Shown piece by piece: positions 1 through 64,000 of a stretch of 64,000 nucleotides of DNA. A program made the translations under genes and the position numbers. Source of the stretch: Curtobacterium flaccumfaciens (lineage in GTDB: Bacteria > Actinomycetota > Actinomycetes > Actinomycetales > Microbacteriaceae); assembly GCA_029689965.1 (NCBI GenBank), contig CP121450.1:1364001-1428000 (forward strand), given 5' to 3'. Within the stretch, counting starts at the first letter, position 1, and each line of letters opens with the position of its first letter. Under the pieces are notes generated by a model. The model saw only the letters and a list, made by a program, of their open reading frames with translations. It was not told where the DNA came from and made no database searches.

Positions 1-1200
1 ACGAGCAAGCCGAAGTTCCGCATCGACGCGGCGAACGCGCTCATCGACGACGTCCCGCCGATCCGTGACACCGTCGCGCTGTCGCAGATGGCGACCTCGC
101 GACTCGGCAAGGACGTCGTCGACCTGCTCGACGTCGGTGTCTCGTTCGACGGCGCGCAGATCCTCGACGGCATCGAGTGGCGGATCGCGCCGGGGGAGCG
201 GACCGGCATCCTCGGGCCGAACGGGGCCGGCAAGTCCACGCTGCTGGGCCTCGTGTCCGGACGGCTCACGCCCACCAGCGGCCGTGTGAAGACCGGCAAG
301 ACCGTGCGCGTTGCCGTCCTCGACCAGCAGCTCGCCGACCTGCAGCAGTACGCGGACGACCGGGTCCGTGAGGTCGTCGCTCGCAAGAAGACGAGCTACG
401 TCGCGGACGGCAAGGAGATGACGCCGTCGCAGCTGCTCGAACGCCTCGGCTTCACGTCGGCGCAGCTCTCGACGCCGGTGAAGGACCTGAGCGGCGGCCA
501 GAAGCGTCGCCTGCAGCTCATGCTCATCCTGCTCGACGAGCCGAACGTGCTCATCCTCGACGAGCCCACGAACGACCTCGACACCGACATGCTCGCCGCC
601 ATGGAGGACCTGCTCGACACCTGGCCCGGCACCCTGCTCGTCGTGTCGCACGACCGGTACCTGCTCGAGCGGGTCACCGACCAGCAGTACGCCGTCCTCG
701 GCGGCCACCTCCGGCACCTGCCGGGCGGGGTCGACGAGTACATGCGGCTCCGGGCGTCCGGCGCCGGTGGCGGGACCGCTTCGGCGGCTGCCGCCGCGTC
801 CGCCGGGAGGCCCGACACGGCGTCCGGGGCGGGCTCGGCACGAGTCGTGGCCGGTTCCACTGCGTCGGGCGGGTCAGTGGGGCCCGGTGCGTCTGGCGGG
901 TCCGGTCGGTCTGGTGCGTCCGCGTCTGCGGCCGCAGGTGCTGCTGCCTCCCCGGCGTCCGGCTCGTCCGGCTTGTCCGGTGCCCAGCGGCGCGCGGCGG
1001 AGAAGGAGATGTCGGCGCTCGACCGCCGGATCGCTCGCGTGGGCGAGGACCGGAAGAAACTGCTCGACGCGTTCGCGACGCACGACCAGTCCGACTACCA
1101 GGGGCTCGGGGCGCTGCAGACGCAGCTCGGCTCGCTCGAGGCCGAGGTGGAGCAGCTCGAGGAGCGCTGGCTCGAGGTCGCCGAACAGCTCGGCGTGTAG
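1..1200 (+). CDS. ABC-F family ATPase, C-terminal part
   Basis: The reading frame is open from the first base, so the gene begins outside the window. What remains is the second nucleotide-binding domain and tail of a soluble ABC-F protein, a family that acts on ribosomes rather than in membranes. Counting codons from base 1, Walker A GPNGAGKS lies at 72-79, the signature LSGGQ at 163-167 and Walker B LILDEP at about 184-189, followed by the SHDR switch. A low-complexity Ser/Gly/Ala linker (about codons 255-325) leads to a charged coiled coil (about 330-398), as in Uup-type proteins. No membrane segments are seen. The exact subfamily cannot be assigned without the N-terminal half. Confidence 0.9.
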   Translation, partial: TSKPKFRIDAANALIDDVPPIRDTVALSQMATSRLGKDVVDLLDVGVSFDGAQILDGIEWRIAPGERTGILGPNGAGKSTLLGLVSGRLTPTSGRVKTGKTVRVAVLDQQLADLQQYADDRVREVVARKKTSYVADGKEMTPSQLLERLGFTSAQLSTPVKDLSGGQKRRLQLMLILLDEPNVLILDEPTNDLDTDMLAAMEDLLDTWPGTLLVVSHDRYLLERVTDQQYAVLGGHLRHLPGGVDEYMRLRASGAGGGTASAAAAASAGRPDTASGAGSARVVAGSTASGGSVGPGASGGSGRSGASASAAAGAAASPASGSSGLSGAQRRAAEKEMSALDRRIARVGEDRKKLLDAFATHDQSDYQGLGALQTQLGSLEAEVEQLEERWLEVAEQLGV

Positions 1201-1238
1201 CGCCCGCGTCGGCGTCCCGCGTCCGCGTCCCGCCGTCG

Positions 1239-1291
1239 ACGGAGCAGAGGACGTGGGGTGTGAGCGGGAGTCCCGACGTCTTCTGCTCCGT
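1239..1291. terminator. hairpin between convergent genes
   Basis: An inverted repeat with 15 of 16 paired bases (arms 1239-1254 and 1276-1291, about 21-base loop) sits between the end of the ABC-F gene and the end of the opposing VOC gene. It has no T-tract. A bidirectional terminator is the likely role. Confidence 0.55.
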
Positions 1292-1294
1292 GGA

Positions 1295-1735
1295 TCAGGA
1301 AGCGGGCGCAGCGTCCGCGGGGTCGCCCCCGCCAGGGTTCGCCACGACCTCCCACAGGTGGCCGTCCGGGTCCTGGAAGAACCCGGAGTACATGCCCCAC
1401 GGGCGCGTGTACGGCGCCTCGAGCACCGTCGCGCCCGCTGCCCGGGCCCGTGCCAGGAACGCGTCCGCCTGCGCCGTCGAGTCGACGAAGTGGCCGATCG
1501 TGGTGCTCGGCCGCGCGGCGAGCTCGGTGCGGGAGTCCTTCGCCATGTCGTCCCGGCCGTACACGCTGATGATGAGTCCGTCGTCGAGCGTGAACATCGC
1601 CGTGGTGCCACCCGCCTCGGTCTCGGTCGCAGGGTACTCGGTGCCGATCACCCCGCTGCCGTCGATCCCGAGCAGGGCGCGGTAGAACTCCGCAGAACGT
1701 GCGACGTCGTCGACGGCCAGGGTGATCGCGTGCAT
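1295..1735 (-). CDS. VOC family (glyoxalase/bleomycin-resistance fold) protein
   Basis: A 146-residue single-frame protein starting MHAITLAVDDVARSAEFY, typical of the first beta-alpha-beta unit of the vicinal-oxygen-chelate fold. The C-terminal half has the matching FQDPDGHLWEV motif that normally closes a metal site. Family members include lyases, dioxygenases and drug-binding proteins, so substrate and reaction cannot be told from the sequence. It lies just downstream of, and on the same strand as, the MarR gene at 1746-2240 (10-base gap), so the two are probably co-transcribed. Confidence 0.8.
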   Translation of the reverse strand: MHAITLAVDDVARSAEFYRALLGIDGSGVIGTEYPATETEAGGTTAMFTLDDGLIISVYGRDDMAKDSRTELAARPSTTIGHFVDSTAQADAFLARARAAGATVLEAPYTRPWGMYSGFFQDPDGHLWEVVANPGGGDPADAAPAS

Positions 1736-1745
1736 GCGCCGGAGA

Positions 1746-2240
1746 CTAGTCCCCGAGTCCCAGGATCAGGCGCCGGAGCAGCCCGGACAGCTGGACCTGC
1801 TCGGTGTCGGACACCCCCGCCAGGATGTCGCGCTCCGCCGCGAGCAGGTCCGCGATCGCCGCGTCGACGGCCACGCGCCCCTGGGCCGTGAGGGACACGA
1901 GGATGCCCCGGCCGTCCTTCGGGTCGGTGCGGCGCGCCACGAGTCCCCGTGCAGCCAGGCGGTCCACGCGGTTCGTCATCGTGCCGCTCGACACCAGCGT
2001 CTGCCGCAGGAGCGACTTCGGGCTCAGCTCGTACGGCTCGCCCGCCCGCCGGAGCGCGGAGAGGACGTCGAACTCCCACGACTCCACGTCACTCTCGTCG
2101 AACGCCGCCCGACGTGCTCGGTCGAGGTGCCGGGCCAGCCGGTCGACCCGCGACAGGACCTCGAGGGGCCCGAAGTTCAGGTCGTCCCGCTCGCGTCCCC
2201 ACGCCGCGACGATGCGATCGACCTCGTCTTCCTGCGGCAT
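1746..2240 (-). CDS. MarR family transcriptional regulator
   Basis: A 164-residue protein in one frame. The winged helix is clear: LSPKSLLRQTLVSSGTMTNRVDRLAARGLV for the recognition helix region, followed by the wing with the usual RRTDPKDGRGILVSLT stretch. The N- and C-terminal helices would form the dimer. It probably controls itself and the VOC gene directly downstream. No obvious palindrome was found between its start and the gene upstream. Confidence 0.85.
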   Translation of the reverse strand: MPQEDEVDRIVAAWGRERDDLNFGPLEVLSRVDRLARHLDRARRAAFDESDVESWEFDVLSALRRAGEPYELSPKSLLRQTLVSSGTMTNRVDRLAARGLVARRTDPKDGRGILVSLTAQGRVAVDAAIADLLAAERDILAGVSDTEQVQLSGLLRRLILGLGD

Positions 2241-2282
2241 CCCACCATCTTGGCGGAAGTTCGGGGCGCACGGCCAGCGTGC

Positions 2283-3346
2283 TCAGCGCAGCGGGCCGAG
2301 CCGGAGCCGGAGGAGGGCCGATGCCTCGGCGAGCACGGCTGCGGCCTGGTCGCTCGCGAGGGGGCTGAGCGTCTTCCGCAGGAAGTCGTCGAACGGTCGG
2401 TCGCCCCAGGTCACGATGCCCGCTGTCAGGCCCGACAGTGCGCTCACGACGACGCGCATCGACGACGGGAGGAGCCGTTCTTCGTACGCTCCCCGCAAGT
2501 GGACGGATCGCCCGAGTTCGAGTGCGGCGTCCTCGATCGCCGGCCGCAGGCCTCGCGCGTGCGCCGTCTCGAATCGCTCGAGCGCGGTGAGGAGCGAACG
2601 CAGTGACTCCGCCCGTTGGCGGTTCGCGAGGTACGCGTACCGCCCAGGGCTCCCGCGACGAGCGACAGTCCGGTGAGCAGCACTCCGACCGCGGGAACCC
2701 CGGCAGGGGCGACCGCGATGAAGAGCGCGGTGCCCCACGCGAGCGTCACCGCGGCGACCACCAGGCTGAGCGCCGACGTGTCGAAGAACCGGGCCTCGAG
2801 CCGTGACGTCACGAGGGTCTGGCGGCACCCGAGCGCCATGAGGAACGTCCCGACCGTCAGGACGGCGGCGAACGCAGCGATCTGCCACGCCAGAGCGTGG
2901 TTCCTCGATGTGTCCAACCAGGCTGGAGGATCGGCCAGACCAGTGGACGCAGCGAGCAGGCCGGCCACCCCGGCGAGTCCCGTCGCCAGACAGAGGAGGA
3001 GCAGCATCGTCGTCCGAGCCAGGGCCTCGAAGACGTCGAGCACGCGCTTCCGGCCAACGCTCGTCAGGGCAGACCACGACAGCCCCAGCCCTGCACCGAC
3101 CACGACGCCCGGGGCCATCCAACCCCAGACACGGATCGGTGAGACATCGTCGGACACGTCCGGGAACGTCGACGCCATGAGCAGACCGAGGACGACGACC
3201 ATGCAGATGCCGGCGACGAGGATCGGAGATCGCAGTTCGTCCGGGACGCGAAGAGGCACCATCCAGGTCCTGACCGTGGTGACGAGTTGTGGGAAGGTCT
3301 CGACGGGCTGGACGGCCCGCTCGTGCGTGGCTCGCGATCTCCTCAT
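2283..3346 (-). CDS. hypothetical six-helix membrane protein (one frameshift)
   Basis: Not assigned to a family. The restored protein is 354 residues. After about 40 polar residues come six hydrophobic segments (roughly residues 45-65, 75-95, 110-130, 150-175, 190-210 and 215-232), then about 120 residues of soluble, helix-rich sequence. Coding continues across a frame change near 2641, where GGG appears to have become GG (…CTGGGCGG-TACGCG). Restoring one base gives a single frame with a length divisible by three. The start is the ATG at 3346; longer upstream extensions in this frame run antisense to the tRNA and look non-coding. Confidence 0.55.
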
Positions 3347-3434
3347 GCGGTCGGACCGTACCGTTGCCCGACGACACTGTGCGGTCATGGGAGGATGGAC
3401 GAGCACCGAGTGGGCCCCGCCCCGTTCGGTGTGT

Positions 3435-3509
3435 TCCGCCTTGGTGTAATGGCAGCACGACGGCCTTTGGTGCCGTGAGGTCCGGGTTCGAATCCTGGAG
3501 GCGGAGCCA
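3435..3509 (+). tRNA. tRNA-Gln (anticodon TTG)
   Basis: A full cloverleaf can be drawn by hand. The acceptor arms TCCGCCT and AGGCGGA pair, the anticodon stem ACGGC/GCCGT holds loop CTTTGGT with anticodon TTG, and the T arm carries TTCGAAT. The discriminator is G and an encoded CCA ends at 3509. It lies between an unassigned membrane protein gene and a permease relic that starts right at its 3' end. Confidence 0.95.
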
Positions 3510-3725
3510 GTGGCCGATCCTACTATTCGGCGCTCTCGATGTGACTTTTCGCCCGAGAGTGCGCAGGGAGCCGTCGCCCGAGGACTCACGATCGGCGTGG
3601 CGCTCCTCGCCGGCTCAATGATCGCCAAATGGATTGTGCGGAGTCTCCACGCCCGTGCCTTCGAGCTCCTCATCGACGCCGTGCTCGTCGCAGGCGCGGC
3701 AGGGACGCTGCTCTCCCTGGTATGA
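3510..3725 (+). pseudogene. TauE/SafE-type permease relic abutting the tRNA
   Basis: Starting immediately after the tRNA CCA end, an open frame reaches a stop at 3725. Its last 45 codons contain a hydrophobic helix (LTIGVALLAGSMIAKWIV), a short charged loop (RSLHARAFELLID) and a final helix (AVLVAGAAGTLLSL). This order is the usual C-terminal end of TauE/SafE sulfite/anion exporters. The first 25 codons look non-coding, and a full permease would be about 250 residues. I read it as the 3' end of a permease gene left after recombination at the tRNA; family assignment is by resemblance only. Confidence 0.45.
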
Positions 3726-4299
3726 CGGTCCAGTAGCTGGCATACCGTCCGGACCACGACTGAACGCTTCCCGACCCGGGTCTCCAGGATCTGCGGTGGC
3801 CGCGGAATCAGCGCGATACCGCGTGTTCGCCCGGTGAAACGACGATTCGTGACTGCGGCCCGCTCGCCCACCATTCGGCCCCGACACTTCCGGCGCGTCC
3901 ACCTGGAGGACATGATGACCCGCACCCGCATGCTTGCGCTGCCCGTCCTGACGGTCTCGCTCATTGCCAGCACTCGCTCACGCGCATGCGCCGGCCGGTA
4001 GCGCCCGGTCCATGGACCGTACCGGCTCTGCGGAATCGACGTCTCGGGGTCGAGTCTCTGAGCCGGTGCGTCGGCGTGCCCGTCTCGTCACGCAGACAGC
4101 ATTTCCTTATCACTCCATAGTGGATGCGGATGACCAGGCCCTCCCGCTCACCACACGTCCCGTCATAGCGTCAGCCCTCAAGCGGTCGAGCGTCGATGGC
4201 GGCGAATCGCGGCAAGACGAATGCGGTACCCGAAGGGTTCCGTCGTCGGGCCCGAGGCGTCCCGGGGCCGCAGATCATCCTTCGTCATTGGAGACGGTA
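3726..4299. other. 574-base region with little recognisable content
   Basis: Apart from a possible 29-codon signal-peptide ORF at 3912-4001, no convincing gene or RNA structure is seen. Local base composition is lower in GC than the neighbours, with AT-rich patches around 4095-4125. The stretch includes the leader of the transporter gene at 4300, whose ribosome site GGAG lies about 8 bases before the ATG. Confidence 0.5.
3912..4001 (+). CDS. possible small secreted peptide, perhaps frameshifted
   Basis: A good ribosome site (GGAGG, 5 bases before) precedes ATGATG and a signal-peptide-like start, MTRTRMLALPVLTVSLIA. The frame stops after 29 codons. In the next frame the sequence continues …ALAHAHAPAGS, which would complete a signal peptide, so one base may be missing near 3965. 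Beyond that the continuation does not look strongly coding. It may be a small secreted peptide or the first part of a decayed gene. Confidence 0.25.
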   Translation: MMTRTRMLALPVLTVSLIASTRSRACAGR

Positions 4300-5681
4300 A
4301 TGACTGACACTCCCCCAGGAAGACACCGGTCAAAGCGGCTGTGGCCGGCTGGATCGGCACGATGCTCGAGTACTACGACTTCGGCGTCTACGGCACGTCC
4401 TCCGCGCTCGTGCTCAACGTGCTGTTCTTCTCACCAGACCTGCCCGCCGGGGTCAGTGTCCTGCTCGCGATGATCACGTTCGCGATCGGGTACCTGGTCC
4501 GTCCGATCGGCTCGTTCATCCTCGGACCGATGGGCGATCGGTTCGGCCGGAAGTTCGTCATGCTCCTGACGCTCTTCGGCATCGGTGGTTGCACGTTCAT
4601 CATCGGATGCCTGCCCACCTACTCGCAGATCGGGGCCATCGCGCCGATCCTGCTGATCGCGATCCGCGTCATCCAGGGGCTCTGCCTGTCGGGTGAGCAG
4701 CCGAGCTCGATCAGTATGAGCCTCGAGCACGCCTCGGAGCACCGACGTGGCTTCATCACGAGCTTCACCACCCTCGGCGCCTCGTCCGGCACCCTGCTCA
4801 CGCTGCTGTTCTTCATCCCGATCACCGCGATGGACCAGTCGGCGCTCTACAGCTGGGGCTGGCGCCTGCCGTTCTGGTTCTCGGCGGTGGTCGTGGTCGT
4901 CGCGTACCTGATCCGCCGGCACATCGAGGAGCCGCCGAAGTTCATCGAGACGCAGGCGATCAAGATCGGGTACGCGCCGATCAAGCAGGCGCTCCGCTTC
5001 CACTGGCGAGCCATCCTGCGGATCGTGTTCTGTGCCCTCGTCGCGGGGATGAGCTACATGATGCAGACCTACTCGGTCGCGTTCGGCACCACCGGGTACG
5101 GCCTGGACAAGCCGACGATGCTGTTCATGATGTCGATCTCGTCGGTCGTCGCGCTCGGCATCACGCCGCTCTCCGGGTTCCTCACCGACAAGGTCGGCCG
5201 TCGCACGATGTTCCTCGTCGGAGCCGCTGGTTCCGGTCTCTCGATGGGCCCGTACCTGTGGTCGATCACGACCGGCAGCTGGCCGCTCATCTTCGCCCTG
5301 GGCATCATCAACTACTCGCTCTTCTACTCGATGGTCAACGCGTCGTGGCCGTCGTTCTTCTCGGAGATGTTCCCGTCGCGGGTCCGCGTTTCCGGACTCG
5401 CCATCGGTACCCAGCTCGGGTTCGCGCTCTCCGGTGCGATCGGCCCGGTGCTGGCGACGGCGCTCGCCGGACCCGAACTGAAGGGTTGGGTCGGCCCGAC
5501 GATCGTCGCGCTCGGTTTCATGGTGGTGGCGGGTGCGTCCGCGCTCACCGCGAAGGAGACCCGCCGGTACACGCTCGACGAGTTGGACGAGGTCCAGCAG
5601 AGCGCCGAGGAGAAGGACGTCATCACGGCGTCGATCCAGGTCCCGGTGAAGGGCGCCGGGGTGCAGGACCTCACCGCGTAG
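4300..5681 (+). CDS. MHS-family (metabolite:H+ symporter) MFS transporter
   Basis: A proton-coupled organic-acid importer of the major facilitator superfamily. The MHS hallmarks are visible: GTMLEYYDFGVYG at the start of helix 1, the loop 2-3 motif GDRFGRK, and RVIQGLCLSGE in helix 4. Twelve helices can be counted and the restored length is 460 residues, normal for the group. The ATG at 4300 has a good ribosome site, but the frame breaks after five codons, near 4311-4315, where a C run seems one base short; the rest is uninterrupted. The substrate is unknown. The nearby opposite-strand paralogue and the catabolic operon downstream suggest a carboxylate. Confidence 0.85.
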
Positions 5682-5691
5682 GCCCGCTCCG

Positions 5692-5744
5692 GCGCGAACG
5701 GCTCGGCGCCACCCGCTCGACGGGTGGCGCCGAGCCGTTCGCGC
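5692..5744 (+). terminator. strong hairpin after the MHS transporter gene
   Basis: A perfect 24-base stem (arms 5692-5715 and 5721-5744) with a five-base loop begins 11 bases after the stop codon. It lacks a T-tract, as is common in high-GC actinobacteria. The remainder of the 5682-6036 gap holds only the second hairpin at 5983-6024. Confidence 0.75.
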
Positions 5745-5982
5745 AGCGCCCTGTCCGGGATGGAGGGCCCGGCGCGGACACCCGGCCCCGGTGCGTTCGC
5801 TGGATGGCTGCCCGGGTGCGTGCCTGGTGCCTTGCGCCCGTGACCGCGTGACTACGTGGCGGTGTGCGTGCGATGCCCGCGGTCGGTGGTCCAGCGAGTC
5901 GTGTGGTGAGGTGTGCCGGACGCACCGTCCGTGCGCGACATGAGCGGCGCCTCCAGCCCGGCTGCTCGACTGCCTGTACACG

Positions 5983-6024
5983 GACGACGCGTCCGGAACG
6001 GATGGCCGTTCCGGACGCGTCGTC
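5983..6024 (-). terminator. hairpin after the second MHS transporter gene
   Basis: Arms 5983-6001 and 6006-6024 pair fully around a four-base loop, 13 bases beyond the stop of the minus-strand transporter gene. Together with the hairpin at 5692-5744 it separates the two convergent transporter genes. Confidence 0.75.
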
Positions 6025-6036
6025 TGTGAGCGCGGA

Positions 6037-7354
6037 TTACGCAGGCAGTGGGTCGAACGCCGTCTCGCGGATGCAGAGCGCCGTGACGCCCGCACCGATC
6101 GAGGTGACCACGAGGTAGATCGCGGGGATCCAGATGCTGCCCGTCGCCGTGATGAGCGCGGTGATCACGGCCGGGCGGCGCCACCGAAGATCGCGGTCCC
6201 GATGTTGTAGCCGAACCCGTACGCGACGGTCCGGATCCGCGTCGGGAAGAGTTCGAGCAGTGTGACCTGCATCACGCCGTTCGTGCCGGTGAAGACGACG
6301 GCCATGACGACGGAGGCGACCACCGCGAGCGGGAGGGACCCGAGCGTGATGAGCCAGTAGCAGGGGAACCCGAGCAGGACCATCAGACCGGCCGACCCGA
6401 TGAGCATCGGCTTCCGACCGATCCGGTCGGACATCCGGCCGGCGATCAGCGCGGTGAGCGTGCCGACCGCGAGCGCCACGCCGGTGACGACGAGGCTCTG
6501 CACGAGCGTGAAGTGCAGGTAGTTGCTCATGAAGCTCGGCATGTAGGTGAAGAGGACGAAGTAGCCGGAGCTGTTGAGCAGCGGCAGCGCGATCGTCAGG
6601 AACATGCCGCGGCGGGCCGAACGCGAGCGGAACGCCTCGGCGAGTGGGTTGGCGACGGTGATGCCGGCGGTCTCGACCTTCGTGAACTCGGGCGACTCGT
6701 CCGCACGCATGCGCACCCAGAGCGCGGCGATCCCCAGCGGGAACGCGATGAGGAACGGTATGCGCCAACCCCACGCCGCCATCGTCTCCGCGCCGAGCGC
6801 CCATGTCATCGCGGCGGCCAACAGCGTGCCGAACAGCATCGCGATGAACGTCGCCGCGTTCGCGTAGCTCACGATCTGACCGCGCTTGCCCTCCGGAGCG
6901 CTCTCGCCCAGGTAGGAGTTGCCGATGCCGGCCTCTGCCCCCATCGAGAAGCCCTGCACGAACCGCAGCGCGACCAGGAGGATCGGGCGAGGACACCGAT
7001 GGTGGACGCTGACGGCAGGACCCCGATCAGGCCGGTCGCACCGCTCATCGTGATGATGAGCGCGACGAGCACGGTGCGACGCCCGATCTTGTCGCCCCAG
7101 TGCCCACCGATCGCGGCGCCGACGGGCCGCGCGAAGAACGGGATGCCGAAGGCGACGAACGTCAGCAGGAGCGCCGTGGCCGGGGTGTCGTTCGGGAAGA
7201 ACACGAGCGCCAGGGTGGAGGCGAGGAAGCCGTAGATGACGTTCTCGTAGAGCTCCACGAAGATCCCCGCGAGACCGGCGGTGACCGTCCGCTTCGATAT
7301 CTCGGTGTTCCCCGTTGCAGGCAGTGACGTTTCCGCGATCTGGTTGTCGAACAC
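6037..7354 (-). CDS. MHS-type MFS transporter (two frameshifts)
   Basis: A second proton-linked importer, 439 residues when restored. The N-terminal part has GIFVELYENVIYGF in helix 1 and GGHWGDKIGRR in loop 2-3; the middle has FVQGFSMGAEAG; the C-terminal half repeats the loop motif as GRMSDRIGRK. The coding frame changes near 6989 (GCCCCG read as GCCCG) and near 6177 (CCCC read as CCC). Each is fixed by one added C. It is convergent with the transporter at 4300-5681. An IclR-like palindrome lies 30 bases before its start, and the dehydrogenase/IclR-domain pair is just upstream on the same strand. Confidence 0.8.
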
Positions 7355-7383
7355 TGTGTCTCCTTTGCGTCGTTGCCGAGGCT

Positions 7384-7396
7384 ACATTTGAAATGT
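7384..7396 (-). promoter_or_regulatory. palindrome ACATTTGAAATGT before the transporter gene
   Basis: A perfect 6-1-6 inverted repeat in the AT-richer leader of the MHS transporter gene. It resembles the short palindromes bound by IclR-family dimers, and an IclR effector-domain gene lies directly upstream, but that protein lacks a DNA-binding domain. Which regulator binds here is unknown. Confidence 0.4.
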
Positions 7397-7558
7397 GTCA
7401 TGCGCATTTCCGAAAACGGTGTCCACGTTTCCGTTTCATTTCATTCGGGACGTGCCGACCCGGACATTCGTCGATCCTCGTCGCACCGGGCCTCTCGCTG
7501 AAGGCTCCTGGCATCGCCGATCAAAATGCGTCGAGAGGTTTTCGCTATGTCGGGGAAT

Positions 7559-8059
7559 TCATTTCGAGGCGAATTCGGACGCAATTCGACGGAGTGCGGT
7601 GAGCACGCTCCGGTACCGACCGCTCGACTCGACGTCGACGCTCGTGCCGAACGTCTCGACGAGCGCGGCTCCGATGGCGTACGGCGTCCCGTCGATGGCG
7701 ACGGCCATGCCGTAGACGCTCGGGTGCTCCCCGGAGCGATCGAGGGCCCAGCCGGTTCGACGGGCCTCCTCGACCGCGCGGCGGGCCGTCGCGTCCGTTG
7801 CGTCTGTCTCGCTCGTCGCGTCGTCGTCGTCCGTGCGTGCGAGCAGTGCGTAGCCGAGTGCTGTGGACGTCGCGGGTCGACGATCGCCGACGGCGGCGGA
7901 CGACGCGAACGGGACGCGACCGTCGTGCCGTGCGACGTAGACGACGTCTGCCCCGTCGAGCTGCGCCATCTGGACGAGCTGGCGGCTCAGCGTGACGTCG
8001 CGGTCGACGCGGTCCCGGAAGCGGACGAGCAGGTCGGGGGTCGCGAGCACGTCGGTCAC
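7559..8059 (-). CDS. stand-alone IclR-type effector domain
   Basis: A 166-residue protein that aligns by eye with only the ligand-binding half of IclR regulators. Examples are ATPDLLVRFRDRV…VTLSRQL, the VVYVARHDGRV strand, the GDRRPATSTALGYALLA segment, and YAIGAALVET near the end. The N-terminal winged helix of about 75 residues is absent. There is no room for it: the GTG start overlaps the stop of the dehydrogenase upstream by four bases. Translation is therefore coupled to that enzyme. It may sense the dehydrogenase's substrate and act through a partner, or be a decayed regulator. Confidence 0.7.
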   Translation of the reverse strand: MTDVLATPDLLVRFRDRVDRDVTLSRQLVQMAQLDGADVVYVARHDGRVPFASSAAVGDRRPATSTALGYALLARTDDDDATSETDATDATARRAVEEARRTGWALDRSGEHPSVYGMAVAIDGTPYAIGAALVETFGTSVDVESSGRYRSVLTALRRIASEFASK

Positions 8060-9074
8060 CGGGTCGCGCTCGCGGCGTCAAGGTCGCGCCCGTCTCGTGG
8101 GGCGTTCACGGCGAAGCGGGAGGCGCCGGTCGCCCGCACCTCGAGCACTGCCTGGCGGACGCTGTCGGACACCGACGCGGTGAAGGCGTCCGTCCAGCAC
8201 AGCGAGTGCGGTGCGAGGACCAGCCCGTCGAGCGCGAGCAGCGGGCTGGTCGACGGGAGGGGCTCCTGCTCGAAGACGTCCAGTGCGGCTCCGGCGATGC
8301 GGTGCTCGCGGACGGCGTCGACCAGCGCGGCCTCGTCGAGGACGCTGCCCGTGCGACGTTGACGATGCTGGCGTGCGGCGCCATCAGGCCGAGCTCCCTG
8401 GCGCCGACGAGGTGCTGTGTGCCGGCGTTCCCGGAGACGGTGAGCACGACGTAGTCGGAGCGTCGGAAGAGGTCGTCGAACGCGACCAGTTCGATCTCGA
8501 GCCGCCGGGCTTCGGCCGCTCGGTCCGACCGGTTCCACGCGATCACCGTCAGCCCCAGCGCGGTGAGCGCACCCGCGAGTTCACGGCCGATCCCGCCGAG
8601 CCCCATGACACCGATCGTGCGTCCGTCGAGGCCGTGGCCCCGCCACTGCGCCCGGTCGTCCCACCCGCCGGTGCGGACCAGGCGGTCCTTCTGCAGCAGG
8701 TTGTGGGCGAGCGCGAACAGCATCGCCACGGAAGCTTGCGCGACCGGACGTCGGACCGCCTCTGCGGTGTTCGTGACGACGATCCCGGCGGTGGTGCAGG
8801 CGTCGACGTCCACCGCGTCGAAACCGGCGCCGAACCGCGCGACGTGCCGGAGGCGACCGCCGGCGGGGATCGAGTCGGCGTCGAACCGCTCGTGCCCGAG
8901 GACGAGGACAGCGTCGTCGTCGGCGATCTCGCCGGCGTCGATCCGGTGGGCCGGTGCGTCGAGGACGTGCCAGTCGATGCCGGCCTCGGTCAGCGCGTGC
9001 AGACCGATGTCGCCGAAGATCGTCGACCCGTCGGGTTCGGCGAAGGCGCGGGTGACTGCCAGGCGGTACGACAA
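8056..9074 (-). CDS. D-isomer-specific 2-hydroxyacid dehydrogenase
   Basis: An NAD(P)-dependent dehydrogenase that interconverts 2-keto and D-2-hydroxy acids; restored length 339 residues. The Rossmann motif VMGLGGIGREL is followed by NVARGS (substrate arginine), ALDVFEQEPL (catalytic glutamate region) and APHS (catalytic histidine). The frame changes near 8353, inside the NVARGS region, where GGGG has become GGG. Its stop overlaps the start of the IclR-domain gene. It lies downstream of lysR on the same strand and faces away from the large pxp operon, which contains a second, more distant dehydrogenase of the same family. Confidence 0.85.
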
Positions 9075-9108
9075 CTGGACTCCTTTGTTCGTGGTCGTGG
9101 GGTCGTTC

Positions 9109-10019
9109 TCAGGCGCGTCCGAGCCGATGGAGGACGGCGGCGCGGACGACCTCGAGCGCGGCTTCCGCGGCCAGCGAGAGCGGCTGGCCGTCCGGTGTCG
9201 CGAGGGCGAGCGCGGTGACGAGGGACGGGTCGACGATGCGGTAGAGCCGGACGGCGTCCCGTGGGAACATCGACTCCGCGGCGGCCTTCGGCAGCACGGT
9301 CATGCCGAGTCCCAGCTCCACCGCCTCGGCGAGCGGACGTGTGTGGTCGAGTTCGACGACGACGTCGAGCGTCAGCCCCGCGTGCGCGAACGCCTGCTCG
9401 AGGGACCGCCGCACGGTGTGCGTCTGGTTCGGCATGATGAACTGCGCCGTGGCGAGGGCCGCCAGGGGGACAGAATGGTCGGTGCTGCCGGGGATCTCCT
9501 GCCAGCGCGGTGCGACGAGGTACAGCTTCCTCGGTCGTCAATCGCTCGAACCGCACACCGCGGACGGGGCCGGGTTCGTAGATGAGGGCGGCGTCGATCT
9601 GCCCATGGTGAGCGCCTGGCTGTGGATCACGGTCAGGGTCTCTACTACTCGCGTGACGATCCGGGGTGCTGCGACCGGATGGACTGCAGGATCGGCACGA
9701 CCATCGTGCTGGCGAGGCTGTAGCTGGCGAGGCCGAGGGTGACGATGCCGCCCGGGCTGGTGGCGCCGCTGACGATCTCGTCGCGCGCGGACTCCTCGAG
9801 CCGGAGGATGCCCTTCGCGTAGCGGTAGAGCGCCAGACCGGCTGGTGTCGGGACGACGCCCTTGCGGCTCCGGAGCAGCAGCTGCTGGCCGAACTCCTGT
9901 TCCAACGCGGACACGTGCTGGCTCAGCGCCGGCTGCGCGAGGTGCAGCACCGCGGCGGCACGCGTGATCGCACCGCAGTCGACCACGGTGACGAAGTAGG
10001 AAAGGCGTCGAGTTTCCAT
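9109..10019 (-). CDS. LysR family transcriptional regulator (three indels)
   Basis: The N-terminal winged helix is intact: METRRLSYFVTVVDCGAI, then AAAVLHLAQPALSQHVSALE. The linker helix and the start of the effector domain follow. The C-terminal third is in another frame, with GLGMTVLPKAAAE typical of the family. Between them the frame changes three times: near 9662 (GGG to GG), near 9608 (GGGG to GGG) and at 9527-9528 (one extra base, GAGCT read as GAAGCT on the coding strand). The restored length is 303 residues. It is divergent from pxpA and probably controls that operon through the palindrome at 10047-10065. Confidence 0.85.
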
Positions 10020-10046
10020 ATGTGATCAGCGATGGTACCGGACTTT

Positions 10047-10065
10047 CCATAAGGCCAATTTATGG
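10047..10065. promoter_or_regulatory. LysR-type operator between lysR and pxpA
   Basis: The inverted repeat CCATAA-(7)-TTATGG sits in an AT-rich island, unusual for this GC-rich sequence, 28 bases from the lysR start and about 80 bases before pxpA. Position and shape fit a shared LysR-type operator for both divergent transcripts. Confidence 0.6.
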
Positions 10066-10146
10066 TGGCATTCCATCTCGATATTGGCCGAAACGGCGCG
10101 ACGTCGTTTGACTTGACGGCAATCGACGACACGACGGAGGTGCCTT

Positions 10147-10935
10147 GTGACGGGCAGGAAGATCGATCTCCTCGCCGACCTCGGCGAGGGTTTCGGGGCG
10201 TACCGGATCGGCGACGACGAGGCACTCCTCGAACTCGTGACCTCCGCGAACATCGCGTGCGGGTTCCACGCCGGTGACCCGCAGGTGATGGACGCCACGG
10301 TGGGCGGATGCGTCCGTCGCGGTGTCGGCATCGGCGCACACCCAAGCTTCCCCGACCTGGTGGGCTTCGGCCGTCGCGCGATGGACCTCACCGCGGAGCA
10401 GGTCCGGACGGACACGCTCTACCAGCTCGGCGCACTGGACGCCTTCGCCCGCGCGCACGGCACCCGCGTGACGCACCTCTGCCCGCACGGCAAGCTCGGC
10501 AACCTCGTGATCGTGCGCGAGGACTACGCGCAGGCCGTCGTGGACGCGATCGTGCAGTACGACAGCTCGATCGTGGTCGTCACCCAGCCCGGCGAGGTGC
10601 AGCGAGCCGCGGAGCGCGCCGGCATCCGGATCGCCATGGTCGCGGCGATCGACCGGAACTTCGAAGACGACGGCACCCTCACGCCCCGTTCGCACCCCGA
10701 CGCGATGGTGCACGACGTCGACCAGATCGTCGAACGCACCGTCAGGATGGTCCGCGACGGCGTGCTGCGGTCGCGGACCGGCGTCGACATCCCCATGGTG
10801 GTCGACTCCGTGCTCCTGCACGGCGACGGGCCGGAGGCGCTCACCGTCGCCAGGCGTGTCCGCGACGCCCTGCTGGCCGTCGGCGTGGAACTGGCGCCGC
10901 TCGCACGGATCGTGGAGGCGAGGGCAGCGGCGTGA
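10147..10935 (+). CDS. pxpA: 5-oxoprolinase subunit A (LamB/YcsF family)
   Basis: A 262-residue protein of the LamB/YcsF family, the subunit that in the PxpABC complex helps open the lactam ring of 5-oxoproline using ATP to give glutamate. Family motifs include the start IDLLADLGEGFGAYRIGDD, ANIACGFHAGDP, GAHPSFPD, CPHGKLGN and the late VLLHGDGP. It starts at GTG 10147. It is the first gene of a run of 16 coupled genes and its stop overlaps the next start (GTGA). The frame is intact. Other lactams as substrate are possible, because homologues are often annotated only by similarity. Confidence 0.85.
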   Translation: MTGRKIDLLADLGEGFGAYRIGDDEALLELVTSANIACGFHAGDPQVMDATVGGCVRRGVGIGAHPSFPDLVGFGRRAMDLTAEQVRTDTLYQLGALDAFARAHGTRVTHLCPHGKLGNLVIVREDYAQAVVDAIVQYDSSIVVVTQPGEVQRAAERAGIRIAMVAAIDRNFEDDGTLTPRSHPDAMVHDVDQIVERTVRMVRDGVLRSRTGVDIPMVVDSVLLHGDGPEALTVARRVRDALLAVGVELAPLARIVEARAAA

Positions 10936-11695
10936 GAGCGGTCGAGATCGCGCCGTGCGGCGAGGGCGCCGTCAGGGTGCTGTTCCCCGGGAACGACCCG
11001 GAGGAGCAGTGGTCGTGCGTGCACCGGGTCGCGGAGCGCTTCGCGTCCGTGCCGCTGGAGGGCGTGTACGGGGCGGTCCCGACCTACGACTCGATCCTGG
11101 TCGAGTTCGATCCGGTGGTCCACGCGTTCGCGACCGTCGAGCCCCTCGTCCGTCTGGTCGCCGAAGCGGCGCTGGAGGGCCGGGGACCGGCTTCGACAGG
11201 ACACCCCGTCCGCGCTCCGCGCGCGTTCACCCTCCCTGTCGTCTACGGCGGCGAACACGGACCGGACCTCGGCTTCGTCGCGGAGCACCTCGGCCTCGAC
11301 GAGCAGTCCGTCATCGACCTGCACACCGCGGGCACGTACGTCGTCCGCTGCCTCGGCGGACCGGCGGGATCCTGCATGACCGACGGTCCGGCGTTCTCTG
11401 CGCCGATCCCCAGGCTGCCGGACCCCCGGCTTGAGGTGCCGCCGAACGCGGTCTCCGTCGCCGGGGCGCAGGGCGTCGTCGGACCGGTGCGGTCGCCGAG
11501 CGGCTGGCGTCTGATCGGGCTGAGTCCGGTGCAGGTCATGGACAGGGACACCGAGGAACTCGTGCCGTACCGTCCAGGGACGTCATCCGCTTCCGGGCCA
11601 TCGCGGCCGACGAGTGGGACGCGCTCGCCGACACCCGTCTGTGGCAGCTCGCCGAGCCGCTCCGCGACCCGACGCCGGCCGAGACCGCCGCATGA
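10932..11695 (+). CDS. pxpB: 5-oxoprolinase subunit B (KipI-like)
   Basis: Restored to 254 residues, this is the allophanate-hydrolase-subunit-1-like partner of PxpC. Seen are IAPCGEGAVRVLF at the start, VPTYDSILVEFDP, the PVVYGGEHGPDL segment, the glycine-rich stretch with GSC (mid-protein) and GWRLIGLSP near the end. The frame changes near 11578, where CCAGGGGACG has lost a G; restoring it gives RPGDVIRF, the expected motif. The start GTG overlaps pxpA by four bases and the stop overlaps the pxpC start. Confidence 0.85.
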
Positions 11696-12708
11696 ACGTC
11701 ATCAGTGCCGGGATGGCGGTCGTCACCGACCTCGGCCGCCACGCGGGACCGTCCATCGGGCTCTCCGTCAACGGGGCGCTCGACCAGCACGCCGCACGCA
11801 CCGCCAACGTCCTGGTCGGCAACGACGACCGCGCCGCCCTGGTCGAGGTGACCGCGAGCGAGGTCGTCGTCGAGTTCGACCACGACCAGGTAGTCGCCGT
11901 CACCGGAGCGCAGGCGCTCGTGCTTGTCGACGACGACGTCGCCCCGTGAACGGCCCCGTCGGGGTGCCCGCGGGGAGCGTGCTCACCGTGCGGGTGCTCG
12001 ACCAGGGCGTCCGGACCTACCTCGCGGTGCGCGGCGGTCTCGACGTCCCGACGTTGCTCGGCAGCTGCGCTCCGGACACGATGATCGGGTTCGGCGTCCG
12101 GCTCGCCCCGGCACCGCCGTCGCCGAACGATCGCGCGGCCCTCAGCTCGTCAACCCGTTCTACGGCAGGCCCGTCTTCGTACTCGGCGCCCCCGGCCCGC
12201 GCTGGACCCCGCGACCGGTCATCGACGTCACCGACGGCCCGGACGTGCACGAGTTCGGGACAGCGCCGAGCGTCTCTACGGGCAGGACTTCGAGGTGAGC
12301 TCGCGGAGCAACCACGTCGGCCTGCGGCTGTCCGGAACGCCACCGGTGCGATCGTCGAGCGCCGAGGTGCTCTCGCGGGGCGTCCCCGTCGGTGCCGTCG
12401 AGGTGCCGTCGCCCAGCGACCTCCTCGTCCTGCACCGCGGACGCGGCGTGACCGCCGGCTACCCCGTTCTCGCGGTGCTGACCACCGCCTCGCTCGACGT
12501 CATGGCACAGGTCCGGCCCGGTCAGCAGGTCCGGTTCCGGCCGACGACCGTGCGCGAGGCACGTGCCGAGCACCTCGCGAGGACCGTCGCACTCGACCGG
12601 CTGCGCACCCGCTGCTGGAGCGCACTCGAATCCGTCGGCCTCCGGGGCTTCGGCCTCGGACGACCGAACCCGACCACGCCGTCCCACCCAGAAGGAGTAA
12701 TCCCGTGA
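11692..12708 (+). CDS. pxpC: 5-oxoprolinase subunit C (KipA-like; three frameshifts)
   Basis: The biotin-dependent-carboxyltransferase-like (allophanate hydrolase subunit 2) component, 339 residues when restored. Pieces in order: SVNGALDQHAARTANVLVGN at the N-terminus, TVRVLDQGVRTYLAVRGGLD, PVFVLGAPGP, then RSNHVGLRLSG and GYPVLAVLT. Frames change near 11945 and 12116 (each a C run of five read as four) and near 12259 (GGGG read as GGG). PxpB and PxpC normally form a heteromer with PxpA. The stop overlaps the next gene's GTG. Confidence 0.85.
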
Positions 12709-13381
12709 TCCACGTCCACACCCGCATCGACCGCCCCTCCGCCGACAGCGTCCGTCGGCTGGCGGTGTTCTCCTCGGCGACGATCCACGAAGCGCAGGGC
12801 CGCAAGGGAGCGCTCTCGCACCGGATCAAGCCGATCGACCGGTCGATGTCGTTCTGCGCCCCGCCGTGCCCGTGCAGGCGAGTCCCGGCGACAACATCAT
12901 GGTGCAGGTCGGCATCACGTACGCCGAACCGGGCGACGTCGTCATCGTTGCCGCCGGTGAACTCGAGCAGTCCGGCTCGTTCGGCGACGTCCTCGCCACG
13001 GCGTCGAAGTCGAAGGGCCTCGCCGCGTTCGTCACCGACTCAGGCGTCCGCGACAGCGCCGACATCATCGAGCTGGGCTTCCCGGTGTTCTCGCGCACGG
13101 TTTGCATCGAGGGCACGGTCAAGGAGACCCTCGGCACGGTGAACCAGGCGATCGTCGTCGGTGGGCAGGTCGTCCGCCCCGGTGACCTGCTCCGCGGCGA
13201 CGCGGACGGCGTCGTCGTCGTGCGCAAGGAGGAGATCGAGGACGTCATCTCCGCCTGCCAGGCACGCGAGGACCACGAGGCCGAGCTGCGCGAACGGCAC
13301 CGCCGGCAGGAGGGCAGCGTCGCGGAGCTGCACGGACTCGTCGAGAAGCTCCGCGCCAAGGGACTGGTGGTCGAGGAGTGA
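12705..13381 (+). CDS. RraA-like aldolase/decarboxylase
   Basis: A 225-residue protein (restored) of the RraA/HMG-aldolase superfamily. Catabolic members cleave 4-hydroxy-4-methyl-2-oxoglutarate-type acids or decarboxylate oxaloacetate. Visible are SSATIHEAQGRKGAL at the N-terminus, PGDNIMVQVGITYAEPGDV, the ligand region FVTDSGVRD and GDLLRGDADGVVVV near the C-terminus. A charged helical tail of about 45 residues follows. A C run near 12858 is one base short. It starts at GTG 12705 behind GAAGGAG and overlaps pxpC. Within this operon, a role in splitting a hydroxy-keto-acid intermediate is plausible but unproven. Confidence 0.75.
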
Positions 13382-14517
13382 GCCGCGGCACCACCCTCCT
13401 CGCCGCCCGCCGTGATCGGCTCCTGGGGGTCATGGTTGCAGGCGGTGCCGACGCGGTCGTGGTCGAGGGGCCGGGTGCGATCGCGTTCCTGACCGACCTG
13501 GACGTTCGTTCGTTCTCCGACCGGTCCGTCCTCGCGACGGTCACCGCCGACGGTGCAGCCGAGGTGGTCGTCTCCGCAGCCGACCGGTGGCGCGTCGACG
13601 GTCTACCGGTGCAGGACACCGTGACCGTGTGGGCCGTCGGAGCTGACGCGAGCGACGCCCGTCGCGACGCCCGGGCTGCCGCCGTCGCGCGCGCCACCGC
13701 CGGCCATGCCCGCGTCGCGTTCCCGGTCGGGTCCGCGCACGCCCACGGGGCCGACGACGTCGCGGATTCCGAGCAGCTCGTCGCCGAGGCGGCGACGGTG
13801 CTCGACGCCGACGCGATCCGCCGGGTCCGCGCCGCCGTCGACCTGGCCGACATCGGGTACACCGCGATCGTTGACCGCATGCACCCCGAGCTCCGGGTCC
13901 TCGAGATCGTCCGGAACGTCGACCGGTCCCTGCGCGCAGCCGGTGGTGGCGGCTGGTGGTCGCCGACGGAGAACCCAGCGACCACCTCGATGCTGCCGTA
14001 CTCCTCGCACGACGCGATCGCGGTCCTCCTGGATCGACGTGTCGACGACGGCGTCCTCGACAGGACCGCACTGCTGCCCTTCGTGCTGCACCCGCTGTCC
14101 GAACTGCACACGGGGGCCGCCGGCACGACCATCACGTTCTGCCCGCCGGACGCTGCGACCCGCTCGGCGTCGGAGCGACTCGGCGACGCGATCCGAGCCG
14201 CCGTCGACGCGGTGCGTCCCGGCGCGGTCGGCTCCGAGGTGCACGCCGCGTTCAGCCGGGTCATCGGTGCTGACGTCGCGGACGTGGACCGCGATCAGGT
14301 CGTCGGGCACACGCTCGGCACCGGGCCGATCGGCCCTGTGCTCGCCGCCGGGTCCGACCACGTGGTCCAGCCGGGTTCGGCGTTCACGATCCGGGGACAC
14401 CTGCACCCGGCGGACCCGACACGGCAGGGCATCGCGTTCCAGACCTCCGTCCTCGTCGGCGACGACGGCCCCGAGGTGCTGGACCGCGTCCCGATGCGAC
14501 TGATCGAGCTCTACTGA
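13378..14517 (+). CDS. M24-fold protein, metal site apparently lost
   Basis: A 379-residue, single-frame protein with the creatinase/aminopeptidase-P layout: an N-terminal domain of about 140 residues and a pita-bread-like C-terminal domain. Of the usual five metal ligands only the histidine in GHTLGTGPIG is evident. The Asp-Asp pair is not seen, and the final acidic position reads FQTSVLVGDDGPEVL with Gln where Glu is expected. It may be a pseudoenzyme or use different chemistry; ectoine hydrolases belong to the same fold, but I see no specific support for that. The start GTG overlaps the RraA-like gene by four bases. Confidence 0.65.
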   Translation: MSRGTTLLAARRDRLLGVMVAGGADAVVVEGPGAIAFLTDLDVRSFSDRSVLATVTADGAAEVVVSAADRWRVDGLPVQDTVTVWAVGADASDARRDARAAAVARATAGHARVAFPVGSAHAHGADDVADSEQLVAEAATVLDADAIRRVRAAVDLADIGYTAIVDRMHPELRVLEIVRNVDRSLRAAGGGGWWSPTENPATTSMLPYSSHDAIAVLLDRRVDDGVLDRTALLPFVLHPLSELHTGAAGTTITFCPPDAATRSASERLGDAIRAAVDAVRPGAVGSEVHAAFSRVIGADVADVDRDQVVGHTLGTGPIGPVLAAGSDHVVQPGSAFTIRGHLHPADPTRQGIAFQTSVLVGDDGPEVLDRVPMRLIELY

Positions 14518-15313
14518 TGGAGGCCACGACCGTGACAGCAACACCGTCCACCGAACTCCGCGACGGCGTCACCATGCCCCTGGTCGGGTTCGGCACCCAC
14601 CCGCTCCGCGGCCGGCCGGCGACCGAGGCCGTGCTGCAGGCACTGGAGACCGGGTACCGCAGCGTCGACACCGCAGCGCGGTACCGCAACGAGGACGCGG
14701 TCGGCGCCGCGCTGCGCGAGTCGCCGGTCCCGCGGTCCGAGGTGTTCGTCACCACGAAGCTGCCGCCGGACTCCGTCGGCATCGAGCGCGAGATGCTCGA
14801 GACGAGCCTCGCTGCGCTCGGCCTCGACCAGGTCGACCTGTGGTTGCTGCACTGGCCGCCGGGCGGGAGTGCCGGAACGTCGGCCTGGAGGCGCATGGTC
14901 GCGCTCCGCGACGAGGGGCTCGTCCGCGCGGTGGGCGTCAGCAACTTCCGGATCGCGCAGCTCGACGAGCTGCACCGCGCGACCGGCGAGTACCCGGCGC
15001 TCGTGCAGCGACAGTGGAGCCCGGTGCACTTCAGTCCGCGCTACCTCGCCGAGTGCACTGCGCGCGGCGTCGCGGTCGGCGCGCACAGCCCGCTCCGGAG
15101 CGCGCGCCTCGACGACCCGTCCTGGTCAGGGTCGCGGACGCCCACGGCGTCGGCGTGCCGCAGGTCATCGTCCGATGGAACGTGCAGCACGGCGTCGCCG
15201 TCCTCCCGAAGTCCGCGAACCCGGAGCGCATGCGCACCAACCTCGACGTCACGGGCTTCCGGCTCACCGACGACGAGATCGCCGCGATCGACGCGTTGAG
15301 CGAGCTCGAGTGA
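14517..15313 (+). CDS. aldo/keto reductase
   Basis: A NADPH-dependent carbonyl reductase, 265 residues restored, of the short prostaglandin-F-synthase/2,5-diketogluconate-reductase type. The catalytic tetrad is visible: Asp51 (DTAARY), Tyr56, Lys81 (TTKL) and His112 (LLHWP). Cofactor segments GVSNF and LPKSANPERM are also present. The frame changes near 15121, where GACCCCGTC has lost a C, before VRVADAHGV. It overlaps the M24 gene stop by one base (TGATG) and the next GTG by four. Related enzymes reduce diketo-sugar acids, which suits the neighbouring dehydrogenases. Confidence 0.85.
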
Positions 15314-16265
15314 CCGGCCGGTCCGCCGACCCCACCATCGCCGTGATCGGCCTCGGGCCGATGGGTGCCCCGGTCGCCGGCCACCTCGCCGGGGCCGGGC
15401 ACCGGACATCGGTGTGGAACCGCACGGCATCGGTGGCGGAGCAGCTCGCGTCATCCGCGGCCGGCTCTGCGATGCGAGCGGTGCCGGAACCCGGGGACCT
15501 CGTCGCCGAGGTGGTGTTCACCGCCCTGCCCGACGTGGAGCAGTTCGACGCCGTCGTCGGCGATCCGGTGCTCGAGCGGTGGGCACGGACCGGCACACGC
15601 GTCGTCGTCGTGCTCTCGACCACGTCGGTCGACAAGGTCCGGGCGCTGGGAGAACGCCTCCGCCCGTACCGGATCACGGTGGTCGACGCGCCGATGAGCG
15701 GCGGTGACAGCGGCGCGCGGGCCGGCACGCTCAGCCTCATGGTGGGAGCGGACGATCGCACCTTCGCCGAGCTCGAACCCGTGTTCCGCGCGTTCGCCAC
15801 CACGGTGGAGCGGCTCGGCTGCTCGGTGCGGGCACCGCGGCGAAGCTGTGCAACCAGGTCGTCGTCGCCGGGACGCTCGCGGCGCTCGCCGAGGCGATCG
15901 AGCTGGCCGACGCCGCCGGACTCGACACGGTGCAGGTCGTCCGGGTGCTCGAGGGCGGTCTCGCGTCGAGCGCCGTCCTGCGTGCGAAGCAGCGGAACCT
16001 CGTCGACCACGACCACCGACCGGGTGGGAGCCTCCGCAACCAGGTGAAGGACCTGGACCACGCGCTCGCGCTCGCCGCATCGGTCGGCGCCTGGACTCCG
16101 CAGACCACCGCCGCACGTGCCACGTTCGGCACGGCGCTCGACGCCGGGATGGGCGACCTCGACCACAGCGCGGTGCAGGAGGTGCTGGTCCCGGCCGGGT
16201 CCTCGCATCGCTATGGATCCATCACGAAAGCCGATGGTTCCGCCAATGACTCCACGAATTCTTGA
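15310..16265 (+). CDS. beta-hydroxyacid dehydrogenase (3-HIBADH family)
   Basis: A 318-residue (restored) NAD(P)-dependent oxidoreductase with IAVIGLGPMGAPVA at the N-terminus, the substrate motif DAPMSGGDSGARAGTLSLMVG, and a catalytic-lysine region AAKLCNQVVV after the frame change near 15822. The family oxidises 3-hydroxyisobutyrate, tartronate-type or C4 sugar acids. The last residues are less conserved and the sequence ends at TGA 16263-16265. It overlaps the reductase upstream and lies 16 bases before the aminotransferase. Members such as LtnD act on threonate, a notable link to the OtnK/OtnC locus 20 kb away, but this is inference. Confidence 0.8.
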
Positions 16266-16281
16266 TCCTACGGTGATTCGC

Positions 16282-17532
16282 ATGACGGACTTCCCCCTCG
16301 CACCCCGCGTGCACCGCATCCAGGAGTCGCCGAGCGGCCTCGCCGCCGAGCGGGTCCGCCAGCTCCGCGCCGACGGGCGCCAGATCCTCGGTCTGACCGT
16401 CGGCGAGCCGGACTTCGACACTCCCCAGCACATCAAGGACGCCGCCGTCCGCGCGATGGAGGCGGGCGAGACGAAGTACACCTCCGTGAACGGGACGCCG
16501 GCGCTCCGTGCCGCGATCATCGACCGGATGGAACGGTGGACCGGGCACCGGTACGACGCGTCGGAGGTGACGGTCGGGGTCGGCGGCAAGCAGGTCATCG
16601 CGATGGCGCTGATGGCGACCGTCGAGGACGGCGAAGAGGTCGTCATCCCGGCTCCGTACTGGGTGTCCTACCCCGACATGGTGCTCCTCAACGGCGGCAC
16701 CCCGGTGGTCGTCGCGGCGAGTGAGGACGACGGCTTCAAGCTTACCCCGGACGCGCTCGAGGCGGCGATCACGCCGAGGACACGGTGGGTGATCCTCAAC
16801 ACGCCGAGCAACCCGACCGGCGCCACCTACACGCTCGACGAGCTGCGTGGCCTGGCGGACGTCGTCGCACGGCACCCCGGCGTCTTCGTCCTCACCGACG
16901 AGATCTACGACGAGATCAGCTACCTCGACGGCAAGACCCCGACCTTCGTCGAGGCGGCCCCGGAACTCGTCGACCGCGTCTTCGTCGCCAACGGGGTGTC
17001 GAAGACGTACGCGATGACCGGGTGGCGTGTCGGCTACGGCGTCGGCCCGCGCCCGCTCGTCCAAGCGATCAACAAGCTCGTGTCGCAGCTGTCCGTCATG
17101 CACGTCGTCGGTGAGCCAGGCCGCTGCGGCGGCTGCCCTCACCGGCGACCAGTCCTTCGTGTCCGAGTCGGTGCAGGTCTACCGGCGTCGACGCGACCTG
17201 TGCGTCGACGGGTTCAACGCGATCGACGGGCTCAGTGCGCGCACGCCGGACGGTGCGTTCTACCTGTACGTGAACTGTTCCGGCCTGATCGGCGCGACGA
17301 CGCCGGACGGCATCGTGCTCGACGACGACACCGCGGTCACGATGTACCTGCTCGAAGCGGCGTCCGTCGCCGTCGTGCAGGGTGCCGCGTACGGGCTCTC
17401 GCCCTACTTCCGGATCTCGTTCGCCACCGACGAGGAGACCCTGTCGGCCGCGATCGCCGCGATCCGCCGTGCGGTCGGGAACTCTCCCGGACGACCGCGG
17501 TCTCCGGTTCGGACGCCGGGGCCGTCCGATGA
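16282..17532 (+). CDS. class I/II aminotransferase (aspartate-type)
   Basis: A PLP enzyme of 416 residues (restored), transferring amino groups between an amino acid and a 2-oxo acid. Fold-type I motifs are clear: LTVGEPDFDTP, NTPSNPTG, DEIYDEISY and the PLP lysine in GVSKTYAMTGWRVGY. The arginine expected to hold the substrate carboxylate is in PYFRISFA. Two indels occur: an extra C near 17097 and a missing G near 17478, so the end returns to the original frame and stops over the start of the next gene. Aspartate is a natural candidate amino donor because aspartase is in the same operon. Confidence 0.85.
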   Translation: MTDFPLAPRVHRIQESPSGLAAERVRQLRADGRQILGLTVGEPDFDTPQHIKDAAVRAMEAGETKYTSVNGTPALRAAIIDRMERWTGHRYDASEVTVGVGGKQVIAMALMATVEDGEEVVIPAPYWVSYPDMVLLNGGTPVVVAASEDDGFKLTPDALEAAITPRTRWVILNTPSNPTGATYTLDELRGLADVVARHPGVFVLTDEIYDEISYLDGKTPTFVEAAPELVDRVFVANGVSKTYAMTGWRVGYGVGPRPLVQAINKLVSQLSVMHVVGEPGRCGGCPHRRPVLRVRVGAGLPASTRPVRRRVQRDRRAQCAHAGRCVLPVRELFRPDRRDDAGRHRARRRHRGHDVPARSGVRRRRAGCRVRALALLPDLVRHRRGDPVGRDRRDPPCGRELSRTTAVSGSDAGAVR

Positions 17533-18278
17533 GCACTGCGTACATCACCGGGGCCGGCTCGGAGCGCGGGATCGGTCGGCAGCTGGCCGGACGACTCGCC
17601 GCGGCGGGCTGGGACCTCGGACTCCTCGACCTCGACGAGGGAGCCGTCGCGGGGGTCGCCGACCAGCTCGCAGCGGAGCACCGGATCAGCGCGGTCGGCG
17701 CCGGTGTCGACGTCAGCGACGAACAGAGCGTCGACGATGCCGTCGTGCGGCTGGAGCAGGCGCTTCCCGCCGCCTCCGCCCTGGTGAACATCGCCGGCAT
17801 CAGCTCACCGGTGCCGTTCGACCAGCTGGACCTCGCGACCTGGCAGCGCGTGCTCGCCGTGAACGCCACCGGCACCTTCCTGATGAGCAAGCGGGTCGTG
17901 CCGGGCATGGTCGAACGCGGGTTCGGTCGCGTCGTCAACCTCGGGTCGACGGCCATGCAGAACGGTGGCGGCACCTACAGCAAGTCCGCCTACGCGGCGT
18001 CGAAGGGTGCCGTCGAGGGCTTCAGCCGCGCGTTGGCGCTGGAGACCGCAGCCCGCGGAGTCACGGTCAACGTCGTCGCTCCGGCGACGATCGACACCGA
18101 CATCATGGGCGGACGGATCACCGACGACCGGAAGCCGACGTTCCTCGCCCAGCTGCCCGTCGGACGGCTCGGGACCACGAGCGAGGTCGCGGCGCTGATC
18201 GAGTTCCTCGTCGGTGACGACGCCGGGTACATCACCGGGGCGACCGTGAACATCAACGGCGGGATCCGCATTGGCTGA
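17529..18278 (+). CDS. SDR family oxidoreductase (first of a paralogous pair)
   Basis: A 249-residue classical short-chain dehydrogenase in one frame. Cofactor motif TGAGSERGIGRQ, active-site serine in VVNLGSTAMQ, and Tyr-x-x-x-Lys in [12 protein letters not shown] are present. It closely resembles the SDR at 19292-20082: both share ERGIGR, SSPVPF, DTDIMGGR and DDRK, so they likely arose by duplication and act on related compounds. The ATG overlaps the aminotransferase stop by four bases, and the stop overlaps the TTG start of the isomerase-like gene. Confidence 0.88.
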   Translation: MSTAYITGAGSERGIGRQLAGRLAAAGWDLGLLDLDEGAVAGVADQLAAEHRISAVGAGVDVSDEQSVDDAVVRLEQALPAASALVNIAGISSPVPFDQLDLATWQRVLAVNATGTFLMSKRVVPGMVERGFGRVVNLGSTAMQNGGGTYSKSAYAASKGAVEGFSRALALETAARGVTVNVVAPATIDTDIMGGRITDDRKPTFLAQLPVGRLGTTSEVAALIEFLVGDDAGYITGATVNINGGIRIG

Positions 18279-19243
18279 CGCCGTCCCGGCCGCGTCCGCG
18301 GCACCGGCGACGATGTCGCCCACGGTGGCTGTCTTCTCCGCCGACACCTGGCCGATCGCCGGCGCCATGCTCCAGTTCCCGGGACCACCCGGGACGGCCG
18401 CAGCGTCACCGACGCCTCCGAGGCGGAGTGGGCAACGATTCTCCAGCCCGTCGTCCGAGCCGGTCACCGCTCGCTGGAGGTGCCCAGCGCCTGGCTGCGA
18501 CTCGGCGACCTCGAGCCGGCCCGCCTTCGGGCTTTCGGCGACGTGGTCCGCGACCTCGGCCTGACGCTCCCCGGCATCTCGGTGGTGCGCGAGAGCGTGC
18601 TGCACCCCGGCCACGGGGAATCGGCGCTCGCGTTCTCCCACCGCACCATCGACGCGGCCGCGGCACTCGGAGTCCCGGTCGTCTGCCTGGGCCCGCACGA
18701 TGCCCTGACGGCGGAGCAGCGGGCAGCGACGTGGTTCTGGACGGTCCCGGGCCGCAGCCGGACGACCCGGAGACGCGCGCGCTCGGCGTCGCGCGGTACC
18801 GGGAGCTCGGTCGCCACGCCGCGGAGGTCGGCGTCGAGATCTCGCTCGAGATGTACGAGGACACCTACCTCGGCACCGCGGACGACGCCGTCCGGTTCCT
18901 CGACGACATCGGCGTCGACGCGGTCGGTCTGAACCCGGACCTCGGCAACCTGATCCGCGGGCAGGGCCCCGTCGAGGCGTGGGCGTACCTGGTCGAACGC
19001 ACCCTGCCGCGGACGAACTACTGGCACGTGAAGAACTACGCGCGGCTCGAGGACCCCTCCCGCGGCATCGTGCTGACCCACCCCACGACGCTCGAACTCG
19101 GTGTCATCGACTACCGCCGAGCCGTCGCATCGGCGATCGAGCACGGGTTCAGCGGCGCGTTCGTCGTCGAGCACTACGGCGGGGACGGCCTGTCCGTCGG
19201 AGCCACCAACGAGCGCTACCTCCGCTCGATCCTCCCGGACTGA
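18271..19243 (+). CDS. TIM-barrel sugar isomerase/epimerase-like protein
   Basis: A 324-residue (restored) member of the xylose-isomerase-like/AP-endonuclease-2 superfamily, metal-dependent enzymes that isomerise or dehydrate sugars and inososes. Candidate metal ligands are Glu in SLEMYED, Asp in GLNPDLGN, His in NYWHVKNY and Glu in FVVEHYGG. Two frame changes (near 18382 and 18721) each fit one G lost from a run of four. It starts at TTG 18271, overlapping the SDR stop; this rare start is the first in frame. The exact reaction is not predictable. Confidence 0.75.
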
Positions 19244-19291
19244 CCACACCGGACCACCCGCCGGCACCGCCGCCGGCACCACGAAAGGACG

Positions 19292-20082
19292 ATGATGACC
19301 CTTCCGCCGTACCCCGCGACGCCGTTCCCGGACGAACGGACCGCGATCGTCACCGGCGCGGCGTCCGAACGCGGCATCGGCCGGGCGATCGCACGCCGAC
19401 TCGCCAGCGAGGGCTGGGCGCTCCTGTTGCTCGACGTCGACCAGGCCGCGACCGAAGCCGTCGCCGCGACGATCGCCGCGGACGCCGGGGTGCCGACGCT
19501 GGGCATCGGCGCGGACATCACGGACCGTGCGTCGGTCGACGGAGCGGTGGCACGCGGTGCTGCGGAACTGCCGCAGATCGTCGGACTCGTGAACAACGCA
19601 GGTGTGAGCTCGCCGGTTCCGTTCCTCGAGGTGTCCGACGCCGAGTGGCGCCGGGTGGTCGAGGTGAACCTCAACGGGACGTTCCACGTCACCCAGGCAG
19701 CCGCCCGGGTGATGGCGGGGCACTCGCTCGGTCGCATCGTGAACATCTCGTCGGCGTCGGCGGAGCGCGGCGGGGGCGTCTACGGTCGTGCCGCGTACTC
19801 GGCGTCGAAGGCGGCGCTCCTCGGTCTTGCCCGGACGCTCGCCCGCGAACTCGGTGCGCACGGCATCACGGCCAACTCGGTGTCCCCGGGTCGATCGACA
19901 CCGACATCATGGGCGGCCGGCTCTCCGACGACCGCAAGCAGGTGCTGCTCGCCGAACTCCCGGTCGGACGCGTCGGCACGGTCGACGACGTCGCCGCGGT
20001 CGTGGCGTTCCTGCTGCGCGAGGAGGCTGGGTACCTCACCGGAGTCACGTACGACGTCAACGGAGGGTCACACATCGCATGA
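19292..20082 (+). CDS. SDR family oxidoreductase (second of the paralogous pair)
   Basis: A 263-residue (restored) short-chain dehydrogenase with TGAASERGIGRA, GLVNNAGVSSPVPF, catalytic serine in VNISSASAE and YSASKAALLG. The frame changes near 19892, where CCCCGGGGTCG lost a G just before SIDTDIMGGR. It has a recognisable ribosome site (AAAGGA) before ATG 19292, after a 48-base gap, the widest within the operon, so a secondary translation or transcription start is possible here. Paralogue of the gene at 17529. Confidence 0.86.
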
Positions 20083-20845
20083 CCGGAACCACCAACACGA
20101 CAGCACCGTCGGCAGCCCCGTTCTCCGCCGACCTGCGGGGCCGCACCGCGGTCGTCACCGGGTCGCGAGCGGGGATCGGCCGGTCGATCGCCGACCTGTT
20201 CCTCGCGAACGGCGCGACCGTGATCGGGCTGCAGCGCAGGCCGGCGGAGGACATCGGACCCGGGTACCGGTTCGTCGAGGTCGACCTGTCCGACCCGTCG
20301 GCGGTCGGCGATGCGGCACGGTCCGTCGTCGCCGAGCACCAGGTCGACGTCCTCGTCAACAACGCCGGTGTCAACATCCGCCACCGGTTCGAGCGGTTCC
20401 CGCTGACGGACTGGGACACCGTGCTGCAGCTCAACCTCCGTACCGTCGTCGAGCTCATGCAGATCGTCGGCGCACCGATGCTCGAGCGCGGCGAGGGGTC
20501 TGTGATCAACCTGGCGTCGATGCTCTCGTTCACCGGCGGCATCAACGCGTCCGCCTACGCGGCGTCGAAGGGCGCGATCAGCCAGGTGACGAAGTCGGTG
20601 GCGAACGAGTGGGGCAGCACCGGGGTGCGCGTCAACGCGATCGCGCCGGGCTTCATCGACACGGACATGAACGTCGCGCTCCGCGCGGACCCGGTCCGCG
20701 ACCGGCAGGTCCGTGAGCGGATCCCCGCCGGACGATGGGGCCGCCCGAGGACATCGCCGGCGCGGCGCTCTTCCTGGCGTCCGACGCCTCGCGGTACGTC
20801 AACGGCATCGTCCTGCCCGTCGACGGCGGCTACCTCGCCCGATAG
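20079..20845 (+). CDS. SDR family oxidoreductase (gluconate/KduD-like)
   Basis: A 255-residue (restored) classical [37 protein letters not shown], serine in [19 protein letters not shown] and the late IDTDMN. Similarity is closest, by eye, to gluconate 5-dehydrogenase/KduD-type enzymes that act on sugar acids. The frame changes near 20738 (a G run of five read as four); the restored sequence [15 protein letters not shown] follows the normal pattern. The start overlaps the previous stop by four bases. The next gene, an idonate-type dehydrogenase, is 14 bases downstream; in idonate pathways these two activities act in sequence. Confidence 0.84.
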
Positions 20846-20859
20846 ATCGGAGAACAGTG

Positions 20860-21899
20860 ATGAAGGCCATCGTCGCCCACGCCGCGGAGGACCTCCGTGT
20901 CGACGACCTCCCGGAGCCGGAACCCGGTCGGCAGCAAGTGCTCGTGCGCATCGTCTACGGCGGTGTCTGCGGCTCGGACCTGCACTACGCCCGCAACGCG
21001 GCGAACGGTTCGTACCGGATCACCGAACCGCTGACGCTCGGCCACGAGGTGGTCGGCGTCGTCGAGCGGGTCGGGCCCGATGTCCGGGACACGTACGCCC
21101 CGGCACTCGGGTCGCCGTCCACCCGGCGACGCCGACGCCGCCGCCCGGCGGTACCGAAGGGTCGGGCCTGAACCTCTTCCGGGGCGGCACGTACCTCGGC
21201 AGCGCGTCGACCTCGCCGCACACCCAGGGCGGATTCACGGAGCTCCTCGTCGTGGAGCCCGGCCAGCTGCGTGCGCTGCCCGACGGCCTCCCGCTCCGTC
21301 GTGCGGTCCTGGCGGAACCGCTCTCGATCGCCCTGCACGGGGTCGGCCGCTTCGGCGAGCTGGTGCGCGGCGCCAGCGTGCTCGTCTCCGGCGCGGGACC
21401 GATCGGCAGCCTGGCCGTCGCCGCCCTGCGTGCCGCCGGCGCTCGCGAGATCGTCGCCGCGGACCTGCAGGAGTTACCGCTCGAGGTCGCGAGGGCGGTC
21501 GGCGCCGACGAGGTGCTCCGGGTCGGACGCGACGAGGTCCCGGCGGACCGGTTCGACCTCGCCGTCGAGGCCGCCGGTGTCGTCCCGTCACTCGAGACGT
21601 GTCTCGCCGCGGTGCGGCCGGGCGGAACGGTCCTGCAGCTGGGGATCCTGCCGGCCGGGGCACTACCGATCACGGTGTCGACGCTCATCGTGAAGGAGCT
21701 CACGCTGCTCGGCTCGCAGCGGTTCGACGTCGAGATGGACCGGGCGATCGAGCTCCTGCGCGACGACGCCTCGCTCGACGCCGTCGTCAGCCACACCTTC
21801 CCCATCGAGGACGCGATCGCCGCGTTCGCGCAGGCCGCAGACGCATCGGTGTCGTCGAAGGTCGTCATCGCAGTCACCGAGGACCCGGAGGAACGATGA
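20860..21899 (+). CDS. zinc-dependent alcohol dehydrogenase, L-idonate 5-dehydrogenase-like
   Basis: A medium-chain dehydrogenase of 346 residues (restored). The catalytic zinc region reads GGVCGSDLHYARN and LGHEVVGVVERVG, and the Rossmann motif is VSGAGPIGSLAV. The GGVCGSDLHY signature with the following HEV block matches L-idonate 5-dehydrogenases. The usual four-cysteine structural zinc loop appears absent: the corresponding region reads NLFRGGTYLGSAS, as in the idonate group. The frame changes near 21103 (a C run one base short). ATG 20860 follows GGAGA. Likely oxidises a secondary hydroxyl of a sugar acid. Confidence 0.82.
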
Positions 21900-22651
21900 G
21901 CTACGAGGACTACCGGACGGCACTGGTCACCGGCGCATCCACCGGCATGGGGGCGGCCATCGTCGCGCACCTGCGCGAGCAGGGCCTCACGGTGCACGCG
22001 ATCGCTCGCGACGCCGCGCGGCTCGAGGAGGTCGCGGGCAGGACCGGAGCGATCCCGCACCGCGTCGACCTCGCCGACGTCGCCGCGCTCGAGGAGGCGA
22101 CGGCCGGGCTCGAGGTGGACGTCCTGGTGAACAACGCCGGTGTCAGCGCGGTCGGCAACGTCCTGACCGGCTCGCGGAACGAGGTCGACGCCATGGTGGA
22201 CGTCAACCTGCGTGCCGTGCTGCACCTGTCGCGGCTGCTTGTGCCCGGCATGGTGGAGCGCGACCTCGGGCACGTCGTGAACATCTCGAGCATCGCCGGG
22301 CACTACAACTTCTTCGGCCACACCGCCTACCACGCCACGAAGGCCGCGGTCGCGCAGCTGTCACGCCAGCTCCGGAACGACACCCTCGGCAAACGGATCC
22401 GGGTCACCGAGATCAGCCCCGGCCGGGTCGAGACCGAGATCTTCGGACGCAACCTCGGCGGATCGCCCGAGGCGATGCGCGAGGCGTGGGACACCTACTA
22501 CGAGGGGTACGAGTCGCTGACGACAGCGGACATCGTCGCGGCCGTCGACTTCGCCGTGTCGTCACCCCGACACGTCAACGTCGGGTTCGTCGAGCTGATG
22601 CCGACCTTCCAGGTCCCCGGTGGTCTCACCTTCGACCGGCGTCCGGCATGA
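21896..22651 (+). CDS. SDR family oxidoreductase
   Basis: An intact 251-residue SDR. Cofactor motif [24 protein letters not shown], serine in NISSIAGHYNF and YHATKAAVAQ. The last 25 residues (PRHVNVGFVELMPTFQVPGG) are typical of the serine/3-hydroxypropionate dehydrogenase (YdfG-like) group. That group oxidises beta-hydroxy acids, so a substrate with a beta-hydroxyl is plausible. Both ends overlap neighbours by four bases. Confidence 0.86.
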   Translation: MSYEDYRTALVTGASTGMGAAIVAHLREQGLTVHAIARDAARLEEVAGRTGAIPHRVDLADVAALEEATAGLEVDVLVNNAGVSAVGNVLTGSRNEVDAMVDVNLRAVLHLSRLLVPGMVERDLGHVVNISSIAGHYNFFGHTAYHATKAAVAQLSRQLRNDTLGKRIRVTEISPGRVETEIFGRNLGGSPEAMREAWDTYYEGYESLTTADIVAAVDFAVSSPRHVNVGFVELMPTFQVPGGLTFDRRPA

Positions 22652-24107
22652 CCGTCACGGGGACCCGGGAGGCGCGGGTCGAGTCCGACTCGCTCGGCAC
22701 CAGGGAGATCCCGGCCGACGCGCTGTGGGGCATCCACACCCAGCGCGCGGTCGAGAACTTCCCGATCAGCGGGGCCACCATCGGGGACCACCCCGAGCTG
22801 GTGTCGGCACTTGCGATGGTGAAGCAGGCGGCGGCGCGGGCGAACCGGGAACTCGGGCTGCTCGAGTACGACGTCGCGGCGGCCATCGACGTCGCGTGCT
22901 CCCGGATCCTCGCCGGCGCGGCGCGAGACGCCTTCATCGTCGACGCCATCCAGGGCGGCGCCGGCACGAGCACGAACATGTGCGCAAACGAGGTCATCGC
23001 GAACCTGGCGTTGGCGCACCGGGGCCTCGCTCCGGGGCGGTACGACGTCGTCCACCCGATCGACCACGTCAACCGCAGCCAGTCGACCAACGACGTCTAC
23101 CCGACGGCGGTGAAGCTGGCGCTGCTGAACGCGATGCGCGCGCTCGACCAGGCGAGCACCGAACTCGTCGCGGCGTTCGCTGCGAAGGGTGACGAGTTCG
23201 CACACGTCCTCAAGGTCGGTCGTACCCAGCTGCAGGACGCCGTGCCGATGACGCTCGGACAGGAGTTCGCCGGCTTCGCCCACACGCTCGAGGAAGACCG
23301 TCAGCGGCTCCTCGACGTCGTGCCGCACCTCAGCGAGATCAACCTGGGGGCGACGGCGATCGGGACCGGGATCACCGCGGACGTCCGGTACGCGTCGACC
23401 GTGCGACGGCACCTCGAGCAGATCAGCGGACGGCACCTCGCGACGGCACCGGACCTCATCGAGGCGACGAGCGACACCGGCGTGTTCGTGCTGCTGTCCG
23501 GCGTCCTGAAGCGGTCGGCGCTGAAGGCCTCGAAGATCTGCAACGACCTCCGGCTGCTGTCCTCCGGTCCGCAGTTCGGGTTCGGCGAGGTCAACCTGCC
23601 GCCACGTCAGGCGGGCTCGTCGATCATGCCCGGCAAGGTGAACCCGGTCATCCCGGAGGTCGTGAACCAGGTGGCGTTCTCGGTGCTCGGCGCGGACCTC
23701 GCGGTCAGCGCGGCGGCCGAGGGTGGGCAGCTCCAACTGAACGCGTTCGAGCCGCTCATCGCCCACTCGCTGCTGCAGATGATCGGCTGGATGACGCGTG
23801 CCTGGACCACGCTCCGGGTCCACTGCGTCGAGGGGATCACGGCGAACGAGGACCGGTTGCGTGTCCAGGTCGACGGCAGCGTCGGAGTCGTGACCGCACT
23901 GACCCCGTACATCGGTTACGCCGCGGCGGCGCGGTTGGCGAAGACCGCGCTCCTGACCCGGTCGAGCATCACGGACCTGGTGATCGCGGAGGGCCTGCTC
24001 GACCGACCGACCGTGGCGGCGCTGCTCCGACCCTCCCGTCTCTCCGGCGAGGAGCCGCCGCTCGCACTCCGCCCGAACCGCAGCTCGTCCCCGAGGAGAA
24101 CCGATGA
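22648..24107 (+). CDS. aspA: aspartate ammonia-lyase
   Basis: Releases ammonia from L-aspartate to give fumarate. The fumarase/aspartase signature loop is AGSSIMPGKVNP, with the catalytic serine at its start. Other conserved blocks are GGAGTSTNMCANEV, NRSQSTNDVYPTA, VGRTQLQDAVPM, and GQLQLNAFEP, which favours aspartase over class II fumarase. The restored length is 486 residues. One base is missing near 24050, after which the frame ends at TGA 24105-24107 over the start of the next gene. This enzyme would feed an operon product into the TCA cycle. Confidence 0.88.
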
Positions 24108-25154
24108 AGCCCTCGCTCCGTGCCGCCGTCGCGACGCCGCTGCCCGCCACGCTCCGGGAACGCATCCAAGCTGCGGAGCCCCGGGTCGAAGCTGCTCCAC
24201 GACGATGCACTGTTGCCGCCTATGCGGTGGCCTGCAGACTTCCCGGGCGACCCGTCGTTCCGCCGGACCCGGGCACAGCAAGCCGCGTTCGAGCGGATGC
24301 TCGACGACGCGGACGCGCTCTACGGCATCCCCGACGTCGACCCGGCATCGTTGGCACGGACGGTCCGCGCGAACCGACGCCTGCGGTGGGTGCACACCAT
24401 GGCGGCCGGCGGCGGTGCACAGGTCCGCGAAGCCGGCCTCGCAGCCGACGAACTCGGCAGGGTGCGCTTCACCACGTCCGCTGGAGTACACGGTGCGCCG
24501 CTCGCCGAGTTCGCACTGCTCGGCGTCCTCGCCGGAGCCAAACGGCTCCCGCGCCTGCTCGCCGAAGGGCGGACCCGCACCTGGCCGGGGCGCTGGACAA
24601 TGGGACAGGTGGCCGGATCGACCGTGCTCGTGCTCGGGCTCGGCGGGATCGGCGCCGAAACGGCCCGGCGGCTCGCCGCACTCGGAGCGCGCGTCATCGG
24701 CACGAGCAGACGAGGACAGTCCGTCGCCGGCGTGGACGAACTGATCCACCCGGACCGGATCCGCGACGTGATGCCCCGTGTCGACGCGCTCGTGACCACC
24801 CTCCCGGGGACCCACCACACCACGCACCTCGTCGACGCCGACGTGTTCGCGGCGGCCCGCGACGGGTTGACCGTCGTCAACGTCGGACGCGGCACCGTCA
24901 TCGACGAGCACGCACTGATCGCCGCACTCGAGACGGGGCGCGTCGGGTTCGCCGCACTGGACGTGTTCGAGACCGAGCCGCTGCCCGAGGGCAACGCGCT
25001 GTGGGATCGCGACGACGTACTGGTGAGTCCGCACACCGCCGCGCTCTCCGAGCGCGAGGAGGAACGGATCGCCGACCTCTTCGCGGAGAACGCCACACGA
25101 CTGCTCGACGGGCGACCGCTCCGGAACGTGGTCGACACCGTCGAGTTCTACTGA
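24104..25154 (+). CDS. D-isomer-specific 2-hydroxyacid dehydrogenase
   Basis: Restored to 349 residues, the last gene of the operon. It has VLGLGGIGAETA, NVGRGTVIDE, ALDVFETEPLP and SPHTAA with the catalytic histidine. The N-terminal domain contains ALLPPMRWPADFPGD, a motif of a subgroup often annotated as phosphoglycerate-dehydrogenase-like. One extra base at 24189-24190 (GAGCT read as GAAGCT) shifts the first 28 codons out of frame. ATG 24104 overlaps the aspartase stop. The substrate is unknown; the operon contains enough dehydrogenases for a multi-step oxidation of a polyhydroxy acid. Confidence 0.83.
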
Positions 25155-25217
25155 CCGCCCGGTGGACGGGACGAACGGCGCGCGACGGAGCGCGAACGCA
25201 CTGAGAGGGAATCCACG

Positions 25218-26681
25218 ATGACGAAAGAGCAGGACGGCCGGAAGGCGAACATCGGGGTGGTGGGTCTGGCGGTGATGGGGTCGAACCTCGCGCGGAACCT
25301 CGCGTCGCGTGAGGGCAACACGGTCGCGGTGTACAACCGCACCTACGCCCGCACCGAGGAACTCGTCAAGGAGCACGGCGACGCCGGGTTCATCGCGTCC
25401 GAGTCGATCGATGACTTCGTGGCGTCGCTGTCCAAGCCGCGCACCGCGATCATCATGGTGCAGGCCGGCACGGGCACGGACGCCGTCATCGGCCAGCTCG
25501 CCGAGCGGTTCGAGGCGGGCGACATCATCGTCGACGGCGGCAACGCGAACTTCCACGACACCATCCGCCGCGAGCACGACCTGCGCGAGCAGGGCCTGAA
25601 CTTCGTCGGCACCGGCATCTCCGGCGGCGAGGAGGGCGCGCTGAAGGGCCCGTCGATCATGCCCGGCGGCTCCGCGGAGGCGTGGGAGACGCTCGGCCCG
25701 ATCCTGCAGTCGATCGCCGCGGTCGCCGAGGGCGAGCCGTGCGTGACGCACGTCGGGACCGACGGTGCCGGGCACTTCGTGAAGATGGTGCACAACGGCA
25801 TCGAGTACGCCGACATGCAGCTCATCGCGGAGTCCTACGACCTGCTCCGCCGCGTCGGCGGGTACTCGGTCGAGGACCTCGTGGAGGTGTTCGACGAGTG
25901 GAACGGCGGCGACCTCGAGTCGTACCTGATCGAGATCACCGTCGAGGTCCTCAAGCAGCGCGACGCCGACACCGGCAAGCCGCTCGTGGACGTCATCCGC
26001 GACGAGGCCGGGTCCAAGGGCACCGGCGTGTGGACCGTGCAGAACGCGGTCGGTCTCGGCATCCCGGTCTCCGGGATCGGCGAGGCCGTGTTCGCCCGCG
26101 CGGTGTCGTCGAAGCCGACGCAGCGTGCCGCCGTCCAGGCATCGGTGCAGTCGCGGCCGTCGATCGCCGAGGTGCCCGACACCTTCGCCGACGACGTCCG
26201 CGCGGCACTGTACGCGTCGAAGGTCGTCGCCTACGCGCAGGGCTTCGACCTCATCATCGCCGGGGCGAAGGAGTACGGCTGGGACATCGACCTCGGCAAC
26301 ATCGCGAAGATCTGGCGCGGCGGCTGCATCATCCGCGCCCAGTTCCTCAACCGCATCGTCGAGGCGTACGACAAGAACCCGCAGCTCGAGTCGCTGCTGG
26401 TCGACCCGTACTTCGCGAACGCCGTCGCCGAGGGCGAAGCCGCCTGGCGCCGCATCGTCGGCATCGCGGCCGCATCGGGGGTCCCGGCACCGGGGTTCTC
26501 ATCCGCGCTGTCGTACTTCGACTCCCTCGCCTCCGACCGCCTCCCCGCCGCGCTCATCCAGGGACAGCGCGACTTCTTCGGCGCGCACACCTACCAGCGC
26601 ATCGACAAGGACGGCACCTTCCACACACTCTGGTCCGACGACGACCGACGCGAAGTCGAGCAAGAACCCTCCACCCACTGA
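25218..26681 (+). CDS. gnd: 6-phosphogluconate dehydrogenase, decarboxylating
   Basis: Converts 6-phosphogluconate to ribulose 5-phosphate and CO2 in the pentose phosphate pathway. The 487-residue protein is the full-length form with GVVGLAVMGSNLARN, NRTYARTEE, the active-site block GTGISGGEEGA, KMVHNGIEYADMQ (catalytic lysine) and IIRAQFLNRI. The frame is intact and a GAGAGGGA ribosome site precedes ATG 25218. It follows the catabolic operon by 63 bases and overlaps a GntR-type regulator by one base. This placement suggests that the operon, or a paired gluconate supply, ends in the pentose phosphate pathway. Confidence 0.95.
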   Translation: MTKEQDGRKANIGVVGLAVMGSNLARNLASREGNTVAVYNRTYARTEELVKEHGDAGFIASESIDDFVASLSKPRTAIIMVQAGTGTDAVIGQLAERFEAGDIIVDGGNANFHDTIRREHDLREQGLNFVGTGISGGEEGALKGPSIMPGGSAEAWETLGPILQSIAAVAEGEPCVTHVGTDGAGHFVKMVHNGIEYADMQLIAESYDLLRRVGGYSVEDLVEVFDEWNGGDLESYLIEITVEVLKQRDADTGKPLVDVIRDEAGSKGTGVWTVQNAVGLGIPVSGIGEAVFARAVSSKPTQRAAVQASVQSRPSIAEVPDTFADDVRAALYASKVVAYAQGFDLIIAGAKEYGWDIDLGNIAKIWRGGCIIRAQFLNRIVEAYDKNPQLESLLVDPYFANAVAEGEAAWRRIVGIAAASGVPAPGFSSALSYFDSLASDRLPAALIQGQRDFFGAHTYQRIDKDGTFHTLWSDDDRREVEQEPSTH

Positions 26682-27367
26682 TGACGACGACCCGCCCCGC
26701 GACACTCGACGTCGCCGTCCTCGTCGCCGGGGCCGAACACGACGACCCGCGACCCGCGATGACCATGCCGCTTGCACCCGCGATGACCTCGCGCGAAGCG
26801 CTCCGAGAGGGCATCCGCCGAGCCATCGAGCTCGGGGTCCTTCCGCCAGGGGTGCGGCTCCGTCGTGGGAACGACATCGCACGGGCGGTGGGGTTGAGTC
26901 GCAGCACCGTGAGTGCCGCTGTCTTCGACCTGGTGCACGAGGGGCTGATCGACCGTTGCGTCGGGGGTGGTGCAGTGGTCCGCACGCGGAACGACCGTCC
27001 TGCGATCACGGTCGTCCCGATGGACGACGAGCTGCGGGGGCCCCTCGTCGAAGAGGTCGGTGTCCTCGCCGTTGCGGACGTCGACCAGTCGGTCCGGCGG
27101 TACACGCAGCACCTCTGGGGACGGAAGGTCGCGGAGGTGCGCATCGAATGCGATCCGCGATGGTGGTCGCCGGCGCCACGACTGCGATGGGCAGATCCGC
27201 TCGCGCCGGCCGCCGGTGTCACGGAGGTCGACCTGCGGATGACCGAGCACGTCGACACCGCAGGTGAGCGTTGGCTGCGGGTCCGGGCGATCCACCGCGG
27301 ACTGCGCGGTCAGTGCGTCGTCGACCTGGGCCTGGCGAAGGGGTTGTACGCGGTCCAGGCGCGCTGA
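26681..27367 (+). CDS. GntR-type transcriptional regulator
   Basis: A 228-residue protein. After about 35 residues a GntR winged helix is visible: SREALREGIRRAIELGVLPPGVRL, then NDIARAVGLSRSTVSAAVFDLVHEGLI. The C-terminal part (about 110 residues) contains YTQHLWGRKVAEVRIECDPRWW and does not match FCD; it may be a shortened UTRA-like domain. ATG 26681 overlaps the gnd stop by one base, so it probably regulates gnd and perhaps the operon upstream. The frame is intact. Confidence 0.75.
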   Translation: MTTTRPATLDVAVLVAGAEHDDPRPAMTMPLAPAMTSREALREGIRRAIELGVLPPGVRLRRGNDIARAVGLSRSTVSAAVFDLVHEGLIDRCVGGGAVVRTRNDRPAITVVPMDDELRGPLVEEVGVLAVADVDQSVRRYTQHLWGRKVAEVRIECDPRWWSPAPRLRWADPLAPAAGVTEVDLRMTEHVDTAGERWLRVRAIHRGLRGQCVVDLGLAKGLYAVQAR

Positions 27368-27374
27368 GGAGCGG

Positions 27375-27630
27375 TCAGGCGCCGCCCGCCGTCCGGTCGA
27401 CGATATCGGTCATCGTCCGCGCGGCGACCGCCGGGTCGCCGCGCGCCACGGCGCGTGCGACTTCGACGTGCAACGCGACGTCGTGGCGGTCGGCTCCGAG
27501 TCCGATCCGCGAGCGTCTGTTGGACAACCCGTTGCAGGCGGGTGAACAGCGTGTTGCCCGAGCGCTCCGACACCCGGGGTCCGTCGTTACTGGGATCCGC
27601 GATCCGCGCCGCCACTGGCCTCCGCGAATA
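27375..27630 (-). pseudogene. relic of an FCD-domain GntR regulator
   Basis: On the minus strand, reading to TGA at 27375, the sequence ends HDVALHVEVARAVARGDP then AARTMTDIVDRT, the normal last helix pair of an FCD ligand-binding domain. Before it, in another frame, SGNTLFTRLQRVVQQTLADR matches the preceding FCD helix. Further upstream the match is reduced to VFGLFAEAS and then lost, where IS3-like sequence begins. No DNA-binding domain remains. Several frame changes and loss of two thirds of the gene indicate true decay. Confidence 0.6.
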
Positions 27631-27729
27631 GACCGAACACCTCGCCCGGGCGCGATCGGCGACCTCTGCGCGATCAAGGACGCCTGCTCTCGTCGGATCG
27701 TGGGCTACTCGATCAGTGATCGGATGCCG
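27631..27729 (+). mobile_element. fragment of an IS3-family transposase (OrfB integrase core)
   Basis: Around 27650-27729 the plus strand encodes IGDLCAIKDACSRRIVGYSI followed by SDRM. This is the well-known IS3/IS407-type integrase-core segment around the second catalytic aspartate, here in KDACSRR. Just before it, in another frame, TEH fits the usual start of this block. No flanking inverted repeats, no OrfA and no further core motifs are seen; downstream sequence to 28015 (about 285 bases) has no recognisable gene. It marks an old insertion that seems to have cut the FCD regulator. Confidence 0.6.
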
Positions 27730-27957
27730 TCCTCTCGGGTCCTTCCCGGAATGCGCCCTCGCTGCGGTGCCCGAGCCGTCCGAGTCGGCCCCTTACCGTC
27801 GTTCGGACAGTGCACCGACGGCGATGGGGGATCCGAGCCGTCAGCATGGCGACGTCCGACCGGGTTCGGATCGCGGCTCGCCGGGCTGACGCTCGGTGCC
27901 GGGGTGAGCGGACGAAGTAATGCACTGTCACGGAACGCGGCCGACCTCGTCACAGGA

Positions 27958-27974
27958 TGCAACGGTGCGTTGCA
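27958..27974. promoter_or_regulatory. operator-like palindrome upstream of the monooxygenase operon
   Basis: A perfect 7-3-7 inverted repeat (TGCAACG-GTG-CGTTGCA) lies about 50 bases before the monooxygenase start. The half-site GTGCGTTGC recurs once more at 27984-27992, about two helical turns away. This looks like the control site for the 28-36 kb operon. The regulator is not evident; the decayed FCD regulator next door is a candidate for the original one. Confidence 0.5.
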
Positions 27975-28024
27975 CGATGACATGTGCGTTGCGCGACAGG
28001 TGTCGTGACCGGACGATGGCGCGT

Positions 28025-29417
28025 ATGACCCGAGAGCTCATCTACAACGCGTTCCTGCATCTGACGCCGAACCACCACAGCCACGGCTACTGGCGGACGG
28101 ACGAGGGGTCGGTGCAGCAGGGGTACTCGAAGCTCCAGCCGTACGTCGACGTCGTGCGGACGCTGGAGCGCGGGCGCATCGACAACCTCTTCATCGCGGA
28201 CGTGGTGGGCGTGTACGACCTCGAGTTCGGTGATGGTGACGCCACGATCCGGGCGGGCTCGCAGTTCCCGGAGCCGGATCCGGTGTCGATCGTCTCGGCG
28301 TTGGGACTCGTCACGGAGCACCTCGGGATCGCGGTGACGAGCAACATCATCCAGAGCCACCCGTTCTCCTTCGCGCGGCAGCTCTCGAGCCTGGATCACT
28401 TCACCGACGGCCGGGTCGGTTGGAACATCGTGACGTCGTACCTGAAGAACGGTTTCCGGAACTTCGGCTACGAGGACATCGTCGGGCACGATGAACGGTA
28501 CGTGTGGGCGCAGGAGTACCTGGACGTCGTCTACAAGCTTCTGGGAGCACTCGTGGGAGGACGGCGCCGTCCTGCACGACCCAGCGACGAACCGGTTCTT
28601 CGACCCGGAGAAGATCCACACGATCGACCACATCGGAGACCGGTACCGCGTGCAGGGCCCGCACATCGTCGAGCCCTCGCCGCAGCGCACGCCGGTGCTG
28701 TTCCAGGCCGGCAACTCACCCGCCGGACGCGAGTTCGCGGTGCGGAACGCCGAGGTGACGTTCCTGCCGTCGGCGACGCCGGAGGCCGCCGCTCGCGACA
28801 TCGAGGTCATCGACGCCCTGGCCCGCGAGCGCGGTCGGGACCCCCGGTCCCTCAAGAAGATCGTCACGCTCTCCACGGTCATCGGGTCCACCGAGGACGA
28901 GGCCCGTCGGAAGCAGGCGCAGCTGCACGAGCACATCGACTACGCGGCACTCCGGGCGTTCTTGAGCGGCGGCAGCGGCATCGACCTGTCCAGCATCGAC
29001 CCCGCCACGACCCTGCGTGAACTGCGGGAGCGGGGCGAATTGGGCGAACACGTCCGATCGTCGTTCCGCGCCGCGGTCGATGCGCACGGCGAGGACGTCA
29101 CGTTCGCCGACTACCTGCGTGACAACGCGTTCCTGCCGGGTCGGTTCGCCGGCACCCCCGAGCAGATCGCGGACGAGGTCGAGCGGTGGGCCGACGTCGG
29201 CGTGGACGGCTTCAACGTCGTGCCCGTCACGACGCTCGGCTGGTGGGACGAGTGGGTCGACCAGGTCGTCCCCGTGCTGCAGGCGCGCGGTCTCGCGCAG
29301 ACCGAGTACGCCCCCGGCACGCTCCGCCAGAAGCTTTTCCGCAACGGGGACGCGCTCGACCCGACCCACCACGCCCACTCGGTCCGCATCGGTGCCGCCG
29401 CGCCGGTCGCGAGCTGA
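28025..29417 (+). CDS. LLM-class FMN-dependent monooxygenase (NtaA/SnaA-like)
   Basis: A luciferase-like monooxygenase of 463 residues (restored), which uses reduced FMN and oxygen to cleave organosulfur, organonitrogen or chelator compounds. Group features are FLHLTPNHHSHGYW, the VVGVYDLEFGD block, GRVGWNIVTSYL and QAGNSPAGREFAVRNAEVTF. The frame changes at 28539-28540, where AGCTC gained a T (the complement of the GAGCT error seen twice elsewhere). A GTG or ATG start is possible; ATG 28025 is used, with ATG 28016 nine bases earlier. First gene of a unit with an ABC importer and a second oxygenase-like enzyme. Confidence 0.85.
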
Positions 29418-29473
29418 TCCCGACCACCCGCACCGCGCCTCCAGGCCGGATGAAGACCCGAGGACGAACGACA

Positions 29474-31101
29474 GTGAAGAACCCCAGGACCACGCTCGGA
29501 ACCGTCGCAGCGATCGCTGCGGCAGCAGCGGTCGTGCTGACCGCGTGCTCCGGCCCAGCCGCGACCGGTGCAGGCGACGGCACCGGGAAGCCCGTGTACG
29601 ACAAGACCATCACGTACGTGCACTCGCAGGAGCCGCCCTGCATCTGGGGTGCGTGGGTGCAGGAGGCGTACCTGTCGCGGCAGGTGTTCGACTCGCTCGT
29701 GGCCTGGGACGACAGCGGGAAGCCGGTGCCGTGGCTCGCGACGAAGTGGAGCTTGTCGGACGACCGCAAGGACGTGACGTTCACCCTGAAGCAGGGCGTG
29801 ACGTTCACCGACGGCACGGCCTTCGACGCTGACGCCGTTGTCACGAACGTGGACAACTGGGTGAAGAACCTCGGGTGGAACTCGTTCTCGTACCTCACCG
29901 GTGCGACCGCCAACGGGGAGGACAGCGTCACGCTGCACCTGTCGAAGCCGAACCCGGAGATCTACCGCGAGCTCGCGAACGGCCATTACGGCATCCAGTC
30001 GCCGAAGGCCCTCGCCGAGAACTCCGAGGCGCAGAACTGCCAGTACCCGGTGGGGACGGGTGCCTGGAAGGTGAAGAAGTGGACGAAGGGGCAGGACATC
30101 CTCTTCGAGCGCAACGACGACTACGCGTCCGCGCCGTCGAACGCGAAGCACGACGGGCCCGCCTACGAGAAGTACCTCGACTGGAAGTTCGCCTCCGACG
30201 CCACCAGCCGGTGGAGTGCGCTGACGACGGGCCAGGCGCAGGCGGTCTACGACCCGCCGTCGTCTCAGTGGGCGACCGCGAAGAAGGACTACGACGTGCA
30301 CTCGTACATCACGGGCGGGCGCCAGCAGGTCTTCGCGTTCAACGTCGCGCACGGCCCGTTCACGGACAAGAAGGTGCGGCAGGCGTTCGCGTACGCATCC
30401 GACCGGAAGCAGATCGTCGCGAGCGTCTTCAAGGGGTCGGCCGCGTTCGACGGCAACGGCGCGCTCAGCCCGTCGAACCCGTTCTACCTCGACGTCAACG
30501 ACAGCTACGGCTACGACGTCAGCAAGGCGAAGGCGCTCCTCGACGCCGCGGGGTGGAAGAAGGGCGCGGACGGGATCCGGGTGAAGGACGGGAGAAGCTG
30601 ACCATTAAGCTCCCGTACGGTGCCGGCGCGATCATCAACCAGGACGGTACGACCGCGCTGCAGGCCGTGCAGCAGCAGGTGAAGGAGGTCGGCTTCGACC
30701 TCGAACTGATCCCGCTCACACAGACGCAGCTGTTCTCCGGTCAGGGACAGGCCGTCGACGAGGAGGACCTGAAGTTCGGGTACTGGGTGTGGCCGGCACC
30801 GAACATCCTCGACATCGTCTACAACGCCGGCACCGCCGACGCCCCGAACGGCAACAACTCGAACCACTTCGACGACCCGGCGATCCAGGCGAAGATCGAC
30901 GCAGCGCAGGTCGAGCCGGACGAGGCCAAGCGCAAGGCGGACTACGAGGCCCTGCAGCAGTGGTTCGACGACGAGGCGATCTCCGTCGGCTTCTACGACT
31001 TCACGAACAACGTGGTGACGTCGAAGGACCTGAAGGGGTTCACGCAGGACCAAGGCAGCAACGGCCTGCCGCTCTTCGCCGACGCCTACCTGGTCGAGTA
31101 G
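29474..31101 (+). CDS. ABC importer substrate-binding lipoprotein (family 5)
   Basis: A 542-residue (restored) extracellular binding protein of the oligopeptide/nickel class. The N-terminus is a lipoprotein signal: VKNPRT, a hydrophobic stretch and lipobox LTAC, whose Cys would be lipidated. Family features include VFDSLVAWDDSGKPVPWLATKW, ADAVVTNVDNW, VRQAFAYASDRKQIV and YDVSKAKALLDAAGW. The frame changes near 30592 (GGGG read as GGG). GTG 29474 is chosen since it gives a normal signal peptide and follows GAGGACG; ATG 29450 would add eight residues. The substrate is presumably the monooxygenase substrate. Confidence 0.87.
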
Positions 31102-32120
31102 ATGAGTGCCACCACTGTGCAACGACCGCCGGACGGCGAGGCGGACGTCCGTTCCGCCACTCCCGCGTCGCGGGGGCGCGCCGTGTCGGTCCTCGTCGCC
31201 CGCCGGGTCGGATCCGCGCTGTTCGTCCTGTGGGGCACGATCACCGTCACGTACATCGTCCTGTCGGTCCTGCCCGGTGACCGTGCGACCATCGTGCTGA
31301 ACGTGCAGTCCGGGCAGACGACCGTCCGCTCGGCATCGGAGATCGCGGCGGTCAACGCGCAGTACGGGTGGGACCGCCCCGTCGTCGTGCAGTACCTCGA
31401 CTACCTGCTCGGCCTGTTCCGGGGCGACCTCGGGACGTCTTGGGAACTGAAGCGGCCAGTCGCCGCGGTGATCGGCGAACAGTTCGGCCCGACGATCGCC
31501 CTGGCGATCGTCGCGCTGCTGCTCGCCTGGGTCCTCAGCGTCCCGTGGACGCTCTGGACCGCGGGCCGTGGGCGGGCCCGGCGTGCGATCGGCTCCGCGG
31601 TCGAGACCATCGCCGCCGGCCTGCCGCAGTACTGGGTGGGCATCATCCTGCTGCTCGTGTTCGCGGTCGGCCTCGGCTGGTTCCCGGTGCTCGGTGGCGC
31701 GAGCGTCGCCGGCACCGTCCTGCCGGCGTTCACGCTCGCGATCCCTCTGGCAGGGTTCATCGGGCAGGCGACGCGCACCGAGTTCGACCGTGCGGTCCGG
31801 CAACCGTTCGTGCTGTCCGCCAGGACCCGCGGGATGAGCGAGTCCCAGACACGGAGTCGGCACGTCCTCCGGCACGCGCTGATCCCCGGTATCACGCTGT
31901 CTGGGTGGGCCATCGGGGCATCGTTGTCGGCGCCGTGCTCGTCGAGTCCGTATACGGGCGGCCAGGGCTCGGCAACGTGCTCGTGACCGCCGTCTCCGAC
32001 AAGGACCTCGAGCTCGTGATGGGGATCGTGGTGCTCATCGCACTGGTCTACGTCGTCGTCAACCTGCTCGTGGACCTCGTGTACCTGATCGTCGACCCCC
32101 GGCTCGGAGGCTCCAGATGA
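31102..32120 (+). CDS. ABC importer permease (DppB/OppB type)
   Basis: A 339-residue (restored) inner-membrane permease. It has an N-terminal helix (VGSALFVLWGTITVTYIVLSVLPGD), the YGWDRPVVVQYLDYL periplasmic block, and the cytoplasmic coupling loop …RTRGMSESQTRSRHVLRHALIP (the EAA-like contact with the ATPase). The frame changes near 31914, where a run of five G reads as four. It starts directly after the binding-protein stop and its own stop overlaps the next permease by four bases. Confidence 0.87.
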
Positions 32121-32958
32121 CCACTGCTCTCGCCCCGCTGCGTGCACGGACGCGCTCCCGTGTTCCGGTGTCCGTTGTGGCGGCCGCGGTCGTCGCCGTG
32201 TTCTTCCTGGTCGCGGCGATCGCGCCGCAGGTGCTCGCGACCCGGTCGCCGCTCGACATCGACCTGCTCGCCACGCTCGCCCCGCCGTCCGGGACGCACG
32301 TGCTCGGCACCGACGACGCTGGCCGCGACCTCTACAGCCGCATCGTGTGGGGAACGCGGACATCGCTGCTCATCGGCGCTGGTGCGATGGCGGTGTCCCT
32401 GGTCATCGGTGTCGCGCTCGGGTTCACGTCGGCACTCGCACCGCGTTGGGTCGCCGAGCCCGTGAACCGGCTCCTCGAGATCCTCCTCGCGTTCCCGGTC
32501 CTGCTCCTGTCACTGCTGTTCGTCGCGCTGCTCGGACCGTCCGCGCCGAGTCTCGTGATCGCCGTCGGCATCGGCTCGGCGCCCGGGTACGCCCGACTCG
32601 TCCGCGCCCAGGCGCTCGGCGTCAAGCAGTCCGGGTACGTCGAGGCCGCCAGAGCCCTCGGCACACACGCGGAGCCGTCTTCCGTCAGCACGTGTTCCCG
32701 AACGCGTTCCGCCCCCTGGTCGCCCTCGTGGCGCTCGGCATCGGGCAGAGCGTGGTGTGGGCATCGGGTTTGTCCTTCCTCGGGCTCGGGGTCGCTCCGC
32801 CGTCACCTGAGTGGGGCGTACTCCTCAACGCGGGGAAGAGTCTCATCACCACCGCCTGGTGGCTCGAGGTGTTCCCCGGCGTCGCGATCGTGCTCGTCGC
32901 ACTGTCGTTCACACAGCTCGGCCGGTACTTCCAGGACCGCTCGGAGGGGATCCGATGA
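32117..32958 (+). CDS. ABC importer permease (DppC/OppC type)
   Basis: A 280-residue (restored) second permease. After one N-terminal helix come the class motif HVLGTDDAGRDLYSRIVWGTRTSLLIG, four further helices and the coupling loop VEAARALG…FRQHVFPNAF. The frame changes near 32670 within that loop, fitting one lost C. WGVLLNAGKS near the C-terminus is also typical. Start and stop overlap the flanking genes by four bases. Confidence 0.86.
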
Positions 32959-34710
32959 CCACCGACCACGACGATGCACCCGACGACGTCCTGCTCCACG
33001 TCGACGGGCTCGACGTGTCCTTCGACCGGCCGGACGGCGACCGAGTGGACATCGTCCACGACGTTTCGTTCACGCTCCGACGCGGTCGGTGCGTCGCGCT
33101 CGTGGGCGAGTCCGGATCCGGCAAGTCCGTCACCGCGAGGTCCTTGGTCGGCTTGACCGGCGAGGGCGCAGCGGTGTCGGCGCGTACCCTCTCACTCGGC
33201 GGGAGTCACTGCTCGGCCGCGCGGACACGTGGTGGCGCCGGGTGCGCGGAACGCGTGTCGGGTTCGTGCTGCAGGACGCCCTGGTCTCGCTCGACCCGCT
33301 GCGCCCGGTCGGCGCGGAGATCGAGGAGACACTGCGGCTGCACGGCGTCGGGACCCGGCGGACCCGGGGCAGCCTCGCCGTCGAACTCCTCGACCGTGTC
33401 GGCGTGCCCGAGCCCGCCGTCCGCGCCCGGCAGCGTCCGGGAGAACTGTCCGGCGGTCTCCGGCAGCGTGCGCTCATCGCCTCGGCCATCGCGCTCGGAC
33501 CGGAGATCGTGATCGCGGACGAACCGACGACCGCGCTCGACGTTACGGTCCAGGCCCAGGTGCTCGGTGTGCTCGAGTCGATGGTCGAGGACGGCACGAG
33601 CGTGGTGCTGATCAGCCACGACCTGGCGGTCGTGGCGCGCCTCGCCGACGAGGTTCTCGTCATGCAGGGCGGCCGCATCGTGGAGAGCGGTCCCGCCGGC
33701 GCGATCCTCGAGTCACCGCAGCATCCGTACACGCGGCAGCTCATCGATGCGGTGCCGAGCGAACACACCAAGGGCACACGCCTGTCTCGTGACGTCCCGT
33801 CGTCGCGCACGGCCGCCGCCCTGTTCCGGTCGTCCGGCCTGGAGGATCGTGACCTGGGCGGCTCTGAAACGCGCGTCGAAGATGCGGCCGGCACCGCGCT
33901 TCCGGGTGATCCCGTTCGTCTGCTCGACGTCCGCGGCATCTCCAAGTCGTACCGCGGGCCCGACCGCGCGACGCGACGCGTCGTTGACGACGTCTCGTTC
34001 CACCTCGACCGGGGCGAGACGCTCGGCATCGTCGGCGAGTCCGGTTCCGGCAAGAGCACCGTGGCCCGCATCGCGCTCTCGCTCGTCCGTCCGGACTCGG
34101 GTGACGTTCTGTTCCGCGGTCGTCCGTGGTCGGCGGCGCGACCTGGGGACCAGCGCGCGGTCCGCCGACGTATCGGCGTCGTCTACCAGGACCCGTTGAG
34201 CTCGTTCGATCCACGGTGGCGGGTCGGGCGGATCCTCGCCGACGCGGTCCGACTCGGTGACCCGTCAACACGTCGCGGGTGCGTGACCGCGTGGTGGAGC
34301 TGCTCGAGATGGTCGGCCTCGGGTCGCAGCACGTCAACGCGTGGCCGATGACCCTGTCCGGTGGGCAGCGGCAGCGCGTCGCGATCGCCCGCGCCCTCGC
34401 GACGAACCCGGAGGTCGTCGTCCTCGACGAGGCGGTGTCGGCGCTCGACGTATCGGTGCAGGCGCAGGTGCTCGACCTCCTCGCGGATCTGCAGGAGCAG
34501 CTCGGGACCGCGTACCTGTTCATCTCGCACGACCTCGGCGTCATCCACCACACCAGCGACCGGGTGCTCGTCATGCAGAACGGTCGCGCCGTCGAGCAGG
34601 GCACTGCCGACGAGGTGTTCACGAACCCGCAGCACGCCTACACACAACGACTGCTCGACTCGCTCCCACGACTCGAGTACGCGCGACTCTCGGAGGCACG
34701 AACCGCATGA
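32955..34710 (+). CDS. fused two-domain ABC importer ATPase (DppD-DppF type)
   Basis: One 585-residue (restored) polypeptide carries both ATPase domains of a peptide-type importer, as in GsiA. Domain 1: [35 protein letters not shown]. Domain 2: [36 protein letters not shown] and [11 protein letters not shown]. Each is followed by the HPYTRQL/HAYTQRL substrate-loading C-terminal segment. Frames change near 33202 (GGGG to GGG) and near 34267 (CCCC to CCC). Both Walker A lysines and both Walker B acidic residues are kept, so both sites should hydrolyse ATP. Note Glu-Ala instead of Glu-Pro in the second Walker B. Confidence 0.87.
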
Positions 34711-35914
34711 CCACCAGCACTGCACCCGCGGTCCGCACCGTCGACACGATCGCGGCCGGCGTCCATGATGTCGCCGCCCGTGCCGCAGCGGAGGCACCCG
34801 ACCGGGAGCGGCACCGCACGTCACCGCAGGAACTCGTCCGCGCACTGGCTGATGCCGGCCTCGGAGCGATCCGCGTCCCCGGGCGGTTCGGCGGGGCTGG
34901 CGGAACGGTGTCAGACCTCGCCGACCTGCTGCTCGTCGTCGCGGCGGCGGACTCCAACCTCGCCCAGCTTCTCCGCGGGCACCTCGGGTTCGTGGAGTTC
35001 CTGCTGGCACGGCCAGCCGATGGCGTTCGTGACGACCTCCTCAGAGCGGCCGGGCGCGGCGAGCTGTTCGGTCCCGCCGCGTCGGTCCGCGCCATCCGTC
35101 GAGAAGACGGGACACAGTCGGACCGCATCATCGACGCCTCTACCACGCTGGCTCGCGACGGCGACCGTTTCCTGCTCACCGGCGAGAAGTACTACACGAC
35201 CGGCAGCCTGCACTCCGACTGGATCAACGTCCTCATCCTCGACGCCGATGGTCCGGCCGAGGTCGTGATCCGTGCCGATGCTCCCGGTGTGTCCATCGCC
35301 GACGACTGGAACGGTTTCGGGCAACGGCTCACCGCGAGTGGCACCGCACGCTTCGAGGCGGTCGAGGTGCGACCCGACCACGTGCTCCGCCACGACGTCG
35401 AGGGTCTCGGCGAACTCCTCACCGCGTTCTACCAGTTCGTGCACACGGCCACGCAGGCGGGGATCGTCCGGAGGGCCGCGGACGATCTGGGCGACGTCGT
35501 CCGTGGTCGGCACCGTACGTACCCGTTGGCGCCGGACCCGTCCGTTCCCCGAGGCAGGACCCGCAGGTCCTCGAGGTCGTCGGCGAGGTCGAGGGCGCGG
35601 CAAGGGCGACGGCCGCGTTCGCCCGGTCCGTCGCGGTCACGCTCGACCGATACGTGTCCGCGCGAGACGGCGCCCTGCTCGTTGAAGCGACGGTCGAGTC
35701 TGCGGCAGCGCAGGTGTTCGTGACACGGCTGACCGGGGAAGCGCTCTGGCGGTTCTTCGATGCGGGGAGTGCGTCGTCGACCGACGCGGATCTCGCTCTC
35801 GACCGGCACTGGCGGAACGCTCGAACCGTGTCGTCGCACAATCCCGTCGTCTACAAAGCGCGACTCGTCGGCGACTGGGCGGTCAACGGGGTGGTGGCAA
35901 CAGAAGCATTCTGA
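34707..35914 (+). CDS. acyl-CoA dehydrogenase-like flavoprotein (SfnB/DszC group)
   Basis: A 402-residue (restored) flavoprotein of the acyl-CoA dehydrogenase fold. Seen are the N-terminal helical region, [20 protein letters not shown], the flavin/substrate segment [18 protein letters not shown], and the C-terminal …[27 protein letters not shown], whose [10 protein letters not shown] block matches the SfnB/DszC/XiaF-type monooxygenase subgroup rather than true fatty-acid dehydrogenases. One base is missing near 35563. As last gene of the unit it overlaps the ATPase by four bases. With the LLM monooxygenase it could oxidise an imported sulfur or nitrogen compound. Confidence 0.8.
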
Positions 35915-36088
35915 GTCTGCGAGCCGCCGCCGTCAGGGATCCAGCCGATCTCCTTCACGTCCGGGTCGTCATCCTCCTGGGCGGTGGTGGCGCTACCACC
36001 GGGTCCTTCACGACCAGCGGGTCGCCTCGGTGGCGCAGATGCTGGCACAGGAGAAGGCCTCGGCTGCGTGCGAGCGGGCCCGGTCCGC

Positions 36089-36145
36089 GGCGGCAGGTCT
36101 GTGGCGGCAGGTCTGCGTGGGCGGTTTCTGCGTGGGCGGTTTCTG
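36089..36145 (+). repeat. two adjacent short tandem repeats
   Basis: Two copies of GGCGGCAGGTCTG (36089-36101 and 36103-36115) are followed at once by two copies of CGTGGGCGGTTTCTG (36116-36130 and 36131-36145), ending three bases before the DeoR stop. The 35915-36147 gap between the two convergent operons holds nothing else recognisable. Confidence 0.7.
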
Positions 36146-36147
36146 CG

Positions 36148-36969
36148 TCAGCCGGAGAAAGCGCCCGCCCCTGGGGAGTCCGCGATCCGGACACGGTCGA
36201 CCGTCGCGTCGGCGCCCCGTTCGATCGCCTCTGCGGCGCTGTCGGCGAGGCGGTCGTCGGTGATGATCCGGTCGAGGGAGCCCAGCCCGGTGACGCGGTA
36301 TCGGGCGAAGGTCCCGTACTTCGAGCTCGCCGCGACGAGCATGACCGAGTCCGCGGCGGTCATGGCGGCCTGCTTCGGCTCGACCTTCGCCTCCGACGGG
36401 ATCGTCACCCCGCGCCGCAGGTCCCAGGAGCTCGTCGTGAGGAACGCGATGTCGATGGACAGTTCCGCGAGCACCAGGCCGGGCAGGCGGCCCACGGCGG
36501 AGTGGTTGGCCTTGTCGAGGCGTCCGCCGACGAGGATGAGGTCGACGTCCGGATGCGTCAGGAACGAGTTCGCGATGACGAGGTCGTTCGTGACGACGGT
36601 GACGTCGTCGACGTGGTCGAGGTGGGCGGCCATCGTCTGCAGCGTCGTGCCGGCGTCGAGGTAGACCGTCATCGAGTCCCGCACGAAGGACGCCGCGCGC
36701 CGGCTCATCGCCGACTTCTCGTCGAGGTCGGTGTGGCTCTTCTCCGTGCGCGGCGGTTCGGACGGCAGGCGGGCGGCGATCCGTGCGCCGCCCGGTGTCG
36801 CATGGACCAGGCCCTGTGTCTCGAGCGCTGCGATGTCCCGACGAACCGTCATGTGGCTGACGTCGAGGGACGCGGCGAGCTGGCGGTAGCTCAGGACGGC
36901 GTCGCGACGAAGCTGCTGGAGGATTCGCTCGCGACGCTGCTCCGGGATGAGCGGTGGCTGCTCGGACAT
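36148..36969 (-). CDS. DeoR family transcriptional regulator
   Basis: A 273-residue sugar-phosphate-responsive repressor. The helix-turn-helix is PEQRRERILQQLRRDAVLSYRQLAASLDVSHMTVRRDIAALE, here given in pieces: start RRERILQQL, recognition helix SHMTVRRDIAALE. The C-terminal sensor has DAGTTLQTMA, TVVTNDLVIAN, LILVGGRL and a final region with SSKYGTFARYRV. It has its own GGAGGAGGAG ribosome site before ATG 36969. Although currently in frame with the gene upstream, it is probably a separate protein (see otnC). It likely represses the otn locus through sites near 38900-38931. Confidence 0.85.
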   Translation of the reverse strand: MSEQPPLIPEQRRERILQQLRRDAVLSYRQLAASLDVSHMTVRRDIAALETQGLVHATPGGARIAARLPSEPPRTEKSHTDLDEKSAMSRRAASFVRDSMTVYLDAGTTLQTMAAHLDHVDDVTVVTNDLVIANSFLTHPDVDLILVGGRLDKANHSAVGRLPGLVLAELSIDIAFLTTSSWDLRRGVTIPSEAKVEPKQAAMTAADSVMLVAASSKYGTFARYRVTGLGSLDRIITDDRLADSAAEAIERGADATVDRVRIADSPGAGAFSG

Positions 36970-36991
36970 CGGCTCCTCCTCCGGGGCAGTC

Positions 36992-37641
36992 TCAGTGACC
37001 CCGAGGTGGTCCCACGCCGTTCCGTACCGTCCGGTGAGCTCGTCCACGTCGCCGCGGGTGAGCAGCTCCGGGTGGCGTCCGGCGGTCGCGAGGGTGAGGC
37101 GGCACGCGTCCTCGAGCTCGGTCGCCGTCTGCAGGGCGTCCTCGAGGTCCCGGCCGCTGGCGACGAGCCCGTGGTTCGCGAGCAGTACAGCGCGGAACCG
37201 CAGCGGGTGCCGCGCGATGAGCCGGCCGAGGTCCGGGCTGCCCGGTGCCCGGTAGGGGATGCGCGGCGTCTGGCCGACACGCATGATGAAGTACGGAGTG
37301 ATCGGCGGAACAGCGCTGTTCTCCGCCCAGGGAGGCAGACAGGACAGCGCCATGGCGTGCGGCGCGTGCACGTGCACGGTCGCAGCGAGCTGCGGGTCGT
37401 GACGGTACATCGCGAGGTGCATCGACACCTCCTTCGAGGGCGGAGGCCCCTCGAGCAGCTTCCCCTCGCCGTCGAGCACGCTGACGGCGGCCCGGTCGAG
37501 TCGGCCGAGGTCGGTGCCGGTCCCGGTCATGAGGACGCGGTCGCCGTCGCGGGCGCTGAGGTTCCCGCTCGTACCCGGGCTGATGCCGGAGGCCGCGAGC
37601 CGTGCGCCGGTGTCGATGAGCCGCGCGACGACATCGGTCAT
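36992..37641 (-). CDS. otnC: 3-oxo-tetronate 4-phosphate decarboxylase (class II aldolase)
   Basis: A class II aldolase/adducin-fold enzyme with SGISPGTSGNLSARDG, the zinc histidines in VHVHAPHAMA and the later LLANHGLVASG. In the known pathway OtnC decarboxylates 3-oxo-tetronate 4-phosphate to dihydroxyacetone phosphate. As read, no stop precedes the DeoR gene and a 497-residue fusion appears. Adding one G to GGGG near 37001 gives HLGGH and TGA at 36992, a 216-residue enzyme of normal size, and leaves DeoR with its own ribosome site. I take that as the true structure. Its ATG overlaps the otnK stop. Confidence 0.82.
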
Positions 37642-38862
37642 GCGAGTGCCTCCCAGGCCGTGGTGAACATGTCGACGTCCCCGAAGTTGCCCGACTTGAG
37701 CGCGAGGGCGATGCGGTCACCGTCCGGCGTCGTCATCCCCGACCAGCACACGCCGGGGCGATGGCGGGGCCGATGTCGAGTGCGTCACCGCCGAGTCCGG
37801 CGACGACCGCGCCGGAGGTCTCACCGCCGGCGACGACCACGGCGCGGACGTCCCGCCGCGCGACCGCGCCGAGCACGATCGCGGTGAGGAGCTGCTCGAT
37901 CGCTCCGGCCGCGGCCCGGTCGGTGAGGTCGTCGAGGTCGCCGACCGTGTAGACGACGGGCGCAGGGCCGTCGGCGGGCAACGTCCCGAGCCACGCAAGC
38001 GTCTCGGCGACGAGCCCGTCCGGGTCCACGGTCGCTCGGCGCACGTCGAGCTGTCGCATCGGGGCGCCGGCGTCGGCGGCGGACCGGATCTGCTCGCGGG
38101 TCCGCTGCGACGCGCTCCCGCACACGACCAGACGACCCCGTCGGTCACGCCGACCACGCCGGTCGGCTCCGCGCTGCCGGGAGGGGCGCCGAGGGCCAGG
38201 CCCGCGGCACCAGAGAGCAGGGGCGCGGCCTCCAGGTCGGTCGCGATGCGACGGAGGTCATGGTCGTCGATCGCGTCGAGGACGACGTACCGGGCGTCCA
38301 CGGCGCGCATCGCCTCGTCGAGCGCCTGCGGTCCGCGGACATCGTGGAGGTGGAGCTCGCCGACGGATGAGCGGGTCTGGTGGCGGAGGATCTCGGCCAC
38401 CCGCGACTCGGTCATCGGCGTGAGCGGGTGGTGCCGCATCGACGAGTGCTCGAGGAGATCGGCGCCGACGAAGAGGTGGCCCTGGTAGACGGTCCTGCCG
38501 TTGTCCGGGAACGACGGGACGACGGGCACGCTCGTCGTGCCGAGTGCATCGGAGAGCGCGTCGAGCACCGGTCCGATGTTGCCCGCCGGCGTCGAGTCGA
38601 AGGTGGAGCAGTACTTGAACACGAAGCGTTCGCACCCCGCGCGGCGCAGGGACTCCAGCGCCGCGAGGGAGTCCTCCACGGCCTGTGCGACCGGGGCCGT
38701 GCGGGTCTTCAGCGCGACGACGACGGCGCCGACCTCGGCCGGCGCGCTCGCCGCTGCGGCCGCGCTCGTGACGACCACCGATCGGTGTCCACGCGCGACG
38801 TACGCGCTCGCGATGTCCGTCGCACCGGTGAAGTCGTCCGCGATGACGCCTGTTCGTTGCAC
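37638..38862 (-). CDS. otnK: 3-oxo-tetronate kinase (four-carbon acid sugar kinase)
   Basis: Phosphorylates a 3-oxo-tetronate at C4. The restored protein is 408 residues. N-terminal domain: GVIADDFTGATDIASAYVARG, then KYCSTFDSTPAGNIGP, VPVVPSFPDNGRTVYQGHLFVG and HHPLTPMTES. C-terminal nucleotide-binding domain: VVCGSASQRTREQ, AVVVAGGETSGAVV and LALKSGNFGD. Frames change near 38139 (five G read as four) and near 37755 (five C read as four). It is the first gene of the minus-strand otnK-otnC-deoR unit and is divergent from the oxidoreductase/permease unit. Confidence 0.88.
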
Positions 38863-38899
38863 TGCAACCTCCTCGTGTGCCCCATGACATCACATGTGC

Positions 38900-38931
38900 G
38901 TTCATGTGAACAAGTTTGAAGATCTGTGAAC
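38900..38931. promoter_or_regulatory. probable DeoR operator region
   Basis: The palindrome GTTCATGTGAAC (38900-38911) and a direct repeat of TGTGAAC (38905-38911 and 38925-38931, 20 bases apart, two helical turns) sit in the AT-richer divergent promoter region between otnK and the oxidoreductase gene. Both position and repeat style suit the DeoR protein encoded at the end of the otn unit. Confidence 0.5.
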
Positions 38932-38982
38932 GCGGTGTTACGGTGGCTCTCGCACCAGTCGACGACGAGCTACGGAGGACCG

Positions 38983-40280
38983 ATGACGCTCCCGAACCCC
39001 ACCAGTCCCACCCGTGTGGCGATCACCGGCGCCAGTGGTGCGTACGGTCGGACGCTGCTGGCCCAGTTGCGGGACGTGCCCGACATGACCGCCGCCGTGC
39101 TCGTCGACCCCGACGGCGACGGCGCGCGTCGCACGGTGGACGAGCTCGGGATCAGCGGATCCACGGTCGTCGCCGGCATCGACGGCGTGGACTGGGCTGA
39201 TGTCGACGTGCTCGTCGAGGCGACCGGGAACGTCGTGGCCGGGATCGCGTACGCGTCGGCGGCCATCGAGGCCGGCACCTCCGTCGTCATGGTGAGCAAG
39301 GAGGTCGAGACGGTCGCCGGGGTGGCACTCGCCGAGCGCGCGAGCGCTGCCGGTGTCCGGTACCTCCCGGGCGCCGGCGACCAGCCCGCCAACCTCCTCC
39401 GACTCGTGTCGTGGGTCGAGCGAGTCGGACTCGAGATCGTCGCGGTCGGGAAGTCGAGCGAGTACGACCTCGCGTTCGACCCCGAGGCGGGACGGTCACC
39501 CAGCTCGACGTCACCGTCGACGCACCGGCGCTCCGGGCCCTCCTCACGCTCGACGACGGACCGAGTGGCGTGCGCGCGACGCTCGACGCCCGTGCCGAGG
39601 CCGTCGCGACGCTCCGGCGTCGCGCCGCCGCCGACCACTGCGAGATGACCGTGGTCGCCCAGCACATCGACGCGGTGGCCGACGTCCCCGACCTGCACTA
39701 CCCGGTCGTCCGGCCGTCCGAGCTCGCCGACGTCTACGCGATGCGGGAGGACGGTGGCGTCCTCGAGCACCACCGCTCGGTCGACGTGTTCTCCGCGCTC
39801 CGGCTGCCCGGTGAGATGAGCTTCGCCGGCGGTGTCTTCGTCGTCGTCCGTACCGGCGATGCCGCCACCTGGGAGATCCTCCGCGCCAAGGGGCACATCG
39901 TCAGCCGTAGCGGCGCGTACGCCTGCATCGCGTGGCCGTACCACCTGATGGGCGTGGAGACGCCGCTGACCATCGCCGCTGCCGTCGACCCGGCGACCCC
40001 GCAGCCGCGTCCGACGCAGCACGTCGTCCTCGCCGGGCGTGCGAACCGGCCGCTGGCCGCCGGCACGGAGCTCCGCGTGCACGGCCACCACCACGAGATC
40101 GACGGCGTCGACCCGGTCGTCCTCACGGCCGGCGACGCGAGCGCCGCGCCCTTCTACCTCGCCGGCGGCGGTCGGCTCCGGCGCGACGTGGGCACCGGAC
40201 AGACGATCACCTTCGACGACCTCGAGGGCATCGATGAAGGCGCGGCAGCGCTGTTCCGTGCCGGCGTCGACCGAACCTGA
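38983..40280 (+). CDS. homoserine-dehydrogenase-like oxidoreductase with SAF-like tail
   Basis: A 432-residue (restored) NAD(P)-binding protein. The N-terminal Rossmann motif is VAITGASGAYGRTLL, with VLVEATGN and SVVMVSKEVE as in homoserine dehydrogenase-like enzymes. The middle has GKSSEYDLAFDPEAGTVTQ, restored by adding a G near 39491. The C-terminal 90 residues include NRPLAAGTELRVHGHH and resemble a SAF/antifreeze-like domain. ATG 38983 follows GGAGG. Such proteins sit beside four-carbon acid sugar kinases in other genomes, to my knowledge without a settled activity. An oxidation that yields the OtnK substrate is a reasonable proposal. Confidence 0.65.
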
Positions 40281-40391
40281 CCCGAACCACCCTTCCCCGA
40301 ACCCAGCCCCGCGCTCCCCTTCCCTGAACGGAACGACGATGTTTCCCCTGCCCTCCGCGCCCCGTCCCCACGACCCCTGGGCGGTGATCCG

Positions 40392-41737
40392 GTGACCGCC
40401 GGCGAGTTCCACCTCATCTGGGCCGCGCTCGCGATCGTCTTCGTCGTCGTCGCGATCGCCCGGTTCAAGTTCCACCCGTTCCTCGCCCTCGGTCTCGGAG
40501 CGATCCTGCTCGGTTTCGCGAGCGGCCTCGGTGTCGGCGACACGATCACGGCGTTCGAGACCGGGTTCGGCGACACCCTCTCCGACACCGCACCCGTCAT
40601 CGGCCTCGGCGTGATGCTCGGCGCTGTCCTGACGGCGACCGGCGGTGCCTCGGCCATCGCGGAGGGATTCGTCGGGAACCGGAAGAAGACGTGGATCCCG
40701 ATCAGCATCGGGGCCGCGGCGCTCGTCATCGGGCTCCCGAACATCTTCGACGTCACCTTCGTGATGCTCGTCCCCTGGCCTACGCGCTCGCGCGCCGTTC
40801 CGGCACCCACCTGCTGTTCGTCGGCATGCCGCTCGCCGCCGGCATCTACACGGCGCACGGCCTGCTCCCGCCGCACCCGTCGCCCACCGCGGCCGTCGGC
40901 ATCTACCACGCGAGCTTCGGGCTGACCCTGCTCTACGGGCTGATCGTCGCCGTGCCCACACTGCTCATCTGCGGCCCGCTCCTGACGAAGGTCGCGGGTC
41001 GCTGGTTCGGACCCGCGATCGACCTCGAGAGCGGTCCCGCTGCGGGCTCCGCCGAGCTCACCGATCGTCGCCCGCCGCTCTGGCTCGCCCTCGCCGTCGT
41101 GCTGCTCCCGCCGTTCCTGCTCGTCATCGGCTCGTTCGGTGTGAACGCCGCTCCCAAGGGCTCGGTGCTGTCGATCGTCATGCAGCTGTGCGACAACCCC
41201 GTCGTCGCGCTCCTCGCCTCGGTGCTCTTCGCCCTGTTCGCGCTCGTCCCCGCCGTGGGCCTGCGCGCGACGGCGCTGCAGTCGGTCGCCGGCGGGGCGC
41301 TCAAGACCGTCGGGCCGGTCGTGCTCATCATCGGTGCGGGCGGCGGCCTCGCCGAGATGCTCTCCGAGACCGGCGTGAGCAAGGTCATCGTGGACTACGC
41401 GGAGCAGTGGAGCATCCCGGCGCTGGTGCTCGCCTGGGTCGTCGCCGGTCTCCTGCGGATCGCGCTCGGTTCCGCGACCGTCGCCACTGTCACCGCTGCG
41501 GGCATCATCGCGCCGCTCGCCGCCGCGGGGCACACGGTGTCGCCCGAGTTGCTCGTGCTCGCCACCGCATCGGGTTCGGTCATGCTGTCCCACGTCAACG
41601 ACTCCGGGTTCTGGCTCTTCAAGGAGTACTTCCAGCTGTCGGTGAAGCAGACGTTCCGTACCTGGACGCTCATGTTGACGCTGCAGTCCGTCATCGGCTT
41701 GCTCGGCACGCTTCTCCTGTCACTCTTCATCCACTGA
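40392..41737 (+). CDS. GntP family gluconate/sugar-acid:H+ symporter
   Basis: A 448-residue (restored) inner-membrane permease with 12-14 hydrophobic segments. Family blocks are ALGLGAILLGFASGLG, GLGVMLGAVLTATGGA, HGLLPPHPSPTAAV (a hallmark of GntP proteins) and VMLSHVNDSGFWLFKEYF. The frame changes near 40777 (five C read as four) between VMLVP and LAYALARRSG. It starts at GTG 40392, about 110 bases after the oxidoreductase. Probably imports the C4 sugar acid used by the otn enzymes. Confidence 0.9.
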
Positions 41738-41758
41738 TCCCGCCGGTCCGCGCTCTGT

Positions 41759-41773
41759 TGAGAACGGTTCGCA
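41759..41773. promoter_or_regulatory. Zur-box-like palindrome
   Basis: TGAGAAC-G-GTTCGCA is a near-perfect 7-1-7 inverted repeat (six of seven pairs), 51 bases before the G3E GTPase start, and overlaps a TTGAGA element. Shape and sequence are close to actinobacterial zinc-uptake-repressor boxes, and the downstream gene belongs to a family commonly induced by zinc shortage. Confidence 0.55.
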
Positions 41774-41824
41774 ATAGACTCGAGGCGCACCTGCTTCGGA
41801 GTGAACCCATGAGAGGACGTCGTG

Positions 41825-42811
41825 ATGACACGATCCGGCTCGGTTCCGGTCGTGGCGGTGTCCGGACCGCTCGGAGCCGGCAAGACGAGCGTGGTGAACG
41901 CGCTGCTCCGAGCGCGGGGCGCGCGGATCGGCGTGGTGGTCAACGACTTCGGCTCGGTGAACATCGACGCCGGCCTCATCGTCGGACAGGTCGACGAGGT
42001 CTCCTCGATCGCCGGAGGGTGCATCTGCTGCCTGCCCGACTCGGGTGGCCTCGACGATGCGCTCGAGCGCCTCACCGACCCGCGCCTGGCGCTCGACGTG
42101 GTCCTGGTGGAGGCGAGCGGCGCCGCCGACCCGGCAGTGCTCTCGCCCATGATCCGGTTCTCCGGAGCTCCCCGTGCCCGGTGGGGCGGTGTCATCGAGG
42201 TCGTGGACGCCGAGTGGTTCTCGCGGACTCGCCCCGATGACCGCTACGGCGACGCGCGGTACCGGGCGGCGTCCGTCATCGTCGCGAACAAGGTCGACCG
42301 GACGCCGGACATCGGCCGGGTCCTCGTGGACCTCGCCGCAGCGGGGCCGCGCGCCGTCGTCCTGTCGGCGACCAACGGCGCGATCGACCCGGCGGTCGTC
42401 TTCGACGCCGCCGAGCGGACTGCTCCGGACGAACTGGACTTCGCCGCCGTCATGGGCTCGGCACCGCCGCACCGTCACGCCGACGCGATCACCGTCCGGC
42501 AGGACGGCCCGGCGTCCGCGGCGTCGATCGTCGGCCTGCTCGAGTCCCCGCCACTCGGCGTGGCACGCGTGAAGGGGATCGTGGACGTGCGCACCGGTCG
42601 TTCCGTCCGTCCGTACGTCCTGCACCTCGTCGCGGGCGTTCCGCACGTCGAGCCCCTGACCACGTCGACCCGGCTGCGCGCCCTCGTCGCGATCGGCTTC
42701 GACTTCGACGGTCCGTCGGTGGAGGGGACACTGCGGGAAGCGTTGGCGGACTCGGCGGACGACGGTGCTGGTCTGCGACGGTTCCGCCGTTTCATCCGGC
42801 TCAGTCGTTGA
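41825..42811 (+). CDS. G3E-family GTPase metallochaperone (COG0523/CobW-like)
   Basis: A 328-residue intact protein. Walker A is SGPLGAGKTS, the metal-binding GGCICC motif is present, and NKVD supplies guanine specificity. The C-terminal CobW-type domain has the characteristic ARVKGIVDV block. Members insert or deliver zinc or other metals to client proteins, at the cost of GTP. The Zur-like box upstream and the palindromic terminator-like repeat after the stop define a single-gene unit. ATG 41825 follows GAGAGGACG; a GTG three bases earlier is an alternative start. Confidence 0.85.
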   Translation: MTRSGSVPVVAVSGPLGAGKTSVVNALLRARGARIGVVVNDFGSVNIDAGLIVGQVDEVSSIAGGCICCLPDSGGLDDALERLTDPRLALDVVLVEASGAADPAVLSPMIRFSGAPRARWGGVIEVVDAEWFSRTRPDDRYGDARYRAASVIVANKVDRTPDIGRVLVDLAAAGPRAVVLSATNGAIDPAVVFDAAERTAPDELDFAAVMGSAPPHRHADAITVRQDGPASAASIVGLLESPPLGVARVKGIVDVRTGRSVRPYVLHLVAGVPHVEPLTTSTRLRALVAIGFDFDGPSVEGTLREALADSADDGAGLRRFRRFIRLSR

Positions 42812-42832
42812 CGCGCTGACGCGCGTGGACGG

Positions 42833-42876
42833 CGGACGGGAGGCGCGGTGCCGGCCGGCACCGCGCCTCCCGTCCG
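42833..42876. repeat. intergenic palindromic repeat, copy 1
   Basis: A perfect 44-base palindrome whose left arm begins CGGACGGGAGGCGCGGTGC. It stands 21 bases after the G3E GTPase stop. The same arm sequence recurs after several other genes in the window, so this is a dispersed family, probably acting as transcription terminators or RNA-stabilising hairpins. Confidence 0.8.
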
Positions 42877-42907
42877 TTCCGTGGTCGCGTCAGCGCCCGT
42901 TCGATGC

Positions 42908-43498
42908 GTGACGTCGACGGACGATGATCGGGCGGAGCGCGTCACCGACGCCCGTTCCCTCCGCCTCCACCAGCGGTCCGGCGCTGTCCTCGTCACCGAC
43001 CCCGCTCGGTCGCGTGCGCCGGCGGTCCGCGCGTACGCGGCTGCGACGATCCGGGAGCGGTCGACGACGCCCTCGTGCAGGCTCGGCTGGACGATGCTGG
43101 CCGCGATCGGAGCGATAGAGACGCATCACGGGACCGTCGACGCCGCGTCCCTCGCCGACGACGGCAGGGCGTCGCCACGGATCACCGGGCTCCCGCTCGA
43201 CGGCGGGGACGTCTCGGCGGTGCCGGACACCGACGGCGGGGGCGTCGACGGCGATGCTCGATGGGATCGTGCGGTGGGGCCGATGCAGTTCATCCCGCAG
43301 ACGTGGGCGGACCGGGGCGCCGACGGAGACGGGGCCGCCGACCCGGACGACATCGACGACGCGGCCGCGTACCTCCGCGCCGACGGGCACGACCTCGCGG
43401 ACCACCGAGGCTGGATCGACGCCGTCGGGTCGTACAACCACCACGAGGACTACGTCCGATCGGTCGCTGACGAGGCGAACCGACTGGCGGCCGCCTGA
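42908..43498 (+). CDS. lytic transglycosylase-like protein
   Basis: A 196-residue protein with an SLT/MltB-like fold: LGWTMLAAIGAIETHHG (the Glu of the first catalytic block), GPMQFIPQTW, DPDDIDDAAAYL and a terminal YNHHEDYVRSVADEANR. Such enzymes cut peptidoglycan glycan strands. No signal peptide is visible from GTG 42908; longer forms would begin inside the palindromic repeat, so the start is uncertain. It may be exported by other means, or its N-terminus may be affected by an undetected indel. Confidence 0.65.
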   Translation: MTSTDDDRAERVTDARSLRLHQRSGAVLVTDPARSRAPAVRAYAAATIRERSTTPSCRLGWTMLAAIGAIETHHGTVDAASLADDGRASPRITGLPLDGGDVSAVPDTDGGGVDGDARWDRAVGPMQFIPQTWADRGADGDGAADPDDIDDAAAYLRADGHDLADHRGWIDAVGSYNHHEDYVRSVADEANRLAAA

Positions 43499-43516
43499 CC
43501 ACCGGCGCGCGAGCCC

Positions 43517-43878
43517 CTACCCGTCGGCCGCGGTCGGTCGCTGCAGGGCTTCAGCGAGGACCACGGCCTGGTTGTGCTCCCCGTCCTTGGCTCCGTACAC
43601 GAGCGTGACGATCGGATGCTCCGCACCAGGGCGCGGAGGTGCGCGAGCGCCTCGGAGCCGTCCAGCTCGGCACGGTAGCGCTCGCGGAACGCGTCGAATC
43701 GGTCGGCATCGTGACCGAACCACTTCCGGAGGTCGGTGGTGGGCGCCACGTCCTTGTTCCACTCGTCGATCCGCGCATCGCCCCGGGACACGCCACGTGG
43801 CCAGAGGCGGTCGACGAGCACACGGTAGCCGTCGCCGTCCTCGGGCGGTTCGTAGGCTCGCTTCACCCGAACGCTCAT
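43517..43878 (-). CDS. DUF488 family protein
   Basis: A 120-residue (restored) DUF488/YeaO-like protein: VKRAYEPPEDGDGYRVLVDRLWPRG, then DEWNKDVAPTTDLRKWFGHD and VTLVYGAKDGEHNQAVVLAEAL. All three blocks are strongly conserved in the family, whose function is not established. The frame changes near 43628, where GTGCGGGAG has lost a G. It lies tail-to-tail with the transglycosylase gene and head-to-head with the serine hydrolase gene. Confidence 0.85.
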
Positions 43879-43933
43879 GAGGGGGACGGTACGCCGGGTC
43901 CGGTCCGCGGAGCGCAGCGCGAGAAGATGGACC

Positions 43934-44817
43934 GTGAGCTCCGCGCAGACCCTCCGGGACGCCCTCGTCCGACGCATCGACGAGACCGGCTTCGGCGCCC
44001 ACGGGCTCCACGTCCGCGTCGGCGACGAGGTCGCCGAGCACCGCTGGACGCCCGACGTCCGCGAGGAGGTCCACTCCGTCGCCAAGGGCGTCAGCGTCCT
44101 CGCGACGGGCATCGCCGCGGACGAGGGACTCGTCGACGTCGACGTGCCGGTCTCGACGTACCTGCCGGACACGGCGTTCGGTGCCGGACGGACGCCGTCA
44201 CGCTCCGACGCCTCCTCACCATGACGAGCGGCGTCGACATGCCCTGGTCGGAGACCGAGCTGACGGACTGGCCGGACCTGGCGGTCGAGTTCCTCGGTCG
44301 TCCGTCCCGTGGGCAGGTGTTCCAGTACGCCAACGCGAGCACGTACACCGCGATGCGCGTCCTCGAGACCCGGGTCGGCGACGTCGGGGACCTCGTCGCC
44401 CGCCGGCTGTTCGCCCCGCTCGGCATCGGCGACGTGCCGTGGCAGCGGTGCCCGAACGGGTACGTCGCCGCCGGCGAGGGGATCGCGCTCCGCACCGAGG
44501 AGCTCGCCCGCCTCGGTCGCCTCGTCCGCGACCGCGGGACGTTCGACGGACAGCGCGTCGTCGGTGCGCGCTGGTGTGACGCGATGCACACCGACTGGGT
44601 GCAACGCGAGGGGACCGGACTCGGGTACGAGCGGTACGCGATGGCCGGGTGGGACGGGCCCGGTCGGCTCTGGCGGCTGCACGGCGCGTACGGCCAGATG
44701 CTGCTCTTCGACGGCGACACCGTGGTCACGGTGACGGCCGACGACCACTTCGGCGCCGATGCGCTCGCCGCGTTCGTGGCCGAGGAACTGGACCGACGGC
44801 GGCCGTCGCCGGCCTGA
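43934..44817 (+). CDS. serine hydrolase (class C beta-lactamase fold)
   Basis: A 294-residue (restored) protein of the beta-lactamase/DD-peptidase superfamily. The nucleophile motif S-x-x-K is SVAK, and LLTMTSGVDMPW and FQYANASTYTAM (Y-x-N) follow. No signal peptide is seen, so it is probably cytoplasmic, as many esterase-like members are. The frame changes near 44189 (GGG read as GG). A palindromic repeat copy lies 45 bases after the stop. Substrate unknown. Confidence 0.8.
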
Positions 44818-44861
44818 TCCGCGCGACTCGCGCCGGGCCGTCCGCCGTGCCGTCCACCGGA

Positions 44862-44897
44862 CTGGAGGCGCGGGGCGCGGCCGCCCCGTTCCTCCAG
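44862..44897. repeat. intergenic palindromic repeat, divergent copy 2
   Basis: CTGGAGG…CCTCCAG outer arms and CGGGGCG/CGCCCCG inner arms form an imperfect hairpin related to the other copies. It follows the serine hydrolase gene. The rest of the 44818-45016 gap before kup shows no riboswitch-like structure I can recognise. Confidence 0.6.
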
Positions 44898-45016
44898 GCG
44901 TGCCGCCGGCACCGCCGCCGGTCCGGCATGTGCGCGCGCTGCGAGCGTCGCGCGCGCCACGGTGCGATGATGGGCGGCGGCCGTCGCCCGGACGGCCGGG
45001 GACGGAAGTGACGAGC

Positions 45017-46963
45017 GTGACCGACACCCGCTCTCAGGCGTCGACGGCCGATGCCGCCGACGACGGCGTGCACGGCCCGGCGCAGGGGCTCGCCGTCCTC
45101 GCGCTCGCGGCCCTCGGTGTCGTCTTCGGCGACATCGGCACCAGTCCGCTCTACGCACTCCGGACCGTCTTCACGATCGACGGCGGCATCGTCAAGGCAA
45201 ACCAGGAGGACGTGTACGGCGTCATCTCGATGATGTTCTGGAGCGTCACGATCATCGTGTCGATCAAGTACGTCCTCGTCCTCATGCGCGCCGACAACGA
45301 CGGCGAGGGCGGCGTGATGGCGCTCGCCGCACTGGCCCGACGGCTCTACGCGAAGCGACGCGGCGGCGCGGTGATCTTCCTGGTCATCGGGATCATCGGC
45401 GTCTCCCTGTTCTACGGCGACTCGGTGATCACACCCGCGGTCTCGGTGCTGTCCGCGGTCGAGGGCCTCGGGACTGCCGCCCCCACGGTGGCACACCTCG
45501 TCGTGCCGATCGCCGCGGTCATCCTCGTCCTGCTGTTCGCAGCGCAACGGTTCGGCACCGGCAGGGTGGGCAACCTGTTCGGCCCGGTGATGCTGCTCTG
45601 GTTCGTGGTCATCGCGGCGGCGGGCGTCCCGCACATCGTCGCGCACCCGGGTGTCCTGCAGGGGCTGTCGCCCACGTGGGCGATCGTGTTCGTGGTCGCC
45701 CACCCGTACATCACGTTCGTCGCGATGGGCGCGGTGGTCCTGGTCATCACGGGAGCCGAGGCGCTCTACGCGGACATGGGGCACTTCGGGCGCCCGGCGA
45801 TCCTGCGCGCCTGGTTCTTCGTGGTGTTCCCGCGCTCGTCCTGAACTACCTCGGGCAGGCCTCCCTCGTCCTGCGGGACCCGTCGGCGGCGAAGGACCCG
45901 TTCTTCCTGCTGTTCCCCGACGCGCTGCGGCTGCCGGTCGTCGTGCTCGCGACGATGGCGACCGTGATCGCCAGCCAGGCGGTCATCTCCGGGGCGTCTC
46001 GCTCACGCGGCAGGCGGTGCAGCTCGGGCTGCTGCCGCCGCTGACGATCCGCCAGACCTCGCGACGGGAGAGCGGGCAGATCTACCTGCCAGCGGTGAAC
46101 CTGCTGCTGTTCATCGGCGTGCTGGCGGTCATGCTCGCGTTCCGCTCCTCGGCGAACCTGGCCACCGCGTACGGGGTGTCCGTCACGGGGGCGCTCGTCG
46201 TCGACACGCTCCTGCTCCTGCTCGTCGTGCGGCCGCTGTGGCGGTGGAGGCCATGGAAGCTCGTGGTCGCGGCAGTCGCGTTCGGTGGCCTCGAGCTGAC
46301 GTTCCTGGCCGGGAACCTGTCGAAGATCCTGCACGGCGGGTGGGTCCCGCTCCTCATCGCGCTGGCCGTGATCACGCTGATGACCACGTGGCGCCGCGGC
46401 CGCGCCCTCGTGCAGGAGGAACGCAAGGAGCGGGAAGGCTCGCTCGCCGAGTTCATCGAACGCGTGAACGAGGACCACGTCCCCCGGGTGGCGGGTGTCG
46501 CGGTGTTCCCGCACCCGAACAAGCAGACGACGCCGCTGGCGCTCCGCGCGAACGTGGAGCACAACCACGTCGTGCACCGGACCGTGCTCATCGTCTCCGT
46601 CCTCACGGCGAACGTGCCGCACGTGCCGCACGCGAAGGCGTTCTTCCGCGACGACCTCGGGTACGAGGACGACGGGATCGACCACATCACGGTGAAGTTC
46701 GGCTTCTCGGACGACCAGGACCTGCCGACGGCGCTGCACGCGGCGTGCCTGGCCGAGGTGCTCGACATCGATCCGGACGAGATGGCGCAGGCGTCGTACT
46801 TCATCTCGCGCGGCGCGCTCCGCCCGCAGCCGGGCAACCGGGGATGGTCGGGTGGCGGAAGAAGCTGTTCGTGGGGCTCGCCCACAACGCGGCCGACCCG
46901 GCCGCCCGGTTCGGCCTGCCGGCGCAGCGCACCGTGACGATGGGCAGCGACGTCGAGATCTGA
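45017..46963 (+). CDS. kup: Kup-type potassium uptake permease (three frameshifts)
   Basis: A proton-coupled K+ transporter of the KUP/HAK family, 649 residues when restored. The N-terminal signature [18 protein letters not shown] is complete, then [30 protein letters not shown] and [15 protein letters not shown]. Twelve helices precede a cytoplasmic C-terminal domain of about 200 residues. Frames change near 45827 (CCCC to CCC), 45994 (five G to four) and 46853 (five G to four). GTG 45017 follows GGAAG at good spacing; GTG 45008 is an alternative. Confidence 0.9.
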
Positions 46964-46978
46964 CGCCGGCGCACCCGC

Positions 46979-47556
46979 TCAGCCGAGAGCGGCAGCGGCC
47001 TCGCGGAGTTCGGTGAGCGCCGCCAGGGTGCGGTCCCGAAGCGGGACGTCGTCCGTTCGGCCCCCGGAGGTCCACCGTTCGAACCCGCGTCCGAACGCGA
47101 GGACGCCCATCTCGCTCGCGAGCCGAGCGGGGGCGTCGGCCACCCCGCGCGCGACGAGCGCCTCGGTCATCGCGGCCGCGAGGCCCACGCTCTTCAGTGC
47201 GTCGCGCTCCCGGAGCTCGGCGCTCGCCGCGACCGCTGCCCGCAGCCGCGGTCCGAGCTCGCGGTTCAGCGGGCCCATCTCGTCGGACGCCCGGGTCAGC
47301 CCGGCAGCCACGGCGTCGAGCGGAGACCAGTCCTCCGGTGCCTCCGCGATGCCCTCGGAGAGCAGCCGGCTCAGCGTCTCCTGCCCGGCGACGAGCAGTT
47401 CGCGCTTGTCGGGGAAGTGCCGGAAGAACGTGCTCTTCGTGACCCGGCGCGCACGGCGATCTGCGTCACGGTGGTCTCGTCGTAGCCCTGCTCCGAGAAG
47501 AGGTCGACGGCCGCCAGGACCAGTCGTTCCCGGGCTCCGGGTTCCCATCGCGCCAT
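46979..47556 (-). CDS. TetR family regulator
   Basis: A 192-residue (restored) repressor. N-terminal DNA-binding domain: ARERLVLAAVDLFSEQGYDETTVTQIAVRAG, then, after a frame change near 47444 (GGGG to GGG), VTKSTFFRHFPDKRELL. Here the first string is split as ARERLVLAAVDLF and GYDETTVTQIAVRAG. The rest is an all-helical ligand domain. It is divergent from the epimerase at 47642 and two tandem palindromes lie between the genes, so self-regulation and control of that gene are likely. Confidence 0.85.
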
Positions 47557-47574
47557 GCGACCATCATACGTGAC

Positions 47575-47620
47575 GGGACAACTGTCCCATCGTGGTGTAC
47601 CGTGACGGGACAACAGTCCC
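47575..47620. promoter_or_regulatory. duplicated TetR operator
   Basis: GGGACA-AC-TGTCCC (47575-47588) is a perfect palindrome and GGGAC-AACA-GTCCC (47607-47620) nearly repeats it, each inside TGAC…CAT. The centres are 32 bases apart (three helical turns), between the divergent tetR and epimerase genes. Confidence 0.75.
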
Positions 47621-47641
47621 ATCACTGACCAGGGAGCACCC

Positions 47642-48522
47642 ATGCACGTCTTCGTCACCGGCGGCACCGGCACGATCGGCACCGCCGTCGTCGCGGAACT
47701 CATCGCCTCGGGGCACACCGTCTCCGCCCTCGCCCGCTCCGACCGGTCGGCCGCAGCGCTGGACGCCGCGGGTGCGGCACCGATGCGGGGCTCACTGACC
47801 GACCTCGACGTCCTCCGTGCCGCGGCGCGAGGGGCGGACGGCGTCGTCAGCCTCGCGTTCTCGAATGACTTCAGTTCGCCCGAGGCGCTCGCCCGGGCGT
47901 CGCCGAGGAGTCCGCCGCGATGAACGCGCTCGGCGAGGAGCTCGTCGGCTCGGACCGGCCGTTCGTCGTCGTGTCCGGCACGCCGTGGATCCCCGGCCGG
48001 GCATCGGTCGAGTCCGACCCGCTCCCGCTCGAGGGGCCGGTCGCCGGTCGTGCACGCTCGGTCCTCGCCGCGCTCGACCTCGCGTCCCGTGGGGTCCGGG
48101 TCTCCGCGATCCGGCTGCCCCGCACCGTGCACGCCGACGGGACCGGCGGATTCGCCGGCATCCTCACCGAGATCGCCCGCGCCACCGGCGTCGCCGGGTA
48201 CCCCGGCACGGGGGAGCAGCGCTGGCCGGCCGTCCACGCACGCGATGCCGCCGTGCTGTTCCGGCTCGCGCTCGAGGGCGCGGCCGCCGGTACCGCCTGG
48301 CACGCGGTGGCCGACGAGGCCGACCGTGTCCGGGACATCGTCGAGGTCATCGGGCGACGTCTCGGCCTGCCGGTGGCGGCGGTGTCGGACGATGCCTTCG
48401 GCGCGTTCGCCCCCGTCTTCGCGATGGACCAGCCGGCCTCCGGGACGTACACGCAGCGGACCCTCGGCTGGCAGCCGACCCACCCGAGCCTGCTCGCGGA
48501 CCTCGAGAACGTCACCGCGTGA
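47642..48522 (+). CDS. NAD(P)-dependent epimerase/dehydratase-like (atypical SDR)
   Basis: A 293-residue (restored) extended-type SDR starting MHVFVTGGTGTIGTAVVAEL, with VSLAFSND, VVVSGTPW, a region RLPRTVHADG, and the late ALEGAAAGTAWHAVADE that occurs in proteins related to yeast YMR/plant-like reductases. The frame changes near 47894 (GGGG to GGG). It is divergent from, and probably repressed by, the TetR protein. Such TetR-reductase pairs respond to toxic carbonyls or xenobiotics; the ligand is unknown. A palindromic repeat overlaps the region right after the stop. Confidence 0.8.
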
Positions 48523-48523
48523 C

Positions 48524-48565
48524 GGACGGGAGGCGCGGTGCGGGCCCGCCCCGCGCCTCCCGTCC
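48524..48565. repeat. intergenic palindromic repeat, copy 3
   Basis: Forty-two bases with one mismatch pair, left arm GGACGGGAGGCGCGGTGCG and centre GGGCCC. It fills the space between the convergent epimerase and CDF efflux genes. Confidence 0.8.
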
Positions 48566-48572
48566 CGCCCGG

Positions 48573-49268
48573 TCAGCGGCAGCAGTCGCAGGTGTCCGAC
48601 TCGCGCTCGCCGGTGAGGGCGGCGACCGGCTGCTTGCAGGCGTCGCCGCGCCAGGCCTCGAGCCCTTCCCGGACGGCGAAGACGACAACGACCAGTCCTG
48701 CGACGGGGTCCGCCCACGTCCAGCCGAACAGGGTGTTCAGGAGCAGGCCGACCAGGACCGCTGCGGAGAGGTAGCTGCACACGAGCGTCTGTTTCGAGTC
48801 GGCGACCGCCGACGCCGAGCCGAGTTCGGTGCCCGCGCGCCGCTCGAGCAGGCTCAGGAACGGCATGACGGCGAGACTCACCGCGGCCAGGACGATGCCG
48901 ACCGTGCTGTGCTCCGGTTCGCGCAGGCCGGTCAGGGTCAGGACCGCATCGGCCGTGACGTACAGCGCGAGCCCGAGGAACGAGACCGCGATCACCCGGA
49001 GGGCCGTCCGTTCCCTTGCCTCCGGGTCGCGGCCCGAGAACTGCCACGCGACGGCGCAGGCGGAGAGGACCTCGACGATCGAGTCGAGGCCGAAGCCGAT
49101 CAGCGCCGTCGACGACGCCACCGAGCCGGCGGCGATCGCGACGACCGCCTCGACGACGTTGTACGCGATCGTGGCGGCGACGACCCAGCGGATGCGGCGT
49201 CGCAGGACCCGTGCACGCTCGGCCGACGGCGGTGTCGGGCGCGTCCCGGCCCGGAGCGCGGCGGTCAC
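48573..49268 (-). CDS. cation diffusion facilitator (CDF) efflux protein
   Basis: A 231-residue membrane protein with five to six helices. Helix 2 has GLDSIVEVLSA and helix 5 has ASAVADSKQTLVCSYLSAAV, the paired Asp/His-type positions that bind the exported metal in CDF proteins. It lacks the usual cytoplasmic C-terminal domain and instead ends with a short tail carrying DACKQP and CDCC. The GTG start overlaps the ArsR stop by four bases, making an arsR-cdf metal-efflux operon, likely for zinc or cadmium-like ions. Confidence 0.8.
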   Translation of the reverse strand: MTAALRAGTRPTPPSAERARVLRRRIRWVVAATIAYNVVEAVVAIAAGSVASSTALIGFGLDSIVEVLSACAVAWQFSGRDPEARERTALRVIAVSFLGLALYVTADAVLTLTGLREPEHSTVGIVLAAVSLAVMPFLSLLERRAGTELGSASAVADSKQTLVCSYLSAAVLVGLLLNTLFGWTWADPVAGLVVVVFAVREGLEAWRGDACKQPVAALTGERESDTCDCCR

Positions 49269-49617
49269 GCGCCCGGTCCGCAGCAGAGCGGGACGTCGCA
49301 GTCGTCGTCGGTGCAACCGCTGCCGTCGTCGACGGCCAGGACCACGTCGACGAGCGACTCGAGCGCCCGGGTCAGGTGCGCGTCGGCGATCTCGTAGCGG
49401 GTGCGACGCCCCTCGGGGGTGGTCGCCACGATCCCGCACCCGCGCAGGCAGGCGAGGTGGTTCGAGACGTTCGCGCGTGAGAGCCCGAGCTCGTCGGCGA
49501 GTTCGGCGGGGTACCCGGGGCGTCGAGCAGGCGCAACAGGAGCCGGGAGCGCGTCGGATCGGCGAGCGCGCGGCCGAGGCGGTTCATCACGTCGAGCCGG
49601 GGAGCGGCGGTCAGCAT
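49265..49617 (-). CDS. ArsR-family metal-responsive repressor
   Basis: A 117-residue (restored) winged-helix regulator: MNRLGRALADPTRSRLLLRLL, ELADELGLSRANVSNHLACLRGCGIV and GRRTRYEIADAHL, where the first is split as MNRLGRALADP and TRSRLLLRLL. The C-terminal tail CTDDDCDVPLCC, plus the Cys in NHLACLRGCG, supplies thiolate ligands in the manner of CmtR-type Cd/Pb sensors. The frame changes near 49518 (five C read as four). It is transcribed first and coupled to the CDF exporter. Confidence 0.85.
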
Positions 49618-49627
49618 GGCACCACTG

Positions 49628-49643
49628 TACAGCGTCGGCTGTA
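49628..49643. promoter_or_regulatory. ArsR-type operator
   Basis: TACAGC-GTCG-GCTGTA, a perfect 6-4-6 inverted repeat, lies 11 bases before the arsR ATG, where binding would block transcription of the arsR-cdf pair. Confidence 0.65.
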
Positions 49644-49695
49644 TCGTGCCGCGGGTCGCGCCGTGGGCCGTGCCGACAGTGCCGCGAGCCGTCCG

Positions 49696-50594
49696 TCAGC
49701 GCCGCGGACGCTCCTGCCCGTGCCGCAGGCCGACCCGCAGTCGCGCGGCGGCGAGCACGACCCCGACGACGACCAGGCCGAGCGCGAGCCCGACGACGGC
49801 GGAGACCGCCGTGTCGACGATCCACGTCACCACGGGACCGGTACGCCCGAGACCGTGCTCGATCGTGTGCAGCAGGTCGTCCGGCCCGTGCCAGAACGTC
49901 TCAGCCAGGTTCGCGATGACGAGGTGGCCGCCGACCCAGAGCATCGCGACGGTGCCGACGACGCTGATCACCCGGAAGACGGCCGGCATCGCCCGGACGA
50001 TCCGCGCGCCGGTCCGCCGGGTCCGGCGGACCGGGTGCTTCATCATCTGGAGGCTGATGTCGTCGACCTTCACGAGGAGGGCGACGGCACCGTAGACGAC
50101 CGCCGTCATGACGAGCCCGATCACGACGAGCGCGGCGAGGGTCGGCCAGAGCCCGAGATCGGGGTCGAGGCCGGCCAGCGCGATGAGCATGATCTCGGTG
50201 CTGAGGACGAGATCCGTGCGGATCGCGCCGAACACGAGCTTCGGCTCCGCGACGACCACCGACGAGTCGCTCTCGTGGTGGTGGCCGGACCACTCGGTCA
50301 CCTTCTCGGCGCCCTCGAAGCACAGGTACGTCCCACCGAGCAGCAGGAGCCACGGCAGCACCCACGGTGCGAACGCCGAGAGCAGCAGTGCGAGCGGGAT
50401 GATGATGACGAACTTGTTGCAGAGGCTGCCGAGCGCGATCCGGCCGACGACCGGCAGTTCGCGGGCGGGGAGAGTCCCTGGACGTACTGCGGGGTCACCG
50501 CGGCATCGTCGATGACGACGCCCGCGGTCTTCGCACTGGCCTTGAGCGCGGCGGAGAGCACGTCGTCGACGATGGCGAGCAGACCCACGGACAT
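49696..50594 (-). CDS. DUF808 (YedI-like) membrane protein
   Basis: A 299-residue (restored) inner-membrane protein. Typical blocks are GLLAIVDDVLSAALKASAKTAGVVIDD, split here as LLAIVDDVLSAALKA and TAGVVIDDAAVTPQYV, then GGTYLCFEGAEKV, AIRTDLVLSTEI and VGGHLVIANLAE. About seven to eight helices. The frame changes near 50471 (five C read as four). Function of the family is not known. It stands alone between the arsR-cdf pair and a VOC gene. Confidence 0.85.
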
Positions 50595-50619
50595 GGGCTC
50601 AGACTAGGGCTCGGACGGG

Positions 50620-51057
50620 TCAGTCGAGGCAGAACTCGTTGCCTTCGACGTCCTGCATGACGATGCACGACTCCTCGAACCCGTCGGCGAGCATGCGGCG
50701 GAACTGCGTGGCGCCGAGGGCGACGAGCCGATCGCTCTCGGAGTCGAGGGCCGCGAGCCGTTCGGCGCCGACCAGACCGGTGCCGACCCGGACGTCGAGG
50801 TGCACGCGGTTCTTCACGACCTTGCCCTCCGGCACCCGCTGGAAGAACAGGCGCGGACCGGTGCCGTTCGGGTCCACGCAGGCGAACGCCGAGCCCTGGT
50901 GCTCGGGTGGCAGCGCTCGGTCGAACGCCTCCCACGAGTCGAACCCGGCCGGCGGCGGAGGCACGACGTAGCCGAGCACCTCGCACCAGAACCGGGCCAC
51001 CCGCTCCGGGTCCGCGCAGTCGAACGTCACCTGCACCTGTCGCACCGTCGCCGTCAT
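50620..51057 (-). CDS. VOC family protein (glyoxalase-like domain)
   Basis: A 145-residue intact protein with two VOC half-domains: VQVTFDCADPERVARFWCEVLGY, given here as VTFDCADPERVARFW and CEVLGY, and later KNRVHLDVRVGT and MQDVEGNEFCLD, the normal last strand. Widespread actinobacterial group, often next to drug-response genes; reaction unknown. Confidence 0.82.
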   Translation of the reverse strand: MTATVRQVQVTFDCADPERVARFWCEVLGYVVPPPPAGFDSWEAFDRALPPEHQGSAFACVDPNGTGPRLFFQRVPEGKVVKNRVHLDVRVGTGLVGAERLAALDSESDRLVALGATQFRRMLADGFEESCIVMQDVEGNEFCLD

Positions 51058-51108
51058 GGCGCCACCCTAGGCTGAACGCCCGCACCGTGTCGTCCGTATG
51101 CTCGCGGC

Positions 51109-51375
51109 ATGGCTGACTTCACCGCTGACCAGGCCGCCGTCGTGCGGATCGAGCGCGCCGAGGAAGGGCGCTGGGACCTGTCGGTGATCAGCGACTCCGG
51201 CGTGCGGATGGGGCACGGCGAGTACCTCTTCGACGCGGACGACGACGCCGCGGGCGAGCAGGCCGCGGCGCTCGACTTCGTCCGGCAGCACGGCTTCCGG
51301 TTCGAGCCGGAGGCCGTGGTCGCGGACGGGCCGGACGCCTACTGGGCTCCGCTCCTGCCGCTCGACGAGCGGTAG
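51109..51375 (+). CDS. hypothetical acidic small protein, 88 residues
   Basis: Not recognised. The product is acidic, has no membrane segment or signal, and ends LLPLDER. Codon use and strong third-position GC support real coding. It starts at ATG 51109, 50 bases from the divergent VOC gene, and converges on the PhnB-like gene. Confidence 0.55.
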   Translation: MADFTADQAAVVRIERAEEGRWDLSVISDSGVRMGHGEYLFDADDDAAGEQAAALDFVRQHGFRFEPEAVVADGPDAYWAPLLPLDER

Positions 51376-51390
51376 GCCGCGGTCGCCCGG

Positions 51391-51804
51391 TCACCGCAGT
51401 GCCGTCGCCTCGAACCCGATCAGCCACGTGACACCGAAGGCGTCCCGCACAGTGCCGTCCCAGTCGCCCCACGGCCGCTCCTGCAGCGGATCGACCACGG
51501 TGCCGTCGGCGGCGAGGTCGTCGTACCAGCGACGCAGGACGTCTGGCTCAGCGGCCCCGAGCAGGGAGAAGAGCACGCCGGTCGCGGCGAAGGGCGTCTC
51601 GCCCGGCGGGACGTCGGCGGCGAACAGGTCGACGTCGCCGGTCAGCTGCCCGTGCGCCACGGCGTCGCCGGGGCCGTCGGTCCGCGAGAAGTCGGCGAAG
51701 GTCGCGACGCGCACCTCACCGCCGAACACGCCTCGCCACCGCTCGAGCGCCTGCCGGGCGGTGCCGTCGAACTGGAAGTAGGGCGCGGGCCCGTTCACGG
51801 TCAT
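51391..51804 (-). CDS. PhnB-like VOC protein
   Basis: A 137-residue intact protein of the 3-demethylubiquinone-methyltransferase-like (PhnB) branch of the VOC fold: PYFQFDGTARQALERWRGVFGGEV, seen as PYFQFDGTARQALE and VFGGEV, then HGQLTGDVDLFAADVPPG and the closing RDAFGVTWLIGF. No catalytic role is established for this branch. It is 16 bases downstream of the TetR gene on the same strand, so may be co-regulated. Confidence 0.82.
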   Translation of the reverse strand: MTVNGPAPYFQFDGTARQALERWRGVFGGEVRVATFADFSRTDGPGDAVAHGQLTGDVDLFAADVPPGETPFAATGVLFSLLGAAEPDVLRRWYDDLAADGTVVDPLQERPWGDWDGTVRDAFGVTWLIGFEATALR

Positions 51805-51820
51805 GCCCGGACCCTACCGC

Positions 51821-52420
51821 TCACACCACCGCCGCGAGCGCGTCGAACGTCCGGCGCAGCAGGGCGGGCGCGTCCTCCTCGGTGACGGACCAGCGGGTGA
51901 TCGCGACGTCGAAGCACCCGAGGGCGGCCTGCACCAGCACGGCGGTGCGGAGCTCGACGTCCGTGACACCGGCGGCGCGCACCCGTTCGGCGACCAGCGG
52001 GGTCAGCACGTCCGCCCAGGCGAGGTGCTTCTCGAGGTTGCGCGCGCGGAGCGACGGCGTCGACATCATCACCCGGACCGAGCGGCGGCCGTACTCGGGC
52101 TCCTCGTCGGCGCTGACCATCATGCCGGCGAACGCCTCTCGCAGTGACTGCCACAGGGGCTCGCCGTGCGGACGGTCGTCGAAGGCCTCGGCCAGTGCGC
52201 CCCGGTGCCGCGCGGGGTCACCGATGACGGTGTCCTCCTTGGCCGGGAAGTACCGGTGGAAGCTCCGCGCGGAGATGCCGACCTCGGCGGCGATCTGCTC
52301 CACGGTCACGGCGTCGAACCCGTCGCGGTCGAACCGTGCGACGGCGACGGCGGCGATGCGGGCACGAACCGCTTCGCGCGTGATGTCCCGGAGGCCGGTT
52401 CGTCCGCTCGTCTCGCTCAC
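51821..52420 (-). CDS. TetR family regulator
   Basis: A 199-residue intact repressor. DNA-binding domain: IAAVAVARFDRDGFDAVTVEQIAAEVGIS then ARSFHRYFPAKEDTV, the first split as IAAVAVARFDRDGF and DAVTVEQIAAEVGIS. Ligand domain all-helical. It is divergent from the aldo/keto reductase at 52527 with a palindrome between; the PhnB-like gene follows downstream. Confidence 0.88.
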   Translation of the reverse strand: MSETSGRTGLRDITREAVRARIAAVAVARFDRDGFDAVTVEQIAAEVGISARSFHRYFPAKEDTVIGDPARHRGALAEAFDDRPHGEPLWQSLREAFAGMMVSADEEPEYGRRSVRVMMSTPSLRARNLEKHLAWADVLTPLVAERVRAAGVTDVELRTAVLVQAALGCFDVAITRWSVTEEDAPALLRRTFDALAAVV

Positions 52421-52457
52421 GAGCGAAGCGTACCCCGGCGGCCGCTGGTGCCCAAAT

Positions 52458-52472
52458 TGTCAGATACTGACA
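52458..52472. promoter_or_regulatory. TetR operator TGTCAG-ATA-CTGACA
   Basis: A perfect 6-3-6 inverted repeat in the only AT-rich stretch between the divergent tetR and aldo/keto reductase genes, 38 bases from the tetR start. Confidence 0.7.
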
Positions 52473-52526
52473 GAAAGGCGTACAGTGTCATCGGCAGTAA
52501 CGCCACACAGGACGAAGGGACGGCAC

Positions 52527-53473
52527 ATGCAGCAGCGCACGCTCGGCACACAGGGACTCACGACGGGATCGATCGGTTACGGCGCGATGGGAACGGTGTT
52601 CGCCTACGGACCAGCGGACGAAACCGAGTCGATCGCAGCGATCCGCCGCGCCCACGACCTCGGGGTCACGCACTTCGACACCGCGGAGATGTACGGCTGG
52701 GGCGCCGGCGAACGGCTTCTCGGCGCGGCGCTCGCCCCGGTCCGGGACGAGGTGACGATCGCCACGAAGTTCGGCTTCACGACCGACGACTGGGCGCCGG
52801 ACTCGCGGCCCGAGCACATCCGTGAGGTGGTCGACCAGAGCCTCCGGAACCTCGGCACCGACTCGATCGACCTGCTCTACCAGCACGTCCACGACCCGGC
52901 CGTGCCGATCGAGGACGTCGTGGGCGTCATGGCGGAGTACGTCCAGGCGGGCAAGGTCAAGTACCTCGGGCTGTCGAACACCGACGGCGAGCAGCTCCGC
53001 CGGGCGAACGCCGTCCACCCGATCTCCGTCTTCCAGACGGAGTACTCGGTGTTCGCGCGGGAGTCGGAGGCCCTCTTCCCGGTCGTCGACGAGCTCGGGA
53101 TCGGGCTGGTCGCCTACTCGCCGCTCGCGCGGGGCTTCCTCAGCGGTGTCGTCCAGCCCCGGTCGGCGTACCCGCAGGACGACATCCGGCACATCCTCGA
53201 GTGGTGGGCGCCGGAGCACTTCGACCGGAACGTCGAGGTCGTCCGCGGCCTCACGGCCATCGCCGACGCGCACGGCGTCTCGCTCTCGCAGTTGGCGCTC
53301 GCGTGGATCCTCGCGCAGCGCGACGACATCGTCCCGATCCCGGGGTCGAAGAACCCGGCCGCGTGGCCGAGAACGTCGCCGCCGCGGGTGTCGTCCTGGG
53401 TGCCGAGGACCTCGCGCGGATCGACGCGCTGTCGCGCGAGGTGAGCGGCAAGCGGATCCGCAACCGCGCCTGA
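52527..53473 (+). CDS. aldo/keto reductase (YajO/PhdYfAKR-like)
   Basis: A 315-residue (restored) NADPH-dependent reductase: RTLGTQGLTTGSIGYGAMG, catalytic Asp/Tyr in HFDTAEMYGWG, Lys in ATKFGF, His in LLYQHVHDP, then LGLSNTD, VAYSPLARGFLSG and PIPGSKNPGRVAENV. The frame changes near 53362 (CCC read as CCCC with one lost, giving AACCCGGCC). Probably induced when the divergent TetR protein binds a toxic carbonyl or drug. A palindromic repeat follows the stop. Confidence 0.87.
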
Positions 53474-53489
53474 TCGGCGCGACCGGCTG

Positions 53490-53535
53490 CCGGACGGGAG
53501 GCGCGGTGCGAGCCCGCCCCGCTCCTCCTGCCCGG
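53490..53535. repeat. intergenic palindromic repeat, degenerate copy 4
   Basis: Left arm CGGACGGGAGGCGCGGTGCG is canonical; the right arm has four or so mismatches (GCTCCTCCTGCCCGG). It lies between the convergent aldo/keto reductase and TetR genes. Confidence 0.7.
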
Positions 53536-53558
53536 CGGCCCGTCCCGGCCGCGGCTGC

Positions 53559-54136
53559 TCAGCCGAACAGCCCGAGCGCCCGGTCCACGACGTCCTCCGG
53601 CCGGCCGTCGTCGTGCGTCGCCCACCAGGTGAGGGCCGCGCTCGCCGCCGCTGCCAGGGCGTGCGCCCGGACGGTCGCCGCGAGGCCGTCCGTCGTCGCC
53701 CCGTCGCGCTCCGCGACGAACCGCTCGATCGCCTCGGTGAGCGCTGTCGTCGCGGCCTCGCCGCCGCGCTCGAGCGACGGGTTCGCGCGGATGACCCGCA
53801 GGCGGTGGCGGGTGACCTCGACCGCGTCCTCGGGGAAGGACGCGCCGACGCGGTAGGCCGCACGCAGCGCGGTCCAGGCGGACTCCGACGCCGGGCGGCG
53901 CCGGAGCTCGTCGGTGAAGCGGTCGGCGAACTCGTCGAGGCCGCCCCACACGAGTGCGGCCTTGCTCGGGAAGAGCCGGAAGAGCGACCTCCGGCTGACA
54001 CCGGCGGCCGCGGCGACGTCGTCCATCGACACGGCGTCGAAGCCCTGCTCGTCGAAGAGGCGCAGGGCGACGAGGGACACCGCGTCGGGTCGATCGTGCG
54101 TGGACGTCCGATCGGGCGGTCGCTCGTCGAACTCAT
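53559..54136 (-). CDS. TetR family regulator (start revised by one restored base)
   Basis: A 192-residue repressor: LVALRLFDEQGFDAVSMDD, VAAAAGVSRRSLFRLFPSKAALV and an all-helical ligand domain. An uninterrupted frame exists from GTG 54152, but its first codons are unlike TetR proteins. The ATG at 54136 has a proper AAAGGA ribosome site and gives MSSTSDRPIGRPRTIDP, the usual GRPR lead-in. It joins the main frame if one G is restored near 54095 (CCGACG for CCGGACG). I prefer this start. Divergent from an SDR gene. Confidence 0.82.
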
Positions 54137-54148
54137 GGATTCCTTTCG

Positions 54149-54159
54149 GCACTGAGTGC
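54149..54159. promoter_or_regulatory. short palindrome GCACTGAGTGC
   Basis: A 5-1-5 inverted repeat just upstream of the revised tetR start and 47 bases before the divergent SDR gene; a candidate operator, though short. Confidence 0.4.
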
Positions 54160-54205
54160 TACAACTGGACTCGGCGCAGCGAGCGCCTCTCAGCGAGGAG
54201 ACCAC

Positions 54206-54973
54206 ATGACCGACACCACCGCCGGACGGTTCACCGGCAGGACCATCATCGTCACCGGAGCGGGTTCCGGCATCGGACGCGCCACGGCGACGCGCATCGC
54301 GAACGAGGGCGGCCGGGTCATCGCGACCGACGTCGTGGCCGAGCGCCTCGACGCCCTCCGCGCGGAACTCGTCGACACCGCCGGCCTCGACGTCGAGACC
54401 GTGGTCGGCGACGTCTCCGCCGCCGAGACGATCGACGCGCTGATCGCCGCCGCGGGCGAGCGGATCGACGGCCTCGCGAACGTCGCCGGGATCATGGACG
54501 CGTTCCTGCCGCCGAGCGAGGTCGACGACGCCACCTGGGACCGCGTGTTCAGCGTGAACGTCACCGGGCCGATGCGACTCACCCGCGCCGTCCTGCCGCT
54601 CATGATCGCCGCCGGGCGGGGCGCTGTCGTGAACGTCGCGTCCGAGGCCGCGTTGCGGGCCTCGGCGGCCGGTGCCGCGTACACCGCCTCGAAGCACGCG
54701 ATCGCCGGGTTCACGAAGAGCGTCGCGTTCTTCCACGGGCCGCAGGGCATCCGCGCCAACGCCGTCGCGCCGGGCGCCGTCGCCACGAACATCGAGGCGC
54801 CGATGCGCAGCGAGTACGCGGCCGGCAGGGTCGGCCCGATCATGCAGGTGGCGATCCCGCCGGTGGCGCAGCCGGAGCAGCTCGCGGCGGCGATCACGTG
54901 GCTGCTGAGCGACGACTCGGCGAACGTGAACGGTGCGGTGCTGCCGAGCGACGGCGGCTGGTCCGTCGTGTGA
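54206..54973 (+). CDS. SDR family oxidoreductase
   Basis: A 255-residue intact classical SDR: IIVTGAGSGIGRATATRI, GLANVAGIMDAFLPP, serine in NVASEAALR, YTASKHAIAG and NGAVLPSDGGWSVV at the end. It is divergent from a TetR gene and is followed by a palindromic repeat copy, thus a one-gene transcription unit. Substrate unknown. Confidence 0.88.
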   Translation: MTDTTAGRFTGRTIIVTGAGSGIGRATATRIANEGGRVIATDVVAERLDALRAELVDTAGLDVETVVGDVSAAETIDALIAAAGERIDGLANVAGIMDAFLPPSEVDDATWDRVFSVNVTGPMRLTRAVLPLMIAAGRGAVVNVASEAALRASAAGAAYTASKHAIAGFTKSVAFFHGPQGIRANAVAPGAVATNIEAPMRSEYAAGRVGPIMQVAIPPVAQPEQLAAAITWLLSDDSANVNGAVLPSDGGWSVV

Positions 54974-54990
54974 CCCACGGCACCACCTGA

Positions 54991-55034
54991 CGGACTGGAG
55001 GCGCGGTGCGGGCCCGCACTGCGCCTCCAGTCCG
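54991..55034. repeat. intergenic palindromic repeat, copy 5
   Basis: Forty-four bases, left arm CGGACTGGAGGCGCGGTGCG, centre GGGCCC, a single G-T pair. The CTGGAGG variant of the outer arm is changed on both sides, keeping the pairing, which supports selection for the hairpin. Confidence 0.8.
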
Positions 55035-55045
55035 CCCGTGGCAGC

Positions 55046-55634
55046 TTAGGCGGAGGCGAGCGCCCCCATCTCGCGGACCACGGCACACAGCCGCGCCGCG
55101 AGCTCGTCGGTGTTCCGGACGGTCTCGCGGTGCGCGACCTCGGTCAGCGCGGACATCACGAGCGCGACCGCGGTCCTGGCGGTCTGCTCGTCGGTCCGTG
55201 TACCCACCGTGGCGAGGAGGGACTGCCGTGACTCGGCCATCCACTGCATCACCATCGGGGTCATCTCCGGCCGGAGCACGAGCAGCTCCTTCATCCGTCG
55301 GCGGTCCTGCGACAGCGGCACGGTGGACGCGACGAGCCGGCAGAGGTCGTCGACGAGTCGCCCGTCGGCGGCGGCGAACCAGGCCGCGGCGGCCTCCGGG
55401 ACCTCGACCGTGTCGAGGCCGAGCGCGGCGTGTGCCTTCGACGTGAAGTAGTTGAAGAACGTGCGCGGGAGACGTCGGCGTCCGCGCAGATCTGCTCGAC
55501 CGTGACCCGTCGAGTCCGTGGGCCGATACCAGCGTCAGCGCGGCGTCGTGCAGCGACCGCCGGGTCTGCTGCTTCTTCCGCTCGCGCAACGTGCACGGCT
55601 CCGTCGCCGACGTCGTCGCTGGGCTGGTGGTCAC
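55046..55634 (-). CDS. TetR family regulator (two frameshifts)
   Basis: A 196-residue (restored) repressor. Pieces: RERKKQQTRRSLHDAALTLV, then, after a missing G near 55515, VTVEQICADADVS, then, after a missing C near 55472, RTFFNYFTSKAHAALG, and a helical C-terminal domain ending VREMGALASA. It starts at GTG 55634 behind GGAG. It is downstream of the DHA2 exporter on the same strand, separated by a hairpin, and may regulate it together with the MarR protein on the other side. Confidence 0.8.
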
Positions 55635-55685
55635 GTGCACTCCTAAGCTGGTCGTCGGGCGCCCGATCGGGCGTCCGAGGCGGGG

Positions 55686-55712
55686 CGTCCGTCCGCGGAG
55701 GGCGGACGGACG
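55686..55712 (-). terminator. hairpin between the DHA2 exporter and tetR
   Basis: CGTCCGTCCGC pairs with GCGGACGGACG around a five-base loop, 11 bases beyond the exporter stop. It may limit read-through into the TetR gene. Confidence 0.6.
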
Positions 55713-55723
55713 GCCCCGGTCGG

Positions 55724-57808
55724 TCACCGACGCTGCGTCGGCGTGGAGCCGGTCATGGGACCGGTGAAGGAACCCGCCTCGGCTGCGGCCATGCCGGCGG
55801 AGGCCTCGAGCTCCGACTCGGCGGAGGGCCCGGGCTCGTCGGAGGACGACCCGGCGGCGTCGGCCCGCTCCTGCAGTGCGGACCGCTGGCGCAGCGGCGG
55901 CACCCGGAAGAACCAGGTGAGGACGAACGCCAGCAGGATCACGCCGAGCCCGACCCAGTAGATCGTCACGGACGAGGCGTTGAAGCCCGCCATGAACGGC
56001 CGGGTGAGCCGGCTGTCGGCACCGGTGAGGAACGAGGTGTCGTTCGTGCTCATGGCGCTGTCGCCCGACCCCGTGCCGTCCTCGACCTGCTTCGCCACGG
56101 CCGGCGTGAGCTCGTCGACCCAGTACGAGCGCTGCGAGGCGTTCGACCAGTCCACCGCGATGGCGCCGTCCTGCACCGACGCGTGCGCCTTCGTGGCCGC
56201 GGCGGCCAGGGCCTGCTGCTGCACGGCGGTCGGCGCACTCGCGGTGGCCTGCTGCACCTGCGCGGTGACGTCGTCGAGCGACGACTGCACGTTCCGCTCG
56301 ATCGGCGTCACGATCGGGTCCAGATCTTCTCCATCGCGCCGCGGTTGGCCGCCGCCCCGGCCACGCTGGGGTTGGTCGCGGCGTCGAGGGCGTCCCGCAG
56401 ATCGGCGCGGTTCGCGGTCGCGTGCAGGATGTTCGACGGCATCACCGAGAACAGGATCGACAGCAGCACGGCGGTGCCGAGCGTCCCGCCGATCTGCCGG
56501 AAGAACGTGGCCGAGCTGGTCGCGACGCCCATGTCCCGAGCCTCGACCGAGCCCTGCGACGCGAGGGTCAGCGACTGCATCACCGAACCGAGGCCCAGAC
56601 CGATGAGGAACATGCCGATCATCAGGAACCAGAGCGGCTTGTCGATCGTCATGAACGTGAGCACGATGTAGCCGCAGGACACGAGGGCGGTGCCGATCAC
56701 CGGGAAGATCCGGTACCGGCCGACCCGGGCGACGATCTGACCGCTCGTGATCGACGCGATCATCAGACCGCCGACGAGCGGCAGCGTGGCGAAGCCGGAC
56801 TCGGTCGGGGTCAGACCCACGACGATCTGCAGGTAGAGCGGGATGGTCAGCATGGCGCCGAACATCGCGAAGCCGACCAGGAAGCCGATGACCGTCGCCA
56901 TCGAGAAGGTGCCGGAGCGGAACAGCTTGAGCGGGATGATCGCCGCGTCCCCCATCTTCGACTCGATGAGGAGCAGACCGATCAGTCCGACGACGCCGAT
57001 GGCGTAGCAGGCGATCGCGCCGGCCGAGCCCCAGCCCCAGGTGCGGCCCTGCTCGGCGACGAGCAGCAGCGGCACGAGCGTGACGATGACGGCGGTGGCA
57101 CCCCACCAGTCGACCTTCGGCTTCGCGGCGTCGGTCCCGTGCACTTTCGGCAGGTGCAGGAAGACGATGACCATCACGAGTGCGGCGACGCCGATCGGGA
57201 CGTTGATGAGGAGCACCCAGCGCCAGCCGGTGATCCAGAGGATCTCGGAGGTGCCGGCGAGCAGCCCGCCGATGAGCGGGCCGATGACGGACGAGATGCC
57301 GAACACCGCGAGGAAGTAGCCCTGGTACTTCGCGCGCTCGCGCGGGACGAGGATGTCGCCCATGATCGCCAGCGGCAGCGACATCAGCGCACCGGCACCG
57401 ATGCCCTGCACGGCGCGGAAGCCGGCGAGCATGAGCATCGAGGTGGACATCGACGAGAGCACGGCGCCGAGGATGAAGACCACGATGCCGAAGATGTACA
57501 GCGGGCGGCGGCCGAAGATGTCCGAGAGCTTGCCGTAGATGGGCGTCGCGATGGTCGAGGTGATGAGGTACGCGGTCGTCACCCAGGCCTGCTGGTCGAG
57601 GCCGTGCAGGTCGTCGCCGATCGTCCGGATCGCCGTGCCGAACACCGTCTGACCGAGGGACGACAGGAACATGCCCGCCATCAGCCCGTAGATCACGAGG
57701 AGGATCTGGCGGTGGGTCATCAGCGGCTGCTGGCCGGGCGCCGGGGGTCGTGGGGACCCCTGCTGCGCGTCGGCCGTGCTGCACCGGGACGGGTGCGGTG
57801 GCGGTCAT
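55724..57808 (-). CDS. DHA2-family MFS drug exporter (EmrB/QacA type)
   Basis: A 694-residue (restored) 14-helix proton antiporter. Seen: ILLVIYGLMAGMFLSSLGQTVFGTA in helix 1 (given in part as GLMAGMFLSSLGQTV), GKLSDIFGRRPLYI in loop 2-3, RAVQGIGAGALMSLPLAI in helix 4 and GPLIGGLLAG (antiporter motif) in helix 5. An extra-membrane domain of about 130 residues separates the last two helices. A missing C near 56321 and an extra C near 57753 are the two indels; ATG 57808 with AAGGAG is the likely start. Divergent from marR. Confidence 0.88.
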   Translation of the reverse strand: MTATAPVPVQHGRRAAGVPTTPGARPAAADDPPPDPPRDLRADGGHVPVVPRSDGVRHGDPDDRRRPARPRPAGLGDDRVPHHLDHRDAHLRQALGHLRPPPAVHLRHRGLHPRRRALVDVHLDAHARRLPRRAGHRCRCADVAAAGDHGRHPRPARAREVPGLLPRGVRHLVRHRPAHRRAARRHLRDPLDHRLALGAPHQRPDRRRRTRDGHRLPAPAESARDRRREAEGRLVGCHRRHRHARAAAARRRAGPHLGLGLGRRDRLLRHRRRRTDRSAPHRVEDGGRGDHPAQAVPLRHLLDGDGHRLPGRLRDVRRHADHPALPADRRGSDPDRVRLRHAAARRRSDDRVDHERSDRRPGRPVPDLPGDRHRPRVLRLHRAHVHDDRQAALVPDDRHVPHRSGPRFGDAVADPRVAGLGRGSGHGRRDQLGHVLPADRRDARHRRAAVDPVLGDAVEHPARDREPRRSAGRPRRRDQPQRGRGGGQPRRDGEDLDPIVTPIERNVQSSLDDVTAQVQQATASAPTAVQQQALAAAATKAHASVQDGAIAVDWSNASQRSYWVDELTPAVAKQVEDGTGSGDSAMSTNDTSFLTGADSRLTRPFMAGFNASSVTIYWVGLGVILLAFVLTWFFRVPPLRQRSALQERADAAGSSSDEPGPSAESELEASAGMAAAEAGSFTGPMTGSTPTQRR

Positions 57809-57874
57809 CGAACTCCTTGCTTCGTGCTGTGTTTCCTGCTGTGAAAGTTTGCAGACCGCGCAACGATACATCTA

Positions 57875-57891
57875 TTGCTTCCAGCAAGCAA
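57875..57891. promoter_or_regulatory. MarR-type operator TTGCTT-CCAGC-AAGCAA
   Basis: A 6-5-6 perfect inverted repeat in the AT-rich space between the divergent DHA2 exporter and marR genes. CAAGCAA-like half sites also occur at the exporter side (57824-57835), so more than one site is possible. Confidence 0.6.
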
Positions 57892-57917
57892 CTAAATGGG
57901 ACCACTACGCTGACGGG

Positions 57918-58392
57918 GTGACCGCGGAACGGGACGACGCCGAGCGACTGCTGCGCGCCCAGCTCGACCGGCTCTGGGTCCGGCAGACGCTCCGGGCGTC
58001 GCTCATCGAGTCGCGCGGTGGACTCGACCCGACGGCGCGCGTGATCCTCCGGGCGGTGGACCACTTCGGCGCGGTCCGCTCGATGGCCATCGCGGACGCC
58101 ACCGGGCTGTCGCGGCCCGTGATCAGCCGCCGCGTCGCGTCCCTCGTGGAGTCCGGCTACCTCGCTACCGAGCCCGATCCGGCCGACGGGCGCGCCAGCC
58201 TGGTGTCGATCGCCCCCGCCGGGCGCACGCTCCTCGACACGCTCGACGTCGCCGGCGCCGAGGTCTTCGACGACCTCACCCAGGCGTTCGCGACGGGGGA
58301 GCTGCACATCCTCGCGGGGCTGCGCGCGCCTCAACGACCGCGCCGACGCGGTCCTCGGGGTCGGCGCGACGGCACGACGCGACCCGGCCTGA
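57918..58392 (+). CDS. MarR family regulator
   Basis: A 157-residue (restored) regulator. Winged helix: SMAIADATGLSRPVISRRVASLVESGYL, split as SMAIADATGLSRPVI and SRRVASLVESGYL, and wing EPDPADGRASLVSIAPAGR. The end is shifted by one extra base near 58330; restored, it reads RLNDRADAVLGVGATARRDPA and stops at 58392. Starts at GTG 57918. Divergent from the DHA2 exporter, its probable target. Confidence 0.82.
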
Positions 58393-58430
58393 GCACGCGG
58401 CCGACGCCCTGCAGGTGCCCGCGAGACCGC

Positions 58431-58466
58431 CTGGAGGCGCGGTGCGGGCCCGCCCCGTCCCTCCAG
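58431..58466. repeat. intergenic palindromic repeat, copy 6
   Basis: CTGGAGGCGCGGTGCGGG left arm with centre GGGCCC and right arm ending CCTCCAG; two to three mismatches. It lies after marR and before the helicase gene. Confidence 0.75.
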
Positions 58467-58517
58467 TCCGTCACTGGTCCGTCACTGCGCACGCCGCATT
58501 CGAGATACCGTTTGCGC

Positions 58518-60375
58518 ATGAGCACGGACACCGCCACCACCACCGAGACCGCCGACGAGGGGCCCGTGGTGACCTTCGCCGACCTCGGCCTGAGCGACCC
58601 GGTGCTCAAGGCCGTCAAGGACATCGGCTACGAGACCCCCTCCGCCATCCAGGAGGCGACCATCCCGACGCTGCTCGAGGGACGCGACGTCGTCGGCCTC
58701 GCGCAGACCGGAACCGGCAAGACCGCGGCGTTCGCGCTGCCGATCCTGTCCCGCATGGAGTCGGGGGCCAAGGTGCCGCAGGCCCTCGTGCTGTCCCCGA
58801 CGCGCGAACTCGCCCTGCAGGTCTGCGAGGCGTTCGAGCAGTTCGCCACGCACCTCAAGCACGTGCACGTCCTGCCCGTCTACGGTGGCCAGGCCTACGG
58901 CGTGCAGCTGTCCGCCCTGCGCCGCGGCGTCGACGTCGTCGTCGGGACGCCGGGCCGCATCATGGACCACATCGCCAAGGGCACGCTCGACCTGTCCGAG
59001 CTCAAGTACCTCGTGCTCGACGAGGCCGACGAGATGCTCAAGATGGGCTTCGCCGAGGACGTCGAGACGATCCTCGCCGAGACACCGGACGACAAGCAGG
59101 TCGCGCTCTTCTCCGCGACGATGCCCGCGCAGATCCGCCGCATCTCGCAGCAGTACCTCACCGACCCGGCCGAGATCACGGTCAAGACGAAGACGAAGAC
59201 CGCCGCGAACATCACGCAGCGGTACCTCATGGTGTCGTACCCGCAGAAGGTCGACGCGCTCACCCGCATCCTCGAGGTCGAGGACTTCGAGGGGATGATC
59301 GTCTTCGTCCGCACCAAGAGCGAGACCGAGACCCTCGCTGAGAAGCTCCGCGCCCGTGGCTACGCAGCAGCAGCCATCAGCGGTGACGTCGCCCAGGCGC
59401 AGCGCGAGCGCACCGTCAACCAGCTGAAGTCCGGCAAGCTCGACATCCTCGTCGCCACCGACGTCGCCGCCCGTGGCCTCGACGTTGACCGGATCACGCA
59501 CGTCGTGAACTTCGACATCCCCGTCGACATCGAGTCCTACGTGCACCGCATCGGCCGCACCGGACGCGCCGGCCGCAAGGGCGACTCGATCAGCTTCGTC
59601 ACGCCGCGTGAGCGCCGCCTGCTCTCGGCGATCGAGCGGCACACCAAGCAGCCGCTCACCCAGATGCAGCTGCCGACCATCGAGGACGTCAACGAGACGC
59701 GTCTCACCCGCTTCGACGACGCCATCACCGCCGCCCTCGAGCAGCAGGACCGCATCGCGGCGTTCCGCGACATCATCGCCCACTACGTGTCGCACCACGA
59801 CGTGCCGGCCGACGACGTCGCCGCGGCGCTGGCCGTGGTGGCACAGGGCGAGGACCCGCTGCTGCTCGACCCGAAGTCGGACGAGCTCCGCAACCAGGTC
59901 GACCGCGATCAGCGCCGCGGGGACCGCCGAGACCGCGACGACGACCGCGGCGGACGAGGGGACCGTGCCGACCGGGGTCCACGCCGCTCGCAGCCGATGA
60001 CCGCGTACCGCATCGAGGTCGGCCGTCGTCACCGTGTCGAACCGCGCCAGATCGTCGGTGCGCTCGCGAACGAGGGCGGTCTGCGCCGTGACGACTTCGG
60101 GCGATCCAGATCCGCCGGACTTCTCGATCGTGGAACTGCCGGCGGACATGGACGGGAGCGTGCTCGGTCGGCTGTCGGACACCCGGATCAGCGGGAAGCT
60201 GATCGAGATCAAGCCCGACCGGCGCGGGGGTGTGCGCAAGTACGACCGCGACGACCGCGGCCCGCGTCGCGACGACCGTGGCCCGCGTCGCGACGACCGT
60301 GGCCCGCGTCGCGACGACCGTGGCCCGCGTCGGGACGACCGGGACGACCGCCCGGCGCGCAAGCCCCGCCACTGA
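58518..60375 (+). CDS. DEAD-box RNA helicase (DeaD/CsdA type)
   Basis: An ATP-dependent RNA helicase of 619 residues (restored). Motifs in order: Q motif TPSAIQ, I AQTGTGKT, Ia PTRELA, II DEAD, III SAT, IV FVRTK, V ARGLD, VI HRIGRTGRAGR. The C-terminus carries a DbpA-like RNA-binding domain (TAYRIEVGRRHRVEPRQIVGAL, in part; then IQIRPDFSIVELP) and a basic Asp/Arg-rich tail with four DDRGPRR repeats. Two closely spaced missing bases near 60101 and 60114 interrupt the RNA-binding domain. ATG 58518 is used. Probably helps ribosome assembly or mRNA turnover, often cold-induced. Confidence 0.92.
60250..60333 (+). repeat. four 21-base tandem repeats in the helicase tail
   Basis: Units begin GACGACCGYGGCCCGCGTCG and are in frame with the helicase, each encoding DDRGPRR. 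The units differ at two positions at most. A repeat number change would lengthen or shorten the basic tail without shifting frame. Confidence 0.9.
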
Positions 60376-60387
60376 GCCCGGCCACCG

Positions 60388-60433
60388 ACGGACGGGAGGC
60401 ACGGTGCGGGCCCGCACCGTGCCTCCCGTCCGT
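60388..60433. repeat. intergenic palindromic repeat, copy 7
   Basis: A perfect 46-base palindrome, left arm ACGGACGGGAGGCACGGTGC, centre GGGCCC, between the convergent helicase and HEPN genes. Compared with copy 1, G-C to A-T changes are matched on both arms. Confidence 0.85.
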
Positions 60434-60434
60434 C

Positions 60435-60839
60435 TCACCGTCGCGTGAGCTCGTCCATCCGGTCGACCAGGCGCTCGAGGGTCGACAGAAGGGCTTGCAC
60501 CTGCGCCGGGGTGACGCGTGAGGCGGAGTACTGGAAGTTCGTCTTCTCATCCAGCAGCCGCTTGAGGTGGACGCCCGGCTGCCGGTCGGGGCGGCACGCC
60601 TCGTCCACCAGCCGTCGTGACTCCGCGTGGTCCTCGCCGGCGTGCCGGATGCCGAGCAGGTGCCCGCAGATCGCGTCCGCGGCGGCGATCGCACCGAGCA
60701 CCGCGTTGGAGCCGCTCACCTTGCGGTCCGCCGGATCGTCGGAGCTCGCGAGCAGACGAGCGGCATCGCGGTAGGCCACGGCCTCTGCCCGACGGGCTGC
60801 GACATCGTTCGCCGACATCGGGCGGGTACGCGGTGGCAT
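60435..60839 (-). CDS. HEPN-domain-like protein (probable toxin/RNase of a MNT-HEPN pair)
   Basis: A 134-residue helical protein: AEAVAYRDAARLLASS, SNAVLGAIAAADAICGHLLG, then RHAGEDHAESRRLVDEA. The R-x5-H in RHAGEDH fits the Rx4-6H active motif of HEPN ribonucleases, and the AADAIC helix is common in actinobacterial HEPN partners of nucleotidyltransferases. Its ATG overlaps the stop of the MNT gene by one base (TGATG), so the two are translated together. Toxin function is inferred from family and pairing, not shown by sequence. Confidence 0.65.
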   Translation of the reverse strand: MPPRTRPMSANDVAARRAEAVAYRDAARLLASSDDPADRKVSGSNAVLGAIAAADAICGHLLGIRHAGEDHAESRRLVDEACRPDRQPGVHLKRLLDEKTNFQYSASRVTPAQVQALLSTLERLVDRMDELTRR

Positions 60840-61432
60840 CAGAGGAGCTCCTGGAGCTCGGTGCCGTACAGCGTGCGAGCGTCGGCGCGGAGCGAGTCCA
60901 CGATCGGGTCGGCGGAATCGACAGCCTCGCGGAGTTGTTCGCGGGTGAAGTCCAGCACCGCGCACTCGTTACCGGTCCAGGCTCGGACCCGGTCGCCGAG
61001 CCGCACCGCGAACTCGTCCACCGGTTCTGCACCGGCGATCACGACGAGGTCGAGATCAGAGTCGTCGCGGGCGGTTCCACGTGCCACCGAGCCGAACACA
61101 GCGACCGAGAGCGCATCCGGCTGCTCCGCGCGGATCAACTCGACGAGGCGGCGCTCGAGTTCGCTGCCGGCATCGAGCGAGAGCTGGATGGCGGGCCAGA
61201 GCAGGTGTTCGCGGTTCGCGCGGTAGACGGAGTGCTGCAGTCCTCGTTCGACGTGCACCAGCCCGATGGCCTCGAGCCGGTCGAGCGCTCGTTTCGTGGT
61301 GGTGTGCTGCGCGGCGCCGCTCAGACGTGCGACCTGCCGCCCGGTCATGCCCGCCTCAGTGCGTGCGAGAACTCGCAGCGCATCTGCCTGCGAGTCGGCC
61401 AGGAGCGAGGCCAGTGGTTCGGCGATCCTCAT
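60839..61432 (-). CDS. HTH-MNT nucleotidyltransferase (probable antitoxin)
   Basis: A 197-residue protein. The N-terminal part is a winged helix (DALRVLARTEAGMTGRQVARL, in part; TTKRALDRLEAIGLV). The C-terminal part is a minimal nucleotidyltransferase: FGSVARGTARDDSDLDLVV with GS and D-x-D. MNT enzymes can silence HEPN toxins by AMP/oligoAMP transfer to a tyrosine near the HEPN site. ATG 61432 is used; a GTG at 61447 lies inside the operator region. The fused HTH may let it bind the symmetric element at 61439-61482 and regulate itself. Confidence 0.75.
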   Translation of the reverse strand: MRIAEPLASLLADSQADALRVLARTEAGMTGRQVARLSGAAQHTTTKRALDRLEAIGLVHVERGLQHSVYRANREHLLWPAIQLSLDAGSELERRLVELIRAEQPDALSVAVFGSVARGTARDDSDLDLVVIAGAEPVDEFAVRLGDRVRAWTGNECAVLDFTREQLREAVDSADPIVDSLRADARTLYGTELQELL

Positions 61433-61438
61433 CCCCTC

Positions 61439-61482
61439 AGTGTACACAAAAGCGCACCATGTGGTGCGGGAATGTGTACACT
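61439..61482. promoter_or_regulatory. 44-base symmetric control element of the MNT-HEPN pair
   Basis: AGTGTACAC at 61439-61447 and GTGTACACT at 61474-61482 flank the perfect palindrome GCACCATGTGGTGC (61454-61467). All three share one exact centre (61460.5), and each outer half is itself palindromic (GTGTACAC). The element fills the gap before the MNT start and touches the stop of the epimerase gene upstream. Confidence 0.7.
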
Positions 61483-62403
61483 CACACCCCGGTGACCGTG
61501 CGTCGGCACACCTCGTCCCACGACGTCGGCTCGATGCCGAAGTGCGCGCGGCTCGCCGTGTCGTCGACCATGTACGGAGCCGTCCACTGGTAGCTCATCT
61601 GCGCGATCTCCCGCATCATCGGTGACACGAACCCCATGGCACGGAGCATCCCAGCCGGCAGTCGCCGCACCGTCACGGGCGGTTTCCCCGCCGAGGCGAG
61701 CATCTCGGCGAGGGCCTGCTCCTGCGACCGCGCCGGGTTGCTCGGCACCATCCACGTGCGGCCGTGGGAGTCCTCGTCCGCCGCGGCCGCGACGAGCGTC
61801 CTGGCGACGTCGAGCACGTCCGTGAAGCTGTGCGGCAGGTCGGTCCGGCCGACCATCGACACGGCCTTGCCCTGCAGTGCGGCCGGCAGCACCCGCGTGA
61901 TGTGCCCGTTGGAGCCGACGCCGGGACCGACGTAGTCCGATGCGCGGACCTCCACGGCGCGCGCTCGTCCGGCCTCGTGGGCGGCGAGGGCATCGGCCAC
62001 AGCTTCGCACGGAGCGCGCCCTTGTGGTCGGTGGCGGCGTCCGGCAGGCTCTCGCGCATCGGCCCGTCGACCGGACCGTAGGGGTAGAGGTTGCCCGTGA
62101 TCGCGTACACCGCCCCGGTGCGCTCGGCCGCCGTGAGCAGCGATGCGGCGAGGGGCGGCCAGGTCTGCTCCCACTGCGTGTAGTTCCCCGGGTTCGCGCA
62201 GTTGTACAGGACCGCTGCTCCTTCGGTCACCCGGGTGAGTGCATCCGGTCGGAGGCGTCGAGGGTGACGTGGTCCACTCCTGCCCGGCCGGTGTCGCGTC
62301 CCGACCGGGTGACGACGGTGACGCGTTCCCCGCGCTCGGCGAGGAGCGCGGCGACGTGCCGTCCCACGGGGCCGGCGCCGACGATGACGTGGTGCTGCGA
62401 CAT
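61482..62403 (-). CDS. NAD(P)-binding epimerase-like reductase
   Basis: A 307-residue (restored) extended SDR/epimerase-like protein starting HHVIVGAGPVGRHVAALLAERG (in part VGAGPVGRHVAALL), with AVLYNCANPGNYTQWEQ, ITGNLYPYGPVDGPM (an NLYPYG motif in place of the usual Tyr-x-x-x-Lys context), RASDYVGPGVGSNGH and RTWMVPSNPARSQ. Frames change near 62247 (CCC to CC) and near 62006 (GG to G). It is divergent from the TetR gene at 62551 with two operators between. A xenobiotic or carbonyl reductase is likely. Confidence 0.8.
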
Positions 62404-62448
62404 GACTTCCTGCTCTCCTCGGCGTCTCCGCCGAATGTCGGGATTTTC

Positions 62449-62514
62449 CGAGAGCACTGCTCTCGAAACTCAGCATGCACCCTGGTCGAGAAGATTGCAA
62501 GAGCGGTGCTCTTG
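62449..62514. promoter_or_regulatory. two TetR operators between epimerase and tetR
   Basis: CGAGAGCA-C-TGCTCTCG (62449-62465, perfect) and CAAGAGC-GGT-GCTCTTG (62498-62514, perfect) share the core AGAGC…GCTCT. Their centres are 49 bases apart. A further half site (GCACTGCTCTC) lies at 62521-62531. This is the AT-rich divergent promoter region. Confidence 0.75.
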
Positions 62515-62550
62515 ATTGTGTGCACTGCTCTCACGTGGCAGGGTGGAGGG

Positions 62551-63297
62551 ATGACCGACCGAGCTCCGACCGCCCGCGCACTCGCCCGCGAGGCCGTGCA
62601 CGCGAGCATCCTCGCCGCCGCTCGTGCTCGCCTGACGGAGGAGGGCCCGTCGCAGCTCAGCCTCCGCGCCGTGGCCCGCGACGTCGGGATGGTCTCGTCC
62701 GCCGTCTACCGGTACTTCCCGAGCCGTGACGACCTGCTCACCGCGCTGCTCATCGCCGACTACGACGAGCTCGGCGCCGCCGTGGAGGCCGCCGACGCTG
62801 CGGCCGGCCCGACCCCCGGCGCACGGTGGGTCGCGGTCTGCCGGGCGATCCGCGAGTGGTCGCTCGGGCATCCCGGCGACTTCGCCCTCCTGTTCGGATC
62901 GCCCGTCCCCGGCTACGCGGCACCGCGTGAGACGGTCGAGCCCGCGTCCCGAACGACGCTCGCGATCGTCCGGGTGGTCGCCGATGCGACGGCGGCGCGG
63001 CTCGGCGGGGCGGCGGTTCCGGACAGGAGGCACGGATCGCCCGTCGCGCCGACGGCGGCTCCCGGGATGGTCGGCTCGGCCGTCGCGGACGGCGTGGCGT
63101 CACTGCGCGAGCTCGGTGTCGAACTGCCGGAGGAGGTCCTGGTGCGCACGCTGATGGCCTGGACGACGGTGTTCGGCGCGGTGTCGTTCGAACTCTTCGG
63201 CCACTACGTCGGCTCGGTGTCGGACGGCGCCGCGTACTTCGACGAGGTGGTCGCGCGGCTGGCGGACGACCTCGGGTTCGCTGCATCGTTCGGCTGA
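62551..63297 (+). CDS. TetR family regulator
   Basis: A 248-residue intact repressor: ILAAARARLTEEGPSQLSLRAVARDVGM (seen in part as LSLRAVARDVGM), SSAVYRYFPSRDDLLTALL, then a helical domain with the WSLGHPGDFALLFGSPVPGY block common to the TetR_C_33-like/WHG ligand domain. ATG 62551 follows GGAGGG. Divergent from the epimerase gene, which it probably represses via the two operators. Confidence 0.87.
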   Translation: MTDRAPTARALAREAVHASILAAARARLTEEGPSQLSLRAVARDVGMVSSAVYRYFPSRDDLLTALLIADYDELGAAVEAADAAAGPTPGARWVAVCRAIREWSLGHPGDFALLFGSPVPGYAAPRETVEPASRTTLAIVRVVADATAARLGGAAVPDRRHGSPVAPTAAPGMVGSAVADGVASLRELGVELPEEVLVRTLMAWTTVFGAVSFELFGHYVGSVSDGAAYFDEVVARLADDLGFAASFG

Positions 63298-63342
63298 TCC
63301 AGCCCGCCGACGACGTGTCCCGCACCGACGGAACCGGGTACC

Positions 63343-63387
63343 GACGGGCGGGATGGTGAGGAGACGACCCGCACCGTCCCGCCCGTC
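63343..63387. terminator. hairpin after tetR, related to the palindromic repeats
   Basis: GACGGGCGGGATGGTG and CACCGTCCCGCCCGTC pair at 15 of 16 positions around a 13-base loop. The outer GACGGG arm resembles the repeat family but the core differs. The rest of 63298-63459 holds only GC-rich inverted sequence. Confidence 0.6.
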
Positions 63388-63459
63388 ACCGCACCCGGTC
63401 GCCCGGCGAGCCGGCGGGGCGGGCCGGCGGGACCGCCTCCAGGCCGTCCCACTGGTCCG

Positions 63460-64000
63460 TCAACCGAGGGCTGCCGCGTCCGGCGACGCCGTCGTGAGCG
63501 CAGCGCGGACCGATCCCCACGAGGCGAGCCGCTCGCGGACCGCCTCGTCCCCTCTGTCTCGAGCGCGGCGGCGTGCGCCTGCTCGAGCACCTCGTCGATG
63601 ACGATGCGCCGCCCCGAGCGGGCCGAGGCGATCGCGGCGTCCACCATGGTGAGGCTCATGACGTTGCCGTGGACCTCACCGTCCGGGGTCTCCCCGGAGC
63701 GGACCGCGTGCACGAACGACGCGAGCGCCCCGGCGAGCTCGTTCCCGACGCTCGGTGCCGCGGGCGGCGATCCGGGTACGCCGTCGAGGTCGCTCCACGG
63801 GTCGTGGTCGCCGTCCCAGAGCGCGGTGCCGGCGGAGCCGGACGCTCGCCAGTCGCCGTTCCACGAGGTCTCGGATCCGGCGCGCACCACGAGCCGTCGT
63901 ACACGTAGCGGACGTCGTCGTCGAAGGTGAAGACCGCGACGGCAGCTGCATCGCCCCGGTACCAGGACCAGGACGGGTTCCACGACTCGCAGTACACGGA
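63460..64000 (-). CDS. Gfo/Idh/MocA-type oxidoreductase, C-terminal part
   Basis: The gene enters from the right edge. The visible C-terminal domain has SWNPSWSWYRGDAAAVAVF, VRYVYDGSWVRAGSETSWNGDW (with the middle restored; in part YVYDGSW and GSETSWNGDWR), ELAGALASFVHAVRSGETP and NVMSLTMVDAAIASARSGRR. The last two blocks are the standard C-terminal end of Gfo/Idh/MocA dehydrogenases, which act on sugars and inositols. Bases appear missing near 63889 and 63530. The Rossmann domain is outside the window, so substrate and cofactor cannot be judged. Confidence 0.75.

Follow-up and report, generated by a model that had tools for sequence, protein, structure and literature searches.

What could a bacterium be degrading with an operon in which the three subunits of a PxpABC lactamase head a long series of oxidoreductases and other enzymes? 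This question is raised by a locus of Curtobacterium flaccumfaciens, lying in a stretch of 64,000 nucleotides (the window) that we compared with related loci. From 10147 to 25154, the + strand carries sixteen gene families in succession (assigned by Pfam, or, for PxpA, via the NCBIfam match of its orthologue in locus L023 and solved UPF0271 relatives), in the order PxpA, PxpB, PxpC, RraA, M24, aldo/keto reductase (AKR), HIBADH-type dehydrogenase, aminotransferase (AT), SDR1, AP_endonuc_2 TIM barrel, SDR2, SDR3, Zn-dependent dehydrogenase (ADH), SDR4, aspartase and 2-hydroxyacid dehydrogenase (2HADH). Relatives break this order into three modules: a core (A), a set of idonate-type genes (B) and additions seen in the window (C). 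We give about an even chance to the view that the stretch may be a composite catabolic operon made from modules, whose core would degrade a modified pyroglutamate.

Junctions, reading frames and flanking genes

Stop and start codons overlap by 1–4 bases (GTGA, ATGA or TGATG type) at 10 of the 15 junctions, as would be expected of a translationally coupled operon. These are pxpA/pxpB, pxpC/RraA, RraA/M24, M24/AKR, AKR/HIBADH, AT/SDR1, SDR2/SDR3, ADH/SDR4, SDR4/aspartase and aspartase/2HADH, with the upstream stop frame assumed at pxpC/RraA, AT/SDR1 and aspartase/2HADH; the count leaves aside pxpB/pxpC, SDR1/TIM and SDR3/ADH, whose borders are approximate. Gaps are found before the AT (~16 nt) and SDR2 (~49 nt) genes, and after the 2HADH gene (63 nt). 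An earlier sequence-only reading, which described a 16-gene operon with nearly all stops overlapping the next start, was right about the families and these ten overlaps, but the frames are not intact, since 11 of the 16 genes change frame in the assembly (12 counting aspartase, whose break is inferred from a match ending 28 residues short). Matches in at least two frames reveal the breaks in pxpC (three changes), RraA, AKR, HIBADH, AT, TIM, SDR2 and ADH; the second-frame match in pxpB is weak (E = 3) but adjoining, and the breaks in SDR3 and 2HADH were judged by eye. Only pxpA, M24, SDR1 and SDR4 are in a single frame.

So many broken genes would be expected of pseudogenes in a decaying operon, a highly improbable reading given that break density is similar outside the operon, where 7 of 13 conserved genes of the window are broken (12.9 kb, 10 frame changes), compared with 4 of 42 in three related genomes (five stretches, some of them overlapping, 40.4 kb together). 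It is also at odds with a genome whose completeness is 65.5% although it forms a single contig of 3.84 Mb, and with the identity of SDR4 (72–76%) and aspartase (65%) to intact relatives. Because conserved genes outside the operon are broken too, the breaks look like assembly indels rather than decay.

The LysR regulator and two importers that had been placed alongside are indeed there. The LysR gene (9112–10019, − strand, in two frames; PF00126, PF03466) is divergent and upstream of pxpA, and is adjoined by another D-2-hydroxyacid dehydrogenase gene (8106–9074, − strand; PF02826, PF00389). One MFS gene, found by family search, lies at 4341–5681 on the + strand. The other (6165–7354, in two frames), 45% identical to the MFS gene of L023 and the likely counterpart of the core MFS, is on the − strand, opposite to the operon.

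The PxpABC–aminotransferase–aldolase core

The core comprises PxpABC, a PLP aminotransferase, an RraA aldolase of LigK/HMG type and an MFS importer. In the window, the three subunits stand in a row: the pxpA-type gene (10147–10935), a pxpB-type gene (10932–11695, end approximate; CT_C_D domain, PF02682, and junction reading) with one frame change near 11579, and a pxpC-type gene (11692–12708, start approximate; CT_A_B domain, PF02626 in two frames) recovered in four pieces by tblastn with L023 PxpC. The RraA-like class II aldolase gene (12705–13381; PF03737, one frame change) comes next, and further along lies a class I/II aminotransferase gene (16282–17532, end approximate; PF00155 in two frames, change near 17095), of PRK06107 type by its L023 orthologue.

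Fifteen core loci were selected for an RraA gene within reach of a core-type pxpA, and each of them proved to carry an aminotransferase gene and an MFS gene as well. In L202 the set is a compact pxpA-pxpB-pxpC-MFS-AT-RraA, with a divergent TetR gene. The aminotransferases are of two distant types (32–35% alike) and the RraA proteins outside the Arthrobacter type are 29 to 46% identical to that of L023, so that both look as if they had been replaced with their function kept. The PLP lysine motif of AT and the Arg-Asp pair of RraA (which we take to be the catalytic pair of RraA-like aldolases) are retained in 15/15, and in L101–L103 a Glu/Leu-type dehydrogenase adjoins RraA (by Pfam in L101, by similarity in L102 and L103). 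As for curated models, which were scored on the L023 orthologue rather than the window copy, RraA reaches 226.8 bits against NF006731 (cut-off 179) and 201.7 against TIGR02798 (cut-off 304.5), and aligns with 3NOJ over 220 residues (E 3.5e-52).

AT and RraA are both absent above 60 bits from 11 other pxp loci, and so is RraA from loci L028–L100 (taken from the best 80 of 590, with many short contigs among them). Approached from RraA, which has a match in 53 genomes, regions from 20 genomes and from G346 (added because its RraA and pxpA had already been seen close together) have pxp genes nearby in four Arthrobacter-type regions (L176–L179) and L202, and in 0 of 16 others, some cut by contig ends; L165 has RraA with AT but without pxp. 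That PxpABC repeatedly occurs together with aldolase and aminotransferase genes is supported, and no description of this combination was found in the open-licence literature.

Family models name the pxpA genes 5-oxoprolinase subunit. In a tree of 98 PxpA rows, sampled starting from the window PxpA and without rows of 200 aa or fewer or with a stop, including this genome's second pxpA locus (L203), the 15 core PxpAs fall within one clade of 16 (support 100/99). All 15 have lost seven residues (L023 fragment numbering) that are kept among 83 other PxpAs: N4 (in 83/83), K107 (82/83), A111 (78/83), Y113 (77/83), E160 (83/83), F162 (81/83) and C218 (82/83), while a control clade of 16 PxpAs has one such lost position. 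L022 (Nocardia), excluded from both sides of these counts, lies inside the clade and likewise has Gly at 113 and Leu at 218, but its 10 kb contig shows neither RraA nor AT scoring above 60 bits; outside the clade, L035 has Gly and Leu at these two positions too, and L068 has Gly at 113. Losses of conserved columns are not clearly above control in PxpB (5/32 versus 6/39 in the control clade; rows of at least 150 aa) or PxpC (8/45 versus 5/55; rows of at least 200 aa), both counted without rows with a stop. The residues missing from the PxpA of this operon, though retained in other PxpAs, make it doubtful that a standard 5-oxoprolinase opens a lactam here. Genes for PxpA are very common in the order, with a match at E ≤ 1e-20 in 270 of its 396 genomes, and the cluster genomes searched have three matches (G218, G242, G363) or two (G306, G346 and G000, the genome studied here).

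Idonate-type genes and local additions

Module B consists of 2HADH, IdnO, IdnD and a second gnd. Its window members are a D-2-hydroxyacid dehydrogenase gene (24104–25154; PF02826, frame change near the start), 62–66% identical to its counterpart in three congeneric relatives; the KduD/IdnO-like SDR3 (20079–20850, end approximate, one frame change; family searches and junction reading); ADH (20850–21899, start approximate, one frame change), L-idonate 5-dehydrogenase-like by Pfam and NCBIfam; and a second 6-phosphogluconate dehydrogenase gene (gnd, 25218–26681, + strand), 99.9% identical to another copy in the genome and named from its protein without family search. The E. coli GntII pathway for ketogluconate and L-idonate comprises IdnD, IdnO, IdnK and a 2-keto-gulonate reductase. 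Module B resembles it in 2HADH, the IdnD-like and IdnO-like proteins and gnd (with gntK in relatives), and would fit the known 2-keto-gulonate/L-idonate route to 6-phosphogluconate, but here the genes are in one operon with a PxpABC core, and gntK has no window match above the bit threshold used. For ADH, the NF007375 model of IdnD (cut-off 469) is the best match of the L023 protein, at 232.9 bits, and gives 157 for the window fragment, both below the cut-off, and at most an IdnD-like function is predicted. The remark that no described pathway is known with this composition holds, in the open-licence literature searched, for the PxpABC, aldolase and aminotransferase combination, but not for the 2HADH-IdnO-IdnD-gnd set. 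Two gnd copies are present in the 4/4 cluster genomes found in the genus and one in the 10/10 genus genomes without an RraA match at E ≤ 1e-8; because the second gnd goes with the cluster, the idonate/pentose-phosphate direction proposed from the sequence is backed.

Module C gathers an M24-like gene, AKR, HIBADH, SDR-TIM-SDR and aspartase. For the M24-like gene (13378–14517; PF00557), a search of 395 other genomes gave no relative at E ≤ 1e-20, and there was no plasmid match; several metal-ligand positions (presumably Asp, Asp, His, Glu, Glu) are apparently lost, in an alignment (E only 0.003) where Asp and Glu positions differ and Gly-His is kept. AKR (14517–15313; PF00248; a two-frame match, with the change near 15115) resembles 2,5-diketogluconate reductases, DkgA being its best NCBIfam match, far below cut-off, and 2,5-DKG reductase A its best solved relative. 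The beta-hydroxyacid dehydrogenase (15310–16265; Pfam, one frame change) has tartronate semialdehyde reductases as best NCBIfam (below cut-off) and PDB matches. The FabG-like SDR1 (17529–18278) and SDR2 (19292–20082, one frame change), identified by family searches and, for SDR2, junction reading, flank the AP_endonuc_2 TIM-barrel gene (18279–19243, start approximate, frame change(s)), a relative of 5tnv by family and structure-relative searches. Relatives of the TIM-barrel gene have an SDR1-like neighbour in L184 and SDR2-like neighbours in L186 and L190; in L186, isomerase genes of RpiB and TIM type also lie upstream. These neighbours suggest a role in a sugar or polyol route. The aspartase/fumarase-type lyase (22648–24107; PF00206, PF10415) has a second copy in the genome (G000:C1:1850301). 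The YdfG-like SDR4 (21896–22651) has its 72–76% relatives next to the core in Arthrobacter-type loci.

A candidate route and its rivals

The genes present, their recurrence across loci, the PxpA clade and its altered residues are observations, from which we infer the following reactions and substrate. An MFS symporter would import a modified, probably gamma-hydroxylated, pyroglutamate, whose ring might be opened by the diverged PxpABC, an ATP-dependent lactamase paralogue, to yield an amino acid. The PLP aminotransferase would remove the amino group, leaving a 4-hydroxy-2-oxo acid that the LigK/HMG-type RraA could cleave into pyruvate and a second small oxo-acid (glyoxylate from a 4-hydroxy, pyruvate from a 4-hydroxy-4-methyl compound), which would make the substrate a 4-hydroxy or 4-hydroxy-4-alkyl pyroglutamate. 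2HADH, IdnD, IdnO and gnd, possibly with AKR ahead, might convert 2-keto-gulonate/L-idonate via gluconate and 6-phosphogluconate to ribulose-5-phosphate, the remaining genes being local additions. More tentatively, and with distinctly less than even confidence, the core PxpABC may form a new ATP-dependent lactamase subfamily acting on 4-hydroxy-4-substituted pyroglutamates, not 5-oxoproline, and could form with AT and the LigK-type aldolase a new pathway by which these plant compounds would yield two small oxo-acids.

Parts of this scheme have precedents. Hydroxyproline breakdown runs via 4-hydroxyglutamate and a 4-hydroxy-2-oxoglutarate aldolase, and likewise joins transamination to aldol cleavage, as proposed here, but in our case entry would be through a lactam and the aldolase is from another family. 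The LigK/PcmE HMG-CHA aldolase (3NOJ) shares sequence family and Arg-Asp pair with RraA, which is here paired with AT and PxpABC, with no ring-cleavage dioxygenase among the sixteen gene families. The C. glutamicum pxpTABC/PxpR system (PMC13274462) has the same three-gene lactamase with dedicated importer and divergent regulator, but the importer is an APC protein and the regulator of GntR type, whereas the core has an MFS importer, a LysR or TetR regulator, a PxpA from another clade with changed conserved residues, and AT and aldolase in addition.

That C. glutamicum with pxpTABC grows on 5-oxoproline (PMC13274462) speaks for ordinary pyroglutamate use, in which PxpABC would yield glutamate, AT and aspartase would release nitrogen via aspartate and fumarate, and RraA would be an oxaloacetate decarboxylase. 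The aspartase in the operon is consistent with this, as are the L023 proteins, AT scoring above cut-off as an aspartate transaminase and RraA as an aldolase/oxaloacetate decarboxylase (an activity that, from the family name, RraA relatives can have). We nevertheless consider it unlikely, in view of the residues lost from core PxpAs, the further pxpA match in 6/6 cluster genomes searched, the 11 pxp loci that do without AT and RraA, and the aspartase, for which, as for M24 and AKR, none of the 14 other core loci gives a match at E < 1e-5. Less likely still is one long pathway for a single sugar-amino-acid conjugate, the sixteen-enzyme route of the sequence-only reading. Stop/start overlaps do cross module borders in the window, 2HADH-IdnO-IdnD adjoin the core in L023, L026 and L176, and in L101–L103 genes of these kinds are accompanied by gntK and a second gnd. 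Yet the core occurs without 2HADH-IdnO-IdnD in 6 of 9 Arthrobacter-type loci and in L202, IdnO/IdnD matches in L027 are no more than weak, IdnD is distant from the core in G242 and G306, and the gene order of the operon, sought in other genomes, is seen whole in none of them (within the genus, among the matches listed) and in no other core locus, only its modules recurring. As relatives carry the modules apart, the single conjugate pathway was rejected.

The composite reading, centred on the core, would have implications beyond this operon. If a PxpA clade lacks otherwise conserved residues and, as in the 15 loci seen, keeps company with a transaminase and an aldolase, some of the 5-oxoprolinase naming would be mistaken. 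The conserved core points to an undescribed breakdown of a modified glutamate-like compound, and the six-gene system of L202 is small enough for a direct test of such a new amino-acid breakdown route.

Conserved core and added modules

The 16-gene run on the + strand (10147-25154), which extends from pxpA to the gene for a 2-hydroxyacid dehydrogenase (2HADH), had been taken in the sequence-only reading for one long pathway breaking down a nitrogen-containing polyhydroxy acid toward fumarate and pentose phosphate. The gene set on which that view was built was recovered by Pfam, and the divergent LysR gene and the two MFS genes upstream of the operon are both present as described. The single pathway itself is not supported by comparison with relatives. 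Its enzyme list is a stack of modules, one part of which is a known idonate route, while the new part is a small core with a remodelled PxpA. A search for the whole gene order covered 58 genomes besides the window's own, 35 of them from its genus, and no genome among the matches listed has it. For the M24 gene, 395 further genomes of the order gave no match at E<=1e-20.

Comparison with relatives brings out a core of pxpABC, a PLP aminotransferase, a LigK/HMG-type RraA aldolase and an MFS importer. Nine Arthrobacter-type loci (L021, L023-L026 and L176-L179) carry this core, as do Microbacterium (L027) and three species from the genus of the window (L101-L103); in L202 it stands alone, six genes with a TetR gene pointing away from them. 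The 2HADH-IdnO-IdnD set is added in three Arthrobacter-type loci (followed by a gluconokinase in L023) and all three genes are absent from six. None of the other 14 core loci has a match to aspartase, M24 or aldo/keto reductase (AKR) at E<1e-5. By sequence comparison, the core genes in the window are closer to the Arthrobacter type than to the versions of their own genus, with aminotransferase pieces at 51-65% to the former versus 38-39% to the latter; the window's SDR4 is at 72-76% to the Arthrobacter type. The window's genome (G000) also has a second locus with a TIM barrel and an SDR2-like gene (L190, G000:C1:600000-619900), where a 3HCDH-type dehydrogenase and the SDR are joined in one open frame.

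Junctions and broken reading frames

Stop/start overlaps, from which translational coupling of the operon had also been proposed, occur at 10 of the 15 junctions (three of these need an assumed frame), but the genes are not intact. More than one frame is needed to match relatives or families in eight of them (pxpC, RraA, AKR, the beta-hydroxyacid dehydrogenase HIBADH, the aminotransferase, the TIM barrel, SDR2 and the Zn-dependent, IdnD-like ADH). The frame change in pxpB shows as a weak adjoining match in a second frame, those in SDR3 and 2HADH were called by eye, and aspartase probably has one as well. The same pattern affects conserved genes elsewhere in the window (7/13 broken), compared with 4/42 genes in three related genomes (five stretches, partly overlapping). 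Because genes outside the operon are also broken and the genome, although in one contig, reaches only 65.5% completeness, the breaks fit an indel-rich assembly. A 497-aa single open frame at 36151-37641 (-), in which a class II aldolase domain precedes a DeoR-type regulator, is either a true fusion or a frame artefact.

A remodelled PxpA

The aldolase and aminotransferase of the core keep their signatures, that is, the RraA Arg-Asp pair and the aminotransferase lysine motif are each present in 15/15 core loci, and the L023 RraA aligned with 3NOJ over 220 residues. In the PxpA tree, the 15 RraA-linked rows fall inside a clade of 16 (support 100/99, from a bootstrap short of full convergence), the sixteenth row being a 10-kb Nocardia contig. 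At seven positions where at least 85% of 83 other PxpAs share one residue, that residue is never present in the 15 core proteins, versus one such lost position in a control clade of 16. The core PxpBs no longer have the aromatic and proline residues of positions 142-148; by count, lost conserved positions in PxpB and PxpC show no clear difference from the control. An order-wide pxpA search covered six cluster genomes, and in each of them it gave one or more matches besides the core pxpA.

Two side observations concern related genes. In Achromobacter denitrificans (L084, ~7000-10740), an aminotransferase 50% identical to that of L023 adjoins pxpBC and pxpA, with no RraA above 60 bits. The cluster-bearing relative G028 has two more RraA-like genes off-core (G028:C1:1774677-1775219 and 1794643-1795068).

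A second gnd and the proposed chemistry

G000 has two gnd genes: the extra one downstream of the operon (25218-26681) shares 99.9% identity with the other (G000:C1:1463018-1464454), which lies ~74 kb away in inverted orientation. Beyond the operon's gnd, at 27920-34348, are luciferase-like monooxygenase pieces and then oligopeptide-type ABC transporter genes. Two gnd copies are also present in the three cluster-bearing relatives; ten other species of the genus have a single gnd, and no RraA match at E<=1e-8. Since this second gnd accompanies the cluster, and gntK, IdnO and IdnD adjoin it in L101-L103, it ties the putative sugar-acid module to 6-phosphogluconate. The near identity of the G000 pair, even though gnd differs by ~10% between species, together with 99.5% likeness in G002 and 98.0% in G028 but 88.7% in G015, suggests that the copies underwent gene conversion after arrival.

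The PxpABC reaction converts a five-membered lactam to glutamate, and LigK-type aldolases cleave 4-hydroxy-2-oxo acids. In the core, PxpABC would open a lactam to an amino acid, the aminotransferase would yield the 2-oxo acid and the LigK-type RraA would cleave it as a 4-hydroxy-2-oxo acid. As lactam opening, transamination and aldol cleavage fit together best if the lactam carries a hydroxyl at C4, we infer that a C4-hydroxylated lactam may be the substrate. Plants are reported to contain 4-hydroxyglutamate and amides thereof (PMC6350885).
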